Below, in pieces: positions 1-64,000 of a stretch of DNA of 64,000 bases; the first letter of the stretch is position 1; every line of letters begins with the position of its first letter. The DNA is from a bacterium (GTDB lineage: Bacteria > CAIWAD01), in assembly GCA_030429345.1 (NCBI GenBank), contig JAUIFJ010000007.1:1-64000 (forward strand), written 5' to 3'. The notes under the pieces are model-generated. The model did no database searches. It saw only the letters and a program-made list of their open reading frames with translations, and was not told where the DNA came from. The translations under genes and the position numbers were made by a program.

Positions 1-2
1 TT

Positions 3-308
3 GAGTTCGATGGGATGATTCAGCACGGCCGGCCGCTGGACATAATGGGCACCCATGCCGGCCCTTTTACGGATGCGCAGGGTGAGAGGCACCCGGGCCA
101 CAACTGGCGTTCTGTCGGCATTTGCCTGATCGGCAAAAAGGTTTTCTCGGCAGCGCAGCTGCAGTCCCTGCAGAAAGTGGTTGCGGATGTTCGGCAGAAG
201 CTGGGCCGGACGGTCCCGATCGTGTGCCACCACCAGGTGAATCCGGGGAAGACTTGCCCCAACCTTTCCTGGCCGTTCCTGCACCAGCTGCTAGACCTGG
301 ACCTGTAG
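3..308 (+). CDS. N-acetylmuramoyl-L-alanine amidase, T7-lysozyme type (5' truncated)
   Basis: C-terminal 101 residues of a peptidoglycan amidase of the PGRP / T7 lysozyme family, which cuts the bond between MurNAc and L-alanine. The reading frame is open through the left edge, so the start lies outside. Visible signatures are NWRSVGICLIG (core strand) and CHHQVNPGKTCP, which matches the region of T7 lysozyme holding the second zinc histidine and the zinc cysteine; the first zinc histidine would lie upstream. Such small stand-alone amidases are typical phage endolysins, so this may be a prophage or prophage remnant. A hairpin at 319-344 and a strong terminator at 516-560 follow it, and then tRNA-Gln on the other strand. 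A domesticated cell-wall amidase is the alternative. Confidence 0.8.
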   Translation, partial: EFDGMIQHGRPLDIMGTHAGPFTDAQGERHPGHNWRSVGICLIGKKVFSAAQLQSLQKVVADVRQKLGRTVPIVCHHQVNPGKTCPNLSWPFLHQLLDLDL

Positions 309-318
309 AAAAGGAGAA

Positions 319-344
319 CGCCCGGGAGACGTGGTGCCCGGGCG
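319..344 (+). terminator. weak hairpin after the amidase
   Basis: Perfect 8-bp inverted repeat (CGCCCGGG / CCCGGGCG) with a 10-nt loop starting 10 bases after the amidase stop. There is no clear T-run, so it may only be a 3'-end stabilising hairpin. Confidence 0.35.
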
Positions 345-515
345 CTCCATTGATCGGTTGCCGCGTGGGGACGCGGCGGTTTCAGGGAAAAGAGTAGCCT
401 TGCGCAGGAACTCTTTCAACTGAATTCGGAACGAAGTGGATTCTGTGCTGAACTAGCCCACCGTACAATCTGCTGGCCCAGCCGGGCCGGCAGTCCCACC
501 CCATAGCTGTGTGTT

Positions 516-560
516 GAAGGGGTCATCGTTGCGGGACGATGACCCCTTCTGTTTTGTTCT
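516..560 (+). terminator. Rho-independent terminator
   Basis: Perfect 14-bp stem (516-529 with 536-549) around a 6-base loop, followed by the T-rich run TGTTTTGTT. It is oriented to stop plus-strand transcripts coming from the amidase side before they run into tRNA-Gln, which is on the minus strand. Confidence 0.85.
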
Positions 561-665
561 GAAAATCGTCGCACATGGGACAGGTATGGGACCGGTCGAA
601 ATTGTCAGAAAATAAGGCGAAATAATTGCATTCATAAGAATTGCAATATCAAGGGCTTAAGCAAG

Positions 666-736
666 CTGTCCCGCCAGGACTCGAACCTAGAACGTCTGGA
701 CCAAAACCAGAAGTGTTGCCATTACACCACGGGACA
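666..736 (-). tRNA. tRNA-Gln(TTG)
   Basis: On the minus strand the 7-bp acceptor stem TGTCCCG/CGGGACA, a TTCGAGTC T-loop and the anticodon stem TCTGG/CCAGA enclose the loop TTTTGGT, giving anticodon TTG (Gln). The CCA end is not encoded. It sits just downstream of the Wzi-like gene on the same strand; a TACATT box at 763-768 could be its own -10. Confidence 0.93.
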
Positions 737-802
737 GGGATTCGCCCTTGGGCGAAGCGGGGAATGTAGGATTTCCCGGGATTTCCGGCAGGGCGTGATA
801 CC

Positions 803-2500
803 CTAGAAGCCGATGCCGTAGAGCAGGCGGAACTCGCGCACCAGGTCCCGGCGGCTGCTCCTGCGGTCGTGCAGGCCCCAGCGGCTGAAGCTGGCTTCCG
901 CGCCGAGCAGGCCCAGGGAGCGGCTTCCGGACGCGCCGACCCACTGGAAGGGCAAGCGCCATTCCAGGGTCCACCTTCTCAGGTCGCGGGTTTCCAGCTC
1001 TCCGGCGAGCAGGGGAACTTCCGTGGGATCGATGCCCTCCCGGTGGCCCAGCATCAACTCGCCGCCGATGTTCTCGCCTGCCGGATTGCGGCCATGCAGG
1101 TGATGTCCGCCGCGCCAGCTGAGGCGCAGGTCCGAAACTCCCAGCCGCAGCCCTTTACGCGGGCCGATGGCGGGAAGCAGCTGGCTGCGCGCAATCTCCC
1201 AGTCCAGCATGCGGCTGTTGGGGCGGGCACCGGCCAAGGGCTGCTCGCCATGGCTGTAGACATTGGCCAGGTAGAAGTGGCTGCCGTACCAGGGGCGAAT
1301 GCGGCGCATTTCGAGCGTGCCGGTCCAGCCCTCGAGCCACGGATTCCCCGGAGCGAGTCCTTTCGGGCTCCAGGCGAGGCCGGCGAGCATCGCCGTCTTC
1401 TGGCCTTCGGCCTGGCTGCCGAAATCGCCCAGGGTATAATCGTCGACCCCCAGTTCGCCATAGATCCGTCCGCGTCCGGGAAGCCATTGCGGCAGGGAGC
1501 GTGAGACATCGAAGAAGAGCAGCGTATTGTCCCGGTCGCCGGCGGCGTGCTGCTCGCTCCAGTAGAAATTCACCGGGTTGAGCACGCCCAGCCCCGGCTT
1601 CTCGTCTCCCAGGATCAGGAGCTCGGAGAAGGCGAACTCCCAGGCGCCGAGGCTGAGCTCGAGCCGGTGTCCGGCCAGCCACTTCTCGCGCCAGGGCTTG
1701 CGCGAACGGACGGGATCCTCCTGGATGCGCAGGGAGTCGATCAGCCGGCTTTCCAGTTCCGCCAGCAGGAAGCGGGCGCGCAGCCGGGTGCCGCCGGCGT
1801 CGATCTGGAACAGGTTCATCGGCGGTGCCTGGTCGCCGCGCAGCAGCAGGCCCGTCAGCAGGGCGCTTCCCCAGACAGGCTGCTCCCGCCCGATCAGCAC
1901 TCCCAGGTCGCCGCGCTCTCCCATGGGGCGCCGATAGCGCAGGCTGGCCCTTGTCTCGTCATGGGTGAGCGAACTGCCGGCCGGATCCACTTGCGCCCAG
2001 AGCCAGTCGCGATCCCGCTGGTAGCCGGGGTGCCAGCGATCCGCGAGCGGCCCCTCCAGGCTGGCGTCGCGGAAGTCCATGTCCAGGCTCCAGTGTTTCC
2101 ACCAGCGTGCCTGGACCTTCAGGCCATTGCCGGCCTCGCTCAGTGACTGCCCGCTGCCTTGCAGGCGCCAGTCGCCGGCCAGCAGCAGGGGCTGCAGGCA
2201 CAGGGAGAAGTCGCGGTCCTCATGGCGGATCAGGGCCATCCGCGATCGGCCATCCTTGCCGATGCGGGCCAGGCGCTCGGTCAATGCGGGCGACTCGATG
2301 GCCGATACCTGCTGGAATGCGAAGCGCCTCCAGTCCGCGGGACGGCTCATTCCCGGGTGCAGGCTGTCCGGCAGGGCAAGCCGCAGCTCGCTTTCCGACA
2401 GGGTTCCGCTGCGCAGCCACATGGCTGGCGCGGAACTTGCAAGTACAAGCAGCAGGCACAGGCCCTGGAGGATCCCTTTCGGGAGAGTAGAAATCAGCAT
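803..2500 (-). CDS. Wzi-like outer-membrane beta-barrel protein
   Basis: A 565-residue protein with a hydrophobic N-terminus (GLCLLLVLASSAPA) that fits a signal peptide, then alternating aromatic/polar strands typical of an outer-membrane barrel, ending in a final strand RLLYGIGF. The middle resembles the capsule-assembly Wzi / exopolysaccharide outer-membrane family: a glycine-tryptophan strand with SALLTGLLLRGD, HRLELSLGAWEFAFSE, an LNPVNFYWSEQ segment and a dNTLLFFD strand. Wzi anchors capsule on the cell surface in enterobacteria; no polysaccharide genes are next to it here, so the role is open. The ATG at 2500 lies only 6 bases after a TATATTG box (2512-2506), so the message could be leaderless or the start could lie further in. 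Confidence 0.6.
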   Translation of the reverse strand: MLISTLPKGILQGLCLLLVLASSAPAMWLRSGTLSESELRLALPDSLHPGMSRPADWRRFAFQQVSAIESPALTERLARIGKDGRSRMALIRHEDRDFSLCLQPLLLAGDWRLQGSGQSLSEAGNGLKVQARWWKHWSLDMDFRDASLEGPLADRWHPGYQRDRDWLWAQVDPAGSSLTHDETRASLRYRRPMGERGDLGVLIGREQPVWGSALLTGLLLRGDQAPPMNLFQIDAGGTRLRARFLLAELESRLIDSLRIQEDPVRSRKPWREKWLAGHRLELSLGAWEFAFSELLILGDEKPGLGVLNPVNFYWSEQHAAGDRDNTLLFFDVSRSLPQWLPGRGRIYGELGVDDYTLGDFGSQAEGQKTAMLAGLAWSPKGLAPGNPWLEGWTGTLEMRRIRPWYGSHFYLANVYSHGEQPLAGARPNSRMLDWEIARSQLLPAIGPRKGLRLGVSDLRLSWRGGHHLHGRNPAGENIGGELMLGHREGIDPTEVPLLAGELETRDLRRWTLEWRLPFQWVGASGSRSLGLLGAEASFSRWGLHDRRSSRRDLVREFRLLYGIGF

Positions 2501-2505
2501 GCGGC

Positions 2506-2512
2506 CAATATA
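2506..2512 (-). promoter_or_regulatory. putative -10 element TATATTG for the Wzi-like gene
   Basis: TATATTG on the minus strand, 6 bases before the ATG. The same word recurs before several other genes in the window (22506-22512, 53598-53604, variants at 8272-8278 and 20660-20666). No good -35 is seen. Confidence 0.4.
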
Positions 2513-2739
2513 AGGCAGCCGGCCGCCGCTGTCGCATGGCAGGGATTGGTCCGCGGCGGCCTGCTTTGAAACTGCATGGCGATTGCCTTACCTTGATTAG
2601 AATGGGCTTCCGGGTGCCGCCGTCGCTTGATGCAGCATGGCAGCCGAACCATACAGGAAATCTGCGGGATCGTCCATCCATGAACGCCGACGGCGCGGGT
2701 TTCCTGTCCATTTGTTCAGCACACGAAACAGGTTACACC

Positions 2740-2760
2740 TACAATCCAATAAGTGGAGGG
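2740..2760 (+). promoter_or_regulatory. putative -10 (TACAAT) and ribosome binding site before the sorting-domain protein
   Basis: TACAAT at 2740-2745 could be a -10 box. GGAGGG at 2755-2760 sits 10 bases before the ATG at 2771 and decides that start over an in-frame GTG at 2753. Confidence 0.4.
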
Positions 2761-2770
2761 ATCTGAAGCA

Positions 2771-5158
2771 ATGAAACGCGCAATTTCCCTGGCGATCCTG
2801 GCGACCGCGACCCTGGCCATGGCCGATGCCATGATGGTCAGCACCCGCGGCCCCGTGGAGCGCCTTGACAGTTGGCAGCGCGACGGTGAACGCACCGACT
2901 CGCTGTTCTTCTTCGAAGACTTCGAGAGCGGCTGGAATGGCTGGGAGACCATCGACATCACCGCTGTCGAGCCGGCCTGGAACATCAACAGCGAAGGCGC
3001 CTACGACGGCAATTCCTGGTGGAGCGGCGATCCCGAGATCGGCGGCTACGACAACCACTGGCTGCATTATCTGGAGACCCCGGTCATCGACCTGACGGGT
3101 ACCTCGGCTCCCGAGCTCAGTTTCTACCTGGATTACACTGTCGAGCCTCCCGGCGGCGAGCCTGACGGCTACGACGCCTGGGACGGCGGCAATGTCTGGA
3201 TCAAGGTCGACGACGGCGAGTGGATGGTCGCCGACGGCTTCACCGGCCATCCCTACAATGCCACCAGCCTTTATTCCTTCGGCGAGGAATTCGGCATGGG
3301 CACGGGCATCGCCGGCTGGGCCAATACCAGCGGCGGCTACAACCAGGCCATGCTGGACCTGTCCAGCTACATCGGCAGCGAGGTGCAGTTCCGCTTCGCC
3401 TTCTGCTCGGATCCCGGTGCCAGCACCGTCGACGGCGGCAACAGCAGCTGGTTCGGTTTCCGCTTCGACGACATCCTGATCATGGATGCCGACACGACCC
3501 TGCTCAGCAACAACGCCGACGACGCCCCGGTCCCCTCCGAGTTCACCCTGGTGAATGGCGAGGAGGCCTCCGGCGACTGGTGGGAACTGACCACCGACTA
3601 CGCCCACAGCCCGACGACGGCTGCCAAGTGCTCCGTCTTCCCGAACCTGCGCAATGGCCTGACCACTCCCTGGCTGACTCTCGAGGACGGCTGGGAGTAC
3701 TGGATCCAGTGGTGGCTGATCAGCGACCTGCGCGACTTCAACGGCAGCGGCGGCACCAGCCTGGAAGACTACTTCCGCATCGAGGTCCAGATCCAGGGCA
3801 GCATCGAGTGGACCTACCTGCTGCACGACTACTGCGATGTCGGCCGCCCCGGCTACAACGACGATCCCAACAACCTGGCCTGGGACGAGTATGATCCGCT
3901 TGAGGACCCCTTCAATGACGGCACCGCCAGCCTGACGGATTACGCCGGCGAGACGGTTCGCCTGCGCATCGTGGTCATCACCGACGACAACGACGACGGC
4001 GGCACCGGCGCCGGCCTGTTGATCGACGACTTCCAGCTCTGGGGCAGCGACGTGCTGGCCAACGACCTGGGTGTCACACAGACGATCCTCAGCTTCCCCC
4101 GCACACAGGGCGTGCCGGCGGAGATCGGCGTCGAGCTGACCAACTTCGGCGGCGAGGCCGCCGCCAACGTGCTGACCTGGGTCGATGTGGACGATTCCCA
4201 CGTGGGCTTCGTCAATCCGCGCTTCAATGTGGATCCCCTGTCCAGCGACTGGGGCGTGATCGAGTGGACGCCGAACGCGGTGGGCGATGTAGACGTCAAG
4301 TCCTATTCGGTCTTCGACGACCAGAACACGGTCAATGACACCCTGTATACGGAGTGGACCCTGGCCGCGCCCGGCGACGTGACCTTCGGCTACTACTACC
4401 ACGGCGATGAGATCTCTTGGATTATTCCTGCGGAAGAAGGTGAAGGGCCTTTCGGTTTCTTCGATCTTGGCGCAGTTGAAGGAGAAGTAGAGTTGGATAT
4501 GGTTGAAGTGGTCATGGGCGACAACGACACCCAGCACAGCGGCAACCAGGTTGTGATCCACACCTATGCCGACGACAATGGCGCCCCGGGTGCCGAGCTG
4601 TCCACGGACACCTACGACCTGACCAACAACCAGACCGGCGCAATTCTTTATGAGTGGGGAATTGGCCCAGTTACAGTTGAAGGTGGGGTTTGGATCTGGA
4701 TCGAGCTGGTGGACGGTTTCCCCGATCCCATCGGACACGATCTACTTGACTTCAATACTGGGCACTACGGAATAGGCGACGGAATGACGTGGGATACAAG
4801 TCTTTCCGAAATGGAAGGCGGTGCAAACAGCCTTTACTTCTTCGTTCATGGGGAAGCCACGGGAACGAGTGTCCGTACTCCGACTTCCATACCGAATGAT
4901 TTCGCCCTGGGCGAGGCCTATCCCAATCCCTTCAACCCGAGCACGCGCATCGACTTCACCGCCCCGGCGGACCAGCTGACGACCCTCAAGGTCTACAACC
5001 TGGCCGGCCAGGAAGTGGCGACGGTCTTCAGCGGAGCGGCCACGGGCGCCGTGCAGAGCGCGACCTTCGACGCCGGCCACCTGGCCAGCGGCGTCTACCT
5101 CACCGAACTGGTGAGCGGCGAGCAGCGCGCCTCGAGCAAGCTGCTGCTGGTCAAGTAG
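2771..5158 (+). CDS. secreted protein with type IX-style C-terminal sorting domain
   Basis: A 795-residue exported protein. The N-terminus MKRAISLAILATATLAMADA is a signal peptide. Residues from about 50 onward (DFESGWNGWETID...) look like a MAM / choice-of-anchor-J beta-sandwich of the kind seen around M6 peptidases, and a second Trp/Asp-rich sandwich follows (to about residue 430); no peptidase motif is visible. A CARDB-like Ig segment (VELTNFGGEAAANVL) comes next. The last 85 residues hold EAYPNPFNPSTRIDF, YNLAGQEVATV and SGVYLTELVSGE, the FlgD-like / T9SS type A sorting signature that leads to secretion and surface attachment in FCB bacteria. Codons in about 4420-4880 (GAA/GAT/ATT-rich) are more AT-rich than the rest of the gene, which may mean a swapped-in segment. 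Confidence 0.85.
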   Translation: MKRAISLAILATATLAMADAMMVSTRGPVERLDSWQRDGERTDSLFFFEDFESGWNGWETIDITAVEPAWNINSEGAYDGNSWWSGDPEIGGYDNHWLHYLETPVIDLTGTSAPELSFYLDYTVEPPGGEPDGYDAWDGGNVWIKVDDGEWMVADGFTGHPYNATSLYSFGEEFGMGTGIAGWANTSGGYNQAMLDLSSYIGSEVQFRFAFCSDPGASTVDGGNSSWFGFRFDDILIMDADTTLLSNNADDAPVPSEFTLVNGEEASGDWWELTTDYAHSPTTAAKCSVFPNLRNGLTTPWLTLEDGWEYWIQWWLISDLRDFNGSGGTSLEDYFRIEVQIQGSIEWTYLLHDYCDVGRPGYNDDPNNLAWDEYDPLEDPFNDGTASLTDYAGETVRLRIVVITDDNDDGGTGAGLLIDDFQLWGSDVLANDLGVTQTILSFPRTQGVPAEIGVELTNFGGEAAANVLTWVDVDDSHVGFVNPRFNVDPLSSDWGVIEWTPNAVGDVDVKSYSVFDDQNTVNDTLYTEWTLAAPGDVTFGYYYHGDEISWIIPAEEGEGPFGFFDLGAVEGEVELDMVEVVMGDNDTQHSGNQVVIHTYADDNGAPGAELSTDTYDLTNNQTGAILYEWGIGPVTVEGGVWIWIELVDGFPDPIGHDLLDFNTGHYGIGDGMTWDTSLSEMEGGANSLYFFVHGEATGTSVRTPTSIPNDFALGEAYPNPFNPSTRIDFTAPADQLTTLKVYNLAGQEVATVFSGAATGAVQSATFDAGHLASGVYLTELVSGEQRASSKLLLVK

Positions 5159-5180
5159 CACACGGCAACAGCCGAACACA

Positions 5181-5217
5181 AAAGGGGGCCGTCCGGAAGG
5201 ATGGCCCCCTTTTCTTT
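5181..5217 (+). terminator. Rho-independent terminator after the sorting-domain gene
   Basis: 14-bp stem (5181-5194 with 5199-5212, one G-T pair) closed by a GGAA tetraloop and followed by TTTCTTT. It starts 22 bases after the stop codon at 5158. Confidence 0.93.
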
Positions 5218-5530
5218 AAAGATGTAGCACGAAGGATGAAGTATGAAGTGGGGGAGTGGGTGGTTTGTGATCCTCCCTGGGGGGATTTGATTCTGGCTCG
5301 CTGCGGGCTGTCGGCCGCAGCTACCTTGAGCCGCCCCTTCGGGGCTGATCCTCCCGCGTGGCGGTCGCCTGCCGAGCGTGATGCGACAGGGAATGGCTAC
5401 AGGTCCAACACACATTCCCCTGGGCCGGAGATCGGCCCCAGGTCCATTGAGCGCCGGCGGCCCCTTCGTAACACAGTCACAAAATCGAGAGAGCCCGCAT
5501 CATCCTTCGTACTTCATCCTTGTCCAAAGA
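5218..5530. other. non-coding stretch with facing GAAGGATGAAG-type repeats
   Basis: About 310 bases without a credible gene. It starts with GAAGGATGAAGTATGAAG (5231-5248) and ends with a related word in inverse orientation (5501-5522, reverse complement CAAGGATGAAGTACGAAG...). Similar words follow genes at 46590-46620 and 51118-51137, pointing to a dispersed intergenic repeat. Confidence 0.55.
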
Positions 5531-5614
5531 TACCGGGAGCGGGACTCGAACCCGCACGGCCTTCAGGCCTGGAGATTTTAAGTCTCCTGTGTCTACCAGT
5601 TCCACCATCCCGGC
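5531..5614 (-). tRNA. tRNA-Leu(TAA)
   Basis: 84-nt class II tRNA on the minus strand with acceptor GCCGGGA/TCCCGGT, a D-arm TGGTAGACAC, anticodon stem GGAGA/TCTCC around CTTAAAA (anticodon TAA, Leu), a long variable arm (GGCCTGAAGGCC) and TTCGAGTC T-loop. CCA is not encoded. It begins 7 bases after the stop of the GroES-like gene and may be co-transcribed with it. Confidence 0.95.
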
Positions 5615-5621
5615 GGTGTGA

Positions 5622-6014
5622 TCAGTCTTCCTTCAGCAGGTCGCTCAGGTCCGGATCCTCCGGGCGATCGTCCCTTTCGACAAGCAGCAGGCCGGCCAGG
5701 GGGACGATCAGGAACTCCTCGTCCCTGTAGCGGATCTCGATGGCGCTGCGCTGCAGGAAGAGAGCGTAATCGCCGATCTCGACCTCCATCGGCATGTAGC
5801 GCGGCTTGTGTTCGCTTCCCTGCCAGGGCTCGTCGGCCCCCGGCTCGGGCAGCGGGGTGCCCGGCCCGACGGCGACCACGCGGCCGCCCTTGACCGCCGC
5901 CTTGGCATTCACCGTCGGCGGCAGGAAGAGGCCGCTGGAGGTGCGTGTCGTCCCGCTGTCCGGCTTGACCAGGATCCGGTCGCCGACGACGCGGAGTGTG
6001 TTCAGATTCATCAT
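5622..6014 (-). CDS. GroES (Cpn10)-like co-chaperonin family protein
   Basis: A 130-residue protein with the Cpn10 fold: first strand LRVVGDRILVKPD, a mobile-loop-like segment TSSGLFLPPT (GroES uses GGIVLP to bind GroEL), and GRVVAVGPG. It is longer than canonical GroES (about 95 residues) because of an insert (about residues 55-75, PEPGADEPWQGSEHKPRY) and an acidic tail ending DLSDLLKED. No groEL is next to it; neighbours are glgB upstream (39-base gap, same strand) and tRNA-Leu downstream. It is probably a divergent paralogue rather than the main GroES; whether it binds GroEL cannot be told. The start could equally be the second Met. Confidence 0.75.
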   Translation of the reverse strand: MMNLNTLRVVGDRILVKPDSGTTRTSSGLFLPPTVNAKAAVKGGRVVAVGPGTPLPEPGADEPWQGSEHKPRYMPMEVEIGDYALFLQRSAIEIRYRDEEFLIVPLAGLLLVERDDRPEDPDLSDLLKED

Positions 6015-6053
6015 GTGCGTGTCCGCTCCGACTTCTATCGCCGACGATTCCCG

Positions 6054-8249
6054 CTAGCGGGCGGCTCCGCCTGCGCTTTCGTGGCGCAGGATCACCATTC
6101 CCAGCGGCGGCAGGTCCAGGCTGAGGCTTGCCGGGAAGCGGCCGCAGGCCTTCTCGAGGGCCAGGACCTCTCCCTGTGTGCCATTCCCGCTGCCGCCGAA
6201 ATCCTCCGCATCCGTGTTGAGTTCGTACTCCCAGCGACCGGCGGAGGGGACGCCCAGCTCGTAGCCGCTCCTGGGAACCGGAGTGAAATTGCAGACGGCG
6301 AGCAGGCTGGGGCTGTCGGCGGCGTGACGCAGGAAGGCGAAGACCGACTGCGCGGCATCGTCGACCACGCTCCATTCGAAGCCGGCGGGCTCGTGATTCG
6401 TCGCGTGCAGGGCCGGCTCGCGGCGCAACAGGTGGTTCAGCTCCCCCAGCAGCTGCTGGATGCCGCGGTGGCTGCTGTGGTTCTGCAGCCTCCAGTCCAC
6501 GTCGCGCTCCTCGCTCCACTCGCTGTGCTGCCCCAGTTCGCCGCCCATGAAGAGCAGCTTGGCGCCGGGGTGCAGCCACATCCAGGCAAGAAACAGCCGC
6601 AGGTTGGCCAGCTTCTGCCAGTCGTCCCCCGGCATCTTGGCCAATAGCGAGCCCTTCCCGTGCACCACCTCGTCGTGAGACAGGACCAGGATGAAGTTCT
6701 CGGTCCAGGCGTAGACCAGCGAGAAGGTCAGCAGGTCGTGGTGATACTGGCGGTGGACGGGATCGTTGGCGATGTACTTCAGGCTGTCGTGCATCCAGCC
6801 CATGTTCCACTTCAGGTTGAAGCCCAGACCGCCCGTATACACCGGGCGTGAGACGCCGGCCCAGCTCGTGCTCTCCTCGGCGATCGAGAGGATGCCCGGG
6901 TTGCGCTCGAAGAGCACCGTGTTCAGCTCGCGCAGGAAATCGATCGCTTCCAGGTTCTCCCTGCCGCCGAAGCGGTTGGGCATCCACTGCCCCTCCTCGC
7001 GGCTGTAGTCCAGGTAGAGCATGCTGGCCACCGCGTCCACGCGAATGCCGTCCACGTGGAATTCCTCGATCCAGTAGAGGGCGTTGGCAATCAGGAAGTT
7101 CTTCACTTCCGTGCGGCCGTAGTTGAAGATCAGTGTGCCCCAGTCCGGGTGCTCGCCCAGCCGAGGATCCGCGTGTTCGTAGAGCGGGCTGCCGTCGAAG
7201 CGGGCCAGGGCGAAATCGTCCTTGGGGAAATGGGCCGGCACCCAGTCGAGGATCACGCCATAGCCGCGGCGGTGCAGGGTGTCGACCAGGGCGCGGAAAT
7301 CGTCGGGCGTGCCGAAGCGGCTGCTGGGCGCGAAATAGCCCGTCACCTGGTAGCCCCAGGAGCCGTCGAAGGGATGCTCCATCACCGGCATCAGCTCCAC
7401 GTGGGTGAAGCCTGTCTGGTCCAGGTAGTCTGCCAGCTGCTCGCCCAATTCGCGGTAGTTGAGCCAGTCGCCTTCTTCCTGCGGATTCCAGGGACGCCGC
7501 CAGGAACCCGGGTGGATCTCGTAGACGCTGAGCGGCTTTTTCAGCGGATCGCCCTTGCCCCGTTCCTCCAGCCACTCCTGGTCGCCCCATTCGTAGCGGC
7601 TGGGCGCGAGCACGCGGCAGGCGGTTTCCGGGCGCAGCTGGAACTGGCGGCCCAGCGGATCGGCCTTGACGCGCACTTCGCCCTGTTGGCTGGTGATACA
7701 GAACTTGTAGAGACTGCCGGCGCTTTCGTCGGGCAGGAAGAATTCCCAGAGCCCGCTGCCGCCCCGGTTGCGCATGGGGTGGCTCAGGGCGCTCCAGCCG
7801 TTGAAGTCGCCGATCACGCTGACCTGCCGCGCGTTGGGCGCCCAGACGGCGAATCGCAGGCCGGGAACGCCCTGGTGCTGGCAAGCCTCGGCGCCCAGCA
7901 CTTTCCACAGTTCGAAGAGCCGGCCTTCGCCGAAGAGGTGCAGGTCCTGTTCTCCCAAAAGCGGCTCGAAGAGCCAGGGGCTGTGCGCCTGCCAGCTCTG
8001 CCCGTTCTCGAAGTGGTATTCGAAAAGGGCTTCCGCCGGATCCAGCAACTCCTGCAGGACTAGTTCGAAGAGTCCATTGCCGATCGCTTCCAGTTCGCGG
8101 GGAGCGTGCTCGTCCGCCAGCAGGATCCGCTCCGCGTGGGGCGCCCAGAGGCGAAGGACGATCCGATCGCCCTCCGAATGCTGGCCCAGGGTGCGGAAAG
8201 GGTCGTGCAGGGTGGCGCTCAGGCTGGGGGGAAAGGATTTCCGGGACAT
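6054..8249 (-). CDS. glgB: 1,4-alpha-glucan (glycogen) branching enzyme
   Basis: A 731-residue cytoplasmic GH13 enzyme that cuts an alpha-1,4-glucan and re-attaches the piece as an alpha-1,6 branch in glycogen. Order: an extra N-terminal CBM48-like module (about 15-115), the CBM48 proper (GLRFAVWAPNARQVSVIGDFNGW, about 120-220, given here only as landmark), then the catalytic barrel with HPGSW, GVILDWVPAHFPKDD, the nucleophile region DGIRVDAVASMLYLDYSR, the acid/base region SIAEESTSW and LSHDEVVHGKGSL, and a C-terminal all-beta domain. The start at 8249 is chosen because GAGGAAG precedes it and an upstream in-frame ATG at 8270 lies beside the putative -10 (8272-8278). No other glg genes are present in the window. 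Confidence 0.95.
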   Translation of the reverse strand: MSRKSFPPSLSATLHDPFRTLGQHSEGDRIVLRLWAPHAERILLADEHAPRELEAIGNGLFELVLQELLDPAEALFEYHFENGQSWQAHSPWLFEPLLGEQDLHLFGEGRLFELWKVLGAEACQHQGVPGLRFAVWAPNARQVSVIGDFNGWSALSHPMRNRGGSGLWEFFLPDESAGSLYKFCITSQQGEVRVKADPLGRQFQLRPETACRVLAPSRYEWGDQEWLEERGKGDPLKKPLSVYEIHPGSWRRPWNPQEEGDWLNYRELGEQLADYLDQTGFTHVELMPVMEHPFDGSWGYQVTGYFAPSSRFGTPDDFRALVDTLHRRGYGVILDWVPAHFPKDDFALARFDGSPLYEHADPRLGEHPDWGTLIFNYGRTEVKNFLIANALYWIEEFHVDGIRVDAVASMLYLDYSREEGQWMPNRFGGRENLEAIDFLRELNTVLFERNPGILSIAEESTSWAGVSRPVYTGGLGFNLKWNMGWMHDSLKYIANDPVHRQYHHDLLTFSLVYAWTENFILVLSHDEVVHGKGSLLAKMPGDDWQKLANLRLFLAWMWLHPGAKLLFMGGELGQHSEWSEERDVDWRLQNHSSHRGIQQLLGELNHLLRREPALHATNHEPAGFEWSVVDDAAQSVFAFLRHAADSPSLLAVCNFTPVPRSGYELGVPSAGRWEYELNTDAEDFGGSGNGTQGEVLALEKACGRFPASLSLDLPPLGMVILRHESAGGAAR

Positions 8250-8271
8250 GGCTTCCTCATCTTGATCCACG

Positions 8272-8278
8272 CAAGATA
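8272..8278 (-). promoter_or_regulatory. putative -10 element TATCTTG for glgB
   Basis: TATCTTG on the minus strand 22 bases before the chosen glgB ATG; same form as the box before the porin gene (20660-20666). The 150-base gap 8250-8402 also must hold the promoter of the divergent redox operon, but I see no convincing one for it. Confidence 0.4.
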
Positions 8279-8402
8279 AGGCACAGCTTGCAGTTGTCCG
8301 GCCTTCCCGGGTAATCCGTCGAGTGACACACGCTCCTTGTTCCAGGCCGGTTCAGGTCGTAGATTTCTTCGACATCGATGACCCAGCCATGAGACCCCTT
8401 CC

Positions 8403-9716
8403 TTGGACCGACTGATCTGGATTCTTGCCTTCGCGCTGACCTTTGGCGTGCCGCTGTTCTACTGGTACCGCGAAGGACGCCGCTCGCGCCAGGCAAAGGC
8501 CGTGCTGGAGCGCAATCGGAGCAGCGGAAGGATCGAGCCCCCCAGCCTGCACCCGGTGATCGGGGACCGCTGCGCCGGCATGGGCGCCTGCACGCGCGTC
8601 TGTCCCGAAGGCGACGTGATCCGCCGCATCGACAACCGCGCGGTGCTGGTCGAGCCGACCCACTGCATCGGTCATGGCGAATGCGCGGCTTCCTGCCCGG
8701 TGGACGCGATCCAGCTGGTTTTCGGCAGCGAGCGGCGCGGTGTCGATCTTCCCGAAGTGGGCGGGGATTTCCAGAGTTCGCGTCCCGGAGTCTATATCGC
8801 CGGCGAACTGGGCGGCATGGGCCTGATCCGCAATGCCTTCACACAGGGGCGGCAGGCCGCCCAGGCAATCGCCGCAAGCCTGGAAGGACAAGCGGCAGAA
8901 GGCGGAGCGGAGGATCTGGTCATCGTCGGGGCCGGTCCCGCGGGCCTGTCGGCGGCCCTGGAGGCCGGCAAGCTGGGACTGGGCTACCGCATCGTCGACC
9001 AGCAGGGCCTGGGCGGAGCGGTACTGAGCTACCCTCGCCGCAAGCTGGTGATGACGCGCCCGGTCCAGGTGCCGGGACAGGGGACCTGGAAACAGCAACA
9101 GATCCGCAAGGAAGAGCTGCTCGATCTCTTCCACGAGGCGGCCGGAAAAGGGGGGGTCCAGGTGCAGGCCCCCTGGAAGCTGGAGAAGATCGAAGGCGAG
9201 GCAGGCGACTTCCGCCTGTTCTCGGCGGATGGCCAGGTGCTTCGCGCCCGGCGAGTGCTGCTGGCCATCGGCAGGCGGGGCAGCCCCCGCAAATTGGGCG
9301 TACCCGGGGAAGACAGCGGCAAGACCGCCTACCAGCTGCTGGAAAGCGAAATCTGGCAGGACTGCCAGGTGCTGGTCGTCGGCGGAGGAGACAGCGCGCT
9401 TGAAGCCGCCCTGTCCCTGTCCGATGTGCCGGGCTGCACCGTCTGCCTGTCCTACCGCGGCAAGGAGATCTCCCGGGCGCGGGAGGCCAATCGACAAGCC
9501 CTGGAAGGGGCCATGGCCGCCGGACGCCTGCGCGTGCTGCTGCAGTCGCAGGTGCAGGAGATCACCGACAGCGAGGTCATCCTGCGCCTGCAGGATTCCG
9601 AAAGCCGCATGGCCAACGACCAGGTCTTCGTCTTCGCCGGAGGAGAAGTCCCGGCGACCTTCCTGCAGCAGAACGGCATCGCCATGCGGCGCTACACGGG
9701 GCAGGCGCGCTCGTGA
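8403..9716 (+). CDS. membrane-anchored 2x[4Fe-4S] FAD/NAD(P)-binding oxidoreductase
   Basis: A 437-residue protein of unusual domain order. Residues 3-22 (LIWILAFALTFGVPLFYW) form one membrane helix. Residues 50-95 are a bacterial ferredoxin domain with two cluster motifs, CAGMGACTRVCPEG and CIGHGECAASCPVD. From about 175 a thioredoxin-reductase-like flavoprotein follows: FAD fold GAGPAGLSAALEA and NAD(P) fold GGGDSALEAALSL. The CxxC redox disulfide of true thioredoxin reductases is missing, so electrons probably go to the FeS clusters, not to a dithiol. The start is TTG with no clear ribosome site. Its stop overlaps the GTG of the first multiheme gene (GTGA), so it should belong to the same operon and may feed or drain electrons on the cytoplasmic side (inference). 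Confidence 0.85.
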   Translation: MDRLIWILAFALTFGVPLFYWYREGRRSRQAKAVLERNRSSGRIEPPSLHPVIGDRCAGMGACTRVCPEGDVIRRIDNRAVLVEPTHCIGHGECAASCPVDAIQLVFGSERRGVDLPEVGGDFQSSRPGVYIAGELGGMGLIRNAFTQGRQAAQAIAASLEGQAAEGGAEDLVIVGAGPAGLSAALEAGKLGLGYRIVDQQGLGGAVLSYPRRKLVMTRPVQVPGQGTWKQQQIRKEELLDLFHEAAGKGGVQVQAPWKLEKIEGEAGDFRLFSADGQVLRARRVLLAIGRRGSPRKLGVPGEDSGKTAYQLLESEIWQDCQVLVVGGGDSALEAALSLSDVPGCTVCLSYRGKEISRAREANRQALEGAMAAGRLRVLLQSQVQEITDSEVILRLQDSESRMANDQVFVFAGGEVPATFLQQNGIAMRRYTGQARS

Positions 9717-11344
9717 TCCGCTTGCTGTGGATGCTGTCTTTGCTGCTGACCGGCACAACGGTCAAGGCCCAGTTCAGCCCGGGCAAGCTGGCCGCTCCGC
9801 ACGCGGCGCTGGAAGGCATGGAGAACTGCGTGGCCTGCCACGAACCCGGCCGCCAGACGACGGAGGAACGCTGCCTGGCCTGTCACACGGAGATCGTCGA
9901 GGCCATGCGCGCCGACCGAGGCCTGCACACGGAAAAGGAGCGGCAGGGCAAGGACTGCGCGCTCTGTCACAGCGATCACCATGGCCGCTCCTTCGAACTG
10001 GTCCACTGGCCGGAGGGCATCGGGAACTTCGATCACGGGCGCACGGCCTTCCTCCTGCAGGAAGCGCATGCCGCGCTGGAGTGCCGCGAGTGCCACAATC
10101 CGACGTATGTGCGCAAGGACTTCGCCGAGGCGCACCAGGCCTTCAATCCCGAGCGCGGCTACCTGGGCCTTGATCGAAGCTGCACCGGCTGCCACCAGGA
10201 TCCCCACCGGGAGGAACTGGGCTCGACCTGCATCGAGTGTCACAGCGCACGCAGCTGGCAGGCCTTGCCGGGCTTCGACCATGCCCGCGCCTGGCCGCTG
10301 GAAGGGGCGCACGTCTCCGTGGAATGCGGGCAATGCCATTTCTTCCCGCCGGACCTTCCCGAAGCGCAACGGGTCGAGGGCGCCCGGCGCTGGCGCGGGA
10401 TTCCGGCCGGCAGCTGCACCGAGTGTCACAACGACCCCCATGAGAACCGCCTGGGCAGTCGCTGCCTGGACTGCCACAGCCTGTGGAGCTTCCGTGACGC
10501 GGGCGAAGTCTTCGATCACTCTCTGACGGCCTGGCCGCTGCGCGGAGCGCACGAAGGCGTGGCCTGCGAGCAGTGTCACGGAGCGGAGAACCGCGACCTG
10601 CGCCCCGCATTTGCCTCCTGCACCGACTGCCATGGCCGCCCCCACGGCGGGCAATTCCTGGAGGGCGAGCCGCGGATCACGGCCTGCACCCTGTGTCACG
10701 ACGAGGCGGCCTGGCGTCCCGCCGACTACGGCCTGGCCGAACACGCGGAGCATGGCTGGCCGCTGGAAGGCGCCCACGGCGCCGTTCCCTGCGCCCTGTG
10801 CCACGTGGCCGGGGACAGCGGCGGGCCGGTGCGCTGGCGCGGAGTGGAGCGGGAGTGCGCGGCCTGTCACGCGAGTCCGCACGAAGAGGAGGAGAGCTTC
10901 CTTTCCTGCGCCGAGTGTCATGGCAGCGAAGAGTGGAGCGTGCGCTCCTTCGACCACGACGGCACGGCCTTTCCACTCGAGGGCGCGCACGGAAGCGTGG
11001 GCTGCGGCGAATGCCACTGGGCGGAAGACGAGCCGCGGGTTCCGCTGCGCGGCCTGGCGCTCGACTGCGCCGGCTGCCACCAGGATCCGCATCGCGGACA
11101 GTTCGCGGAGTCGGTGCCGCAGGGCTGCGTGCTGTGCCACGGAAATGAGCACTTCGTCCCCACGGTTTTCGATCACGACAGCATGAGCCGCTATGCGCTG
11201 GACGGCGCGCACCGCGCTCTGGCCTGTGCCGCCTGCCACCACCAGGAGCAGGACGAGCAGGGCCTTTTCGTGCGCTACCGGCCGCTGGGAACAGACTGCA
11301 GCGACTGCCACGGCGGTTCGCCGAAAAAGACGGAGAAGCCATGA
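9713..11344 (+). CDS. multiheme c-type cytochrome with 20 CxxCH motifs
   Basis: A 543-residue exported protein: signal peptide MIRLLWMLSLLLTGTTVKA, then 20 CxxCH heme-attachment motifs. Many motifs lie in irregular copies of a module that also carries FDH and GAH histidines (for example GFDHARAWPLEGAHVS and SFDHDGTAFPLEGAHGS), which could be the distal heme ligands. Some hemes lie close to DPHR/DPHE sequences. It is a cytochrome c3 / NrfH-like doubled-CxxCH superfamily type, with no catalytic signature I recognise. It starts with GTG overlapping the flavoprotein stop and ends overlapping the next ATG (ATGA). Likely periplasmic or outer-membrane-associated electron carrier. Confidence 0.93.
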   Translation: MIRLLWMLSLLLTGTTVKAQFSPGKLAAPHAALEGMENCVACHEPGRQTTEERCLACHTEIVEAMRADRGLHTEKERQGKDCALCHSDHHGRSFELVHWPEGIGNFDHGRTAFLLQEAHAALECRECHNPTYVRKDFAEAHQAFNPERGYLGLDRSCTGCHQDPHREELGSTCIECHSARSWQALPGFDHARAWPLEGAHVSVECGQCHFFPPDLPEAQRVEGARRWRGIPAGSCTECHNDPHENRLGSRCLDCHSLWSFRDAGEVFDHSLTAWPLRGAHEGVACEQCHGAENRDLRPAFASCTDCHGRPHGGQFLEGEPRITACTLCHDEAAWRPADYGLAEHAEHGWPLEGAHGAVPCALCHVAGDSGGPVRWRGVERECAACHASPHEEEESFLSCAECHGSEEWSVRSFDHDGTAFPLEGAHGSVGCGECHWAEDEPRVPLRGLALDCAGCHQDPHRGQFAESVPQGCVLCHGNEHFVPTVFDHDSMSRYALDGAHRALACAACHHQEQDEQGLFVRYRPLGTDCSDCHGGSPKKTEKP

Positions 11345-13968
11345 ATCACACCGCATGGACGGCCCTGCTTCCGGCGCTTCTTGCGAGCTGGGGCCTGGCC
11401 CTGGCGCAGGACAGCGCCGAGAACCCGCACGGCGACCTGGGCGACATGGAATGCGCCCTCTGTCACACGACCGAAGGCTGGAGCCCCCTGCGCCGGGACC
11501 TGGATTTCCGGCACGCGGACACGGGCTGGGAGTTGCACGGCGCGCACCGGGGCCTCGACTGCATGGATTGCCACGGCCTGGAGTTCGCCGGGCTCCAGGG
11601 CGACTGCGCGAGCTGCCACCTGGATGTCCACGAGGGCAGCGCGGGCTTCGACTGCCTGCGCTGTCATACGGAATCGCAGTGGAGCGACCCGGCGGGCTTC
11701 GAGCGCCTGCACATGGAAAGCAGTTTCCCGCTGGACGGCATCCATGATGGCCTGGCCTGCGCCTCCTGCCACCAGGGGCAGGACTACAGCAGTGCCCTGC
11801 CCGACTGCGCCTCCTGCCATCTGGCCGACTACCGCGGCGCCCTGGATCCACCCCACGAAAGCCTGGCCCTTGGCACCAATTGCCGCTCCTGCCACGACAC
11901 GCAGGACGCGCAGTGGAGCACGGACTTCGTCCATCCGGCCAGCTTTCCGCTGGAAGGCGGCCATTCCCTGGTTTCCTGCGCCTCCTGTCACGCTCCGGCG
12001 GAGCCACCGGGCGGCCTTGCCGCCGACTGCCGCAGCTGCCATGATGCCGAGGCCACCGCCCTGGCCGATCCGGATCACGGCCGCGCGGCCTTCGCCGGCG
12101 ATTGCGCGCTCTGCCACGGCGTCGATGCCTGGAGCCCGGCCTCCTTCGAGCATTCCCTCAGTGACTTCGCCCTTGAAGGAGCGCACCAGACCGTTTCCTG
12201 CGATGCCTGCCATCTGCCGCAGAGCACGCCGCGCTTCACCGGCCTGGCTGCCGACTGCGCCTCCTGCCACCAGGCGGATGCCGCGTCCGTCTCCGATCCG
12301 GATCACGGCCGCCCCGCGCTGGCGGGCGACTGCGCTGTCTGTCACACACCCGCCGCCTGGGAAAGCGCGAGCTTCGATCACGCGCTCAGCGACTATCCGC
12401 TGGAAGGGGCCCACGGCTCCCTGGATTGCTTCCAGTGCCACGGCAACGGCGACGCGGCGGTCTACACCTTCCTGCCTTCGGCCTGCCTCGATTGCCACCA
12501 GGCGGACTACGAGGCGGCGGAGGATCCGCTGCACGAGGGCGAGCTCTACGATGCGGACTGTCTGCGCTGCCACCACCAGGACAACTGGCAGGGCACGGAG
12601 ATCGACCACGACTTGACCGAGTTCCCGCTGATCGGCGCCCACAGGACCGTCGACTGCGAGTCCTGCCACGACACGGGCTTCAACAGCACCCTGCCGGACT
12701 GCGATTCCTGTCACCGGGCCGCCTTCGATGAGGCCGAGGAGCCGCCCCACGAAGAGGAGAGCTTCACGCTGGACTGTCTGCTTTGCCATGGCCAGGAGGC
12801 CTGGAGTCCTTCGGACTTCGATCACGCGATCCAGGCGGAATGGGAGCTGACCGGCGCCCACGTGGAGGAGGACTGCGCCTCTTGTCACGAGAACGGCATC
12901 TACACCACCGCCGCCACCGATTGCTGGTCCTGCCACCAGGCGGCCTGGGAAGAAGCGGAGGACCCGGACCACGAGGAGCTGGCCTTCCCGCAGGACTGCG
13001 CCCTGTGCCACACGACCTCGGACTGGGAGGACGCGGACTTCGACCATGCCCAGACGCAGTTCCCGCTGATCGGGGCACATGTGGATCAGCCCTGCCTGGC
13101 CTGCCACGAGCAAGGCTACGCCAACACGCCTTTCGCCTGCGCGGCCTGCCACCGCCCGGCCTTCGACGGCGCCGAGGAGCCTCCGCACGTGGAGCCCGAC
13201 TTCTCGACGGACTGCATGCTGTGTCACAGCCAGGATGCCTGGGAGCCCTCGTCCTTCGACCACGACGAGCAGACCGCCTACCCATTGATCGGTGCGCATC
13301 TGGAGGTCTCCTGTACCGAGTGTCACCTGCAGGAAGTCTACGCCGGCACGCCCGCCGACTGCTGGTCCTGCCACCAGCTGCAGTGGAACCAGGCGGAGCC
13401 GGAGCACGAGGAGCAGAGCTTCGGCAACGACTGCCTGCTCTGCCACAGCCAGACCGCCTGGGAGCCCAGCTCCTTCGACCACGACCAGTTGACCGACTAC
13501 CAGTTGACCGGGCAGCACCGGGACGCGGCCTGCGTGCTCTGTCATACGGAGGGGCAGTATGACGGTACTCCGGAAGCCTGCTGGTTCTGCCACATGCAGG
13601 ACTACGAGCAGGCCCAGGACCCGGACCACGCCCAATCCCTCTTCCCGGAAGACTGCACGCTGTGTCACACGACCGGCGGCTGGGAGCCCAGCACCTTCAA
13701 CCACGACCTGCTCTACTTCCCGATCTACGACGGCGAACACGAGGACGAATGGAACAGCTGCGCCGAGTGCCACACCACGCCCGGCGATTTCAGCGCCTTC
13801 TCCTGCGTCGACTGCCACGAGCACCGGCAGTCGGAAATGGATGACGAGCATGACGATGTCGGCGGCTATGTCTACGAAAGTTCGGCCTGCTACGCCTGCC
13901 ATCCGAATGGCGAGGAGGACTTCCTGCCTCGCCTGCCGCGCTATCCGGAACACCGGAGGATCAAGTGA
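11341..13968 (+). CDS. giant multiheme c-type cytochrome with 34 CxxCH motifs
   Basis: An 875-residue exported protein (signal peptide ending ASWGLALA). I count 34 CxxCH motifs arranged as 11 tandem modules of about 70-75 residues, each with three motifs, plus one final CYACH. A module runs DCxLCH-x4-W-x-P-x2-FDH, then PLxGAH-x5-C-x2-CH, then DCxxCH with a DPxH or PPHE ending. Each module therefore has three heme motifs and three extra conserved histidines (FDH, GAH, PxH), which fits bis-histidine ligation. Between modules there are many acidic residues. This regular design suggests a long heme wire. It overlaps both neighbours by 4 nt (ATGA upstream, GTGA downstream); GGAGAAG precedes the start. 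Confidence 0.95.
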   Translation: MNHTAWTALLPALLASWGLALAQDSAENPHGDLGDMECALCHTTEGWSPLRRDLDFRHADTGWELHGAHRGLDCMDCHGLEFAGLQGDCASCHLDVHEGSAGFDCLRCHTESQWSDPAGFERLHMESSFPLDGIHDGLACASCHQGQDYSSALPDCASCHLADYRGALDPPHESLALGTNCRSCHDTQDAQWSTDFVHPASFPLEGGHSLVSCASCHAPAEPPGGLAADCRSCHDAEATALADPDHGRAAFAGDCALCHGVDAWSPASFEHSLSDFALEGAHQTVSCDACHLPQSTPRFTGLAADCASCHQADAASVSDPDHGRPALAGDCAVCHTPAAWESASFDHALSDYPLEGAHGSLDCFQCHGNGDAAVYTFLPSACLDCHQADYEAAEDPLHEGELYDADCLRCHHQDNWQGTEIDHDLTEFPLIGAHRTVDCESCHDTGFNSTLPDCDSCHRAAFDEAEEPPHEEESFTLDCLLCHGQEAWSPSDFDHAIQAEWELTGAHVEEDCASCHENGIYTTAATDCWSCHQAAWEEAEDPDHEELAFPQDCALCHTTSDWEDADFDHAQTQFPLIGAHVDQPCLACHEQGYANTPFACAACHRPAFDGAEEPPHVEPDFSTDCMLCHSQDAWEPSSFDHDEQTAYPLIGAHLEVSCTECHLQEVYAGTPADCWSCHQLQWNQAEPEHEEQSFGNDCLLCHSQTAWEPSSFDHDQLTDYQLTGQHRDAACVLCHTEGQYDGTPEACWFCHMQDYEQAQDPDHAQSLFPEDCTLCHTTGGWEPSTFNHDLLYFPIYDGEHEDEWNSCAECHTTPGDFSAFSCVDCHEHRQSEMDDEHDDVGGYVYESSACYACHPNGEEDFLPRLPRYPEHRRIK

Positions 13969-15539
13969 AAGTCCTCCTTCTCCTTCTGCTGACGGCTGCC
14001 TTCACGCGCGCCGAAGAATCTCTGCGTTCACTGGAGGTCGTTGTGAGCTCCCTGTCACGGGACGCCCTCTTCGTCGAGGCCGGAAGCGCCGAGGGCCTGC
14101 GGCCCGGGGACCGGGTGCTGTATACGGACCCGAAGGGCGAGGTGCACGAACTGGAACTGCTCTTCGTCGCCAGCCGGCGCAGTTCTGTCTCACGCCCGGA
14201 AGACCTGGCGATCCGTCAGGGGGACTCCCTGGTGATCCTGTTGCCCGCAGAGCGATTCCGCGAGGAGGAGTCCGCCCCGGCGGATTCCCTGTCGGAAGCC
14301 CTATCCGTGAGGGAGGACACCCCTGCGGCGACCGATTCGCGGCAGGACTCCGCGCGCCCCGGACCGGCGGTCAAGGGCTACCTCGCCTTCGAGGTCGATC
14401 GCCAATCCCGTGAGGGGCAGCAGGAGGATCCGCTGGAAACCAGCCTCAAGGGCCGTCTCGAGGCCGAGCGGCTGGCCGGGCTTCCCCTGGAACTCCGCAC
14501 GCGCTTCCGGCTGCGCAGGCGAAGCGACGAGGATACGCGCTGGACCAGCCGCGTGCCCCTCTTCGAGCTCGCTGCGGCCTCCCGTGACGCGAGCTGGCGG
14601 TTGGGCCTTGGCCGTCTCAGCAGCGCGGCGGGCGGGTTCAGCGGACTGCGCCTGGACCTGCCTCGCGGAAACCAGGACTGGCGCTTCTGGGGCGGCGTGG
14701 GCAACCACGCGGACAACGACCGCCCGGACAGCGAACGGCGCACCCTGGGCGCGGAGTGGCGGTTGCGTCGCACACTCGGGGAACAGTCGCGGCTCCAGGG
14801 CTCGCTGGGCCTGCACGGCTGGTATACACCCGATCGAACCGAGGAAGAGCTCCTTCGTCAGACGCTGTTCTGGAATCAGGGCGATCGTCGCGCGCGCACC
14901 AGCCTGCGGCAGTCCCTGGAGCTGCAGGCCCACAGGGAGGACAAGCCGCAAGGCGAGGGTTCCTTGTCCCTCAAACGGCTCGACCTGCGGCTGCAGCGAA
15001 GCCAGGGCAGCCTGGAAGGCTGGCTGGGCTGGAGAACCCTGCGCCGCGCCATCGTCGAGAACCTGCCGGAAAGCCTGGACAGCCTGCTGGTCTGGCAGGA
15101 GAGCGGCGAGAGCAGCCTGGGTATTGCCTGGCGCATGCCGGGCCGCCACCGGCTGAGCGCCGAAGCCGCCTGGCCCAGGGACCAGGATGGAAGAACCGGC
15201 GCCCGCAGCCTGCGCTTCCATGCGAGCAGCGGAAGACTCCCCCTGCAGCTGCGTCTGCGGGCGCAGTTGCGCCTGACCACCAGCGACCAGCTGGACAATC
15301 GCCTGGTCAGCGTATACCTTGAGCGCGGAATCGGCCCGCTGGGCACCTTGAGTCTGCAGCAGGGATGGTATGTCCTGGAGCGGGCGGGGACGAAGGCGGA
15401 CAGCCGCTGGCTTCGTCTGGGAGTGAGGCGCGAATTCCGCCGGGGCCTCTTCCTGGTGCTCGACGCCGAGCGAAGCATCGCCGATGGACGAAGCGACGCC
15501 GATCGCCTTCGACTGGAAGCCGGCTGGCGTTTCCGCTAG
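13965..15539 (+). CDS. predicted outer-membrane beta-barrel of the redox operon
   Basis: A 524-residue protein with signal peptide MKVLLLLLLTAAFTRA. Residues about 22-95 form a small beta-domain (EAGSAEGLRPGDRVLY...) like the SH3-like folds that follow export signals in some envelope proteins. A linker rich in Asp/Ser/Pro follows, then about 390 residues of alternating strands (LRTRFRLRRR, WRLGLGRLS, EWRLRRTLG, LRLRAQLRL) ending in RLRLEAGWRFR, an aromatic/arginine C-terminus typical of barrels. I see no named family. Its position right behind two multiheme cytochromes with a GTGA overlap suggests it is the pore that lets a cytochrome reach the outside, as MtrB or PCC porins do; this is inference from context. 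CGGAGGA precedes the GTG. Confidence 0.65.
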   Translation: MKVLLLLLLTAAFTRAEESLRSLEVVVSSLSRDALFVEAGSAEGLRPGDRVLYTDPKGEVHELELLFVASRRSSVSRPEDLAIRQGDSLVILLPAERFREEESAPADSLSEALSVREDTPAATDSRQDSARPGPAVKGYLAFEVDRQSREGQQEDPLETSLKGRLEAERLAGLPLELRTRFRLRRRSDEDTRWTSRVPLFELAAASRDASWRLGLGRLSSAAGGFSGLRLDLPRGNQDWRFWGGVGNHADNDRPDSERRTLGAEWRLRRTLGEQSRLQGSLGLHGWYTPDRTEEELLRQTLFWNQGDRRARTSLRQSLELQAHREDKPQGEGSLSLKRLDLRLQRSQGSLEGWLGWRTLRRAIVENLPESLDSLLVWQESGESSLGIAWRMPGRHRLSAEAAWPRDQDGRTGARSLRFHASSGRLPLQLRLRAQLRLTTSDQLDNRLVSVYLERGIGPLGTLSLQQGWYVLERAGTKADSRWLRLGVRREFRRGLFLVLDAERSIADGRSDADRLRLEAGWRFR

Positions 15540-15565
15540 CGACAAGGACGAAGGAGCCCCGACAA

Positions 15566-16390
15566 GTGAATCGCCCCCTCTGGTTGCGTCTGCTGCTGGC
15601 GCTGCTTTATAGCTGCACGATTCTCGTCATGCTGGCCCTGCTGCGAACGGGGCTGCCATACTACGATCTCCCCCTCCATGAGCGGCCGCACCACGCGCTG
15701 CACGCACAGCTGAAGAGTTCCGGTTCGCTGGGCCTGGCGCTGGGTATTGTCGGCACGGCGATGATGCTGCTGATGCTGCTCTACATCCCCCGCAAGCGGC
15801 TGGCCTTCATGCAGGGCTGGGGAGATCTGCGCCACTGGCTGGATCTGCATATCTGGCTCGGGGTCACCGGCACGATCCTTGTCACCTTCCACAGCGCCTT
15901 TATCGTCGGCGGGGTCGTCAGCATCGCCTTCTGGTCGATGGTTGCCGTGGCCCTGAGCGGAGTGCTCGGCCGCTACCTCTACGTGCAGATTCCCCGGGGA
16001 ATCAACGGCCGGGAACTGAGCCGTCGCGAACTGGAAGAGAACCTGGGCCGCACCCTGAAGGAGATCCCGGGCGGGCTGTCCCTGCTCGAGGAGATTTCCC
16101 ACCCGGGCGCCCTGGGCCTGGGCGGATGGCTGCTGGAGGATCTCTTCGCCTTCCTAGACCGGGGCGGCCTGAAGCGGCGACTGCGCAGGCAGGGACACGA
16201 GGTTTCGCGCGAGGTCGCGGACAAGCTGGGCCAGGTGCTGCGGCTGCGCCGACGCATTCGGCGCCTCGAGCGCCTGAAGCGCCTGCTGCACCACTGGCAT
16301 GTGATCCATCGGCCCTTCGCGCTGGTGATGTATCTCATTTTGCTGGTGCATGTGGGCGCGGCGCTGTATTACAGTTTCAGCTGGCGCTAG
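15566..16390 (+). CDS. membrane cytochrome b / ferric-reductase-like protein
   Basis: A 274-residue inner-membrane protein. Hydrophobic helices lie at about 7-27, 55-75, 95-115, 118-138 and near the C-terminus (FALVMYLILLVHVGAALYY). Histidines at helix ends (LDLHIWLGVTG, VTFHSAF, HHWHVIHRPF, LVHVG) fit two b hemes stacked across the membrane, as in cytochrome b561 or ferric reductase-like families. A charged cytoplasmic loop of about 90 residues separates helix 4 and the last helix. It could pass electrons between quinol or the flavoprotein and the periplasmic cytochromes. The GTG at 15566 is chosen for AAGGAG 9 bases upstream. The stop shares CTAG with the convergent di-heme gene. Confidence 0.75.
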   Translation: MNRPLWLRLLLALLYSCTILVMLALLRTGLPYYDLPLHERPHHALHAQLKSSGSLGLALGIVGTAMMLLMLLYIPRKRLAFMQGWGDLRHWLDLHIWLGVTGTILVTFHSAFIVGGVVSIAFWSMVAVALSGVLGRYLYVQIPRGINGRELSRRELEENLGRTLKEIPGGLSLLEEISHPGALGLGGWLLEDLFAFLDRGGLKRRLRRQGHEVSREVADKLGQVLRLRRRIRRLERLKRLLHHWHVIHRPFALVMYLILLVHVGAALYYSFSWR

Positions 16391-17775
16391 AGGCTTTCGA
16401 GAAAGCGCAGCAGCCGGACGCGTTCCCCGGCCTCCAGGGCCTTGAAGGCTTCCCGGCTCTCTTCCGCTTCCCCGCCGTGCCACAGGATGGCCTCTTCCAG
16501 ACTGCGCGCGCGCCCGTCATGCAGGAACAAGGTGTGCCCGCTGACCACGTAGGTCAATCCGATGCCCCAGAGCGGAGCCGTGCGCCATTCCCGCCCGTCG
16601 GCCTCGAAGTCCGGCCGGCCGTCGGCCAGCTCCTCGCCCATGTCGTGCAGCAGCAAGTCCGTATACGGGCGGAAGGTCTGGTTCGAGACAGAGGGCACGC
16701 CGGGAAGAGATCCGCTCCGCAGTTCCGGCAGGTGGCAGCCGGCGCAACCGATCCTGTCGAAGAGCTCTTCGCCCGCCAGGGCATCGGGGTCATTCATCAG
16801 GCGTCGTACGGGAACTCCCAGGGTCTGCACATAGAACACGGCGGCTTCCAGCTCCTCGTCGGCCAGTTCCGGATCGTCGGCCAGGCTGTCCGCCTGGGGC
16901 TGTCCGTGACTGCTTTCGAAGGGGAAGACGGAATTGGTCACGCCCATGTCCCCGTGATAGGCGCCGGCCGTCTGCGCCAGCACGCTGGAGTTGGAGGCCT
17001 TGTGTCCGAAGCGGCCGAGGGCCGTTTCCCCCGTGAGCGGATCGTGGACGCGGTTCGCCCGGCCGCTGATGCCGTCCCCGTCCGCGTCGCCCGGATCCTC
17101 CAGCTCGAGCAGGGTCGTCTCGCTGACCGCCTCGAGCAGGCCGCGGCCGAAGACGGCGGGGGCCACGCGGGGCGAGACCTGCAGGTCGCCGGGCAGGGGG
17201 CGGTAGGCATCATGGATCACATAGTGCGGACGACGAAGGCTGTAGGCGGTGCCGTCCGGGTACTCGCCGGGCTCTTCGCTGTACTCCACGTACCATCGGG
17301 CATGCGCTTCGACCCCGAAGAGGGCGCGGTCGAAAAGCTGCCGGCCAAAGCCGGGAACAGGCATGGGCCCGCCATCTTCGGCCACGCCCGGAATGCTGAT
17401 GCGAAGGAACATCGATTCCGGCGCCACGCCGTTCTCCGGCGGCCGGCCCCGACCGTCTCCCGGGTGGCAGGCGATGCAGGCATTGTTGTTGAAGACCGGC
17501 CCCAGGCCCGCGTTGACCGGCGCCGGCGCGCTGACGAACTCGGCCTCGAAGGCCGCGTCCCCGGCCAGGTGCAGATCCAGGTCGCCCACATTCGGCGCCG
17601 GCAGGCGATAGGCCTGGCTGTTGCCGATGTAGACGGTGGTTTCCCCTCCCAGCAGGGCGCGATCCGGATCCGCGGCCCCCATGTCGGACAGCGGACCCGA
17701 GTCCTCTTCGCAGGCCAGCATCAGGCAGGTGCCGAGCAGCAGCGCCCTGGTGGGAGAAAAGGCGCGGCGTGTCAT
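16387..17775 (-). CDS. di-heme oxidoreductase family lipoprotein (DHOR)
   Basis: A 462-residue protein with lipobox LMLAC, so a lipid-anchored envelope protein. It has two heme motifs, CIACHPGDGRGRPP (about residue 95) and CAGCH (about residue 350), plus the family features GFGRQLFDRALFG, DADGDGISGRANRV, GRFGHKAS and LLLHDMGEEL. This matches the di-heme oxidoreductive peroxidase (thiol-oxidoreductase-like) family, which in many Gram-negatives travels with imelysins in iron-linked loci. ATG at 17775 overlaps the upstream stop (ATGA) and has GGAGGGAAGC before it. A substrate cannot be told from sequence. Confidence 0.9.
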   Translation of the reverse strand: MTRRAFSPTRALLLGTCLMLACEEDSGPLSDMGAADPDRALLGGETTVYIGNSQAYRLPAPNVGDLDLHLAGDAAFEAEFVSAPAPVNAGLGPVFNNNACIACHPGDGRGRPPENGVAPESMFLRISIPGVAEDGGPMPVPGFGRQLFDRALFGVEAHARWYVEYSEEPGEYPDGTAYSLRRPHYVIHDAYRPLPGDLQVSPRVAPAVFGRGLLEAVSETTLLELEDPGDADGDGISGRANRVHDPLTGETALGRFGHKASNSSVLAQTAGAYHGDMGVTNSVFPFESSHGQPQADSLADDPELADEELEAAVFYVQTLGVPVRRLMNDPDALAGEELFDRIGCAGCHLPELRSGSLPGVPSVSNQTFRPYTDLLLHDMGEELADGRPDFEADGREWRTAPLWGIGLTYVVSGHTLFLHDGRARSLEEAILWHGGEAEESREAFKALEAGERVRLLRFLESL

Positions 17776-18302
17776 GCTTCCCTCCAGTGCATCACGAAAA
17801 GGACCAGGGTCAGCAGCAGGCCGATGAGACAGAGGCCGGAACCCGGAAGGGCGAGCCACTGCAGGCTCTCCTTGGCCGCGCCCGTCCCGCCGAGGCCGGG
17901 CGCTCGCATGCCGGCCAGGAGCCAGAAGAGCGAATAGAGAAGAGCGCCCAGGCCGGAGGCCAGCGCCGCCGCCTGCCGCAGGCGCTCGCGACCGGGCAGG
18001 ACTCCCAGGAGCAGGATCAGGGCCAGGGCGCTGGTGCCCAGGCCGTTGGCATGCAGGTGGGCGCGCTTGTAGTAGGTCCAGGACTTGGATGTCACACGCT
18101 GCATGCTCGCCAGGTCGCCCTGGTATGCGTCGGCGAGCACGGCGCGGCCGCGCTCTTGCAGGCCCTGCTTCAGGGAATCCTCGGCCGCGCCGAAGACCGC
18201 GCCAAGACCGAAGCCGAAGAGCAGCGCCAGCAGGGCGAAAAGCAGGCCCGGAGCCAGCAGGCGAAAGGCGCCGGCTCCGGGAAGGGTGTTCGTGCTACTC
18301 AT
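17772..18302 (-). CDS. four-helix membrane protein of the imelysin operon
   Basis: A 176-residue protein with four strongly hydrophobic segments (about 15-38, 88-105, 112-130 and 147-168). Between helices 1 and 2 lies a soluble stretch with SWTYYKRAHLHANGLG; the two histidines before the helix could bind metal or heme. I do not recognise the family. It starts inside the last codons of imelysin (8-nt overlap) and ends in an ATGA overlap with the di-heme gene, so translation of all three is coupled. Confidence 0.7.
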   Translation of the reverse strand: MSSTNTLPGAGAFRLLAPGLLFALLALLFGFGLGAVFGAAEDSLKQGLQERGRAVLADAYQGDLASMQRVTSKSWTYYKRAHLHANGLGTSALALILLLGVLPGRERLRQAAALASGLGALLYSLFWLLAGMRAPGLGGTGAAKESLQWLALPGSGLCLIGLLLTLVLFVMHWREA

Positions 18303-19350
18303 CGAGCAGGGCCTTCAGGTCGCTCTCCAGGGTGGTGGCGATCGCACCCACCGCGGCCTGGGCGGCCTCGATGGCCACGCCCTGGTCCAGGTTGTCGCGG
18401 AAGGGGTGCGGAATCGCGGCGATGGCGGCGATGGCGGCGTCGATCTCCGTCAGCGTGCGCGTGTTGAGCTCCGCGTCGCGTTCGGCCACATAGTCGTTGA
18501 GACCCATGCCGCCCAGGTCTCCATTGCGCCCGCCCGTATAGGCGTGGCGGATGCTGCGGATGTTGTTCTGGAAGTCGGTCAGCGAGTTCCAGCTGAACTG
18601 GGATTCGACCAGCTCCGTGTCCTGGTTGTCGTAGGGGTCGGCGATCTTGCCCGCTCCCACTTCGTCGGCGATGCCGATCATGCCCTCGACGATTTCGTAG
18701 AGCGCGTCCTTCTGGCTAAGGAAGCGGCTGCCCGCCGAGCCCGCCTGGCGAAACTCCTGCCCGTAGGCGCCTGTCCAGCCTTCCAGCAGCAGGGCCGCGT
18801 CATCGGCGAGCACCTGGCAGACGGCCACCAGGTACTCGCTTTCGCGGACCGTGAGATCGGCGGCCATGCGCTGCATGCCATCGCGGAAGAGCAGGTACTC
18901 GGCGGTATGGAAGCCGCGCAGGGCGGGACCCAGGCCTTCGGCGATGGTCGCCGCGTTGAGTTCCAGGCTGCTGGCCAAAACATCATTGAGCTGCTGGCGG
19001 TCCACGGGCCAGCTGTCGAGGGAGGGATCCAGGCCCTGGATTTCAGCGGGACCGAAGAGAAAGGCCTCGCTGGACTCCCAGGGCGCGCGCGTGTCGATCC
19101 AGGCCTCCGCGGCCGCGTCCAGCAGGTCCTGGTTGCTCCTGTCGGCGGCCAGGGCCTGCACGGCGGCCAGCAGCGCGTCGGCATTGTCGCGCAACTCCGT
19201 ATACGTGGGGATGGCCACGCCCGAGTAGAAGGATTCCAGGTAGGGCGACAGATCCACGGTGCCGGGGCCGCCGTTGCTGTCGTCGTTGTCCGAACAGCCG
19301 CTGAAGCCGATGCCGGCAAGCAGGGCCAGAAGGGGAATGCGTGTCTTCAT
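18295..19350 (-). CDS. imelysin family lipoprotein (M75 / EfeO-like)
   Basis: A 351-residue lipoprotein (lipobox GFSGC) of the imelysin / insulin-cleaving membrane protease family, now seen mostly as iron-linked periplasmic proteins related to EfeO. The key motif GxHxxE is present in RGFHTAEYLLF (about residue 145); an N-terminal repeat (WIDTRAPWESSEAFLFGP) and a C-terminal half with YTGG and a low-complexity IDAAIAAIAAI helix follow. True peptidase activity is doubtful in the family. GGAG lies 6 bases before the ATG. The porin gene is 34 bases upstream, the small membrane protein and DHOR directly downstream: a likely iron-uptake operon. Confidence 0.9.
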   Translation of the reverse strand: MKTRIPLLALLAGIGFSGCSDNDDSNGGPGTVDLSPYLESFYSGVAIPTYTELRDNADALLAAVQALAADRSNQDLLDAAAEAWIDTRAPWESSEAFLFGPAEIQGLDPSLDSWPVDRQQLNDVLASSLELNAATIAEGLGPALRGFHTAEYLLFRDGMQRMAADLTVRESEYLVAVCQVLADDAALLLEGWTGAYGQEFRQAGSAGSRFLSQKDALYEIVEGMIGIADEVGAGKIADPYDNQDTELVESQFSWNSLTDFQNNIRSIRHAYTGGRNGDLGGMGLNDYVAERDAELNTRTLTEIDAAIAAIAAIPHPFRDNLDQGVAIEAAQAAVGAIATTLESDLKALLDE

Positions 19351-19384
19351 GAGTACTCCGGTCTGTATGATGAAAGGTCTGTGA

Positions 19385-20626
19385 CTACTCTGTGCGGAAA
19401 AAGGTGCCCTGGAAGCCCAGGCCCAGGCTGAAGGTGGTTTCCGGGCGAATGCTGCCGGCGCCGAAGCTGCGGCGGGAGAGCTCGGCCTTCAGGACCCAGC
19501 TTGACGCCGTGCTGAGATGCAGGCCGCCGGAGACAAGCCGGCGATCGAAGCGTGGCACGGGGAAAAGTCCCGCGTCCGTGTGCGCCATGCTGTTGTAGCG
19601 CGCCCAGCCCAGCCAGGGGCGCAGCAGGCCTTTCCGGCCCAGGACCTGCGCCAGGTTCCAGCCGGCTTCCAGCTGGAGGCTGCGTGCGCCTTCGGCCACC
19701 GGAGTGCGCGGGACGCCGAGGGCCGTGCTCAGCCGGCTGTTGCGGGAACGGATCGCGGCCGCGTCGGAGAGGCGGCCCTCCAGGCCCGAGGCGCGCAGCA
19801 GCAGCGGGCCGTGTTCCAGCATCGCGTGCGCCTCGAGCAGGCTGACCGTGCCGGAAGCGCTGCCCAGGTCGTCCTTGGGCCGGTTGCCCACGCTGTTGCC
19901 CAGGTATCCGGACACGCCCAGTGTGAGACCTTCGCCCGGTCGCCAGTCGCAGCGGGCCGCCAGGGCCAGGGCGTCGGCGCGCACCTGCTCGAAGCGCAGC
20001 TGGTGTCCGCCGCGGATCCAGTGCTTCGAGTCGAAGCCGCTGGAGTCCAGGCCGTTGACCAGTTGCAGGACGGCGGACCAGGCCTGGCGATCGATGTATA
20101 CGCCGACACCGCTCTCGTGCCAGCTGGAGGGCAGCAGGCCGCTCTCGGCCTCGGGCCTCAGCAGGCTGAACCAGTCCAATGGCTTGTGATCCAGGGCATG
20201 CAGTCCGATCGGCAGCAGGAGGCGTCCGGCCTGGATCCGCACGTTGTCGCCCAGGCGCCACCCAAGGAGCAGCTGCTCCAGGAGGATCTCGCCACCCTTC
20301 TCGACTTCCTGCTCGTACTCGCCGAATTCCTCGTACTCCAGTTCCATGGCGGCGCCGGTGCCGCCGTGCTCGAACTCGATCTCGGCCTTCCAGTAGATCC
20401 TGTGATCCAGATCTCCCTCGAATTCAAGCACGAAGCGGGGCAGGTCGATGGTGGCCCGGCTGTCCTTCGGCGCTCCCGAGGGACTGCTTTTCTGGTCCGG
20501 GCCGTAGTCGTGGTGAGAGTAGACGATTTCGCCATAGCCCTTGAGTTCGAAGGCCCCGGCCGGGGGCCACAACAGGGTCAGTCCCAGCGCGAGGCCGAGC
20601 GGGCGGAGGAGGGGGTTGATCTGCAC
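19385..20626 (-). CDS. porin, phosphate-selective porin O/P-like
   Basis: A 413-residue outer-membrane barrel. After a signal peptide (LGLALGLTLLWPPAGA) come FELKGYGEIVYS, then an RFVLEFEGDLDHRIYWKAEIEFEH strand pair (given as two strands), a very acidic loop (YEEFGEYEQEVEKGGE), the hallmark LEQLLLGWRLGDNVRIQAG and LLPIGL, and a C-terminal strand LGLGFQGTFFR. This is the pattern of OprO/OprP-like porins in FCB and proteobacteria. The acidic loop would suit cations such as iron rather than phosphate. GTG at 20626 is chosen because an upstream TTG at 20662 lies inside the predicted -10. First gene of the imelysin operon. Confidence 0.8.
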   Translation of the reverse strand: MQINPLLRPLGLALGLTLLWPPAGAFELKGYGEIVYSHHDYGPDQKSSPSGAPKDSRATIDLPRFVLEFEGDLDHRIYWKAEIEFEHGGTGAAMELEYEEFGEYEQEVEKGGEILLEQLLLGWRLGDNVRIQAGRLLLPIGLHALDHKPLDWFSLLRPEAESGLLPSSWHESGVGVYIDRQAWSAVLQLVNGLDSSGFDSKHWIRGGHQLRFEQVRADALALAARCDWRPGEGLTLGVSGYLGNSVGNRPKDDLGSASGTVSLLEAHAMLEHGPLLLRASGLEGRLSDAAAIRSRNSRLSTALGVPRTPVAEGARSLQLEAGWNLAQVLGRKGLLRPWLGWARYNSMAHTDAGLFPVPRFDRRLVSGGLHLSTASSWVLKAELSRRSFGAGSIRPETTFSLGLGFQGTFFRTE

Positions 20627-20659
20627 TCTGCGAATACCTTTCGTCCGACAAGTCAGCTG

Positions 20660-20688
20660 CAAGATAGAAACTTAGGAAGGACAAACAA
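20660..20688 (-). promoter_or_regulatory. predicted sigma70-type promoter of the porin-imelysin operon
   Basis: On the minus strand TTGTTT (20688-20683), a 16-base spacer and TATCTT (20666-20661). The start of transcription would be about 30 bases before the GTG at 20626. No clear Fur box is visible around it. Confidence 0.55.
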
Positions 20689-20785
20689 GGAGTACGGGGA
20701 ATGGCAACGGCGGGCGCCGGGGTTTTCAGGCGAAGAGGGAAATCCGTGGTTCGGGAGGGCAGGCCGCTGCTTCGGCAGGGCTTCC

Positions 20786-20968
20786 CTAGCGGTTCTGCAG
20801 CCAGCGCAGCAGGAGCATCAGCCCGCCCAGCAGGGCCAGGGCCGCGGGGGCCGTGGCCTGGAAGCGCCGCCAGCGCCGTCGGCCGGGAGAGGTGAAGCGG
20901 CGGGGTTCGCGCGGGGAATCGGACCCGCCGGAAGAGTTTTCCGGCGGGTCCGCGGAGGGATCGTTCAT
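20786..20968 (-). CDS. small tail-anchored membrane protein
   Basis: 60 residues: a polar, Pro/Ser/Arg-rich N-terminal half (EPRRFTSPGRRRWRRF) and a C-terminal membrane helix ALALLGGLMLLLRWLQNR. Its ATG overlaps the stop of the S10 peptidase (ATGA) and AAGGGCGG precedes it, which supports real translation. No family recognised. A role with the peptidase is possible but unproven. Confidence 0.55.
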   Translation of the reverse strand: MNDPSADPPENSSGGSDSPREPRRFTSPGRRRWRRFQATAPAALALLGGLMLLLRWLQNR

Positions 20969-22464
20969 TTGCCGCCCTTGTAGAAGGCTTCCGTATCCGC
21001 CGTGAAGCGCTTGCGCGATTCTTCCCAGCTGTAGAACATGTGCCCGCCCTTGTAGTTGATCTGGTCGATGCGCCGGCGGGCCTCGGCATCCAGCTTCATC
21101 AGTCCCGTGATCCGCGCGCTGCCGAAGTAGGGCGTGACCAGGTCGTAGAGACCGTGTACGATGCGGACCTTCATGTGCGGGTTGAGCGACATGCCGTAGC
21201 GCAGTTCGTCGGTCGAGCCGACCTGGCTCTCGAAGGCGTGCCGCTTCTGGTCGACCTTCCAGGAGCTGTTGACTTCCATGCTGAGCAGGGTGTAGCGGCG
21301 ATCGGTCTTCAGGCCGATGGTGTCACGCAGCTGGGAATTGATGCCGGCGCTGAAGAGGGAATCGATGCCGGCGAGGGTCGGATCCGGCCCTTCATAGTGC
21401 GGTCGATCGGGGAAGGGGTCCGCCGTGCTGACGCTGGCGTCGTACAGACCGCAGACACGGCCCTTGTCGCGCAGCAGCTCGCGGCAGAAGGTCATCAGGT
21501 CCACGCGGCCCTGTTGCCGCTCGAGCAGGGAGGGCGTCAGGCCGGTCTGCTTGGCCATTTCCTGGAGCACTTCCCGGCGCTCGTTTGCCGGCAGGGCCTC
21601 GCCCGCCGCCAGGAAAGGGACCAGGCGGCGCAGGGCAAAGTCCTCCGCTTCCCCGAGCACGCGCTTCAAGGGGACCCGGCTGCCGAAACTGCTGCGGCCG
21701 TGGGCCTGGGCGGCGGCGACCAGGCTGGGGTAGAGGGCGGCCCAGCCGATCACATCGTAGTCCGAGCTGTTGAGGAAGTACCACTCCAGCGCCGGGCTGA
21801 TCAGCATGGCGCCGCAGAGGCCGACGCCGTGCTGTTCCTGCAGGTGCTTGACCAGGCGCGCCACGCGGAAGCCGCCATAGCTCTCGCCGGCGATGTATAC
21901 GGGGCTCAGCCAGCGGCCGTGATCCGAAAGGAAGCGCTCGATGAATTCGCCCAGCGTGTCCAGATCCTTGTTCAGCGAATAGAACTCTTCGGCGACGGCC
22001 CTGGTCTTCTTGTCGGCCTTGTCCTGCGCGTCGTCGGCCTCCTTGCCCTCGGCGGCGGGGATCACGCGGGAAAGACCGGTGCCGATGGGATCGATGAAGA
22101 CCAGGTCGGTGAAAGGCAGCCAGGATTCGGGGTTGTCGCACAACTGCGTCGGCATGGCGGGCAGGCTGCCGTCCGCGTTGAACATCACGCGCCGCGGCCC
22201 CAGGGCGCCCATGTGCAGGTAGGCGCTGGCCGCGCCCGGTCCGCCGTTGAAAACGAAGGTCAGGGGGCGCTTGCCGGCCTGCCGTGTATCACGCAGGTAG
22301 GCCACATGGAACATCTCGGCCACGGGGCGATGCTGTTTGTGCAGCACGGTCCAGCCCGCATGGGCCGTGTAGCGGAACTTGCCGCCGCGGGGCGGCTGGA
22401 AACTGAAGGTCGAGTTCGCGCCGGCAGGTGCCTCGTGGGCGGCCGCTTTCGGGTCCTGGCTCAT
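20965..22464 (-). CDS. serine carboxypeptidase, S10 family
   Basis: A 499-residue alpha/beta-hydrolase that removes C-terminal amino acids. Oxyanion-hole motif NGGPGAAS, the substrate pocket GTGLSRV, the nucleophile motif IAGESYGGFR (Ser), the acid in HGLYDLVTPYFGS and the catalytic His in YKGGHMFYSWEES are all visible, so it should be active. There is no signal peptide, which is unusual because S10 enzymes are mostly secreted or vacuolar; bacterial cytoplasmic members exist. ATG at 22464 is chosen over an upstream 22518 because a TATATTG promoter box lies at 22512-22506. It is followed by a coupled small membrane protein. Confidence 0.92.
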   Translation of the reverse strand: MSQDPKAAAHEAPAGANSTFSFQPPRGGKFRYTAHAGWTVLHKQHRPVAEMFHVAYLRDTRQAGKRPLTFVFNGGPGAASAYLHMGALGPRRVMFNADGSLPAMPTQLCDNPESWLPFTDLVFIDPIGTGLSRVIPAAEGKEADDAQDKADKKTRAVAEEFYSLNKDLDTLGEFIERFLSDHGRWLSPVYIAGESYGGFRVARLVKHLQEQHGVGLCGAMLISPALEWYFLNSSDYDVIGWAALYPSLVAAAQAHGRSSFGSRVPLKRVLGEAEDFALRRLVPFLAAGEALPANERREVLQEMAKQTGLTPSLLERQQGRVDLMTFCRELLRDKGRVCGLYDASVSTADPFPDRPHYEGPDPTLAGIDSLFSAGINSQLRDTIGLKTDRRYTLLSMEVNSSWKVDQKRHAFESQVGSTDELRYGMSLNPHMKVRIVHGLYDLVTPYFGSARITGLMKLDAEARRRIDQINYKGGHMFYSWEESRKRFTADTEAFYKGGK

Positions 22465-22505
22465 GGGGGAGATTCTCCAGTCTGGGTCGATTCGGTTTTG
22501 CCGGG

Positions 22506-22512
22506 CAATATA
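22506..22512 (-). promoter_or_regulatory. putative -10 element TATATTG for the S10 peptidase
   Basis: TATATTG on the minus strand, about 42 bases before the chosen ATG. A TTGACG word lies 13 bases upstream, too close for a normal -35. Confidence 0.4.
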
Positions 22513-22557
22513 GCTCACCCGAGAGCGTCAACCCACGCAACACCGTTTCCGCCTTAA

Positions 22558-22712
22558 ATCGCTATCGCTATCGCTATCGGGATCGCTATCGACGTATCAC
22601 AACCAATACCGGATCGCCCGCGAATGCGGTGCAGGACTGGCCGCATTAGCGGGGGGATCGGTTTGGTGTTTCCAGGATCGATAGCGATAGCGATCCCGAT
22701 AGCGATAGCGAT
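22558..22712. repeat. inverted GCTATC/GATAGC hexamer repeat
   Basis: Two short arrays of the hexamer GCTATC face each other: 22558-22591 and, inverted, 22679-22712. The arms share a perfect 28-bp inverted repeat (22564-22591 with 22685-22712), both interrupted by the same GGGATC variant. The spacer is 93 bases. In RNA this would fold into a long hairpin. No gene is visible between the S10 start (22464) and tRNA-Ala (22787). Confidence 0.85.
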
Positions 22713-22754
22713 AAAGATGGGGTGCTATGTTGGATGGGAAAGGGCTGGGAGCAC

Positions 22755-22784
22755 AAAGGCCGGAAACCTATGGTTCCGGCCTTT
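22755..22784 (-). terminator. hairpin downstream of tRNA-Ala
   Basis: 10-bp stem AAAGGCCGGA/TCCGGCCTTT with a partly paired loop, 3 bases past the tRNA-Ala end on the minus strand; the T-tail is short. Likely 3' end of the tRNA transcript. Confidence 0.6.
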
Positions 22785-22786
22785 GA

Positions 22787-22859
22787 TGGAGCTGATGGGG
22801 ATCGAACCCACGACCTCTACATTGCGAACGTAGCGCTCTCCCAACTGAGCTACAGCCCC
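22787..22859 (-). tRNA. tRNA-Ala(CGC)
   Basis: 73 nt on the minus strand. Acceptor GGGGCTG/CAGCTCC contains the G3-T70 wobble pair, the identity mark for alanyl-tRNA synthetase. Anticodon stem CTACG/TGTAG encloses TTCGCAA, anticodon CGC (reads GCG). D-arm TAGCTCAGTTGG and T-loop TTCGATC are standard. CCA is not encoded. Confidence 0.95.
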
Positions 22860-22892
22860 GTGAGGCGGCAGGCCGCCTTTGGGCAAGCACCA

Positions 22893-22921
22893 AATGTAGG
22901 GTGTGCATGGATTTCAAGCAA
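22893..22921 (-). promoter_or_regulatory. predicted promoter of tRNA-Ala
   Basis: On the minus strand TTGCTT (22921-22916), 17-base spacer, TACATT (22898-22893), about 35 bases before the tRNA. A TACATT box sits similarly before tRNA-Gln (768-763). Confidence 0.55.
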
Positions 22922-22935
22922 ACAGGAGCCCCTCC

Positions 22936-23484
22936 TTGCTGAGCCGCTTTCTCCTGCGCCTGCGCGCGCCGCTGCGCCTGGTCCTGTTCATGGCCCTGGG
23001 CTACGCGCTGACCCTGTTCGTTCCCGATGGAGTGATCCGCTGGATGGCGATCCGCCCGCGGACGACGGAAGGCCTGAGCGGAGTGCTGCTGCACCCCCTG
23101 CTGCATTTCGGCTGGCCGCACCTTTGGGCCAATACGGTGGGCGTCTTGCTCTTCGGAGGGCTGGTGGCGCTGGAATCCAGGGAACGCTTTCTGCGTGTGA
23201 CAGCCCTCGGCTGGCTGCCGGGCGGCCTGCTGACCTGGCTCATCTCGCCTTCGGCCGCCTGGGTCGGCGGCGCCAGCGGAGTGGTCTTCGCCTACCTGGC
23301 CTACCTCATGCTGCAGGGCTTCTACCGCAGGCGCCTGCTGCCTGCGCTCTTCAGCCTGGCGATGATCGTCCTCTTCTACGGCAGCCTGATCGGCTTGCTG
23401 CCGGTGGAGCAGGGAGTCTCCTGGCAGGGGCATGCGGCGGGATTCCTGGCCGGCGCCCTGGCGGCCAGTCGTCTACGAAGCTAG
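22936..23484 (+). CDS. rhomboid family intramembrane serine protease
   Basis: A 182-residue protein with six hydrophobic segments. Rhomboid marks: HFGWPHLWANTVGVLLFGG between helices 1 and 2, the serine motif GGASGVVFAYL (GxSG) in the fourth helix and a histidine in SWQGHAAGFLAG near the end, giving a complete Ser-His dyad. It cleaves membrane-spanning substrates; the natural target is unknown. TTG at 22936 is chosen because AGGAG lies 7 bases upstream; an ATG at 22903 would add 11 residues without a ribosome site. It converges with the aminotransferase gene (27-base gap). Confidence 0.85.
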   Translation: MLSRFLLRLRAPLRLVLFMALGYALTLFVPDGVIRWMAIRPRTTEGLSGVLLHPLLHFGWPHLWANTVGVLLFGGLVALESRERFLRVTALGWLPGGLLTWLISPSAAWVGGASGVVFAYLAYLMLQGFYRRRLLPALFSLAMIVLFYGSLIGLLPVEQGVSWQGHAAGFLAGALAASRLRS

Positions 23485-23511
23485 CCATCGAATCCCTTTG
23501 CCAAGGGCCCC

Positions 23512-24741
23512 CTAGAGGGCCGGCGCGGCCGCTTCTTCTGTAAAAGGGTGCCTGCGCCGCCAGCTTCCCAGGAAGTCCTCGATGCGATCGAAGGCTTCGG
23601 CGAGCACCTCGTCCCCGGGCAGGGTCACGATGCGGAAGTAGGACGGCTGTCCCTGCAGGCCGAAGCCGCTGCCCTGTACGACAATCACACCGGTCTCGAG
23701 AATCAGTTCGCGCACGAAGTCCTCGTCGCGACCGGCGATCTGCAGGCTGGGGAAGGCGTAGAAGGCTCCCTGCGGCTCGACGCACTGGACCCCTTCGATG
23801 GCGTTGAGCCGCTCGGCGCAGAAGCGGGCGCGGCGGCTGAGAATGTCGCAGAGGGGCGGCAGGTGCTCCTGGGCTCCGAGCAGGGCCGGCGCGATGGCGT
23901 GCTGCTGCGGGTGCCCGGCGCTCAAGCGCACTCGGCTCAGCTTGCGCATCCCCTGCAGGTAGTCCTCGCAGAGTCCCGCCGGTCCGCTGGTGATGCTCCA
24001 GCCGCAACGCAGGCCGGGGGCGATATAGTTCTTGCTCAGGCCGTTGATGGTGACGATGCAGACATCGTCGGCCAGGCTGGCGCTGGGCACGTGTTCGTGG
24101 CCGTTGAACAGGATGCGGTCGTAGATCTCGTCGGAGATCAGCACCAGCTTGTGCCCGCGGCAGAGGTCGATCACGGCCTCGATGGTCTCGCGGCTGTAGA
24201 CGCAGCCCGTCGGATTGTTGGGATTGATCAGGACGATGGCCCGTGTGCGGCCGTCGATCTGTTCCGCCATGTGCTCGATGTCCGGCTGCCAGTTGTTGCT
24301 CTCGTCCAGCCGGTAGCGGCGCGTTTCGGCTTCCAGGCGCGAAAGCAGCGCCGCGTAGAGCGGGTATCCCGGCGCGGGCAGCAGCACGTTGTCCCCGCTG
24401 TTGACCAGGGCGCTCAGGGCCATGTCGATGGCTTCCGACCCGCCGTTGGTCACCAGGACCTCCTGCACCTTGCGCAGGCCGCGGCTTTCGGCCTGCCGGC
24501 GGATGGCGGCGCGCGCCTCGGCCAGGCCGCTGGAGTGGCTGTAGCCGTTGTGGTTCTCCCGGATCGCCCGGATCATCGCCTCCTGGATGCACTCCGGCGT
24601 GCGGAATCCGAAGATGTTCGGGTCGCCGATGTTCAGGTTGAGCAGCTTCCGTCCCCGGCGCTGGGCCTCCTCGGCCAGCTGGACCACTTCACGGTTGGCG
24701 TAGCGGATTCCGGCCGTGCGGCGGGCGGCGCGAATGCTCAT
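23512..24741 (-). CDS. PLP-dependent aminotransferase, AlaA/aspartate aminotransferase type
   Basis: A 409-residue fold-type I aminotransferase. Features in order: NIGDPNIFGF, GYSHSSGLAEARAAI, VTNGGSEAID, PAPGYPLYAA, INPNNPTGCVYS, ISDEIYDRI, and the PLP lysine in GLSKNYIAPGLRCGW, then YFRIVTLPG with the substrate-binding arginine. Length and motifs are closest to glutamate-pyruvate aminotransferases (AlaA / AlaT). ATG at 24741 follows AAAGGATC at good spacing. It faces the 24948 gene head to head across about 206 bases that must hold both promoters. Confidence 0.88.
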   Translation of the reverse strand: MSIRAARRTAGIRYANREVVQLAEEAQRRGRKLLNLNIGDPNIFGFRTPECIQEAMIRAIRENHNGYSHSSGLAEARAAIRRQAESRGLRKVQEVLVTNGGSEAIDMALSALVNSGDNVLLPAPGYPLYAALLSRLEAETRRYRLDESNNWQPDIEHMAEQIDGRTRAIVLINPNNPTGCVYSRETIEAVIDLCRGHKLVLISDEIYDRILFNGHEHVPSASLADDVCIVTINGLSKNYIAPGLRCGWSITSGPAGLCEDYLQGMRKLSRVRLSAGHPQQHAIAPALLGAQEHLPPLCDILSRRARFCAERLNAIEGVQCVEPQGAFYAFPSLQIAGRDEDFVRELILETGVIVVQGSGFGLQGQPSYFRIVTLPGDEVLAEAFDRIEDFLGSWRRRHPFTEEAAAPAL

Positions 24742-24947
24742 GGGGAAGATCCTTTCCAGATGATGGGACGCAGCCTGCCAATTTCTCGGGGCTGCACCAT
24801 TGACGCGTGTCAATTCTGTCCCGCAAACTGTTTCTATCGGCACAATGTGCTCCCGACCTGACCTCGCCATTCCCCGAAGCGGATTCCGGCAGCCGCCTGC
24901 GCTCGCAAGTCCCTATCTTCCCGACCGTTCAAGCAATCCCGCGCTCC

Positions 24948-25853
24948 GTGGAGGATCCCCTGCTGCCCGCTCTGTACCCCTTCCTTCTCAGCCTGTGGCT
25001 GGCCCTTCCCGCCCTGGCCGGCAGACCGAATGCCCCCGGCTCCGGTCCGCTGGGCTTCCTGCCTCCCCTGGGGCCGGTAGTGGCGCACCCGGATTCCGGC
25101 TGGGTCGCCCTTTCCCGCAATGGAAACGAGATCCTGCATTTCACCCGCTCGGGCTGGCTTCGGCGCAGCGGAGGCAGCGGCACCCGGGAGCAGGGGCTGC
25201 TGGAGGCGCTGGATCTGCAGGGCCTGCAGGGGCTGCACACTCTTGTGCTCGATCTGGGCAACCGCCGCATGGTGTATTACGACCGCGGCCTGCGCGTGCT
25301 CTTCCGCGAGCAGCTTCCCAGCGTCTTCGACGCCTGGACGGAAGAGGACCTGGAGGAGTGCGAGCAGCCGCGCTTCCTGCTCGCCAACCGCGCTGGCACC
25401 CTGCTGCTGCTCGCGCCGGATCCGCCCTGCATCCTGCTGCGCGATGGCCCCGGCAGGCCCTGGCGCCGGTTGCTGCGAGGCAGCCTGGGCCTGGCGCTGG
25501 AAGAGCTGGATGACTGCCTGCTGACCGGCCTGGATCTCTGGCTGATGGAAAGCCGCGAAGGCGGAGCGCTGCTGCAGGGAATCAGCCTCGAGGGCGCTCC
25601 CCGAAAGGCGAGCTTCCATTCCGGACTGCAGGCCCTGGTCGCGGATCCGGATCACGACCGCCTGCTGCTGCTGAAACGAAGCGAGACGCATCTGTTGCTG
25701 GAGCAGGACGGCAAGCTGCTGCGCCGCTGCCTGCTGCCGGCGGGGCTGGGCGCTGTGCGCTCCGCCAGTCTCGGAGCCGGCGGCCTGCTGGCCGTGGATG
25801 AGGCGGGACAGGCCTGGTGGCTGGCATTCGATCCCGCCGGCGGAAGGCCGTGA
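24948..25853 (+). CDS. exported protein with beta-propeller-like repeats, partner of the SprA-like protein
   Basis: A 301-residue protein with a signal peptide (PFLLSLWLALPALAG). The rest repeats short beta motifs such as GWVALSRNGNEILHF, NRRMVYYDRGLRVLF, DRLLLLKRSETHLLL and GQAWWLAFD, in the style of NHL/six-bladed propellers, but I cannot name the family. The start is uncertain: GTG at 24948 is used here, but GGAGG at 24950-24954 is better placed for a CTG at 24963, which would begin exactly at the signal peptide. It overlaps the next gene (GTGA). Confidence 0.65.
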   Translation: MEDPLLPALYPFLLSLWLALPALAGRPNAPGSGPLGFLPPLGPVVAHPDSGWVALSRNGNEILHFTRSGWLRRSGGSGTREQGLLEALDLQGLQGLHTLVLDLGNRRMVYYDRGLRVLFREQLPSVFDAWTEEDLEECEQPRFLLANRAGTLLLLAPDPPCILLRDGPGRPWRRLLRGSLGLALEELDDCLLTGLDLWLMESREGGALLQGISLEGAPRKASFHSGLQALVADPDHDRLLLLKRSETHLLLEQDGKLLRRCLLPAGLGAVRSASLGAGGLLAVDEAGQAWWLAFDPAGGRP

Positions 25854-28800
25854 GGACGCTCTTCCTGCTGCTGCTGGGGCTGTGCCTGCTGAAGGCCCGG
25901 GCCGAAGAACTGCGCGTCGGCGGCGAGGAGGAATGGCTGGTCGAGGCGCGGCCCCTTGTGCGGCTGCCGGTTTCGCCGCTGCTGCCGGGCAGTCTGCAGG
26001 TGGAAGGGGCCTCGGGCCTGCTCAGGGAAGGGCAGGACTACAGCATCGATGTGGCCTCGGCAAGCCTCCGCATCCACGACAGCCGTCTCTACGGCAGCAC
26101 CCTGCGGGTGAGGGCGCGGGCCCTGCGCCTGCTCCTGCCTCCTTCCTTGAGCCTGCATCCCGACAGCACCCTGCCGCGGCTCCTGCCCGGCAGCGAAGGC
26201 GACAGCCTGGTCCTGGCGCCCCTGCCCCTTCGTGATACAAGCGACGAGGGCGACCTGCGCTACAGCGGCAGTTTCCTGCGCGGGATCACGGTGGGCAACG
26301 GCGGGTCGGTCGGCATCGAGTCGGGCCTGCAGCTGAAGGTCGACGGGCGCGTGGGGCGCAACATCAACGTGGAAGCCTGGCTGAGTGACAGCGATTCCCC
26401 GATCCAGCCCGAAGGCAACAGCCAGTCCCTGGAAGAGATCGATCGGATCCATGTCAAGGTCTGGTCGCCCAGCTGGCACGCCACCATGGGCGATTTCGAC
26501 CTGGACTGGCAAGGAGGCCACTACCTGGACTACCGCCGGACCGTGGACGGCATCGAGGCCGGCTACAGCGCTTCCGGCGACCGGCTGGGCCTTTTCGGCG
26601 CCATTGCCCGCGGGCGCACGCACCGGCTCGAGTTCCGCGGGCTGGAAGGGGTCCAGGGGCCCTGGCAGCTGCGATCGCAGGCCGGCGAGGAGAACATCCT
26701 GGTGCTGGCGGGCAGCGAGCAGGTCTGGGTCGACGGCGTGCGGATGCGTCGCGGCGAAGACGCGGACTATACCATCGACTACGGCCTTGGGCGGGTCCAC
26801 TTCACCCAGCGCCGCGGGATCACCGCCGACAGCCGGATCCTCGTCGAGTACCAGTACAGCGAACGCCTCTACAATCGCAGGCTGGCGGGAGCGCGGGCGG
26901 GACGGGGCGGCGAGGACTCCTGGCTGCGCTTCGCCTGGGCCAGCGAGAGCGACGATCCCGACAATCCCCTGGAACAGTTCCTGAGCCAGGAAGACCGCGA
27001 GCTGCTGGCCCAGGCCGGCGACAGCGCCCGCGGCTTCCTGGGCAGCGGCATCCGCGAAGTGGATCCCGGAGAAGGCGGCTACCGTTTCCTGGGCGAGGGC
27101 GGCAGCTGGGGCGTATACGAATTCGCCGAGGATCCGCCCGACAGCCTGGCCGGCGACTACCGCTGGGACCTGCGCTTCAGCGAGCTGGGGAGGAACGCGG
27201 AAGGGCTCTTCCTGGGCGACTACGAGCGACGATTCACCAACAGCGGCCGGGCCTATTTCGTCTACGCGGGAGCGTCGGGCGGGGCCTGGGCCCCGGTGAT
27301 CGCCCTGAGTCCGCCGACCTCCCAGGACGTGCTGGCCCTGGATGCCGGGCTGCGCAAGGGAGCGTTCCGCCTGAGCCTGGAAGGCGGCCTGAGCCGTGTG
27401 GACGAGAACCTCTATTCCGGCCTGGACGACGAGGACAACCAGGGCGGAGCGCTCAAGCTCGGGCTGAGCGCCGAGGGGCGTCCCACGCCTCTCGGCCGGC
27501 CGAGGCTGAGGCTCGGCGGGCGCATCGAGCAGGCTCGCTTCCGCAGTTTCCGCCCCCTGGACGAGATCGAGTACGACCGAACCTGGGGCCTGTCGGCCAC
27601 CGGCGAGGAGGACACTCGCCGCCTGGATCTCGAAGTGGGCCTGCAGTCCGGCGACAGCCTGGCCCAGGTGGCCGGAGCCGGGCTGCTGCGCCGCGGCCGG
27701 GCCGACAGCCGCCTCTTCAGCCTGCGCAACCGATTTCCCGCCTGGCAGGGCGCCCGCGTGGAACACGAAGGCAGCTGGCGGCGTCTGCAGCTGGACAGCC
27801 TGGAGTCCCGCAGGCTGGCCGATCGGGCCCTGCTGGAGCAGGCGCTGGGCGCCAGTCTGCTGTCCGGGCAGGCGGACCTGGAAGAGCTGAGCAGGCGGAT
27901 TGCGGGAGACGAAGCCCGCAACACGGGGGAACGGCATGGCGAACTTCGCCTGGGCTTGCTGCAGGATCTCGAGCAGGGCAGGGAGCTGCGCCTGGGGGCC
28001 TTCCGCCGCGAGCGCGAGCGCCTGGAGGGCGGAGAGAACTGGATGAAGCACAGCCGCAGCGAAGGCTACAACGGCGGACTGCGCGCCAGCGGGGACGGGC
28101 TGCGCGGCGAAGCCGGGTTCAGCCGTCGCCGGACCGAGTACAGCCTGGCCGATTCCAGCGACATCACCCGGGACCAGGCCTTCCTGGGACTGCAGCAGAG
28201 GGGAATCGCCCTGGACTGGCAGCTGCACTACCGCGCCGAGAACGCCCTGGCGAGGGATCGTGTCACACAGTATGTGCAGGTGGACAGCCTGCAGGGCGAC
28301 TTCAGTCCGGACCCCTTCCGCCCGGGTGTTTTCGTGCCCGATCCGGACGGCAGCTGGGTCGCCTTCTCCTATGACACGGGACGAGAGCGGGTGGTGGCTT
28401 CGGTCGAACTGGAAAGCGGCCTGCGCTGGCGGCCCGGCGGCCCCTGGAACCTGGCCACCGACACGCGCCTCGAGATCCGCGAACAGGCGCGGGGCGTTTC
28501 CGCCGGCCGCCTCTACCGTTTCGACCCGGCCGTGATGCAAGGCGACTCAAGCCTCAGCGGGGAGCTGCGCCTGCGGCAGGACCTGGACTGGCGGGATGGC
28601 GCGCAGGGACGCTGGCGCCTGCGCCTGCTGGAAGAGCGCCTGCTGGACAACCGCCAGCTGGTCCAGCCGCGCAAGAACCGCACGCGCCGCCTGAGTCTGC
28701 GGCGGCGCTGGAGCACGGGAAGCGACACGCGCTGGCGGGTCCAGGTGGAAAGGCGACGCTTCGCCGAGGACACGGGCGGCCTGCTCTCGCGGGACATCCT

Positions 28801-29185
28801 GGGACACGCCCTCGAGAGCGAGTGGCAGCAGGATCTTCCGCGGGATCTGCTGGCCGGGCTGCGCTTGCGGATCGAGCAGGGGCGGGAAGCGGTGATGGGC
28901 ATCGAGGCCCGGGGCCTGCGGCTGGATCCCGAACTGGAATGGCGCAGCGGCCGCAAGGGAACCCTGCGCGTGGGCGGAAGCTGGCAGCGCGCGCTCAGCG
29001 ATGCCGAGCGCCTGCCCTACGAACTGCTCTCCGGCGCCAGGAAGGGCACGACGACCCGCGCTTCCGCCGAGTTCCGCTACCGGCTGGGCGAGCAGACCAG
29101 CCTCTCGCTTTCCTGGAGCATGGATCGCCTGCCGGAGCAGGAGGCGGTGCACACGGCCCGGGCCCAGATCCAGAGTTTCTTCTGA
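25850..29185 (+). CDS. large SprA-like outer-membrane beta-barrel protein
   Basis: A 1111-residue exported protein (signal peptide RTLFLLLLGLCLLKARA). The N-terminal third has beta-sandwich segments (SGSFLRGITVGNGGSVGIES). At about 285-340 lies WVDGVRMRRGEDADYTIDYG followed by GRVHFTQRRGITADSRILVE, a module that repeats in SprA, the giant T9SS translocon pore of Bacteroidota, and in related proteins of candidate phyla. From about 450 to the end there are many alternating strands with RxRxE patterns ending in ARAQIQSFF, a barrel-like C-terminus. It is half the size of SprA, so probably a relative and not SprA itself. GTG at 25850 overlaps the upstream stop; GGAAGG precedes it. The Omp85 gene follows with a 1-nt overlap. 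Confidence 0.7.
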   Translation: MRTLFLLLLGLCLLKARAEELRVGGEEEWLVEARPLVRLPVSPLLPGSLQVEGASGLLREGQDYSIDVASASLRIHDSRLYGSTLRVRARALRLLLPPSLSLHPDSTLPRLLPGSEGDSLVLAPLPLRDTSDEGDLRYSGSFLRGITVGNGGSVGIESGLQLKVDGRVGRNINVEAWLSDSDSPIQPEGNSQSLEEIDRIHVKVWSPSWHATMGDFDLDWQGGHYLDYRRTVDGIEAGYSASGDRLGLFGAIARGRTHRLEFRGLEGVQGPWQLRSQAGEENILVLAGSEQVWVDGVRMRRGEDADYTIDYGLGRVHFTQRRGITADSRILVEYQYSERLYNRRLAGARAGRGGEDSWLRFAWASESDDPDNPLEQFLSQEDRELLAQAGDSARGFLGSGIREVDPGEGGYRFLGEGGSWGVYEFAEDPPDSLAGDYRWDLRFSELGRNAEGLFLGDYERRFTNSGRAYFVYAGASGGAWAPVIALSPPTSQDVLALDAGLRKGAFRLSLEGGLSRVDENLYSGLDDEDNQGGALKLGLSAEGRPTPLGRPRLRLGGRIEQARFRSFRPLDEIEYDRTWGLSATGEEDTRRLDLEVGLQSGDSLAQVAGAGLLRRGRADSRLFSLRNRFPAWQGARVEHEGSWRRLQLDSLESRRLADRALLEQALGASLLSGQADLEELSRRIAGDEARNTGERHGELRLGLLQDLEQGRELRLGAFRRERERLEGGENWMKHSRSEGYNGGLRASGDGLRGEAGFSRRRTEYSLADSSDITRDQAFLGLQQRGIALDWQLHYRAENALARDRVTQYVQVDSLQGDFSPDPFRPGVFVPDPDGSWVAFSYDTGRERVVASVELESGLRWRPGGPWNLATDTRLEIREQARGVSAGRLYRFDPAVMQGDSSLSGELRLRQDLDWRDGAQGRWRLRLLEERLLDNRQLVQPRKNRTRRLSLRRRWSTGSDTRWRVQVERRRFAEDTGGLLSRDILGHALESEWQQDLPRDLLAGLRLRIEQGREAVMGIEARGLRLDPELEWRSGRKGTLRVGGSWQRALSDAERLPYELLSGARKGTTTRASAEFRYRLGEQTSLSLSWSMDRLPEQEAVHTARAQIQSFF

Positions 29186-30900
29186 TGGCAGTCCTGTCTT
29201 CCATCCTGCTGTTCCTGCTGCTGTGTCACACGCTGCCTGCGCGGGAGTGGACCGTCGACGCCGGGCTGGAGGTCAGCGGCAACCGCCGCATGACCGTCAG
29301 CGACTGGCGGGAGCTGCTGCGGGCCGGGGAAGTCCTGGACGAGAAGCAGCTGCAGCAGGTGCTCGACCTGGCCTTGCGGGCGGCGGCCGAAGAGGCTCTG
29401 CCACTCTGCGAACTGGTGCTCGACCGGAACCCGGAAAGCGGCGTGATCCATTCCCTGCGCGTCGAGGAAGGCCCCCTCTTCCGCATGGGGCAATTGCGGC
29501 TTGAATCGGAGCTGGAGGACCTGGAGGCTTCCGGCTTCCTGCCGCCGGAAACCCTTCTGCGACACGGCACCCTGGAAGAGGGGCTGCGCCTTCTGCTGCA
29601 GGAACTGGAAAAGCGGGGCCGCGCCCGGGCACGTCTGCGCGTGCTGTCGATGCAGCTCTGGCCCGTGGAAGAAGAACTGCGGCTGGACCTGGAGCTTCGC
29701 CTGGAGCAGGCGCAGGAGATCCGCCCGCTGTCGGTCCACTTTCAGGGCCTGCAGAACAGCCGGCCGCAGACCCTGCAACGCCTCGCGCGGCTCAAGGAGG
29801 GGCAGCTCTTCTCGCCCCTACGCAACCGGGAAGCACGGCGCCGCCTGCTGCGCACGGGCTGGTTTGCGCGCGTGGACGGCCCGCTGCTGGCGCTGGGTCC
29901 GGAAGGGGAAGTGCTGCTCGTCGAGGTCGAGGAACTGCCCAGCTACCGTTTCGACGGATTGCTCAGCCTGTTGCCGGGCGAGGAGAACCGCCTGGCCTTC
30001 GACCTTCGCCTCGACCTGGAGAACCTGCTGGGTACGGGCCGCCGGCTGAACCTGGAAGCGGCGCGTCCGGACGGCGTATCCCAGGAACTGCTCTTCCGCT
30101 ACCGCGAGCCCTTCGTGCTCGGCCTGCCCCTGGGGGCGGCCCTGCAGGTGCACCAGCAGATCCAGGACAGCAGCTGGCTGGTGCGCAGCGGGGCCGTCGA
30201 ACTGGACCTGGAGCTGGGCGCGGACACGCGCGTCGGCGGCTTCCTGGGGAGCCGGGAGGTCATTCCCGATTCCAGCAACGGCTACCATCTGCTGGGCATG
30301 GACCGCAGCAGTTCCTGGTCCGCCGGCGCCTGGCTGGAACTGGATCGGCGGGATGAAAGCCTGAATCCGCGCAGCGGCTGGAAGCTGCGGCTCGAGGCCG
30401 AGCAGCGCGAAAGACAAAGCCTCTGGTTCCGGGGCCTGCCGCCCCGGGACGAGGATCGCCGCATTCTGTCGCGCAGCAGCGAACTGCAATGGGTGCTGCC
30501 GCCGCCCCTGCTTTCCGCCACGCCGGCCGGAAGGAACACGGCGCTCTCCTTCCGCTTTTTCGGAGGCTTGCTCAGCCCCGGGGATCCGCCCCTGGAGGAG
30601 CGCGTGGCACTGGGCGGCGAAACCGGTCCGCGAGGCTACCGCGAAGGCCAGTTCCGCGCATTGGACTGGCTGCTGCTGCAGGGAGAGCTGCGCTGGCTGG
30701 CACCGCGCGGAGGACGCTTCTACCTTTTCTGGGACAGCGCGGATTTTCGCACGGCGGCAGGCCGCCTGCGCCGCCATGGGCGAGGCCTGGGGCTGCGCCT
30801 GCCGATCCCGCAGGGAGTCTTCAGCCTGGAGCTGGCCCTGGGGGAGGAATTGGCGCCGGGGCGGGCTCTTTTGCATTTTCGGGTGTTGAGTCGCTTCTAG
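29185..30900 (+). CDS. Omp85 / TamA-like outer-membrane protein
   Basis: A 571-residue exported protein. After the signal peptide (LSSILLFLLLCHTLPA) come about three POTRA-like domains (20-260; VSGNRRMTVSDWRELL, SVHFQGLQNSRPQTLQRL, GWFARVDGPLLAL) and a barrel (265-571) with the Omp85 surface features: LNPRSGWKLRLEAEQ and GGETGPRGYREGQFR (the L6-loop RGY motif). Omp85 proteins insert or translocate outer-membrane proteins. BamA proper is at 37518, so this is a second, TamA-like member, directly coupled (TGATG) to the SprA-like gene; it may serve that large barrel (inference). Confidence 0.82.
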   Translation: MAVLSSILLFLLLCHTLPAREWTVDAGLEVSGNRRMTVSDWRELLRAGEVLDEKQLQQVLDLALRAAAEEALPLCELVLDRNPESGVIHSLRVEEGPLFRMGQLRLESELEDLEASGFLPPETLLRHGTLEEGLRLLLQELEKRGRARARLRVLSMQLWPVEEELRLDLELRLEQAQEIRPLSVHFQGLQNSRPQTLQRLARLKEGQLFSPLRNREARRRLLRTGWFARVDGPLLALGPEGEVLLVEVEELPSYRFDGLLSLLPGEENRLAFDLRLDLENLLGTGRRLNLEAARPDGVSQELLFRYREPFVLGLPLGAALQVHQQIQDSSWLVRSGAVELDLELGADTRVGGFLGSREVIPDSSNGYHLLGMDRSSSWSAGAWLELDRRDESLNPRSGWKLRLEAEQRERQSLWFRGLPPRDEDRRILSRSSELQWVLPPPLLSATPAGRNTALSFRFFGGLLSPGDPPLEERVALGGETGPRGYREGQFRALDWLLLQGELRWLAPRGGRFYLFWDSADFRTAAGRLRRHGRGLGLRLPIPQGVFSLELALGEELAPGRALLHFRVLSRF

Positions 30901-30928
30901 GAAGATCTCGCACGGAGAGCACGGAGAG
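30901..30928. repeat. short CACGGAGAG direct repeat
   Basis: CACGGAGAG occurs twice in a row (30911-30928) right after the Omp85 stop. Such Cxx-GAGAG words are common dispersed intergenic repeats in some bacterial genomes. Confidence 0.4.
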
Positions 30929-30991
30929 GGAGAAGAGATCACAGAGGAAGAGTTGGAGGGCTTGAGTGAGGGGAGACGGGGAGTAGGTGGC

Positions 30992-31903
30992 GTGAGACTT
31001 TGGGATGTGACACGGGGGCTTGTCGAGCTGAGCCGGCCCCTCAATGTGCTGCTGACGGTGCCCGTGGTCTGGCTCGGGGCGGCGCTTGTCGCGGCAGAGG
31101 GGCGACCGCCCCTGCTGGCCACGGCCCTGGCCTGCCTGGTGGTGGCCTGCGCGCTGGGCGCCGGCAACACCTTCAACGACTGGGCGGACCAGGTAGAGGA
31201 CCGCATCAATCGACCGGATCGCCCCCTGCCTTCCGGCCGGCTGAGCCCGGAGATCGCCCTTGCCTGGGCCGGCGTCCAGGCTGTCAACTCCCTGCTGCTG
31301 GCCTGGAAGCTGATGGAGCTGAGCCAGAAGCCGGAACTCTTCCGCATCTGCCTGCTCTGCCTGCTGCTTTTGTTCCATTACGGACTGCGCGGCAAAGGCC
31401 TGGCTTTCTGGGGCAACCTGGAGGTCGCGGCACTGGGCGCTCTGGCCGTTCTGTACGGAGCCCTGGCCCTGCCCGGCTTTCCGGGAGAAGGGCAGGTCTG
31501 GTGGCTCGCCGCCTTTTCCGGCCTGCTGACCCTGCAGCGCGAGGGGCTCAAGGACCTGCAGGACATGGCCGGGGACCGGGCCGCGGGGCGTCACACGGCG
31601 GCGCTGCGCCTGGGCGAGCAAGGCATGGCGCGTCTTCTGCGCGCCACGTCCCTTGGTCCGCTGCTGCTCGCGTTGCTGCTCATTCGGGAGCGTCCGCTGA
31701 CCGGATTGTGCCTTCTGCTGCCCGTGTGCTGGGTCCTGGGTGCGTCGTGGAAGGCGACGAGCCGCCGGGCAGGTCTGCGCCAGGGCCAGGTGAAGGCGGC
31801 CATGCTGCTGGGCCTGCTGCTGTTCTGGCTTTGCGAGGCGGGGCCGCTCGCGCCGACGCCCCGTGTCCCGACCGGCCAGGCAGCGCCTGCGGTCCGTGTA
31901 TGA
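30992..31903 (+). CDS. UbiA family prenyltransferase
   Basis: A 303-residue membrane protein with 8-9 helices. The two magnesium-binding motifs of UbiA enzymes are NTFNDWADQVEDRINRP (NDxxDxxxD) and KDLQDMAGDRAAGRHT. These enzymes move a prenyl chain onto an aromatic ring or glycerol phosphate (ubiquinone, menaquinone, heme O or geranylgeranylglyceryl lipids); the subfamily cannot be fixed, though the ND motif with RPLPSG resembles the geranylgeranylglycerol-phosphate and digeranylgeranyl group. GTG at 30992 is preferred; a TTG at 30953 is possible. Maf follows after 13 bases. Confidence 0.85.
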   Translation: MRLWDVTRGLVELSRPLNVLLTVPVVWLGAALVAAEGRPPLLATALACLVVACALGAGNTFNDWADQVEDRINRPDRPLPSGRLSPEIALAWAGVQAVNSLLLAWKLMELSQKPELFRICLLCLLLLFHYGLRGKGLAFWGNLEVAALGALAVLYGALALPGFPGEGQVWWLAAFSGLLTLQREGLKDLQDMAGDRAAGRHTAALRLGEQGMARLLRATSLGPLLLALLLIRERPLTGLCLLLPVCWVLGASWKATSRRAGLRQGQVKAAMLLGLLLFWLCEAGPLAPTPRVPTGQAAPAVRV

Positions 31904-31916
31904 CAAGGAGAAGAAG

Positions 31917-32522
31917 ATGATCGACGAGTGTGCCCTGCCGCCCCTGATCCTGGCCAGCGGCTCGCCGCGGCGCCGCGAGCTGCTGGGCAACCTGGGGCTG
32001 GACTTCCGCGTGCTGGTGCGGCCGATCGACGAGCACATTCCCCCGGACGCCGAGCCGGGAGCGATCGTCGAGCAGCTTTCCCTGCAGAAGGGGGCCTCCC
32101 TGGCAGAGGAGTATCCCGGCGAACTGGTGCTGAGCGCGGACACGATCGTCGTGCTGGATGACGAGATCCTGGGCAAGCCGGCCGACGAGGCGCAGGCGCG
32201 GCGCATGCTGGCGCGCCTTTCCGGAAGGGAGCACACGGTCTACACCGGTTTTGCCCTGCAGTACCAGGGCCGTCGCCGCGCGGCCCACGAGCGTACACGC
32301 GTCCGGTTCCATTCCCTGAGCAAGACCCAAATCCGCCTCTATGCCGCCAGCGGCGAATGCCTGGACAAGGCCGGCGCCTACGGGATCCAGCACCTGGGCG
32401 CGCTGCTGGTGGAAGGGGTCGAAGGCTGCTACTTCAATGTGATGGGCTTGCCGCTGGCCCGGTTGTATCGCGAGCTGCTGGCCTTTGTCCAGGCAGAGGA
32501 CCCGGAAGCGTTCACGAAGTGA
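31917..32522 (+). CDS. maf: Maf nucleotide pyrophosphatase (dTTP/UTP type)
   Basis: A 201-residue house-cleaning enzyme that hydrolyses non-canonical or excess nucleoside triphosphates to monophosphates. Motifs: ILASGSPRRRELL (substrate loop), VLSADTIVVLDDEILGKP (catalytic aspartate), YTGFAL, and YFNVMGLPL. The AAGGAG 7 bases upstream picks the ATG at 31917 over earlier codons. Confidence 0.95.
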   Translation: MIDECALPPLILASGSPRRRELLGNLGLDFRVLVRPIDEHIPPDAEPGAIVEQLSLQKGASLAEEYPGELVLSADTIVVLDDEILGKPADEAQARRMLARLSGREHTVYTGFALQYQGRRRAAHERTRVRFHSLSKTQIRLYAASGECLDKAGAYGIQHLGALLVEGVEGCYFNVMGLPLARLYRELLAFVQAEDPEAFTK

Positions 32523-32600
32523 TACGTGCATTCCGCCGGGAATCGATTTTCCTGGCCGGATTCCTGTGCGGAAATGCGCAAATAGACCTAAACTCCGTCC

Positions 32601-33413
32601 ATGCAAGCTGACAAAGCATCCCGGGATCCCAAGGCCGCCTTCGTTGCCGAACTGAAGGCCGCGCGGGAATTCAACAAGATTTCCCTGAAGGAGATCGGCG
32701 CGGAGACCATGGTCAGCCTGCGCTACCTCCAGAACCTGGAGAACGGCGACTGGCAGGAGATTCCGCGTCCCTACCTGCGCGGCTATCTGATCAACTACGC
32801 CGAATGCGTTGGCATGAACCTGGAGCGGGTCCTGCGCTCCTTCGACGAGCTCGATTGGCAGGGCGAGAGTCCCAGCCAGATCGCCGACCGCAGCGGTCCG
32901 GTGACTCGTCCTGCAGGTTCGGGCCAGGACGGCCCGCTGGTCCCGCCGCTGATCACCCTGATCCCCTTGAGGAAAAAGATTACCCTGGCCTTGCTGGGAA
33001 CGATCCTCGTGCTCGTGGTGGCCTGGGTGGTCTGGCTTTTCAATCACGAGAGCGCCCAGGAAAGCGTGGGCGATGGGGATTTCCGCCGCACCATCGAAAG
33101 CGCGCGGCAGGACGATGCCCAGGCCCGATTGCTGCTGCAGGAGCTGGAACCGCGCCAGCTGAGCCTGCGCCTGCAAAGGCCTGGACGGTTGCGTCTAAGC
33201 GCCGGGGACAGTCTTGTCTTTGAAGGGGAGTGGCCCGCCGACTCCCTCTATCGTTTCCGCAGCACGGCGGAACTGAGCCTGCAGGCGGAACGTGCTGAAG
33301 ATCTGGAACTTTCCTGGGACGGGGAAACCCTGGACCTGGGCGCGCACAGCGGCGCGGTGCTGATCCAGCTCTCGCAACGGGGCCTCAAGGTGCGCCCGCT
33401 GGGGCAGGACTAG
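32601..33413 (+). CDS. rodZ: RodZ-like helix-turn-helix membrane protein
   Basis: A 270-residue bitopic protein. Residues 10-75 are the RodZ-type HTH (LKAAREFNKISLKEIGAET..., RYLQNLENGDWQEIPRPYLRGYLINYA in separate parts). A linker with basic residues leads to one membrane helix (about 128-148, ITLALLGTILVLVVAWVVWL), and a C-terminal periplasmic beta-domain of the DUF4115 type (175-270). RodZ links MreB to the elongasome in rod-shaped cells. mreB is not in the window. The next gene starts 2 bases after its stop. Confidence 0.85.
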   Translation: MQADKASRDPKAAFVAELKAAREFNKISLKEIGAETMVSLRYLQNLENGDWQEIPRPYLRGYLINYAECVGMNLERVLRSFDELDWQGESPSQIADRSGPVTRPAGSGQDGPLVPPLITLIPLRKKITLALLGTILVLVVAWVVWLFNHESAQESVGDGDFRRTIESARQDDAQARLLLQELEPRQLSLRLQRPGRLRLSAGDSLVFEGEWPADSLYRFRSTAELSLQAERAEDLELSWDGETLDLGAHSGAVLIQLSQRGLKVRPLGQD

Positions 33414-33414
33414 C

Positions 33415-34695
33415 ATGACTGCTCCGGCTGCGCGAGTCCTGATCGTCGATGACGATCCCTTCAATCTGGACCTGCTGGACTACGAGCTCCGCACCGCCGG
33501 GCACCAGACCCTCCTGGCGGCCAACGGAGAAGAAGCCTGGTCCCTGATCCTGGAACACACACCGGACCTCTGCCTGCTCGACGTGATGATGCCCGGCATC
33601 GACGGCATCGAACTGACGCGCCGGATTCGCGCCGACGAGCGCAGCTCCTCCCTGCCGATCATCCTGCTGACCGCGCGGGGCGAATTGTCGGACAAGGCCG
33701 AAGGCTTTGCCTCCGGCGCCCAGGACTACGTGGTCAAACCCTTCGAGGCGGCCGAGGTGCTGGCCCGCGTCGCCATCCAGTTGAGGATTCGGCGCCTGCA
33801 GGATCGTGTGCGCGAGAAGGTCGCGACCCAGGCCTGGGTGGCCATGGTCGGCACGGCGGCTCATCAGCTGAGCCAACCCCTGGCCGGCGCGAGCGGCTAC
33901 CTGCAGCTGATGGAAGCGTCTGCGGCAGCTTTCGAGGAGGGGGAGGAGCGGCAAAAGCGCCTTGCGCAGATTGCCCACTCCCTGCAGCGCGCCCTGGCCC
34001 TGATGGGCAAGATGGCCGACCTGCGCCGCTACCGCACCGAACCCTACGCCTGCCATTTGTCGATCGTGGACCTGGAGGCCTCCAGCGGGGATGAGCGCGA
34101 AGGCAGCAGCGATGTGCCTCGCGTGGCCATCGTTGATCCCCTGAGCGCCGATGCGCCTCCCTGGCTGCAGGGGATGAGTGAAGACGGGTGGAAGATCCGC
34201 CTGTTGCAGCACTTCGACGAACTGAAGAAGTGGTCCCCGGATCTTATTGTCCTGCAGCAGCTTTCAGAAGCAGATCTTCAGCAATGGATCGAAATGATCC
34301 AGGGACTTCCGGCGCCGGTGCCCTCGAGCATGCTGATCGCGCCCTCCACGCGGGCGGATCAGGTGGCCAGCCTGCTGGAAAGCGGTGTCGACGACGTCCT
34401 GGTCATGCCTCTGCACAAAGAGGAAATCCGAATGCGGCTTCACACCCGCATTGCCTTGCGCGCCCTGTTGCGCCAGGACCTGGAAAGTCAATCCCTGCAG
34501 CAGGCTCGCCGGGTCAGCCTGCGCACCATCGACGATTGCGAACCCCACATCCGCCAGGGAATCTCCCTGGTCGAACAGATGCGGCAGACCCGCGGCACGC
34601 TCCTTCCCGCGATCCGGGAACTTGCCTCGCACCTGGACCAGCTGAACCTTGCCATTCGCAGCCTGCAGGTCGCGCAGAATTCCGCCGGGTCATGA
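33415..34695 (+). CDS. response regulator with REC, HisKA-like helix pair and degenerate second REC
   Basis: A 426-residue protein. Residues 7-120 are a complete receiver domain: VLIVDDDPFN acidic pocket, phospho-acceptor Asp56 in LCLLDVMMPG, ILLTARG threonine and VVKPFE lysine. Residues 135-205 resemble a histidine-kinase dimerisation domain (VGTAAHQLSQPLAGASGYLQL) with a histidine in place, but no ATPase domain follows. Residues 230-360 look like a second receiver fold (VPRVAIVDPL, DLIVLQQL, SMLIAP, VLVMPLHKEEI) whose phospho-acceptor is a glutamine, so it cannot be phosphorylated. A coil closes the protein. The kinase gene begins inside its stop (ATGA), so the two are clearly partners. Confidence 0.8.
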   Translation: MTAPAARVLIVDDDPFNLDLLDYELRTAGHQTLLAANGEEAWSLILEHTPDLCLLDVMMPGIDGIELTRRIRADERSSSLPIILLTARGELSDKAEGFASGAQDYVVKPFEAAEVLARVAIQLRIRRLQDRVREKVATQAWVAMVGTAAHQLSQPLAGASGYLQLMEASAAAFEEGEERQKRLAQIAHSLQRALALMGKMADLRRYRTEPYACHLSIVDLEASSGDEREGSSDVPRVAIVDPLSADAPPWLQGMSEDGWKIRLLQHFDELKKWSPDLIVLQQLSEADLQQWIEMIQGLPAPVPSSMLIAPSTRADQVASLLESGVDDVLVMPLHKEEIRMRLHTRIALRALLRQDLESQSLQQARRVSLRTIDDCEPHIRQGISLVEQMRQTRGTLLPAIRELASHLDQLNLAIRSLQVAQNSAGS

Positions 34696-36335
34696 GCTAT
34701 TCTTTTCTGATCCTGCTTCTGCTTTCGAGTGCGGCTGTCCTTTGGCTGCGCAGGTTGCTGCACTCCCTGCCGCCCCTGTACCGGCTGTCCCAGAAGGGGT
34801 GGCTGCCGCTCAACCCGGCGGCGAAGGAACGGCCCCTGCCCCTGGACCAGCCCCGCAGCGGCAGCCTGCTGTCCCTTGCCGACGGCAGTCGCTGGAGTTG
34901 GCGTCTGCTTGACCCTCGAGGCAGCCTGGCCCTCCTGCTGCCCGAAGATCCGACAGATGACCTTGGACACCGGGAATTTCTTTCCAGCCGCAGCCAGCGT
35001 CAGCAGGGCTGGCACGAAGCCGGCCAGTGGCTGCTGCGCCAGTTGCGCCAGTCCTTCGGGATTCCCTACCTGGACGAGCTGCTGCTGCAGGATCTTCAGA
35101 GCGACCCGATCAGCGATCTGGAAGTCTACCGGCCGGGCCAGCGGGAGGCCCTCGTGGAACTGCTTTCGAGGGCCGCGCTGAAGAAGCGCAGCGCCTGGAT
35201 CCTGGGCTTGTCCGACCTGCAGCGGGAGTTGCCCGAAGTGGACTGGGAGGACCTGCTGCGCAGCCGGCACCTGCGCCTGTTGGGATTGTTTCCCTACCTG
35301 GATCACAGCGAGGCTGTCGGCGGACTGGTCGCCGGTTGGCGGGAGCCGCAGCTTCCACCTGAAACGGAACACCTGCTGCGGGACGTTGCCCTGAGCCAGG
35401 AAACCTTCCTGCGCCTGCACCGTGGCGGAGAGGAGCTGCGTCTGCTGAACCGCGACCTGCGGGAAGCACTCGACGAGCGACAAGACTTGATGAAGGGGCT
35501 GGAACGGCAGCTGCAGGAACAGCGGCGCGAGCTGGAGCAATGGCAGGTCCAGGCTCTGGACGCCAACCGCCTGAAAAGCGAATTCCTTAGCAGCATGTCC
35601 CACGAACTGCGCACACCGTTGAATGCGATCCGCGGCTATTCGGGCATCGTGATCAAGGAAGGCGGATTGAACGAGCGTCAGCAGGTCAGCCTGGAGCGTG
35701 TCCGCAGCGCTTCTGGAAACCTGCTCAAGCTGATCAACGACATCCTGGACTATTCGCGGCTGGAGGCGGGACGCATGCAGCACGAGCTGGAAGTGCTCGA
35801 CGGCTGCGCCCTGGGGCGCCAGGTGATGAGCCAGCTGGAAAGCCTGGCCGAGGAGCGGGGCCTGTCCTTCAGGCTGGAGACCGACGAACAACAGGTTTTC
35901 GCTGTCCTGGATCGAGGCAAGGCGGAACGGATCCTGATCAACCTGCTGGGCAACGCCATCAAGTTTACCGACCAGGGCGAGGTGCGCCTGCGCGTGCTCA
36001 GGCGGGAGGGCATGCTGATTTTCGAGGTGCGCGACACGGGCGTCGGCATCAACAAGGAAGAGCAGCAGGCGATTTTCGACAGTTTCCGCCAGGGGGATGG
36101 CAGCGCCCGTCGGCATCACGGCGGCACCGGGCTGGGGCTGGCCATCACGGACAAGCTGGTCGAAAGCCTGGGCGGCCGCATCGAGCTGGAAAGCCGTCCC
36201 GGGGAAGGAAGTGTTTTCCGTGTCTACCTGCCGATTTTTCTTGACCTGGAAACAGCCGCCGGCGTGCTCAATGCCCATGCGCCGCGAGAAGACGCCGCCA
36301 CGCCTCAAAGCGGGATCGACCCCCTGTCCCTTTGA
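34692..36335 (+). CDS. membrane-bound sensor histidine kinase
   Basis: A 547-residue kinase: one N-terminal membrane helix (SFLILLLLSSAAVLWL), a cytoplasmic region of about 200 residues of unknown fold, a long coiled coil (about 235-295), then HisKA with the phospho-histidine His304 in SMSHELRTPLNAIRGYSG, and a complete HATPase_c: N box LLGNAIKF, G1 DTGVGI, F box FDSFRQGDG and G2 GGTGLGLAI. It would phosphorylate the coupled response regulator, whose output is unknown because no DNA-binding domain is present. It lacks a periplasmic sensing domain, so it probably senses an intracellular or membrane signal. Confidence 0.9.
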   Translation: MSYSFLILLLLSSAAVLWLRRLLHSLPPLYRLSQKGWLPLNPAAKERPLPLDQPRSGSLLSLADGSRWSWRLLDPRGSLALLLPEDPTDDLGHREFLSSRSQRQQGWHEAGQWLLRQLRQSFGIPYLDELLLQDLQSDPISDLEVYRPGQREALVELLSRAALKKRSAWILGLSDLQRELPEVDWEDLLRSRHLRLLGLFPYLDHSEAVGGLVAGWREPQLPPETEHLLRDVALSQETFLRLHRGGEELRLLNRDLREALDERQDLMKGLERQLQEQRRELEQWQVQALDANRLKSEFLSSMSHELRTPLNAIRGYSGIVIKEGGLNERQQVSLERVRSASGNLLKLINDILDYSRLEAGRMQHELEVLDGCALGRQVMSQLESLAEERGLSFRLETDEQQVFAVLDRGKAERILINLLGNAIKFTDQGEVRLRVLRREGMLIFEVRDTGVGINKEEQQAIFDSFRQGDGSARRHHGGTGLGLAITDKLVESLGGRIELESRPGEGSVFRVYLPIFLDLETAAGVLNAHAPREDAATPQSGIDPLSL

Positions 36336-36392
36336 GCCGATTTCGCTAGATTCCGCGCTTATGTTCTGTGATCACACCGTCCGGGCCGGAAG

Positions 36393-37154
36393 GTGAACCG
36401 GCTCCTGTTTTTCGGCTCCCAGCTGGAAGCCGAAGGGCTGGCGCGCACTCGTCCCGATCAGCAGGAACATCTGCGCCAGGTACTCAAGGCGCAGGCGGGA
36501 CAGCGGCTACGCGCCGGTGTGATCCATGTCTCACGCGGACAGGCGCGGGTCGGGCCCGACGGAAGGCTGGACCTGCTGGAGTATACGGCGGAGGAGCCGG
36601 CGGAAGAGGCCGGCGGCCTGCGGCTCCTGCTGGCGTTGCCCAGGCCCCAGAGCCTGCGCAAGATCCTTCCTGCGCTGCCTCAGCTGGGCGTGGAGGAACT
36701 GCAGCTCTGCGGCAGCTCGCGTGTTGAACGTAGTTTCTTTCACAGTCCGCTTCTTTCGCAGGGCGAATGGAGGCGCCACCTGATCGCCGGCATGGAGCAG
36801 GCGGGCTGCGTGCGCATGCCGCGGCTGGGAATCGAGCCGCGCTTCCGCGAGCAGATGCGGCTGCTGGAAGGCCAGGCTTCCCCTCCCAGGCGCCTGCTGC
36901 TGCACCCGGGAGGCCCGCCGCCGGAAGCCCTGGGGGGCTCCTTCGAGCTTCCGTTACAGGCGGCGATCGGTCCCGAAGGCGGCTGGCTGCCCCGGGAGGT
37001 GGAACATTTCCGCGCCGCGGGCTTTGAACTGTGTGGGCTGGGTGAACGGATCCTGCGCGTGGAAACGGCCGTCCCGGTCGCCCTGGCGCAACTGGCGCTG
37101 CTTGCGCGCAGGAAGAAGAGCCAATCTGGAGAGGAGCATGGGCTCGTATACTGA
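36393..37154 (+). CDS. rsmE: 16S rRNA (uracil1498-N3)-methyltransferase
   Basis: A 253-residue SPOUT methyltransferase that methylates U1498 of 16S rRNA. The C-terminal knot signature AAIGPEGGWLPREVEHF, FELCGLGERILRVETA is clear, and RLLLALPRPQSLRKILPAL begins the SPOUT domain after an N-terminal PUA-like part. GTG start at 36393 with GGAAGG close by. Its end overlaps queF by 17 bases. Confidence 0.92.
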   Translation: MNRLLFFGSQLEAEGLARTRPDQQEHLRQVLKAQAGQRLRAGVIHVSRGQARVGPDGRLDLLEYTAEEPAEEAGGLRLLLALPRPQSLRKILPALPQLGVEELQLCGSSRVERSFFHSPLLSQGEWRRHLIAGMEQAGCVRMPRLGIEPRFREQMRLLEGQASPPRRLLLHPGGPPPEALGGSFELPLQAAIGPEGGWLPREVEHFRAAGFELCGLGERILRVETAVPVALAQLALLARRKKSQSGEEHGLVY

Positions 37155-37521
37155 ACAGCATGCCCGCAGCAGCGGGGAGCGCCCGGCCATCGAGGCCTGG
37201 CCCAACCAGTTTCCCGGCTGCGAAACCGAAATCGAGATCTGCAATCCCGAATTCACCTGCCGCTGCCCGAAAACCGGCCAGCCGGACTTTGCCAGCATTC
37301 GGATTCTCTACGTTCCCGACCAGAGCTGCGTCGAGTTGAAGTCCTTCAAGATCTATCTGCAGGCCTACCGCGAAATGGGCATCTTCCACGAGAACGTGGT
37401 CAACCAGGTCTTCGAGGACCTGGAAGCGGCCCTTTCCCCCAGACGCCTGCAAGTCATTGGCGAGTTCCACGCCCGCGGCGGCATTACGACCACCGTGCGG
37501 CGCAGCAGCAGGGCCTCATGA
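37138..37521 (+). CDS. queF: NADPH-dependent 7-cyano-7-deazaguanine reductase
   Basis: A 127-residue type I (short) QueF, which reduces preQ0 to preQ1 on the way to queuosine in tRNA. Family marks: FTCRCPKTGQPDFA with the catalytic cysteine and aspartate, the QueF motif VELKSFKIY, the substrate glutamate in FHEN. GGAGAGGAG lies upstream of the ATG at 37138, inside the end of rsmE. bamA starts within its stop codon. Confidence 0.95.
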   Translation: MGSYTEQHARSSGERPAIEAWPNQFPGCETEIEICNPEFTCRCPKTGQPDFASIRILYVPDQSCVELKSFKIYLQAYREMGIFHENVVNQVFEDLEAALSPRRLQVIGEFHARGGITTTVRRSSRAS

Positions 37522-39827
37522 GCCGAACAATCCTCCTTCTGATCCTCTTCGCGCTGGCGCTGCTGGCGGGACCGTCCCACGCCCAGGCGCCGCCGCAAGG
37601 GCCGGTGCTGCTGGGCCTGACCGTGGAAGGCAACACGGGCACCGACGAGAACCTGGTCCGCATCAACAGCGGACTGGTCAACGGCCAGTCCCTGGGCGCC
37701 GAGGACATTCAGCACGCCCTGCGCCAGCTGTGGAGCCTGGGCCGTTTCTCCAACGTGGAAATCCAGATCGCCCGCGAACTCGAAGAAGGCCTCTACCTGA
37801 AGATTCTCGTCGAGGAGAAGGCCCTGCTGCGCGAGATGGAAATCCTGGGCAACCGCAAGTTGAAGAAGAACCGCATCAAGACGGCCCTCGAGGAAGAGGT
37901 CACCACCGGCAAGCCGATCGGCGAGCGCGAGGTCTTCCGCGTCCGCCAGGCCCTGCTCGACCTGTATCACAGCGAAGGCTACGAGCAGGCCGAGGTCGAG
38001 GCCACCCTGCGGAATCCGGACGAGGGGCGCGTCAGCCTCTACATCGTGATCAAGGAGGGGCGCCGCACGCGCATTCGCGAAGTCGTCGTCGCCGGCAATG
38101 CGGCCTTCACCGACCGCAAGCTGGCCAGGCAGATGAAGAAGACCCGCGAACGCGGCTTCCTGCGCAAGGGCGAATTCGACGAGGACGCCTTCGAAGAGGA
38201 TAAGCGCCTGGTCGAGGCCTACATGCACCAGAAGGGCTACCGCGACGGACGCGTCGTCGACGACAGCGTCAGCCTGCGCGAGGACGGCAAGAGCTTGCGC
38301 GTCGAGATCCAGGTCTTCGAGGGCCAGCAGTATACCTTCGGCGAGATCAGCTTCGCCGGCAACGCGGTCTTCGACACGGACTTCCTGGGCAACCAGCTGC
38401 TCTTCGCCAGCGGGGACATCTACAACGAGGAGAAGTTCCAGCGCAGCCTGGAAAGCCTGCAGGACCTGTACTACAACCGCGGCTACATCCAGGCCGTGAT
38501 CGACCCGGTCGAGAAGCCGCGCGGCGAGACCACGGTCGACGTGCATTTCGTGATCCAGGAAAACGAGATCTTCAGCGTGCGACGCGTCGAGTTCGCCGGC
38601 AACGACAAGACCAAGGAAAAGGTCCTGCGCCGCGAAATGAAGCTCCACCCCGGGGACACCTTCGACGTGGCCCGGCTACGGCGCAGCCTGCGCGAACTGA
38701 CGATCCTCAACTACTTCGACCAGGTGGAACCCCACGTGGACGTGGCCAGCGGAGACCAGGTCGACCTGACCATCGAGGTCAACGAGAAGACCACGGATCA
38801 GATTTCCATGTCCGCCGGCTACAGCGAGCGCGACAAGCTGGTGGGCAGCCTGGGCTTTACCCTGAACAACCTGGCGGGCAACGGCCAGAAGCTGAACCTG
38901 GACTGGCAGTTCGCCCGCAGCTACCGCTCGATCCGCCTGGACTTCGAAGAGCCCTGGTTGCTGGACCGGCCGGTGCTGGCGGGCATCAGCCTCTACGATA
39001 CCTACTACAACCGCACGACCAGCGACGGCTTCAATCGGCGCATCCGCGGAGGCAGCGCCACGCTGGGGCGGCGTTTGAACTGGCCAGACAACTATTTCCA
39101 GGTTCGCAGCACCTACGCCCTGGAAGAGGTCGTCTACCTGGACTTCGTCGAGAGTGAGCGCGAGCGCCTGATCGAGCGCGGCTTCCGCGAGGACGATCCC
39201 CAGATCAGCTCCACCCTTTCGCTGGTGCTGCTGCGCGACAGCCGGGACCACCCGGAGTTCCCGACCACGGGTTCGACCCTGCGTCTGCGCAGCAAGTTCG
39301 GCGGCGGTTACCTGGGCGGGGCCTACGACTTCCAGAAGTACACCATGACCGCCCGCAGCTACAGTCCCTTCTTCGGCAAGTTCGTCTTCTACAATTCCAT
39401 GGAGACGGGCATTGTCGACGGCCTGAGCACGGGCGACGAGATTCCGTGGTACGAGCGTTTCTTCATGGGCGGCACGGCCCTGTCCGTCGGCACGCCCCTG
39501 CGCGGCTATGATGAACGCAGCGTGGGCACGGAGGACGAGGGCGGCCGGGCCTTCGTCAAGTTCGGCAGCGAGGTGCGCGTGCAGCTGATTCCCAGCCCCA
39601 CCGTCTACGGCCTGGTCTTCGCGGAATCGGGCAATGTCTGGAAGAACCTGACCTCGGCCTCGCTGAGTGACCTGAGCCGCAGCGCGGGCATCGGCCTGCG
39701 GCTGCACATGCCGCTGGTCGGCCTGATCGGCCTGGACTACGCCTACGGCTTCGACCGCGTCGACAGCGGCACGGGGCTGCGCGAGGGGCGCTGGGAGTTC
39801 CACTTCCAGTTCGGCCGCGAATTCTGA
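37518..39827 (+). CDS. bamA: outer-membrane protein assembly factor BamA
   Basis: A 769-residue Omp85 protein and core of the BAM complex. Signal peptide (LLLILFALALLAGPSHA), five POTRA domains (about 25-430; for example LRREMEILGNRKLKKNRI, IREVVVAGNAAF, FGEISFAGNAVFD, VRRVEFAGNDKTKE) and a C-terminal barrel (430-769) with RLRSKFGGGYLGGA, the L6 loop PLRGYDE and a final strand WEFHFQFGREF with terminal Phe. Skp and the Lpx genes follow, the standard envelope cluster. Confidence 0.95.
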   Translation: MSRTILLLILFALALLAGPSHAQAPPQGPVLLGLTVEGNTGTDENLVRINSGLVNGQSLGAEDIQHALRQLWSLGRFSNVEIQIARELEEGLYLKILVEEKALLREMEILGNRKLKKNRIKTALEEEVTTGKPIGEREVFRVRQALLDLYHSEGYEQAEVEATLRNPDEGRVSLYIVIKEGRRTRIREVVVAGNAAFTDRKLARQMKKTRERGFLRKGEFDEDAFEEDKRLVEAYMHQKGYRDGRVVDDSVSLREDGKSLRVEIQVFEGQQYTFGEISFAGNAVFDTDFLGNQLLFASGDIYNEEKFQRSLESLQDLYYNRGYIQAVIDPVEKPRGETTVDVHFVIQENEIFSVRRVEFAGNDKTKEKVLRREMKLHPGDTFDVARLRRSLRELTILNYFDQVEPHVDVASGDQVDLTIEVNEKTTDQISMSAGYSERDKLVGSLGFTLNNLAGNGQKLNLDWQFARSYRSIRLDFEEPWLLDRPVLAGISLYDTYYNRTTSDGFNRRIRGGSATLGRRLNWPDNYFQVRSTYALEEVVYLDFVESERERLIERGFREDDPQISSTLSLVLLRDSRDHPEFPTTGSTLRLRSKFGGGYLGGAYDFQKYTMTARSYSPFFGKFVFYNSMETGIVDGLSTGDEIPWYERFFMGGTALSVGTPLRGYDERSVGTEDEGGRAFVKFGSEVRVQLIPSPTVYGLVFAESGNVWKNLTSASLSDLSRSAGIGLRLHMPLVGLIGLDYAYGFDRVDSGTGLREGRWEFHFQFGREF

Positions 39828-39907
39828 GGGGGTTCCCGTGTCACAGCGGCACGCGGCCCCGGCCCGCTTCGGAGTACATGAAAATCAATCGTAGAGAGGC
39901 ATGGACA

Positions 39908-40438
39908 ATGAAATTCCTTCTTCCCCTGCTGGCCCTCCTGGGCTTCGCGCAGGCCGCCCTGGCCAAGGACTTCAAGATCGGCGTGGTCGACAGCCGCCTG
40001 ATCATGATGGAATACAACGAGTACCGCGACAACATGCGCATCCTCAGTTCGGAAAAGGAGGACTGGGAACGCGAACTCTCCAACCTGGAGCAGGAACTGC
40101 AGGCGGAGGCCGCCGACTACGAAAGGCTGAAGAATTCCGGCCTGACCGAAGTCCGCGCCCAGGAGATCCGTGATCGCCTGCAGGGCATGCAGGCCAACCT
40201 GGAGGACAAGGCCCGCGAGTACTTCGCCGAGGGCTCGGGCAAGCTCTTCCAGCGGGAGAAGGAACTGATGGAGCCGCTGACGATCAAGATCAACACGGCG
40301 ATCCAGGAAGTGGCCGAGGAATACAGCTACGACCTGATCCTGGACAACTCCGAGCAGATCGTCGTCTACGCCAACGAGAACACGGTGGATCACAATCTGA
40401 CCGAGAAGGTGATCAACAAGCTCGAAGGCGTGAAATAG
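39908..40438 (+). CDS. skp: OmpH/Skp family periplasmic chaperone
   Basis: A 176-residue protein: signal peptide (LLPLLALLGFAQAALA), a short strand FKIGVVDSRLIMMEY, a long helical hairpin (about 45-130, rich in Glu/Lys/Gln) and a C-terminal strand pair YDLILDNSEQIVVYAN. This is the Skp jellyfish fold that holds unfolded outer-membrane proteins for BamA. GAGAGG sits 8 bases before the ATG at 39908, chosen over 39878. Confidence 0.9.
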   Translation: MKFLLPLLALLGFAQAALAKDFKIGVVDSRLIMMEYNEYRDNMRILSSEKEDWERELSNLEQELQAEAADYERLKNSGLTEVRAQEIRDRLQGMQANLEDKAREYFAEGSGKLFQREKELMEPLTIKINTAIQEVAEEYSYDLILDNSEQIVVYANENTVDHNLTEKVINKLEGVK

Positions 40439-40440
40439 CC

Positions 40441-41508
40441 ATGGTCCGCCTGAGCAGCTCCCAGCTGGCCCGCGCCCTGGGCGCACGACTGGAAGGGCCG
40501 GAGGAGCGCATGCTCGCCGGGGGCGCTCCCCTGGACAGGGCCGGCGAGGACCAGCTCAGTTTCCTGAGCAACCCGCGCTATGCCGGCCAGGTTGCCGGCA
40601 GCGGCGCCGGCGCGATCCTGATCAGCCCCGCAAGCCATGCGGGACTGCCTGGAGAAGTGCGCGGCGCGCCCCGCTGCTGGCTGCTCCATGAGGATCCCTA
40701 TGGCGCATTCGCCGAGGCCCTGGGCCTCTTCAAGCCGCCCCGCGAGGACTGGGGACACGGCGTGCACGCCAGCGCCGTGATCCACCCCACGGCCACCATC
40801 GGGGAAGGGGCCGTGATCGGCCCCCACGTGGTGCTCGAGGAGAACGTGGTGGTGGGCGGAGGCAGCGTGATCCTCGCCAACTGCATGCTCTACCGCGGTG
40901 CGCGAATCGGCCGCGACTGCCGCCTGCACGCGGGCTGCGTGATCCGCGAGGACTGCGTGCTCGGGGACCGGGTGCTGCTGCACGACGGCGTGGTCATCGG
41001 TAGCGACGGCTTCGGCTTCGCGCCGGGGCCCGACGGCGGCGTGAAGAAGATTCCGCAGACCGGGATCGTCGAGGTCGGCGACGAGGTCGAGATGGGCGCC
41101 AACTGCACCATCGACCGCGCGACCATGGGCGCGACGCGCATCGGCGCGGGCTCCAAGCTGGACAACCTGGTGCACGTGGCGCACAATGTGAGCATCGGCC
41201 CCGGCTCGATGATCGCCGGGCAGAGCGGCATCGCCGGCAGCACGACCCTGGGGCCGGGCTGCATCATGGGCGGCAACAGCGCCGTTTCCGGCCACCTGGT
41301 GCTGGGCGCGGGAGTGCAGGTCGGCGGCCACTCCGGGGTCACCGGCAACGCGGCTCCGGGAAGCAGGCTGGCAGGATTTCCTGCCGTGAAGCACAAGGAT
41401 TTCCTGGCGCAGAGCGCGGCCCTTAGGAAACTGCCCGAGCTGCGGCGGCAGCTGAAAGAGATGCAAAAGCAGCTTCGCTTGCTGCAGCAGGAAGGCGAAC
41501 CCGAATGA
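40441..41508 (+). CDS. lpxD: UDP-3-O-(3-hydroxyacyl)glucosamine N-acyltransferase
   Basis: A 355-residue hexapeptide-repeat enzyme, third step of lipid A synthesis. N-terminal uridine-binding domain (1-100, DQLSFLSNPRYAGQV), left-handed beta-helix (105-310) with the catalytic histidine in LVHVAHNVSIG and the GSDGFGFAPG substrate loop, and a C-terminal helix (LRKLPELRRQLKEMQKQL). Its end overlaps the next ATG. Confidence 0.95.
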   Translation: MVRLSSSQLARALGARLEGPEERMLAGGAPLDRAGEDQLSFLSNPRYAGQVAGSGAGAILISPASHAGLPGEVRGAPRCWLLHEDPYGAFAEALGLFKPPREDWGHGVHASAVIHPTATIGEGAVIGPHVVLEENVVVGGGSVILANCMLYRGARIGRDCRLHAGCVIREDCVLGDRVLLHDGVVIGSDGFGFAPGPDGGVKKIPQTGIVEVGDEVEMGANCTIDRATMGATRIGAGSKLDNLVHVAHNVSIGPGSMIAGQSGIAGSTTLGPGCIMGGNSAVSGHLVLGAGVQVGGHSGVTGNAAPGSRLAGFPAVKHKDFLAQSAALRKLPELRRQLKEMQKQLRLLQQEGEPE

Positions 41509-42899
41509 TCACTCAGCAACGCAGCCTGGCGCGGCCGGCCACCTTCGAGGGGCGGGGCCTGCACACGGGCGTTCCGGTCAAGATGACCCTGCATCCGGCG
41601 GAGGCCAACCACGGCCTGGTCTTCCGCGTGCCCGACGAGGACGGCGCGCCGACGGACATTCCGGCCCTCGTGGAACACGTGGACGACCTGACCCGCAGCA
41701 CCTGCCTGCGGAACGGCAAGGCCCGCGTGCACACGGTGGAACATGTGCTCGCCGCCCTGGCCGGCCTGGGCATCGACAACTGCCTGATCGAGCTGGACAA
41801 CATCGAAACGCCGATCGCCGACGGCTCGAGCCGCCACTTCATCGAGAAGATCCGCGAGGCGGGCATCCAGGATCTCGAGGAGGAGCGCGAGTTCTTCGTG
41901 CTCGACAAGGTGGTCTCGTATACGAACGAGAAGGGCGTCGACATCGTCATCATGCCCTCCGACGAGTTCCGCGTGACCTACATGGTCGACTACGCGGTGC
42001 CCGGCATGGGCACGCAGTATACATCGATGTACGGCATGGAGGAGTTCGAGGAGGAATACAGTTCGGCGCGCACCTTCTGCCTGCTCTCGGAGCTGGTGGC
42101 CCTCAAGGAGGCCGGCCTGATCCAGGGCGGCAGCCTGGACAGCGGCCTGGTGCTGCTGGATCACGCCCTCGAGGAGCAGGAGGAGCGCGAGCTGCGCCGC
42201 ACCTTCGGCTTCGAGGACGGGCATTTCGAGCCCGCGGCCAATGGCGTGCTCGACAACCGCGAGCTGCGCTGGGTCAACGAGCCTGTGCGTCACAAGGTGC
42301 TGGACCTGGTCGGCGACCTCTGCCTGCTGGGCAAGCCGCTCAAGGCCCATGTGCTGGCGGCGCGCGGCGGACACGCGACCCACGTGGAAGCGGTCAAGCT
42401 GCTGCAGAAGGAGGCCGTGCGCCAGAGCCTGCAGAAGGAATACCAGGAACGTCTCACGGCGGGCGTGGTCTTCGACACCAGCGCCATCGAGCGCATCATG
42501 CCCCACCGCTATCCCATGCTGCTGGTGGACCGGATCACGGAACTCAAGCCCGGCGAGTTCGTGCGCGGCCTGAAGGGCGTCACGATCAACGAGCCCTTCT
42601 TCCAGGGACATTTTCCCGGGCACCCGATCATGCCCGGCGTGCTGATCGTCGAGGCGCTCGGCCAGTGCGGAGGCATTCTGCTGCTCAACTCCTTCGAACA
42701 TCCGGAGGACAAGGTGGTCTACTTCAGCGGCCTGAACAACGTCAAGTTCCGCAAGCCGGTGGTGCCCGGGGACCAGCTGATGCTGGAATGCACCATGATC
42801 CGCCAGCGGCGCGGCATCTGCGCCATGAAGGGCAAGGCCCTGGTCAACAACGAAGTCGTCTGCAGCGCCGAGATGTCGGCCATCGTCATGGACAAGTAA
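41505..42899 (+). CDS. lpxC-fabZ: LpxC-FabZ fusion: UDP-3-O-acyl-GlcNAc deacetylase / 3-hydroxyacyl-ACP dehydratase
   Basis: A 464-residue bifunctional enzyme. Residues 1-310 are LpxC, the committed step of lipid A synthesis: zinc histidines in VHTVEHVLAALAGLG and VRHKVLDLVGD and the catalytic histidine in ARGGHATHVEAVK. Residues 325-464 are FabZ, a fatty-acid-synthesis dehydratase: IMPHRYPMLLVDRI and FFQGHFPGHPIMPGV with the catalytic His and Glu. The fusion is known from Bacteroidota and related FCB phyla and supports that placement. It ties the lipid A and fatty-acid pathways, which compete for 3-hydroxyacyl-ACP. Confidence 0.97.
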   Translation: MITQQRSLARPATFEGRGLHTGVPVKMTLHPAEANHGLVFRVPDEDGAPTDIPALVEHVDDLTRSTCLRNGKARVHTVEHVLAALAGLGIDNCLIELDNIETPIADGSSRHFIEKIREAGIQDLEEEREFFVLDKVVSYTNEKGVDIVIMPSDEFRVTYMVDYAVPGMGTQYTSMYGMEEFEEEYSSARTFCLLSELVALKEAGLIQGGSLDSGLVLLDHALEEQEERELRRTFGFEDGHFEPAANGVLDNRELRWVNEPVRHKVLDLVGDLCLLGKPLKAHVLAARGGHATHVEAVKLLQKEAVRQSLQKEYQERLTAGVVFDTSAIERIMPHRYPMLLVDRITELKPGEFVRGLKGVTINEPFFQGHFPGHPIMPGVLIVEALGQCGGILLLNSFEHPEDKVVYFSGLNNVKFRKPVVPGDQLMLECTMIRQRRGICAMKGKALVNNEVVCSAEMSAIVMDK

Positions 42900-43684
42900 T
42901 GCCCGAAACCGTGATCCATCCCACCGCTGTCGTACACCCCCGCGCCTGTCTGGATGAGGGCGTGCGCGTCGAAGCCTATGCCATCATCGAGGACGGGGCC
43001 ACCGTCGGCGCCGGTTCCGTGATCGGGGTCCGCGCCCACATCGACCGCGGAGCGCGTCTTGGGCGCGAGGTCCAGGTGCATCACTGCGCCACGGTCAGCT
43101 GCCTGCCGCAGGACCTCAAGTTCTACGGGGAGGAAACGACTCTCGAAGTAGGCGACCGCACCGTGATCCGCGAATTCGCGACCCTCTCCCGCGGGACGGA
43201 GGAGGCCGGCACCACGCGCATCGGCAGCGACTGCCTGCTGATGGCCTATGTGCATGTGGCGCACGACTGCCAGATCGGCGACAAGGTGATCCTGGCCAAC
43301 ATGTGCCAGGTGGCGGGCCATGTGAAGATCGGCTACCATGTCAGCATCGGCGGCATGGTGCCGATCCACCAGTTCGTGCGCATCGGCGACCACGCCTTCA
43401 TCGGCGGCGGGGTCAGCGTGACCAAGGATGTGCCGCCCTACGTGATGGCCAACGACAGCCCTCTGCGCTTCTGCGGCCTGAACACGGTCGGCCTGCGCCG
43501 GCGGGGTTTCAGCGCCGAGGACCTGCTGCGGATCAAGCGCCACTACCGCCTGTTCTACGGCAAGGGCAGCCGCATTCCCAGCCAGGCCCTCGAGGAGCTG
43601 GCCGGCCGGATCGAGGGCGACGAGCACGCCGCCCGCATCCACGCCTTCATTGCCGCCGCCGAACGCGGGATCATTCAGGGCTAG
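42899..43684 (+). CDS. lpxA: UDP-N-acetylglucosamine acyltransferase
   Basis: A 261-residue hexapeptide-repeat acyltransferase, first step of lipid A synthesis. Beta-helix residues 1-190 with the catalytic histidine in YVHVAHDCQIGD, and the C-terminal helical domain (GLNTVGLRRRGFSAEDLLRI). It starts in the fusion stop codon (TAATG). Length matches LpxA (262 in E. coli). Confidence 0.96.
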   Translation: MPETVIHPTAVVHPRACLDEGVRVEAYAIIEDGATVGAGSVIGVRAHIDRGARLGREVQVHHCATVSCLPQDLKFYGEETTLEVGDRTVIREFATLSRGTEEAGTTRIGSDCLLMAYVHVAHDCQIGDKVILANMCQVAGHVKIGYHVSIGGMVPIHQFVRIGDHAFIGGGVSVTKDVPPYVMANDSPLRFCGLNTVGLRRRGFSAEDLLRIKRHYRLFYGKGSRIPSQALEELAGRIEGDEHAARIHAFIAAAERGIIQG

Positions 43685-43798
43685 GACGCGCAGTCGATTT
43701 CGCGATCGCAGCCCCGGGTATCGTGATACCGGATCGGATTCCGGTCGTCGACACGCGATCGATTCCGAAATCGATGGCTTCCGGAAAGGGGATCGTCC
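43685..43798. repeat. palindrome-rich intergenic segment
   Basis: 114 bases with at least four short perfect palindromes: GCGATCGC (43702-43709), GGTATC-GT-GATACC (43717-43730), CCGGA-TCGGAT-TCCGG (43729-43744) and ATCGAT-TCCGAA-ATCGAT (43758-43775). It splits lpxA from lipM. It could be a REP-like element, an attenuator or protein-binding site. Confidence 0.6.
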
Positions 43799-44611
43799 TT
43801 GCTGAGCGGCAGACTGATCATCGAACGAAACCTGCCCGGCCCCATCAACATGGCCGCCGACGGCTGGCTCTGCCGTTCGTGTGACGCGCCACTCACGCTT
43901 CGCCTCTACGACTGGCAGCCCTGGACGCTTTCCCTGGGATTCAGCCAGCCCTGGCAGGGCGAACTGCGCGCCCTCTGCGAAGAGCAGGGGCAGGCCGTCG
44001 TACGCCGCGAAACCGGCGGGCGCGCCGTATACCATGCCGACGAGCTGACCTATTGTGTCACCATTCCCTCTGCCTCCCCCTTGCACACGGACAGCCTGCC
44101 GGAAAGCTACGAGCGCATCAACCGCGCCCTGCGTCGCGGCCTGCAGGCGCTGGGGGTGGACTGCGGGCAGGAAGGGCGCCGCCTGGACATGCAGGCCCAG
44201 TACAAGAAGGAGCTGGGCGGCCTGTGCTTCACCGCCAGCGCCCGCAGCGAAGTGCTCTGGCAGGGCCGCAAGCTGGTCGGCAGCGCCCAGCGGCAGCTGC
44301 GCGAGGGACTGCTGCAGCACGGCAGCCTGATGCTCGGACCGGCGCACCAGGAGATCGGCCGCTTTTTCTACCGGGACGCCGACCGTCTGCAACGCAGCCG
44401 GGAGAAGCTGGCCGAGGGCACCTGTGACCTGCGCGAGATCCTGGGCCAGGCACCGGCCTGGGATCGCCTCTGCCAGCACCTGGTCCTGGGTTTCGAGGAA
44501 GAGTACGGACTGTCCCTCAAGGAGCAGCCGTTCTCCGACGAGGAAAGGGTTCAGCTTCGCCGGCTGGAGCCGCTGTATACGGCCGAAAAGAGCTCCGGGG
44601 CGGCGCAGTGA
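43799..44611 (+). CDS. LipM-like octanoyltransferase / lipoate-protein ligase A family
   Basis: A 270-residue BPL/LplA-fold enzyme that moves octanoyl or lipoyl groups to lipoyl domains. Motifs: VVRRETGGRAVYH, DELTYCV, GLCFTASARSEV with the cysteine that serves as acyl acceptor in LipM, GRKLVGSAQRQ lysine, and LLQHGSLML. The cysteine favours LipM over an ATP-dependent LplA. TTG start at 43799 with AAAGGGGA upstream. rsmB overlaps its end. Confidence 0.88.
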   Translation: MLSGRLIIERNLPGPINMAADGWLCRSCDAPLTLRLYDWQPWTLSLGFSQPWQGELRALCEEQGQAVVRRETGGRAVYHADELTYCVTIPSASPLHTDSLPESYERINRALRRGLQALGVDCGQEGRRLDMQAQYKKELGGLCFTASARSEVLWQGRKLVGSAQRQLREGLLQHGSLMLGPAHQEIGRFFYRDADRLQRSREKLAEGTCDLREILGQAPAWDRLCQHLVLGFEEEYGLSLKEQPFSDEERVQLRRLEPLYTAEKSSGAAQ

Positions 44612-45861
44612 GTGTCACGCTGGACCGCGCGCTGCTGAAGGCCCTCGACCGGGTCGACCAGGGCGCCTGGAGCGATCGCGTGCTCGCGGCCTCCCTGGCG
44701 GAGCAGGGTGCCGGCAGCCATCCCGCGGCTTTCGTGGCGCGCTTCCGCGGAGTGCTCGAAGTGCGCCGCGACCTGGATGCCAGGCTGGCGGCCCGCCTCC
44801 GCCGACCGCCGCAGGGAATCGTGCTGCAGGCCCTGCGCCTGGGCCTGCATGACCTGGACTGCGGCAAGCCCCCCCACGCCGTGCTCAACCGCCTGCAGAA
44901 TGCCTTGGGGTCCGCCGGGAAAGGCGGGCGTTCGCTGGTCAACGGTGTGCTGCGCGCCATGCTGCGCGAGGGCGAGACTCCCCGAAACGCCCCGCCGCAA
45001 GCGGAAGCGCTGTTGCCGGCCTGGCTGCTGGACCTGCTGCGCCGGCACCCGGACCCGACTCCCCCGGCAGAAAAAGCCGCCGGATTGCTGGCCCGGCGGC
45101 CCAGCTGGTTCCGGCTTCGGACGGGCCGTGATCCTGTGCCCGGAGCCGTGTCCGACGGCTTCAGCGGGCGCTGGATCCACTTTCCGCACCTGCCGCCCGA
45201 AGGACTTGCCGGCCTGCCGGCGTTTCAGGAAGGTGCCCTGGTCCCCCAGGACCTCAGCGCCTGGGGCTCGCTGAGCCTGCTGGACGCGCCGGCGGGAGCG
45301 CGGGTGCTGGACGCCTGCGCCGCGCCGGGCGGCAAGAGCCTGGCGCTGCTGGACCAGCATCCGGACCTGCGGCTGGACTGCGCCGAAGCGGACCCCGCCC
45401 GGGCGCGCTCACTGGAGCGGCGCCTGCCGGAGGACCTTCCCGTATACAGCGGTCGCCTGGAAGAGCTGGCGGCGAACGGAACCCTGAGGCCCGTGTACGA
45501 CAGGATCCTTTTGGACGCGCCCTGCGGCGGCAGCGGAAGCGTGGGCCTGCGCCCGGAGATCGCCCTGCGTGACACAGACCCGGTCGGCCCGGAGCTGCTG
45601 GCGCGCCAGGCCTCGCTGCTGCGCTGCGCCGCGGGACTGCTCGCGCCGGGCGGAGTGATCGTATACAGCACCTGCAGCCTGGACCCGCGCGAGAACAAGC
45701 TGCAGCTGGCCTCCTTCCTGGAGGAGCAGGCCTTTTCCGTGGAAAGCGCCCTGGTGCCGCAGGCCTGCCGGGACGAGAACGGCGCCTGGGCCTGGCTGCC
45801 CTGGAAACAGCGCGACTGCGGCGGCGCTTGGGCCGTCGCCTTGCGCAAGGAGGGCCCGTGA
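44608..45861 (+). CDS. rsmB: 16S rRNA (cytosine967-C5)-methyltransferase
   Basis: A 417-residue enzyme: N-terminal NusB-like helical domain (1-130), then a Rossmann methyltransferase with SAM-binding VLDACAAPGGKSLAL, the two catalytic cysteines in LDAPCGGSG and VYSTCSLDPRENK. It methylates C967 of 16S rRNA. It overlaps lipM and the PASTA gene (GTGA). Confidence 0.94.
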   Translation: MSVTLDRALLKALDRVDQGAWSDRVLAASLAEQGAGSHPAAFVARFRGVLEVRRDLDARLAARLRRPPQGIVLQALRLGLHDLDCGKPPHAVLNRLQNALGSAGKGGRSLVNGVLRAMLREGETPRNAPPQAEALLPAWLLDLLRRHPDPTPPAEKAAGLLARRPSWFRLRTGRDPVPGAVSDGFSGRWIHFPHLPPEGLAGLPAFQEGALVPQDLSAWGSLSLLDAPAGARVLDACAAPGGKSLALLDQHPDLRLDCAEADPARARSLERRLPEDLPVYSGRLEELAANGTLRPVYDRILLDAPCGGSGSVGLRPEIALRDTDPVGPELLARQASLLRCAAGLLAPGGVIVYSTCSLDPRENKLQLASFLEEQAFSVESALVPQACRDENGAWAWLPWKQRDCGGAWAVALRKEGP

Positions 45862-46604
45862 GACATCACCGCACCTGGATCCTGCTGGCCGCCCTGCCCT
45901 TTCTCGGGGTGCTGGCGGTGCTGGCCACGGATCGCCTGCTGATGCCGATGTATACGCGGCAGGGATCGGAAAGCATCCTGCCGGACCTGGGCGGCATGGA
46001 CAGCAGCGCGGCCCGCGAGTTGCTGCTGCAGAAGGGTTTCCGCGTGCGCTTCGAAAAGGGGCGCGCCGATTTCAGCGGGGAGCGGCCGGCGGGCACGATC
46101 CTCGAGCAGTTCCCCCCGGCGGGCAGCCGCACCAAGAGTGGGCGGCGCGTCTACCTGCGCCCCAGCCTGGGCGAGATCCGCGTCGATGTGCCGGACCTGC
46201 TCGGGCTGACGCGGCGAGAGGCCGCGGTCCTGTTGGCGGACCTGGGCCTGGCCGAGGACAGCCTGGCGCTGAGCTGGCGTTTCGATTCCCTGCAGGGGCG
46301 CGGCACCGTGCTCGAACAGGAACCCGGCGCGGGCGAATCCCTGAGCCGTGGCGAGACTGTGGGCTTCGTGCTCAGCCTGGGACCGGAGCCGGATCGCGTC
46401 CGCGTGCCCAGCCTGCTCGGCCTGGACCTGGAAGCCGTCGAGCGGCGTCTCAAGGAGCACGGCCTGGCGCTGGGGCGCGTCGATTTCGAAGTTCATCCCG
46501 ACCGCCCACCGGGTGTTCGAGTGCAGCTGCCGGTCGCCAACCAGCAGGTTCCGCCAGGGGACAGTGTGGATGTGAGGGTGAATCGGGGGGGGAGTGAAGG
46601 TTGA
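45858..46604 (+). CDS. PASTA-domain membrane protein
   Basis: A 248-residue protein: one N-terminal membrane helix (WILLAALPFLGVLAVLA) and three PASTA domains in tandem (about 40-105, 108-178, 182-248; for example VPDLLGLTRREAAVLLADLG, VPSLLGLDLEAVERRL). PASTA domains bind peptidoglycan or beta-lactams, usually in Ser/Thr kinases or PBPs; here no kinase or PBP domain is attached. Likely a periplasmic wall-binding protein. Confidence 0.85.
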   Translation: MRHHRTWILLAALPFLGVLAVLATDRLLMPMYTRQGSESILPDLGGMDSSAARELLLQKGFRVRFEKGRADFSGERPAGTILEQFPPAGSRTKSGRRVYLRPSLGEIRVDVPDLLGLTRREAAVLLADLGLAEDSLALSWRFDSLQGRGTVLEQEPGAGESLSRGETVGFVLSLGPEPDRVRVPSLLGLDLEAVERRLKEHGLALGRVDFEVHPDRPPGVRVQLPVANQQVPPGDSVDVRVNRGGSEG

Positions 46605-46620
46605 AGGATGAAGTGAAGGG
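46590..46620. repeat. GAAGGTTGAAGGATGAAG-type intergenic repeat
   Basis: GTGAAGGTTGAAGGATGAAG overlaps the stop of the PASTA gene. Related words are at 5231-5248, 5501-5522 (inverse) and 51118-51137. Confidence 0.5.
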
Positions 46621-46682
46621 TTTGTTGATTCGGTGAACTTTTTGGCCAGTGGGTTGAGTGGATCTGATCGTGAGGTGAGGGT

Positions 46683-47351
46683 ATGATCCGGATTGCGCCT
46701 TCGTTGTTGTCGGCGGACTTGATGAAGCTGAGGGAGGAGCTTGAGGCTTGCCGCGAAGGCGGAGCCGATCTGCTGCACCTGGATGTGATGGATGGCTCCT
46801 TCGTGCCGAACCTGAGCTATGGCCCCGATTTCGTTCGCCAGGTGCGGAAGGTCTCGGACCTGGCGCTGGATTGCCACCTGATGGTCGAGGCTCCGGAGCG
46901 CCACCTGGAGGCCTTTGCCGAGGCGGGGGCCGACTGGATCAGCATCCACCTGGAAGCCTGCCCCCACGCGGATCGACAGCTTGCCCGCATTCGCGAACTG
47001 GGGGCGAAGGCGGGAATCGCGCTCAATCCGGGAACGGATCCGGCCGCGCTGGAATACCTTTGGGAGCGGCTGGATTTCGTGCTGCTGATGAGCGTCAATC
47101 CCGGCTTTGGCGGACAGCGCTTCCTGTCCTCGGTCCTGCGCAAGATTTCCTTCGTCAAGGCCCTGGGGGAGAAACTTGACCGGCCCCTGCCAATCGAAGT
47201 GGACGGCGGGATCGACCTTGAACACATTGGCCCCTGCGCCGCCGCGGGGGCGGAAATCTTCGTCAGCGGCAGTCATCTCTTCCGTTCGGGAGACCTGAAG
47301 AAGGCCATCGGCCGGCTGCGGCAGGCGGCCGAAATGAAAGGAAGGGCATGA
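46683..47351 (+). CDS. rpe: ribulose-phosphate 3-epimerase
   Basis: A 222-residue TIM barrel of the pentose phosphate pathway, interconverting ribulose-5-P and xylulose-5-P. Motifs: IAPSLLSADL, LHLDVMDGSFVPN (metal His/Asp), DCHLMV, SVNPGFGGQ phosphate loop and EVDGGI. The end overlaps the FecR gene (ATGA). Confidence 0.97.
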   Translation: MIRIAPSLLSADLMKLREELEACREGGADLLHLDVMDGSFVPNLSYGPDFVRQVRKVSDLALDCHLMVEAPERHLEAFAEAGADWISIHLEACPHADRQLARIRELGAKAGIALNPGTDPAALEYLWERLDFVLLMSVNPGFGGQRFLSSVLRKISFVKALGEKLDRPLPIEVDGGIDLEHIGPCAAAGAEIFVSGSHLFRSGDLKKAIGRLRQAAEMKGRA

Positions 47352-48145
47352 AGGCCTGGACTCGGATTTTCTTCCTCGCGCTGGGCATCCCGCTGCTGAG
47401 CGCACCGCTGCCCGCCGCCACCGAAGCCATGCAAGGCAGCGTGGTCTTCCTGGACGGCGAACTGGCGCTGAACCGCTCGACCCGTTCCGGCGCGGAAGCC
47501 GAATGGGAAAGCGGCAGCCTGGCCAGCACCTTCGGCAGCGGCGACAGGTTGCGCACCGGCCGCGAGAGCCGGGCCGAGCTGGAACTGATGAGCGACAACC
47601 GCGTCAGGCTGGCGCCGGAAACCCTGCTGGAAGTCGAGGAGCTGCTCAAGGAAGGGCAGGATGATCTGGCCGAGGCCCGGCTGACCCTTGCCGAAGGCGA
47701 GATCTGGGCCGAACTGGACAACCTGGACGGGGAAGAAGACATCTTCCAGATCGATTCGGGCCTGGCCGGTGCGGCGATCACCGGCACAGCCTTCAGCCTG
47801 AGCCTGCAAGGCAGCGGAGAAGAGAGGCAATGCCGGCTCAAGGTCTGGCACGGGGAAGTGCGCCTCAGCAACCAGCCGGAGAAGCTGGATCAGTTGCCGG
47901 CGCGGAAGATCGGCGCTCTCACCGAAGATCCCCGCCCCGTGCCGGGACCCACGCCGGTGCCCGGCCCGCGACCGGTTTCTTTGGATGAATGGTTGGTGAT
48001 CGTCGGGAAAATGCAGGAAATTGTCGTGGCTGCCGACGGATCCATTCTTCGCGAAGGAGAGTTTCGTCGGGAAGCCTTTGCAGAGGAGGCGGACTGGCTC
48101 AAGGCGCCGCCCGGCACAACCCCCAAGGCAGGAGAATCCCGATGA
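47348..48145 (+). CDS. FecR domain exported protein
   Basis: A 265-residue protein: signal peptide (FFLALGIPLLSAPLPA), then a FecR-like beta-domain (about 28-185) with GDRLRTGRESRAELEL, NRVRLAPETLLEV, EGEIWAEL and the core AAITGTAFSLSL, as in FecR periplasmic domains of TonB signalling and many cell-wall proteins. A PGPTPVPGPRPV linker (about 200-212) leads to a short helical tail. No sigma or TonB partner is near, so it is probably a structural envelope protein. Confidence 0.8.
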   Translation: MKAWTRIFFLALGIPLLSAPLPAATEAMQGSVVFLDGELALNRSTRSGAEAEWESGSLASTFGSGDRLRTGRESRAELELMSDNRVRLAPETLLEVEELLKEGQDDLAEARLTLAEGEIWAELDNLDGEEDIFQIDSGLAGAAITGTAFSLSLQGSGEERQCRLKVWHGEVRLSNQPEKLDQLPARKIGALTEDPRPVPGPTPVPGPRPVSLDEWLVIVGKMQEIVVAADGSILREGEFRREAFAEEADWLKAPPGTTPKAGESR

Positions 48146-48951
48146 AGGCGTTCCACATTCTGGCCGGCCTTTTGTGCCTGGCCCTCAGCCTGCCGGCCCA
48201 GGTCGTGCAGCAGACCGGCGCCGGCCAGGTGGACTGGCAGGTGCGGAAGATCCAGGCCACGGGCATTGCCAATCCCAGCGTGGTCGGCGGCCGCGCCGGG
48301 CAGATCCGCGCCGCCCGCGCCGATGCCCTGCGGCAGATTCTCGAGACCGTCGAAGGCATGCTGCTGACCTCGGAAACCACGGTCAAGGACTTCATGCTCG
48401 AAAACGACGTGGTCTACACCGAGATCCGCGGAGTGGCACGCAATTTCCAGGTCGTCGGGGACCCCGTCTACATGAGCGACGGCTCCATCGAACTGACCGT
48501 GGAGATGCTGCTGGGCCGCGACTTCCAGGACGTGCTGGTCGGCGAAATGGCCTTCGCCGAGGGCTCTGTCACGCCGGTGCAGTTCAGCGATATCCATGCC
48601 GGCAGCGATGTCTACACCGGCCTGATCGTCGACTGCCGCGGCCTGGGCATCAAGCCCGCCATGGCGCCTCGCGTTCTCAGCCAGTCCGGAGAGGAGATCT
48701 ACGGCTCATCGTGGGCTGATCGCGACTGGACACTGGCCCATGGTTTGGCCGGCTACACTCGCAGCGTGGAGCAAGCGCTCGAGAACAGCGACCGCATAGG
48801 CGGCAACCCCCTGCGGGTCAAGGCCAGCGCGGTGACCGGCAGCCTGCAGGCCGACGCGGTCATCGATGACCAGAGCGGCAAGGTGCTGCACGCCCTCTCC
48901 GAGAATCTGACCTTCCTCCGCGAATGCCGCGTGATCTTCGTGGTCGACTGA
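48142..48951 (+). CDS. LPP20-like envelope protein
   Basis: A 269-residue exported protein (signal peptide AFHILAGLLCLALSLPAQ). The sequence VDWQVRKIQATGIANPSV, then ARADALRQILETVEGM resembles the LPP20 / plp-like domain found in many outer-membrane lipoproteins of FCB and Helicobacter. The remaining part (about 130-269) is a second alpha/beta domain with no name I know. Coupled by ATGA overlap to the FecR gene. Confidence 0.7.
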   Translation: MKAFHILAGLLCLALSLPAQVVQQTGAGQVDWQVRKIQATGIANPSVVGGRAGQIRAARADALRQILETVEGMLLTSETTVKDFMLENDVVYTEIRGVARNFQVVGDPVYMSDGSIELTVEMLLGRDFQDVLVGEMAFAEGSVTPVQFSDIHAGSDVYTGLIVDCRGLGIKPAMAPRVLSQSGEEIYGSSWADRDWTLAHGLAGYTRSVEQALENSDRIGGNPLRVKASAVTGSLQADAVIDDQSGKVLHALSENLTFLRECRVIFVVD

Positions 48952-48989
48952 TACACTCCGTCACCCACACACCCAACCCGGAGTCGAGC

Positions 48990-50120
48990 ATGTTTCGTCG
49001 AATCCTTCTCCTGCTTGCCCTTGCCTGGCTGGCAGGGTGTTCCCAGAAAGCCATTTCACCCGAATCGAACCTGGATACTCCCGGCCTGCACGTGGAGCAG
49101 GCCATGCGCATGCTTGATCGGGGCGACCTGGGCAGCGCGGAAGCCGCGATCGATCGCGCCCTGGCCCTGGATCCGCGCTACGTGGAAGCCTTCTGTGCCC
49201 GCGCCGTGCTGCGCCTCGAACAGGGGCGCCTGCAGGAGGCCGAGGAGCTGAGCAAGGAAGCCCTCGACCTGGCCGATGACCGCTGGCTGGCCTGGCAGAC
49301 CCGGGCCCGGGTGCGCACGGCGCTGCAGGAAAAGGACTGGTACGAGGACGCGCTCAAGGACTTCGAACGCGCGCTGGACCGCGCCGGGGACAATCAGAAT
49401 GCCCGCGAGCAGATCCTCTACTATCGCGGCCTGACCAAGGTCGAACGCTATCGCTTCAATGAGGCCGTCGAGGACTTCAGCAAGGTGGCCGGCAGCCGCG
49501 GCGACTTCGGCGGCAAGGCCGACGCGGCCATGGACAAGGTGCAGAAGATCCTGCGGGCCCGGCCCGGCAGCGAGGCCAGCTCCCGGGTAGCCCTGCAGGA
49601 CGAGATCGATCGCGGAGAGCTGGCGGTGCTGCTGGTCAGCGAACTGAAACTGCCGGATCTGCTGAGCAAGGCGGCGGCCACGCCGGGCGGATTCCAGGCT
49701 CCCGGAACCGAAGGACCAGTGCAGGGCGTTGTCGAACCTGCCGATATTCAGAAGCACTGGGCCCGCAGCTGGATCAACGAACTGATCAGCAGCGGAGGCA
49801 TGCAGCTCTTTCCCGGCGGACAGTTCCTGCCGGACGAGCAGGTCTCGCGCGCCGAGTACGCGCAGATCCTGACCCGCGTGCTGGCCGACATCAACCGCGA
49901 CGAGGGACTGATGACGCGCTTCTTCGGCGAGGAAAGCAAGTTCAGCGATTTGAAGAGCTCGCATCCGGCCTACAACGCGGCGGCCGTCGTCAGCACCCGG
50001 GGTATCATGAGCGCGGATCCCGTCAGCGGCGCCTTTCGCCCGGCGGGAAGCATCAGCGGAGCAGAAGCGCTGCTTGTGATCCGTCAACTGCAGAACGAGC
50101 TGCGCCGCAGCTATCGCTAA
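48990..50120 (+). CDS. TPR and S-layer-homology domain lipoprotein
   Basis: A 376-residue lipoprotein (lipobox LAGC). Residues 30-185 are tetratricopeptide repeats (AMRMLDRGDLGSAEAAIDRALALDP is the first, shown here in two parts AMRMLDRGDLGSAEA and IDRALALDP). Residues 250-375 carry S-layer-homology-like repeats (HWARSWINELISSGGM, QVSRAEYAQILTRVL, FSDLKSSHPAYNAAAVV, GSISGAEALLVI). SLH domains bind wall polymers; their use in a Gram-negative lipoprotein suggests tethering the outer membrane to peptidoglycan (inference). Confidence 0.8.
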   Translation: MFRRILLLLALAWLAGCSQKAISPESNLDTPGLHVEQAMRMLDRGDLGSAEAAIDRALALDPRYVEAFCARAVLRLEQGRLQEAEELSKEALDLADDRWLAWQTRARVRTALQEKDWYEDALKDFERALDRAGDNQNAREQILYYRGLTKVERYRFNEAVEDFSKVAGSRGDFGGKADAAMDKVQKILRARPGSEASSRVALQDEIDRGELAVLLVSELKLPDLLSKAAATPGGFQAPGTEGPVQGVVEPADIQKHWARSWINELISSGGMQLFPGGQFLPDEQVSRAEYAQILTRVLADINRDEGLMTRFFGEESKFSDLKSSHPAYNAAAVVSTRGIMSADPVSGAFRPAGSISGAEALLVIRQLQNELRRSYR

Positions 50121-50144
50121 AGAAGAGCAGGGGAGGTTCCGGGA

Positions 50145-51113
50145 ATGCAGAAGCGCAACTCGATCCGCTGGACAAGCGGGCTGATGGCCTCCCTGCTGGT
50201 GCTGGGCGCCTGCAGCGGCGGACGCAGCGGCCAGTCGACTGCCACGGAAGAAGGCCTGCAGCAGGCCCCGGGTCCGCAGGCAGCCGCCGACGCCCGAGCG
50301 CGGCAGCTGACCTTCAGCGCCGGGGACCAGGCCGAACCTTCCTTCAGTCCCGACGGCCGTCGGCTGATCTACCAGAACAACAGCGACGGCAACTGGGAAC
50401 TCTACTGGCTGGACCTGGAAAGCAGCGAAAGCACGCGCATTACGGATACTCCGGCCAACGAAGAGGACCCGAGCCTGAGCCCCGACGGCCGCTGGATCCT
50501 TTGCACGGTCCACGAACCGACGCTCAACGAGAATCCTGCCCGCGACATTTTGCTGATCAGCAGCGACGGCGAAACGCGCCGCACCCTGGTGCGCAATGCG
50601 GCCGATGACTGGTATCCGCGCTTCACACCCGAAGGGGACGCGGTGCTCTTCGTCAGCGACCGCGGCGATGGTCGCACGGTGGCCGACTCCGAACGACGCA
50701 GCGCCATCTACCGGGTGGAGATCGTGAGCGGGACGATCAGCCAATTGAGCACGGGAAGCGACGACAGCGCACCCTGTCCGCTGGCCGGCGGTTCCTTTTT
50801 GTACCGCGACGCGGACAACCGCCTGCTGCGCGCCGATGGCAGCGGCGAATCCAGCGTGCGCCTGGAGCGCGAATGGATTCCCGGAGCGACGGAAGCCGGC
50901 CCCGCGGGCTGGGCTCTTTGCGCCAGCGAGGACCTGCGCAGCCCGAGCCGGATCTGGCTCTGCGGCGAGGATTTCAGCACTCCGACAGCCCTGGATCTCT
51001 ACGACCGCCAGGCCGATCGCGGACCGAGCCTCTCGCCGGATGGAAGCCAACTGGCATTCTACGGACGCGTGAACGACCAATGGGATTTGTTCCTGGTGCG
51101 CCTGGGCGAATGA
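50145..51113 (+). CDS. TolB-like PD40 beta-propeller lipoprotein
   Basis: A 322-residue lipoprotein (lipobox VLGAC). At least five PD40/WD40-like repeats of the TolB kind: FSAGDQAEPSFSPDGRRL, TPANEEDPSLSPDGRWI, AADDWYPRFTPEGDAVL and RGPSLSPDGSQLAFYG. TolB works with Pal in envelope integrity; without the other Tol genes this is only a TolB-like propeller. Last gene of the long plus-strand run. Confidence 0.8.
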   Translation: MQKRNSIRWTSGLMASLLVLGACSGGRSGQSTATEEGLQQAPGPQAAADARARQLTFSAGDQAEPSFSPDGRRLIYQNNSDGNWELYWLDLESSESTRITDTPANEEDPSLSPDGRWILCTVHEPTLNENPARDILLISSDGETRRTLVRNAADDWYPRFTPEGDAVLFVSDRGDGRTVADSERRSAIYRVEIVSGTISQLSTGSDDSAPCPLAGGSFLYRDADNRLLRADGSGESSVRLEREWIPGATEAGPAGWALCASEDLRSPSRIWLCGEDFSTPTALDLYDRQADRGPSLSPDGSQLAFYGRVNDQWDLFLVRLGE

Positions 51114-51753
51114 GAGGGGTTAAAGGTGAAGGTTGAAGTTGCGATGTCGATTATGTAACACACTGTCAACCCGCAACACACCCTACAAATAATCCTTCCA
51201 TCAAAAGCCGCAAAGCGGCGACAAAATAATAACTGCGGGCGCCAGCCCGCAGAGACGGTCCGCAAACCGCAACCGGTTCCAAACACGACGATCCGCAAAC
51301 CGACACCGTTTCAAACCTAATCGGTCCGCAATCCACATCCATAACCGCCCTCGCTAAACCAGTTTCCACTAGAAGCAGTTACAAAACCCCAGTTCACCAC
51401 CAACCAGAGGTTGGGCCACCCATCTTGCATTTCCGGGCAGAAGAGACGCGCCCCAAGACAAGAACCGGCGGCAAGCCGGATAAAAACGCGCAGCGACTAA
51501 GCGCCATTTCCATGGATCCCAACAACTGCGCATAATACATATTATGTAAACAATCGAAGCTGCAAATCAGGTCGCGCATCTGGGTGCACCGGTTCTCTGC
51601 CGGAATGCAGGTTGTGTGGATTCCTACTGTTATTCTGTGTGACGGGGGGCGTTGCTAACAAAGGCCTAACACCTTCCCTCTACTTTGTGCGCTCGTCGGG
51701 CAAATGTGTCGCCCCGGCCTTACTCCGAGTCTCTCTCAAGTCTGGAACGCCGG
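51114..51753. other. 640-bp AT-richer non-coding region with repeats and hairpins
   Basis: No credible gene. It contains a GAAGGTTGAAG-type repeat (51118-51137), hairpins GCCGC-AAA-GCGGC (51207-51219), CTGCGGGC-GCCA-GCCCGCAG (51233-51252) and three imperfect copies of an about 33-bp unit (51255-51352). Base composition is clearly more AT-rich than the flanking genes. It must also hold the promoter for the Na/Pi transporter. Confidence 0.65.
51255..51352. repeat. three imperfect about 33-bp tandem repeats
   Basis: Units begin at 51255, 51288 and 51320, each starting with a version of ACGGTCCGCAAACCG (second ACGATCCGCAAACCG, third ATCGGTCCGCAATCC) and continuing with an ACCG-TT-CAAAC part in the first two. 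The third copy is the most decayed. Confidence 0.65.
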
Positions 51754-52860
51754 ATGAGTCAAGCTCCTGCCGCGCCCTCCGCGCAGTCTTCGAGTTCGCT
51801 GCCCTGGGTCGGCGCCCTGCTGCTGATCCTGGTCGCCTTCTTTTTTTCCATCGAGCTGCTGGGCGAATCCATCGAGCTCTTCGGATCGGACCTGGCGAAG
51901 CAGCTCTTCACCATGACTTCGAATCCCGTGATCGCCCTCTTTATCGGGATCGGCGCGACGACCCTTTTCCAAAGCAGTTCGGCGACAACCTCGATCATTG
52001 TCGCCATGGTCGGCTCCGGCTCGCTGAGCATGCCGCTGGCCGTGCCGATGATCATGGGCGCCAACATCGGCACCACGGTGACCAATACCATTGTCAGCCT
52101 GGGCCAGATCGGCAATCCGGTGGAGTTCCGTCGTGCCTTCGCCGCCTCGACGGTGCACGACATGTTCAACATGATCGCCGTGATCCTCTTCCTGCCCCTG
52201 GAACTGGCGACGGGCTTTCTGACAAAAGCCGGCATGGGCCTTGCCGGCATGCTGCAGGGCGTCGGCGGCTTCAAGTTCCTCAGCCCGGTCAAGGCGATCA
52301 TCAAGCCCATGGTCAAGGGTTTCCTGCACCTGGTCGCGGACAATGCCTGGATCAGCCTTGCGGTGTCCGTCGTCGTGCTCTACGGGGCGATCACCCTGAT
52401 GACCAAGGTCCTGAAGAAGATCTTCATGGGACGCGTGGAAGGCGCGTTCAGCGGCACGCTCTTCGATCGGGCCTGGGTCGCCTTCATTGCCGGCGTGATC
52501 CTGACCTTCATCGTACAGAGCAGCTCGATCACCACCAGCATGGTCGTGCCCCTGGCCGGGGCGGGTCTGCTGACCCTGCAGCAGATTTTCCCCTACACCC
52601 TCGGCGCGAACATCGGCACGACGATGACGGCCATCCTGGCATCGCTGCTGCTCGGCGAACTGGCGCCGGTCGGCATCGCCATGGTGCACCTCAGTTTCAA
52701 CGTCGCCGCCTCGGTCTTGATCTGGCCCTTCCGGCGAGTGCCGATCTTCCTGGCCGAAACCCTGGCCACCTATTCCGTCAAGAGTCGCATCTTCCCCATT
52801 GTCTATCTGTTGCTGCTCTTCGTGGCGCTGCCGCTGGGCATCATCTTTCTCTTCAACTAG
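51754..52860 (+). CDS. Na+/phosphate cotransporter family protein (NptA/PNaS type)
   Basis: A 368-residue membrane protein with two copies of the Na/Pi cotransporter repeat: QSSSATTSIIVAMVGSG with GANIGTTVTNT, and QSSSITTSMVVPLAGAG with GANIGTTMTAI. The QSSS motifs bind sodium and phosphate. About 8 helices are visible. ATG at 51754 has a weak ribosome site. It is followed 9 bases later by a PhoU gene, a common pair in bacteria. Confidence 0.92.
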   Translation: MSQAPAAPSAQSSSSLPWVGALLLILVAFFFSIELLGESIELFGSDLAKQLFTMTSNPVIALFIGIGATTLFQSSSATTSIIVAMVGSGSLSMPLAVPMIMGANIGTTVTNTIVSLGQIGNPVEFRRAFAASTVHDMFNMIAVILFLPLELATGFLTKAGMGLAGMLQGVGGFKFLSPVKAIIKPMVKGFLHLVADNAWISLAVSVVVLYGAITLMTKVLKKIFMGRVEGAFSGTLFDRAWVAFIAGVILTFIVQSSSITTSMVVPLAGAGLLTLQQIFPYTLGANIGTTMTAILASLLLGELAPVGIAMVHLSFNVAASVLIWPFRRVPIFLAETLATYSVKSRIFPIVYLLLLFVALPLGIIFLFN

Positions 52861-52869
52861 GAGTACGCC

Positions 52870-53553
52870 ATGTTCAAGGCGATTCGCGAGCTCTTCACCA
52901 GGGAAAGCCTGCTCGAACAGGCCATGGTGGATGTGGACGGCATGCTGGAAAAGGTTGAAGCCATGGTCAGCGCCGCCGTCCCCGTCCTGCGCCAGTCGGA
53001 AGGCACCGAGGTGCAGATCGACATCGAGGCCATGGACGCGGCAGTCAACCGTTTCGAAGAGGATGTGCGCCGCAAGGTCTTCACGCATCTGTCGCTGATG
53101 GGCGGCGAAAAGGTCTACCCCGGCCTGGTGCTGATCAGCATCATTGTCGACGTGGAACGCGCCGGCGACTATGCCAAGAACATCCTCACCCTGAGCCAGC
53201 AGCACCCGGCTCCGCTGCGCATTCCCGCCCTCGACGAGGAAGTATCACAGATCGAGGAGGCCATCGTCGGCCGCGTGATTCCCGAAGGCCGGCGCATCTT
53301 CATCGACAACGACGAGGAAGGCGCAAAAGCCCTGATCCGCGACTACCGCGGACTGAGCAAGCGCTGCGAGGCGATCACGCACGCGCTGGCCGCCGGGGAG
53401 CACGCGGGGTCGGTGTCGCCCTCGACCCTGGTCTGCATGGCGCTCTATGCCCGTTTCCTCAAGCGGATTCTCAGCCACTGGCTGAACCTGATGACGGCCC
53501 TGGCCAATCCCTTCGACCGCATCGGCGTCAAGACCGATCTGGGGCCGCGCTAG
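52870..53553 (+). CDS. PhoU domain protein
   Basis: A 227-residue all-helical protein with two PhoU-like three-helix bundles; metal-binding-like acidic motif IDIEAMDAAVNRFEEDVRR (residues about 57-75) and LISIIVDVERAGDYAKNI. PhoU proteins tune phosphate uptake; here the natural partner is the Na/Pi transporter just upstream. AGGAG precedes the start. Confidence 0.9.
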   Translation: MFKAIRELFTRESLLEQAMVDVDGMLEKVEAMVSAAVPVLRQSEGTEVQIDIEAMDAAVNRFEEDVRRKVFTHLSLMGGEKVYPGLVLISIIVDVERAGDYAKNILTLSQQHPAPLRIPALDEEVSQIEEAIVGRVIPEGRRIFIDNDEEGAKALIRDYRGLSKRCEAITHALAAGEHAGSVSPSTLVCMALYARFLKRILSHWLNLMTALANPFDRIGVKTDLGPR

Positions 53554-53574
53554 GCACCTTCCGAAGGCATTCCT

Positions 53575-53604
53575 TTGCGAAGCTGTTTCAGGCTAGCTAT
53601 ATTG
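53575..53604 (+). promoter_or_regulatory. predicted sigma70-type promoter of tRNA-Phe
   Basis: TTGCGA (53575-53580), 17-base spacer, TATATT (53598-53603, in the word TATATTG). The tRNA begins 33 bases further down. The best promoter in the window. Confidence 0.75.
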
Positions 53605-53636
53605 CGCGTCTGTCCGCACCGATAAGGACAGTGCAT

Positions 53637-53709
<73 letters not shown>

Positions 53710-53717
53710 TAAAACGA

Positions 53718-53752
53718 AACCCTCGTCGATTGGCGGGGGTTTTCCTTTTTTT
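53718..53752 (+). terminator. Rho-independent terminator of tRNA-Phe
   Basis: 8-bp stem AACCCTCG (53718-53725) with CGGGGGTT (53734-53741, one T-G pair), followed by a T-run (53746-53752). Confidence 0.85.
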
Positions 53753-53916
53753 GAAGGAGGGCGAGTGCCTACTGGAACTAGTAATTGACCAGCCTGTGCC
53801 GTCTAGAGGAGCGCTCTGAAACCTACTAGAGCTGACTTAAGCCTTGAATACTTGAATCACTAATGGCATGCTGGTGCCACTAGTATTGCAAGTTTCTTGA
53901 TCAAGGTACTACGCAA

Positions 53917-56682
53917 ATGAACTCTCTCCTCAACCTTCTTCTCCGCCGGCTTCGATACCAGACTCAATTGTCCTGCCTATTCCTGATAGCAGGAATGCCC
54001 TTGAACAGCTATGCCCAGGATGTTTACAACCTATTCGCGGAGCATGTAACGCGGGAGGCTGATTGGACACGAGTCAATCAGGCAGAAAATGCACCCGACA
54101 ATTGCAGCGACTCAAGTAACTACGCCAAGAATTTCGTGAACGGGTCAACCAGCTATCTTTTCAATGACCTGTGGAGTGGTTTCCAGCCGAGTAGCGGAAA
54201 CGAAATCATTACCGGGGTCTATCTGAATTTCAATGGCCGACCAAACAATGGAACAAACGGTCCGGCCATTCGTGGTGGTTTCCAGGATGTGAATGGGAAC
54301 TACAATCAACAGGACTACAGCATCGACCAGAACGATGAGTTCTGCCGCTGGATCAGTCAGGAAAATGGTGGCTGGGGACGGGATATCACCACGGCTCGGC
54401 CAGTCTGGACACAGGGTCTCTTGCACACTCTGCCGGTACGTCTGCGGAAGCTCACGAGTGGACGCATGCGGATCAACGCGATGAGGCTCAAGGTGCAGAC
54501 AGCCCTGGTGACCCAAAGCGCGACCGCACTCGACTTCGGAGCGGTGCAAGTGGGTGCGACGGAAACGCGGACCATCACCTTGACCCTGAGTGGGTCGAGT
54601 TCAGTTTGCGCGAATTGGGGCAGTTGCCCCGCCCCCTTCGGATCGGACTTCTCCGGCAACTACTGCCTGAGTCCTTCCCAGCACACCGCAAGTGTGACAC
54701 TCAGTTTCAGTCCGACGACGACGGGAACCTTCAGTTGCGAGGTGGATACCGGATTGCGTGATCCATGGGGCTATCCCCGGATGGTGACCTTGAGTGGAAC
54801 TGCCTATTCGATCCAACACCCGTCTGCGATCAGTTTTGGCTCACGCTACATTCACACCAATACAACACAGTCGGTCGGTATCACATTGTCGGGAGCGTCC
54901 GCAACGATTTGCGGTTCGTGGGACAACAATTGTCCACAGGCGATTGAAACTACGGGCGCTTCGAGTTTCTGTCTGAGTCCTGGAAGCCCGACGATCACGA
55001 ACAACGTGTCGTTCCACCCTGTTGTGCCAGGGCCATACTCTTGCACACTTCAAACTGGACTACTGGATCCTCAAGGAACGGAAAGAACAATTGCCCTTTC
55101 AGGGATCGCCTACGTGCCGGATAGTTACCTGAGTACAACAGAACTACTCTTCGATCCCACGTATGTTCATACCACGAGGCTGCTGGCCTTTCAGATCACG
55201 AATGGCGGTACTGCTGCTCTGGCTGGTTCTGTAGCCAGCGACAACCCGAATGTATTCGAAGTCCTGGAAGGAGGTGGCAGCTATTCCCTGCTTCCAGGTC
55301 AATCGTTGAATGTCGTAGTCGGATTCCGCCCGTATACCTATTGGAATTTCAGTTCGACAATCACAACCGGCGAGTACAGCCCAAGCATCCAAGTCACCGG
55401 TCGAGGACTGTCCTGCATGGAGCATCCGGGAAGGATCAGCTTCTGCTCGCGTGACGACGATGAAATGATTATTGAGTCATGTACAATTCGGAATTCGGGA
55501 ACGGAGCCGATCAGTGGTTCCGTCGGATTTCCGGGACCTGCATGCGAATCCTTTTTCCTGCTGTCAGGCTATGGTGGAATCGAACTGGCCCCCGGCGCCA
55601 CACACGACATCGAAATTGCATTTCTTCCCGGGAATCCGGACCCGTTGGACTTGACCCGTGCTGTTCCCTGCCGCTTGTATCTTCCTTGTGGTCAGGGAAT
55701 TGAGTTAAGAGGATACCATGAAAGGGAAATCGACTATACGGGAAATGTAAACGCTGATTTTGGACCGTCGATCCCGAATGCGGCACGAGTGCAGGACGAT
55801 CTCTTCGATGTGACTCTTCCCGATGCTGCCCCAGAGGGCATCGTTTCCGGCTGGGATATTGAGAAAGCTGAATTCCATTTGGATCGATGCAGGGACGAGC
55901 TGAATATCGGCATCACTTTTCTTGGGGTAGCGGGAGATGCGGATGGCGACGGCTTAGAGGGGACAACTTCCGATTGGTTGGCATCCACTGGAGGAGTCGA
56001 TGCGCCATTTCTCGCTGGCACCGAGAGCATCTGCATGGCGCTGAACCTTAATGGTGATGCCTATACAGACCTGATTGCCGGCCATGACTCACTTGGAAAC
56101 CCATTCCGCGTTGTCTCTTCGTCCCAGAATATCTTGAACCTGAATCTTCCTGGTGACTTTTTTGGCGATACGGCGCACGAGCATACGGGCGCTTCCGTGT
56201 TTCCGGGAGCAAGCTCTGGAAATGACTACGAATTCAGCATTTCAGGAATCAGCGAGTTCCTGGATTTTGATAATCCTGTCAACATGCTCGAATTCTGGCT
56301 ATTTGCCGGCTCGGCGGATGATGCCGGCGTAGGCAATGATTTACTTGAAGGGTACGTCACACTCGCCGGCAATTCGGCCACAATCGATTGTGATCCACCG
56401 GACGATATCATCCTGAGTGTTTCCCCGACGAGTGGTGGCATCAATGTTGAAATACTGAGTGTAGGTGGATCATACACCTATCTGGATTTGTTCAGGACAG
56501 AGACACCTATCGACTTTCTACCTCAAGTCAACAGAAGCAGCGACCAATTCGTGTGGCGATTTTCTGGCGCGGAGACCCTGTCCAGTTTCTTTCTGCCCGT
56601 TTCACCGGAGGAGCGGACGGGCTTCTTCTATGTAGCCAGCACAGAATGTGACAATATTTCAACTTCTGACTTTCAGGAATAG
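53917..56682 (+). CDS. secreted ASH/choice-of-anchor-D domain protein with Cys-patterned repeats
   Basis: A 921-residue exported protein (signal peptide LSCLFLIAGMPLNSYA). Residues about 25-190 hold an N-terminal domain with no name I know. Then at least four ASH (ASPM-SPD2-Hydin) beta-sandwich repeats (about 195-580). The first two are close copies: each reads C-x3-W-x2-C... then CLSP, then SC before TGL-x-DPxG, so four cysteines recur at the same places. Residues 590-830 look like a choice-of-anchor beta domain with acidic, possibly calcium-binding loops (GDADGDGLEG, NLNGDAYTD). No C-terminal sorting signal is present. Codon usage (many ATT, GAA, AAT, TTG) is more AT-rich than in the rest of the window. 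It is followed 21 bases later by the CHAT protease gene. Confidence 0.75.
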   Translation: MNSLLNLLLRRLRYQTQLSCLFLIAGMPLNSYAQDVYNLFAEHVTREADWTRVNQAENAPDNCSDSSNYAKNFVNGSTSYLFNDLWSGFQPSSGNEIITGVYLNFNGRPNNGTNGPAIRGGFQDVNGNYNQQDYSIDQNDEFCRWISQENGGWGRDITTARPVWTQGLLHTLPVRLRKLTSGRMRINAMRLKVQTALVTQSATALDFGAVQVGATETRTITLTLSGSSSVCANWGSCPAPFGSDFSGNYCLSPSQHTASVTLSFSPTTTGTFSCEVDTGLRDPWGYPRMVTLSGTAYSIQHPSAISFGSRYIHTNTTQSVGITLSGASATICGSWDNNCPQAIETTGASSFCLSPGSPTITNNVSFHPVVPGPYSCTLQTGLLDPQGTERTIALSGIAYVPDSYLSTTELLFDPTYVHTTRLLAFQITNGGTAALAGSVASDNPNVFEVLEGGGSYSLLPGQSLNVVVGFRPYTYWNFSSTITTGEYSPSIQVTGRGLSCMEHPGRISFCSRDDDEMIIESCTIRNSGTEPISGSVGFPGPACESFFLLSGYGGIELAPGATHDIEIAFLPGNPDPLDLTRAVPCRLYLPCGQGIELRGYHEREIDYTGNVNADFGPSIPNAARVQDDLFDVTLPDAAPEGIVSGWDIEKAEFHLDRCRDELNIGITFLGVAGDADGDGLEGTTSDWLASTGGVDAPFLAGTESICMALNLNGDAYTDLIAGHDSLGNPFRVVSSSQNILNLNLPGDFFGDTAHEHTGASVFPGASSGNDYEFSISGISEFLDFDNPVNMLEFWLFAGSADDAGVGNDLLEGYVTLAGNSATIDCDPPDDIILSVSPTSGGINVEILSVGGSYTYLDLFRTETPIDFLPQVNRSSDQFVWRFSGAETLSSFFLPVSPEERTGFFYVASTECDNISTSDFQE

Positions 56683-56703
56683 CGCCAAACAGCAGGTTGA
56701 TGC

Positions 56704-59313
56704 ATGGACCAGTCTTCATCTGACCAGAAGCAGCTGGCCAACAGGATTGTATCTGAACTTTCATCAGGCGAGTGTGAACTTGCCAGCCAGGCTCTTAGGC
56801 GTCCACAAGCAGAAATGCGCAATCAGTTGCTTCGACAGCTGGAACCGCGGCCGCTCCTAAAACTTGTCAAACTCCTCCTCCATCAAAATGAGACCCTGCT
56901 GGCCTACCGCGCGATCATTGCACATGCCCGCCAACTATCGACCTACTCGCCATCCAATCGTTTCAGCCTGTTGAACAACCTTGCCCTTTGCCTTTCCCGC
57001 ATGCAGCAGTATGCGAAGGCTCGTCGAGTCTTTGTTCTGTGCGAGTCCATTGCGGATCGCGAGGGTTCAGGGGTATCACGCCGCGAACGGTTCAGCATGT
57101 TGAACAACAGGGCCGTGGCAGAGTGGAAAGTGGGTCGGTACGAGGATGCGAGAACCCTGTATCACGTCATCTACAGCGCCCTGCAAGAGAAGCCTGAGCC
57201 GGGAATCAATTGGCAACAGATCCTGCTGAACGCATCCACTCTGGAGCGCAGTGTTGGAAATTATGGTGAATCATTTCGGATTCTACGGATTATAATCAAG
57301 AACCAGTCGAACGAGGAGTCCGAGGAACCCAGATTTCTTGCTCGTCTGACTTTTGAAGCAGCGCTGACAAATTATTACCTGGCTAACTACCACACTTCCA
57401 GCAAGTACATTCAGAAGGCAATACCGCATCGACGAGAAGTGTATGGTGATAATAGCATTGAAGTTGCACGAGTCTATACCACGGCTGCACTCATTGAGCA
57501 TCAACTGGGACGTTTGGATTCGGCCAGGGAGTTCGTGAAACATTCCTTCCGGATCTACCGAGTGCTCAAGACGCCGGAAAGAGAACGTTATCGGGCGTAT
57601 CAACTTTTATTTCAGCTGTCAATCGAGTGCGGGCATTGGAATTCAGCGGAACGACTTTGGTTGCGTTGCATTGATGCCAGCCGGATGAATGATGGCACCT
57701 GCAACACGGATTTGATCGACGCCCTCCATGAAGCCATCGCATGGCGATTGGACCGCAGGCAGTTCGACAGGGCAAAAGAGGATTTGAGGCATGCCCGACG
57801 AATGATCCGGCGAAATCTGCCTGCAGGGCATGAACTGGCCAGGAATTCGACTCTTTTCGGGCTTTGGCTTCTACTCCAGAAGCGGTTCAGAGAAGCGCGG
57901 AAGGTACTGCTGTTGGCCAGTCGACTCCACCTGAAGGCCGCGCGCGAGGATCTTCAAAGACTGGATCCTGGGCGTGCACGAAACCTTGTCACACGACAGG
58001 CGCAACTTGCCAATCTGATCCTGCTCGCCTGCGAAAAGTCGGGAATCACGGAAGAAGTCCTCGCTTATCTGGAAGAGGGGAAGGATATGTTGCTCTATGA
58101 AGTGCTGGCACGGCGCTCGAAATCACGGAGATCCAGGCGAGCATCCCAGGCGCAGGGAGTGCGCTTCGCGGACTTGTCGGGCAAGGCTGTATTCCAGCGA
58201 ACAACCCTGTTCCAAGGAAAAAGCTACCGACTGGGAAAGCGCATTTTCAATGGGCACTTTTATGCCGTATACGAACGGCATGGCCATCCCCCTCGGCTAG
58301 TACGACTTGGGATGGCGGAAGAGATGAACGAACTGCTGCGTGCATACTCGAAGAGTCTTCTGTTGCAGAAAAACCAATTGAACACTCATCTCATCGCTGA
58401 GCAATGGGAACGATCACAAACCATTTCGACTTGGTTGCTCGGCCCATGTCAAACCCGGGCTATTGGCCAACTTGAACTAAGGCCGGATGGCCTGTTTCAC
58501 CAGATCAATCCAATCTGTCTACGGAAACCAGATGGTGAACTGCTCGTCCATTCCGAAATGGATGTGCGGATCCTGCCGGGCGGGACTTTCGAAGCAAGTT
58601 CATGTCATACGAAACCTGACCATGTGTTCATGCTGGGAGCTGATTACAGGCTGCAGGAACCGGTGATCCAGCTTCCTGGAATTGTGAAGGAAACCCATCT
58701 TGTATGCGACGTGCTTGATCGAGCAGGAATTACCTATGTGTGTAGAACACTTTCTGAGGATAAGATCAATGATCTGCCCGGATTGCTACACACTGCGACC
58801 GTTCTGCATATTATGGCTCACGGTATATCGTGTGAACCTGCAGATGACACAACAGAGCAGGCTACACTGGATGTATTGCTGGAGGAACAGCAATATGGAC
58901 TGGAGTCTGTCGGCATCTTATTGGAGTCTTTGAATTTAAACGGAACAAGGGCTGAGAGGATGCTAACGGGAGATGCCATTAGCCGAATGGACCTGCGGCA
59001 CATTCGACTGGTTGTCCTATCGCTGTGCAACGGAGGGCAGGGAGAGTTTCAATCTGGCTTCGGCCTGCTTAGTTTACGCAGGGCTTTTGAGTTGGCTGGG
59101 GTTGCGGGAGTGCTTTGCTCGCCTATTGCACTGGATGATAGAGAATCCCCCAATTGGATAAAGGTCTTCTACGAGCGACACTTTATAGATAGGCAGTGTG
59201 TTTCTGCAGCCACAAAGAGCGCATCGATTCAGAGGCTGAAGAATCGACAATCCGCAGGATTGCCTCCCGATCCAGCGGTCTGGGGTGCGTTTCAATATGT
59301 AGGAGCTGATTGA
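56704..59313 (+). CDS. TPR-CHAT protein (caspase-like protease)
   Basis: An 869-residue cytoplasmic protein without signal peptide. Residues 1-470 are helical repeats of the TPR type (NRFSLLNNLALCLSRMQQYAKARRVF in two parts; FSMLNNRAVAEWKVGRYEDA; VYTTAALIEHQLGRLDSA). A linker with a basic stretch (RRSKSRRSRRASQ, about 473-485) follows. The C-terminal part (about 600-869) is a CHAT domain: catalytic His706 in VLHIMAHGIS and Cys775 in VVLSLCNGGQGE, followed by GLLSLRRAFELAGVAGVL and a WxxxPxWIKVFYERHF-like end. CHAT proteases act in bacterial defence (craspase Csx29, gasdermin activators) and in other regulated cleavage. AT-rich codon use as its neighbour. No Cas, gasdermin or sigma partner is in the island; the upstream secreted protein is the only companion. 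Confidence 0.88.
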   Translation: MDQSSSDQKQLANRIVSELSSGECELASQALRRPQAEMRNQLLRQLEPRPLLKLVKLLLHQNETLLAYRAIIAHARQLSTYSPSNRFSLLNNLALCLSRMQQYAKARRVFVLCESIADREGSGVSRRERFSMLNNRAVAEWKVGRYEDARTLYHVIYSALQEKPEPGINWQQILLNASTLERSVGNYGESFRILRIIIKNQSNEESEEPRFLARLTFEAALTNYYLANYHTSSKYIQKAIPHRREVYGDNSIEVARVYTTAALIEHQLGRLDSAREFVKHSFRIYRVLKTPERERYRAYQLLFQLSIECGHWNSAERLWLRCIDASRMNDGTCNTDLIDALHEAIAWRLDRRQFDRAKEDLRHARRMIRRNLPAGHELARNSTLFGLWLLLQKRFREARKVLLLASRLHLKAAREDLQRLDPGRARNLVTRQAQLANLILLACEKSGITEEVLAYLEEGKDMLLYEVLARRSKSRRSRRASQAQGVRFADLSGKAVFQRTTLFQGKSYRLGKRIFNGHFYAVYERHGHPPRLVRLGMAEEMNELLRAYSKSLLLQKNQLNTHLIAEQWERSQTISTWLLGPCQTRAIGQLELRPDGLFHQINPICLRKPDGELLVHSEMDVRILPGGTFEASSCHTKPDHVFMLGADYRLQEPVIQLPGIVKETHLVCDVLDRAGITYVCRTLSEDKINDLPGLLHTATVLHIMAHGISCEPADDTTEQATLDVLLEEQQYGLESVGILLESLNLNGTRAERMLTGDAISRMDLRHIRLVVLSLCNGGQGEFQSGFGLLSLRRAFELAGVAGVLCSPIALDDRESPNWIKVFYERHFIDRQCVSAATKSASIQRLKNRQSAGLPPDPAVWGAFQYVGAD

Positions 59314-59390
59314 CATCAGCTGGGGACCATGCCAGGCCGAAATGATCTTGTGAGGCCCTTGAGGGTCCGGCTTGCAGGGTGGTTGGACCA

Positions 59391-59406
59391 GGATTCTGTA
59401 GAATCC
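59391..59406. repeat. 16-bp palindrome after the CHAT gene
   Basis: GGATTCT-GT-AGAATCC, perfect 7-bp arms, between the CHAT stop and the small lipoprotein gene. It could be an operator or small 3' hairpin. Confidence 0.4.
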
Positions 59407-59474
59407 GATGCCTAGTGGCTTTGTGCCGAGTCCACCGGTTCTGTAGGGCTGCGTTGTATGTGCAGTCTCTGGCA

Positions 59475-59741
59475 ATGCTACTCTTGTGCTCGACCTTCCT
59501 GTTTTCCGGGTGCGACAAGGAGACAGGCAGCGACGAGTACCAGCAGTTGCTGGAAGAAGCCGGCATCTATCACCAGACCATGTTCACCGAACGGCCCTGT
59601 GGGGGCTATGACCCGGACACGGATCGTGTTGCCGTGTTCTACCACAATCGCTTTTCCCTGAGGCCCGGCGACGAGATCCACTGGTATGTGGATCCGGATG
59701 ATTCCAGCCCCAGCGCCCGCGAGATTGTCAATTCCTGGTAG
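59475..59741 (+). CDS. small lipoprotein of unknown function
   Basis: 88 residues: signal peptide MLLLCSTFLFSGC with lipobox, then an acidic soluble part (ETGSDEYQQLLEEAG, CGGYDPDTDRVAVFY, GDEIHWYVDPDDSSPS). No family recognised. A GTG at 59460 is another possible start; neither has a good ribosome site, so expression is doubtful. It ends 31 bases before the convergent glycosyltransferase gene and closes the AT-rich segment; its own GC is back toward the genome average. Confidence 0.45.
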   Translation: MLLLCSTFLFSGCDKETGSDEYQQLLEEAGIYHQTMFTERPCGGYDPDTDRVAVFYHNRFSLRPGDEIHWYVDPDDSSPSAREIVNSW

Positions 59742-59772
59742 CGCTTCGACTGAAGGCGCCGCCTGGACACTT

Positions 59773-60795
59773 CTACCGCTTTCGCCTGGTCCCGGAGTCC
59801 ATTCCCGCCACCGCCAGCCAATCCCGGCCTTCCCTGAATCCCTTTGCCAACAGGCGTCGCGCGATCAGATCGCGTGCGCCATGGCTGCCCACGTTGACGA
59901 GCACGAAGGCCTTCTCCGCCTCAGGCAACCGCTCCGGCTGGATCACGGGGATGCCTGTAATGCTCTGCCCGGTCTTCGCCGGATCGATGTCCACATAGCC
60001 CGCGGGCCGCAACCCCAGGGCCCACAGGGGATCCAGTCTTCTTCGTGACAGTCGTCCCGCGCCCCAGACCCAGAGTTCCCGTCCCTTGAGGGTGCCTTCC
60101 AGCTCGCGAGCCAGCCAGGGAGCGCGCACGCGATCAAAGGCCTCACGGCGATAAGCGGTATGAGTGCGGGAAAGGCGCGTGGGCGGGTCCGCCCAGTCCA
60201 GGAGCGTTTGCGGCAGCTTGCGGAAGGAAACCCCGGCATCCATCCAGCGCAGCCAGAGCTCGTAGTCTTCCGGAAAGTCCCCGTCACGCCAGGCGCCCAG
60301 TTCTTCGGTCAAAGTGCGAGAGAAACTTGCGCTGGGGTGCGCCAGCGGGCAATCGACGAAGCGGTTCAGCCGGTGCGCTTCCGGACTGAGAATCCCGTTG
60401 ATCCAGTCCACATGACGCGCGTAGCCGGCGCGCCCTTCTCCGCCGGGGTGTCTCACACGGCAGGAAACCACCTGGCGCACGGGGCCTTGCTGCAGGGCCT
60501 GCAGCTGCAGTTCCAGGCGTAATGGATCACAAAGATCATCCGCATCCATCCGCGCCAGAAAGGGAGCAGTAGCAGCCTGCAGAGCCATGTTGAGTGCGGT
60601 CGCGATCCCTGCGGCTTCCTGGCGAAAGACCCGCAAGCGCGGCTCCCTTCGGGCCTGCGCCATGAGCCACTCGCCGCTGCCGTCGACAGAGCCGTCGTCC
60701 ACGGCCAGGATCTCGATGGCCCTCAGGCTTTGCCCTCGCAGGCTGTCCAGGCAGGCGGGCAAGCTGGACAGGGCGTCCCGAACGGGAAGGAGCAC
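59773..60795 (-). CDS. family 2 glycosyltransferase
   Basis: About 340 residues, GT-A fold: LLPVRDALSSLPACLDSLRGQ (first strand; shown in parts LLPVRDALSSLP and CLDSLRGQ), DDGSVDGS, the metal-binding ARMDADDLCDP (DxD), and the acceptor motif DFPEDYELWLR (ED). The last about 100 residues (LWVWGAGRLSRRRLDPLWAL, VDIDPAKTGQSITGIPV) resemble the N-terminal nucleotide-sugar part of PglD-like acyltransferases, an uncommon tail. The GTG at 60795 cuts into the usual first strand: the in-frame codons before it read LKPHLS, so a CTG start at 60813 overlapping the SDR stop is more natural. Role: glycan or lipid-linked sugar synthesis, target unknown. Confidence 0.85.
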   Translation of the reverse strand: MLLPVRDALSSLPACLDSLRGQSLRAIEILAVDDGSVDGSGEWLMAQARREPRLRVFRQEAAGIATALNMALQAATAPFLARMDADDLCDPLRLELQLQALQQGPVRQVVSCRVRHPGGEGRAGYARHVDWINGILSPEAHRLNRFVDCPLAHPSASFSRTLTEELGAWRDGDFPEDYELWLRWMDAGVSFRKLPQTLLDWADPPTRLSRTHTAYRREAFDRVRAPWLARELEGTLKGRELWVWGAGRLSRRRLDPLWALGLRPAGYVDIDPAKTGQSITGIPVIQPERLPEAEKAFVLVNVGSHGARDLIARRLLAKGFREGRDWLAVAGMDSGTRRKR

Positions 60796-60809
60796 ACTCA
60801 GATGGGGCT

Positions 60810-61658
60810 TCAGCGCCGCGGCTCCCCGTCCTCCAGGGCAGGACTCGGGACGGGCTTCTCCAGTCTTGGCGGCAACTTCGGCAGCAGCCGGGCCAGGATG
60901 CGCTGGCGCAGGCTGCGGGGCAGCCTCAGGAGCAGTTGCAACCAGGCCGTTCCGGAAGCGGAAAGCAGCAGTCGGCTGCGCCCCTCGAACAAGGCCTTCA
61001 GCCCGCCTTGTGCCACGTCTTCCGGCTTGAGGGCGCGCGCCGGTTGAAAGTTCATGCCGGCCGCTTGGAAAAATTCGCCGTGCACCAGGCCCGGGCAGAG
61101 GCTGAGCAGGGAAACGCCGCTGCCCTCCAGTTCCAGCGACAGGGCTTCACCGAATGCCAGGAGCGCATGCTTGCTTGCGCAGTAAAGGGCATGCCCCGGC
61201 AAGGGCAGCAGGCCGGCGACGCTGGACACATTCAGAATCCAGCCCCGCTTGTCCTTGAGCATGCCGGGAAGCAGTCCGCGAATGAGGGTTTCCGCGGCGA
61301 AGAAATTGAGTTCCATGCGCTGGCGGGCCAGGCCTTCGGGGGACTCCATGCGCACTTCCTGCAGTCCGGCTCCGGCGGCATTGACCAGCAGGCGAACGTC
61401 CTCGTCCAGGTCCGCGCAGAGCCCCAGCAGCAGTTCCAGCTCGCGCCGGCGGCTCAGGTCGCCTTGAAAGAGAATAACAGGAAGTCCATGAATGGCATGG
61501 GCTTCTTCCTTGACCTGAAGCAGTGCTTCACCCCGGCGACCGCAGAGCAGCAGCGGCCAGCCCTGCCCTGCCAACTGCAGGGCCATGGCCCGGCCGATGC
61601 CCGAACTGGCGCCGGTGACGAGGGCGATCTCGCCCTCGCGAGCAGCTGTGCCCGTCAA
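60810..61658 (-). CDS. short-chain dehydrogenase/reductase (SDR)
   Basis: A 282-residue classical SDR: nucleotide loop ALVTGASSGIGRAMA, NAAGAG, catalytic Ser in NVSSVAG, YCASKHAL (YxxxK) and PGLVHGEF. A C-terminal helical extension (about 235-282, RLLLRLPRSLRQRILARLL) is amphipathic and may touch the membrane, as in DltE/SDR subfamilies acting on lipids. TTG start overlapping the upstream stop (TTGA). Confidence 0.88.
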   Translation of the reverse strand: MTGTAAREGEIALVTGASSGIGRAMALQLAGQGWPLLLCGRRGEALLQVKEEAHAIHGLPVILFQGDLSRRRELELLLGLCADLDEDVRLLVNAAGAGLQEVRMESPEGLARQRMELNFFAAETLIRGLLPGMLKDKRGWILNVSSVAGLLPLPGHALYCASKHALLAFGEALSLELEGSGVSLLSLCPGLVHGEFFQAAGMNFQPARALKPEDVAQGGLKALFEGRSRLLLSASGTAWLQLLLRLPRSLRQRILARLLPKLPPRLEKPVPSPALEDGEPRR

Positions 61659-62914
61659 GGGAGAACCGCCCGGGAGGGCCGGGGAAAGGAGAGGGCGGGT
61701 TCCTGCTCCGTGCCGGAACAGCAGGGCACGATCATCAGCCCGCTGCCCACATCGATGAACTCGCGGATGTTCTGTTCGTCGACCAGAGTCGAATCCAGAT
61801 CGCGTCCGGCTGGAACGGTGCCGACCCACCAGAAGGTGCCCGTATAGTCCTCCGATTCGAAGAGCACCACGTTGATCGGATCTGCGGCCTCGCCGGCGTC
61901 GAAGTAGCCCGTATTGAACTGGCTGCCGACCGGAATCCGCGTCGGGCCCAGATCCTCGCGCTCCGTGTTGTAGTTGACGGCCAGCCAGAGATCGCGGTCA
62001 TAGGTATTGACGATGCGCGGCAGGAAGAGCTGGTAGCGGTCTCCGCCCGTATCGCTGCGCTGGTTGACAATGTAGAAGGATGAGCCTCCGACGAGCTGAG
62101 TCTCGGCGCTTTCCCAGGCAAAAGGAATGCCCAGCAGGCGGCCTTCCCAGGTGGCGCGCTGCAGTTCCCAACCCAGGCGGTAGAAGTCGTGATCCATAGG
62201 CAGGAGGATCGAGCTGCTGGCGGGCAGCAAGGCGCGTTCCGTGCCGCTGATCTCGATCTGCACGGGGCGCAGCAGCTGATTGACGATTTCCAAGTCTGGG
62301 TACGCGGTGCGTTCGACCGCTGCCGGCAGGAACTGGGCTCCGGTGGTGGTGCGGAAGACCAGCTGCTCCACGACCGTCGAGGGCGAGGCCAGTCCGGAGC
62401 GGTCGACGCGGATCCACAGGGAATCCGGCGTGCTGCCTTCCTGCCGTTCGACTTCCAGCCAGGAAGGAGGATCATCCAGGGTCCATGGGGCCTGCACCTC
62501 GCTTCCCTGGCGGATCCGCAGCCAGCGCTCACCGTAATGCCAGCTGAAATCGAGGGTATCCGTGTCGAATTCCAGCCAGGGCAGGTTCCGGTCCCGCTCC
62601 AGCACGGGGTCGTGTGACAGGGTCAGCGGGCCGGCGATCTGCAATGCGGCCTCGTAGCGCTCCCAGGGCGGCTGGTCAATCACGAGGGTTTCCGGTCCGG
62701 CTTCCAGGCGGTAGAAGGCGAAATGGCCGTTCTCGTCCGTACTCAGGCTGAAGCCGCTGGAGCGCAGCTGGATCAGGACGTCCGCCAGGCGGCTCCCGCT
62801 GAGCGAGTCCTGGACAATTCCCTCCAGCGAGGGGCGTTCGCTGGTTGTGGATGAATTGGAGCCGCAGCCCTGCAGGAGCAGCAGAACTGCCAGCGGCAAC
62901 AGGCGTGATTGCAT
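61655..62914 (-). CDS. lipoprotein with carboxypeptidase-regulatory-like domain
   Basis: A 419-residue lipoprotein (lipobox LLQGC). Residues 27-105 form a carboxypeptidase D regulatory-like (transthyretin-type) fold: SLEGIVQDSLSGSRLADVLI, STDENGHFAFYRLEAG. Residues 110-210 look like a BACON / Ig-like domain (WLEFDTDTLDFSW, PPSWLEVERQEGS). The C-terminal part has no name (DPINVVLFESEDYTGTFWW). Probably exposed at the surface; first gene of the three-gene minus-strand operon. Confidence 0.75.
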   Translation of the reverse strand: MQSRLLPLAVLLLLQGCGSNSSTTSERPSLEGIVQDSLSGSRLADVLIQLRSSGFSLSTDENGHFAFYRLEAGPETLVIDQPPWERYEAALQIAGPLTLSHDPVLERDRNLPWLEFDTDTLDFSWHYGERWLRIRQGSEVQAPWTLDDPPSWLEVERQEGSTPDSLWIRVDRSGLASPSTVVEQLVFRTTTGAQFLPAAVERTAYPDLEIVNQLLRPVQIEISGTERALLPASSSILLPMDHDFYRLGWELQRATWEGRLLGIPFAWESAETQLVGGSSFYIVNQRSDTGGDRYQLFLPRIVNTYDRDLWLAVNYNTEREDLGPTRIPVGSQFNTGYFDAGEAADPINVVLFESEDYTGTFWWVGTVPAGRDLDSTLVDEQNIREFIDVGSGLMIVPCCSGTEQEPALSFPRPSRAVLP

Positions 62915-63217
62915 GCCCTTGGTTCCTTGTTTCCAGTGCCGCGTGCGGAAAGCGCGACGGGTTCGAACCGGCCGGACCCGGTGGAGAGCGCCTTAATATA
63001 AGGCTTCCCGCAAGGCTTCGTGGCCCTTGCCTTGCTACATTCAATCCTTCGAAGGAGGAAGCAGCGGCATGTGGCCCGGTACCAGCAGCAGCGCGTCCAT
63101 GACGCAGAGGCGCAACACCCGAAGGGGACACCCCGGTTTCCACCCATGGTTGCCGGGCTGTCCCGCGAGTATCCGCAGCAGCCTGCCGCGATGCCGCGCG
63201 CAGGAAGGCGGCGCCGC
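62915..63217. other. divergent intergenic region
   Basis: About 300 bases between two divergent genes. GCCTTA-ATA-TAAGGC (62990-63004) is a perfect 6-bp-arm palindrome containing TATATT on the minus strand, a likely -10 for the lipoprotein operon. AGGAAGG at 63202-63208 is the ribosome site of the next gene. A 64-codon reading frame inside is not credible. Confidence 0.55.
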
Positions 63218-64000
63218 TTGAAGCTTCTGCCCGTCTGTCTGCTGCTGCTGTTGACCGCACGACCCTCTTCCGCCGAGCGTTTCTGGGGGCAGGTTGTCAG
63301 CAGCACGGGGACTCCTGTACCACGGCCTCTGGTGCAGGTCAAGGGACAGGGCGCGGTCCTGGGGGACGGGCGCGGCTATTTCGCGCTGGTCGATGTTCCC
63401 CTGGGCGAGCTGCAGGTCCTGATCGAGGCCGCGGGCCACCTGCCCCTGCGGAGACGCATCTACCAGTCCCGCGAGAGCGCTCGCGTCTTTGAACTGCTGC
63501 CGCTGGCCAGTGACGGCCAAAGCCCGGACCCTCTTCTGCGGGGCGAGCTGGACGGATCCGGGGCCGGCCGACGGGCCCGCATGGCGCTGGACCTGAACCG
63601 CGACGGCCTGCCCGAAGGCTGGCAGGGCGAGGAGCGCACACTGGCCCTGCTCGATGGGCGTCCGCTCTCCAGTCCCCTGGGCTACTGGGCGACCCCCCTG
63701 GAAGAAGCGGCCCTGTGGGGACCCGGCCAGTGGCAATCCAGCGGAAAGGACGCCTTCCTCTTTCGCGGCGGCCTCCTGGAAAGCCGGCACCTTCCGCGCA
63801 GCTGGAACCTGTCGCCGGAAGTGCTGCAGCCGGCCACGCTGCGGCCGCAAGCCTTCTCCTTCCAGCTCTCCGGTGGTACCGGCGGTCGTGGAGGCAGCTC
63901 CTTCGAGAGCTGGTTCCGGCCAGGCTTCAATCGGGTCGAGCGCCTGCGGCTCGAAGAACTGCGGGCCCCGGGCGATGGCGGCCGCAACCGGGATGCGCGG
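63218..64000 (+). CDS. exported protein with carboxypeptidase-regulatory-like domain (3' truncated)
   Basis: First 261 residues; the frame runs off the right edge. TTG start with AGGAAGG 9 bases upstream. Signal peptide (LLPVCLLLLLTARPSSA), then a transthyretin-like regulatory domain (RFWGQVVSSTGTPVPRPLVQ, GDGRGYFALVDVPLGELQV) as found at the N-terminus of TonB-dependent receptors and other surface proteins of FCB bacteria. The following part (GRGGSSFESWFRPGFNRVER) might be the beginning of a plug or barrel, but too little is seen. Confidence 0.75.
   Translation, partial: MKLLPVCLLLLLTARPSSAERFWGQVVSSTGTPVPRPLVQVKGQGAVLGDGRGYFALVDVPLGELQVLIEAAGHLPLRRRIYQSRESARVFELLPLASDGQSPDPLLRGELDGSGAGRRARMALDLNRDGLPEGWQGEERTLALLDGRPLSSPLGYWATPLEEAALWGPGQWQSSGKDAFLFRGGLLESRHLPRSWNLSPEVLQPATLRPQAFSFQLSGGTGGRGGSSFESWFRPGFNRVERLRLEELRAPGDGGRNRDAR

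Follow-up and report, generated by a model that had tools for sequence, protein, structure and literature searches.

A divergent FCB-type PCC3 locus with a membrane-anchored NAD(P)H flavoprotein as a probable fifth component

PCC3 is a hypothetical porin-cytochrome conduit with median heme numbers of 34 and 21 in its two cytochromes (He et al. 2017, PMC5566968). As published, it occurs in Proteobacteria only and consists of four genes that code for a periplasmic multiheme cytochrome (pMHC), an extracellular multiheme cytochrome (eMHC), a porin, and an inner-membrane protein (IMP). The system is reported to be non-homologous to other porin-cytochrome systems (PMC5566968). Based on an HX13H pattern that is common to quinone-active cytochromes b, He et al. 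proposed that the IMP is linked to quinones (PMC5566968). PCC3 is widespread in iron oxidizers and symbionts and has so far been regarded as a system of four genes with a probable link to quinones and no assigned direction.

The stretch of bacterial DNA analyzed here (the window, 64,000 nucleotides) contains five co-directional genes, g1 to g5, as confirmed by a check of the open reading frames (Table 1). Adjacent genes overlap by 4 nt at three of the four junctions, and a 26-nt gap separates g4 from g5. Translation starts at TTG (g1), ATG (g3), or GTG (g2, g4, and g5). We counted exactly 20 CxxCH motifs in g2 and 34 in g3; shuffled versions of the two proteins contain on average 0.26 and 0.39 such motifs, with a maximum of 3. 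The five-gene set, the overlaps, and the motif counts given in an earlier note on this DNA are thus all confirmed from the sequence.

Table 1. Features of the five-gene locus, in window coordinates
Feature	Position	Strand	Description and basis
g1	8403..9716	+	437 aa; membrane-anchored NAD(P)H/FAD/Fe-S flavoprotein (predicted); Pyr_redox_3, Fer4_10, co-occurrence with PCC3 IMP
g1 Fe-S motif 1, CxxMxxCxxxCP	8571..8603	+	residues 57-67; C57-x2-M60-x2-C63-x3-C67-P
g1 Fe-S motif 2, CxxHxxCxxxCP	8664..8696	+	residues 88-98; C88-x2-H91-x2-C94-x3-C98-P
g2	9713..11344	+	543 aa; 20-heme cytochrome, putative PCC3 pMHC; CxxCH, signal peptide, spacing
g3	11341..13968	+	875 aa; 34-heme cytochrome, putative PCC3 eMHC, predicted location; CxxCH repeats
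g4	13965..15539	+	524 aa; predicted outer-membrane barrel (porin); AlphaFold2 model, Foldseek, neighborhood, hhalign
g4 small N-terminal beta domain	~14022-14246	+	AlphaFold2 model
g4 barrel	~14370-15533	+	AlphaFold2 model
g5	15566..16390	+	274 aa; IMP with five TM helices in the inner membrane, predicted di-heme b
g5 first WX3HX13H	15836..15892	+	W91, H95, H109
g5 second WX3HX13H	16295..16351	+	W244, H248, H262

Judged from their sequences, g2 to g5 match the four PCC3 parts. The heme number of g3 equals the published eMHC median, and that of g2 is one below the pMHC median. Gene content and predictions also agree with the published pattern of a pMHC with approximately 21 hemes, a larger second cytochrome, and an adjoining porin. 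Both cytochromes show the low ratio of residues to hemes that is typical for PCC3 (22-39), with 27.2 aa per heme in g2 and 25.7 in g3. The PCC3 IMP is a protein of approximately 300 aa with five TM helices, an SGXXG motif, and two WX3HX13H motifs, and g5 shares all of these features (274 aa; SGVLG). A search with the flavoprotein retrieved the published PCC3 cluster of Amphritea atlantica DSM 18887 (L049; 63 and 21 hemes) with equal heme counts. Given this match (PMC5566968) and the retrieval of the Amphritea cluster, the earlier view that the set is unlike any described system did not hold. The locus does differ from published PCC3 in several respects: the flavoprotein is encoded inside the operon, the porin belongs to a distant subfamily, the eMHC is built from three-heme repeats rather than 23-aa one-heme repeats, and the heme spacing of the pMHC is different. 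The window version is a divergent FCB-type form of PCC3, distinguished by a separate porin subfamily and a separate pattern of heme repeats. Other porin-cytochrome systems likewise combine a porin with periplasmic and, in some cases, surface multiheme cytochromes. The Uet complex of Tenderia also joins a porin to multiheme cytochromes, but was rejected as an identity for the locus because its heme numbers (11-12, 4, and 3, along with NHL-repeat proteins) do not fit.

The g1 product has a hydrophobic N-terminus and matches Pyr_redox_3 (1.9e-33), Fer4_10 (7.7e-8), and, also significantly, Pyr_redox_2. These features agree with the earlier description of a flavoprotein with a membrane helix. The two [4Fe-4S] motifs named in the same description did not stand up: in contrast to the canonical 2[4Fe-4S] ferredoxin pattern (two CxxCxxCxxxCP), g1 carries M60 and H91 in place of the second cysteines. 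Because neither motif is canonical, two [4Fe-4S] clusters should not be assumed. Among 83 homologues, the second position of motif 1 is occupied by Cys (53), Ser (18), Thr (9), or Ala, Gly, and Met (one each), and that of motif 2 by His in every case. The families nearest to g1 are YpdA and thioredoxin reductase, with which it shares the two-dinucleotide-binding fold (residues ~170-430). Unlike these enzymes, g1 contains an additional TM anchor and an Fe-S domain, lacks the conserved redox CxxC, and scores far below the cut-offs of both families. Bacteroidota proteins of ~830 aa with a partial match to g1 were set aside, because the match begins at approximately profile position 120 and the Fe-S part is missing.

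A search with g1 alone retrieved PCC3 clusters across many phyla. An IMP gene lies within ~10 kb of the g1 homologue in 63 of 80 loci, and elsewhere in the genome for 10 of 15 tested others. To quantify this association, we used unbiased samples of 185 gammaproteobacterial and 198 Bacteroidota genomes. In the former, g1 is present in 23 of 23 genomes with an IMP and in 2 of 162 without one (Fisher 2e-27); the corresponding numbers for Bacteroidota are 18 of 19 and 0 of 179 (Fisher 1e-24). The three exceptions consist of one decayed cluster and two contig fragments. Copy numbers of g1 and IMP match in three genomes (G058, G061, and G126), and their tree distances correlate with r = 0.89, although pairs that share ancestry co-vary anyway. 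Clusters of the FCB type have overlapping or adjoining genes. Many Proteobacteria transcribe g1 divergently or have it some kilobases away. Carriers include at least Proteobacteria, Bacteroidota, Ignavibacteria, KSB1, Zixiibacteriota, Omnitrophota, and the phylum of the window. Conservation as a unit, as the earlier note required, is borne out. The note's proposal of a trans-envelope conduit set that includes a cytoplasmic module of NAD(P)H type is upheld as well. Searches of the main texts of openly accessible papers for a flavoprotein tied to PCC3 under other names found none. From its genomic distribution, g1 appears to be a near-obligate fifth PCC3 component that is absent from the accessible PCC3 literature. 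The other window neighbors (glgB, groES, DHOR, imelysin, Porin_O_P, and peptidase) were excluded from the system, because related loci contain 0 homologues of them.

The structure model of g5 consists of five long helices (pLDDT 86.8) and places the HX13H pairs on TM3 and TM5 (model helices 88-109 and 215-272). The heme-binding histidine pairs expected for this protein are indeed present: H95/H109 and H248/H262 are invariant in 19 diverse homologues. A Foldseek search of the PDB with this model gave no match at E <= 0.001, and a PDB search with the g5 profile returned a chance match only. Ferric_reduct (PF01794) scores 24.6 bits, below the gathering score of 28. Because of the insignificant fold matches and this subthreshold score, the case for a NOX-like function of g5 is built on its motifs.

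The analysis shows the gene content, the motifs, and the predicted topology, and it shows that g1 tightly co-occurs and co-varies with PCC3. The reading that we favor, with somewhat better than even confidence, is a divergent FCB-type PCC3 conduit whose near-obligate fifth part, a membrane-anchored NAD(P)H flavoprotein, sends electrons from NADPH outward. The chain probably moves electrons from cellular NADPH through both membranes to the outside. The FAD of g1 would receive a hydride from cytoplasmic NADPH, and the unusual Fe-S domain of g1 would pass single electrons first to the inner-side b heme of g5 (H95/H248), from which they would reach the outer-side b heme (H109/H262). The 20-heme g2 would carry electrons across the periplasm, the g4 barrel would hold the junction in the outer membrane, and the 34-heme g3 would deliver them to an acceptor outside. 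The whole would resemble a split ferric reductase or NADPH oxidase, run outward with the PCC3 heme wire as its outlet. This mechanism is likely in light of the ferric-reductase-type HX13H pairs, the five-helix model, the NAD(P)H-dependent families of the flavoprotein, and the precedent of Fre feeding MsrQ, where the reductase is a protein apart from the heme protein (PMC5676040). NADPH oxidase/ferric reductase and Fre-MsrQ similarly combine an NAD(P)H flavoprotein with a membrane protein whose helices 3 and 5 bear two HX13H pairs. In contrast to these systems, g1 is of the YpdA/thioredoxin-reductase type with an Fe-S domain and no FNR domain, the outlet is a multiheme wire, and g5 has no significant fold match. 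Co-occurrence of g1 with PCC3 does not prove electron transfer between them; coupling of g1 to g5, NADPH as donor, the outward direction, and the acceptor are what we infer.

The IMP could instead exchange electrons with the quinone pool, as He et al. suggested, for example during uptake from extracellular Fe(II), with the flavoprotein as an accessory (a reductase for cytochrome maturation or repair, or a second entry point). The HX13H pattern (PMC5566968) and the presence of PCC3 in iron oxidizers speak for this explanation, but an NAD(P)H-type flavoprotein as constant as the IMP itself does not, and PCC3 genes of S. lithotrophicus ES-1 are down, not up, on Fe(II) (PMC8788666). We consider it rather unlikely. 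Less probable still is that the same five parts run inward, from an extracellular donor to cytoplasmic NADP+ for biosynthesis. The gene content fits either direction, and some carriers are iron oxidizers or related autotrophs; however, Saprospiraceae, Emticicia, and other Bacteroidota carriers have no obvious need of reverse flow to NADP+. Such flow would also be uphill for Fe(II) and opposed to the membrane potential.

The outward reading places g2 in the periplasm and g3 on the outer side of the cell, positions which we infer. A signal peptide is predicted for g2, which matches Cytochrome_C7 (4.3e-26) and has a heme spacing of 15,28,42,33,16 that is shared with other FCB-type pMHCs. The acidic g3 also matches Cytochrome_C7 (3.8e-40), and its three-heme repeats of ~74 aa are spaced as ~(32,16,25)n. 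Searched against PDB sequences, neither g2 nor g3 gave a match at 1e-3, and with 27 and 41 bits against a cut-off of 192 both score far below the TIGR03508 model (MtrA/DmsE-type decaheme). In the window's genome, a frame of 1066 aa contains a PF01578 protein, which suggests heme attachment by system II; CcmF, the candidate for system I, is absent from this genome.

No Pfam or NCBIfam match was found for g4. Its AlphaFold2 model, of moderate confidence (pLDDT 65, pTM 0.53), is all-beta, with ~22 strands following the small N-terminal domain. The PDB entries that Foldseek listed for this model are outer-membrane barrels (best E 3.6e-8). These results are consistent with the earlier assignment of this product as a barrel. 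Members of a family homologous to g4 are found next to the eMHC in other clusters, and the relation to proteobacterial PCC3 porins is remote (hhalign prob 68, E 4.8e-5). The plain signal peptide of g3, which lacks a lipobox, would fit a chain confined to the periplasm, where g2 and g3 serve as a store or carrier of electrons and the outer-membrane protein g4 has nothing to do with them, but this is very improbable given that a barrel adjoins the eMHC in the complete clusters examined, that g4 overlaps g3 by 4 nt, and that the FCB barrels are distant relatives of the proteobacterial ones. The assembled complex would probably span the whole envelope.

If the NAD(P)H flavoprotein is a constant companion of PCC3, the electron source changes and the likely direction is outward. 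Energetically, the PCC3 step would then serve to balance redox state and not to conserve energy, and PCC3 would be doubtful as a marker of iron oxidation. The chances seem evenly balanced that PCC3 at large is a widespread class of five-component, NADPH-driven extracellular reductases that bypass the quinone pool and wire the cytoplasmic NADPH pool straight to the outside via ~30 to 100 hemes. The partnership of flavoprotein and PCC3 would be open to a direct genetic test in two cultured strains, Amphritea atlantica DSM 18887 and Emticicia oligotrophica DSM 17448. In the latter strain, the whole set is located on a plasmid and adjoins a CcsA gene.

The five reading frames proposed in the earlier note were all reproduced on recomputation, as were three junctions with 4-nt overlaps (the fourth is a 26-nt gap) and 20 and 34 CxxCH motifs in the two cytochromes. 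Shuffled versions of these cytochromes contain at most three such motifs each, and the arrangement of the five co-directional genes and their heme motifs is far from chance. Upstream lies a divergent glgB-like gene (132 nt start to start), and downstream a convergent di-heme oxidoreductase (DHOR) gene. The TTG start of the flavoprotein gene g1 agrees with the starts of its relatives in an alignment; no clear ribosome-binding site was found at this codon.

Locations of the genes and gene sets under discussion
Sequence	Positions	Strand	Feature
Window	8403-9716	+	g1, flavoprotein
Window	9713-11344	+	g2, 20-heme cytochrome (pMHC)
Window	11341-13968	+	g3, 34-heme cytochrome (eMHC)
Window	13965-15539	+	g4, outer-membrane barrel (porin)
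Window	15566-16390	+	g5, inner-membrane protein (IMP)
Window	16387-20662	-	Consecutive genes for DHOR, a 176-aa protein, imelysin (Peptidase_M75) and a Porin_O_P-like barrel; the set converges on g5, with a 4-nt overlap of the stops
Window	37518-39827	+	Omp85/BamA-type protein
Window	41505-42899	+	LpxC fused to FabA/FabZ-type domain
Window	56704-59313	+	TPR-CHAT protein
L049 (Amphritea atlantica DSM 18887)	11229-13286		Ankyrin + Sel1 repeat gene
L013	11298-13307		Ankyrin + Sel1 repeat gene
L067	4459-6450		Ankyrin + Sel1 repeat gene
L041	11293-13299		Ankyrin + Sel1 repeat gene
L086 (Pseudorhodobacter MAG)	3564-6091; 13158-19181		CcmF and thioredoxin-like (redoxin) genes adjoining PCC3 IMP/pMHC; eMHC gene truncated by the locus end
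L090 (Emticicia oligotrophica DSM 17448 plasmid pEMTOL02)	4962-16829		Cluster of ccsA, IMP, flavoprotein, 23-heme, 40-heme and barrel genes
L091 (G349, Bacteroidota)	9514-10636		Shortened IMP gene and porin remnant

The same note had not recognised the set among described systems; judged by sequence, g2 to g5 are PCC3, the hypothetical four-part porin-cytochrome conduit of He et al. 2017 (PMC5566968). The IMP, g5, has every motif described there (SGXXG and two WX3HX13H). These authors cite an Amphritea atlantica cluster with 63 and 21 hemes, and with g1 as the query we retrieved this cluster and counted 63 and 21 CxxCH motifs. The histidine-rich membrane protein of the note has four invariant histidines forming two HX13H pairs, five long membrane-type helices (AlphaFold2, pLDDT 86.8, a good model) and a sub-threshold Ferric_reduct match. 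The barrel assignment of g4 also stood: its all-beta model, of moderate confidence, combines a small N-terminal beta domain with about 22 barrel strands, and Foldseek listed outer-membrane barrels as its PDB matches. Both cytochromes carry a signal peptide and c7/c3-type heme repeats.

Papers that followed He et al. 2017 describe PCC3 as four genes with a hypothetical function. We searched 84,980 species genomes in one scan with a three-sequence g1 alignment, which gave at least 578 confirmed relatives. Among the best 80, 63 had an IMP inside the fetched stretch, mostly alongside two large cytochromes, and 10 of 15 tested loci without a nearby IMP had one elsewhere in the genome. Because this set was chosen by g1, further genomes were sampled blind to both genes, with cut-offs (IMP >180 bits; g1 family ≥400 bits, gammaproteobacteria) that were chosen once the break separating strong matches from weak ones was apparent. 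Of 185 gammaproteobacteria, 23 encode the IMP and all 23 also g1, which occurs alone in two more; among 198 Bacteroidota, full-length g1 accompanies 18 of 19 IMPs and is found in no genome without one. The Fisher values (2.3e-27 and 1.2e-24, respectively) are upper bounds on strength given the relatedness of the genomes. Three genomes with two IMPs (G058, G061 and G126) have two g1 genes each. The IMP without g1 (G349) adjoins a 94-aa porin remnant and no cytochromes; this locus is a decayed PCC3 cluster that lost cytochromes and flavoprotein together. As for g1 without IMP, in G203 it lies close to a contig end, where its neighbours are a barrel-like gene and, at the edge, an 11-heme gene, and in G123 on a 3.5-kb contig with adjoining heme-rich fragments. 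Tree distances of g1 and IMP correlate over 61 loci (r = 0.89; at most 0.17 in 999 permutations), part of which is owed to shared ancestry. The flavoprotein is the probable new part of PCC3; the tie may already have been noted outside the literature searched (few subscription papers, no supplements).

This protein consists of an N-terminal membrane segment, an FAD/NAD(P) domain closest to YpdA and thioredoxin reductase, and an Fe-S domain. Its body is probably cytoplasmic, given the positive-inside pattern. The relatives and the invariant R352 and R358 suggest NADPH rather than NADH as the donor. A role as disulfide reductase is unlikely because conservation in the family does not extend to the redox CxxC of thioredoxin reductases. 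The two Fe-S motifs (CAGMGACTRVCP and CIGHGECAASCP), previously read as [4Fe-4S], both lack the second cysteine. Across 83 homologues this position is always His in motif 2, and Cys (53), Ser (18), Thr (9) or Ala, Gly and Met (one each) in motif 1. Where ferredoxins carrying His, Ser or Thr here have been isolated, they hold [3Fe-4S] clusters and their potentials are shifted (PMC6237146); these are single-cluster proteins, unlike two-motif g1, which may by extension hold such clusters.

Motif position and topology would place H95 and H248 of g5 close to the inner face of the inner membrane, with H109 and H262 close to its outer face, so that two b hemes could form a wire through this membrane; the 20-heme protein, the 34-heme protein and the barrel would carry the path onward. 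Electrons that pass from NADPH to the outside go downhill in redox and follow the membrane potential. Electrons passing inward to NADP+ do neither, unless the donor has a very low potential. For this reason we favour an NADPH-driven extracellular reductase. Fre and MsrQ are a precedent for a heme protein of the g5 kind that is supplied by an NAD(P)H flavoprotein made as a separate protein (PMC5676040). He et al. 2017 favour a quinone-active IMP, and a Foldseek search of the PDB with the g5 model returned no significant match that would separate this type from an NADPH-oxidase-type IMP. In S. lithotrophicus ES-1 the PCC3 genes are lower, not higher, on Fe(II) (PMC8788666). This is compatible with PCC3 serving some purpose other than Fe(II) oxidation and is no proof of direction.

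In FCB-type clusters (window, KSB1, Zixiibacteriota, Bacteroidota, Ignavibacteria) the five genes are mostly tandem, with the IMP last in the window and first in two relatives of its own family, whereas in Proteobacteria the flavoprotein gene is often divergent and, in four of four loci checked, followed by a gene for an ankyrin/Sel1 protein of about 670 aa. In the FCB type the pMHC heme spacings begin 15,28,40-42, then 28-33,16,33; those of Proteobacteria begin 16,29,40, then 17,18,33 repeats. In the fetched loci and the window, pMHC heme numbers step by three (mostly 17/20/23 for the FCB type versus 18/21/24 for Proteobacteria), as if three-heme units had been gained or lost. FCB-type eMHCs are built of three-heme repeats, those of Proteobacteria of 23-aa one-heme repeats, and the porins of the two types are only remotely related.

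The LpxC fusion and the Omp85/BamA-type protein lead us to expect that the organism should have the LPS outer membrane that the conduit requires. Its genome gave no match to CcmF and contains PF01578 proteins, one inside a 1066-aa frame of the size expected of a fused CcsBA. By its gene content, the pEMTOL02 set is a compact and putatively self-contained conduit cassette that includes a cytochrome maturation gene, and it occurs in a cultured organism. In the Pseudorhodobacter MAG, the eMHC gene has at least 85 CxxCH motifs and runs off the locus end. The DHOR-to-barrel set is not conserved beside other PCC3 clusters and appears to be a distinct group of metal- or redox-related genes. The TPR-CHAT protein (CHAT protease domain, 6.5e-21) has a neighbour of 921 aa that gives Ig-like matches of the HYDIN/Cep192 type.
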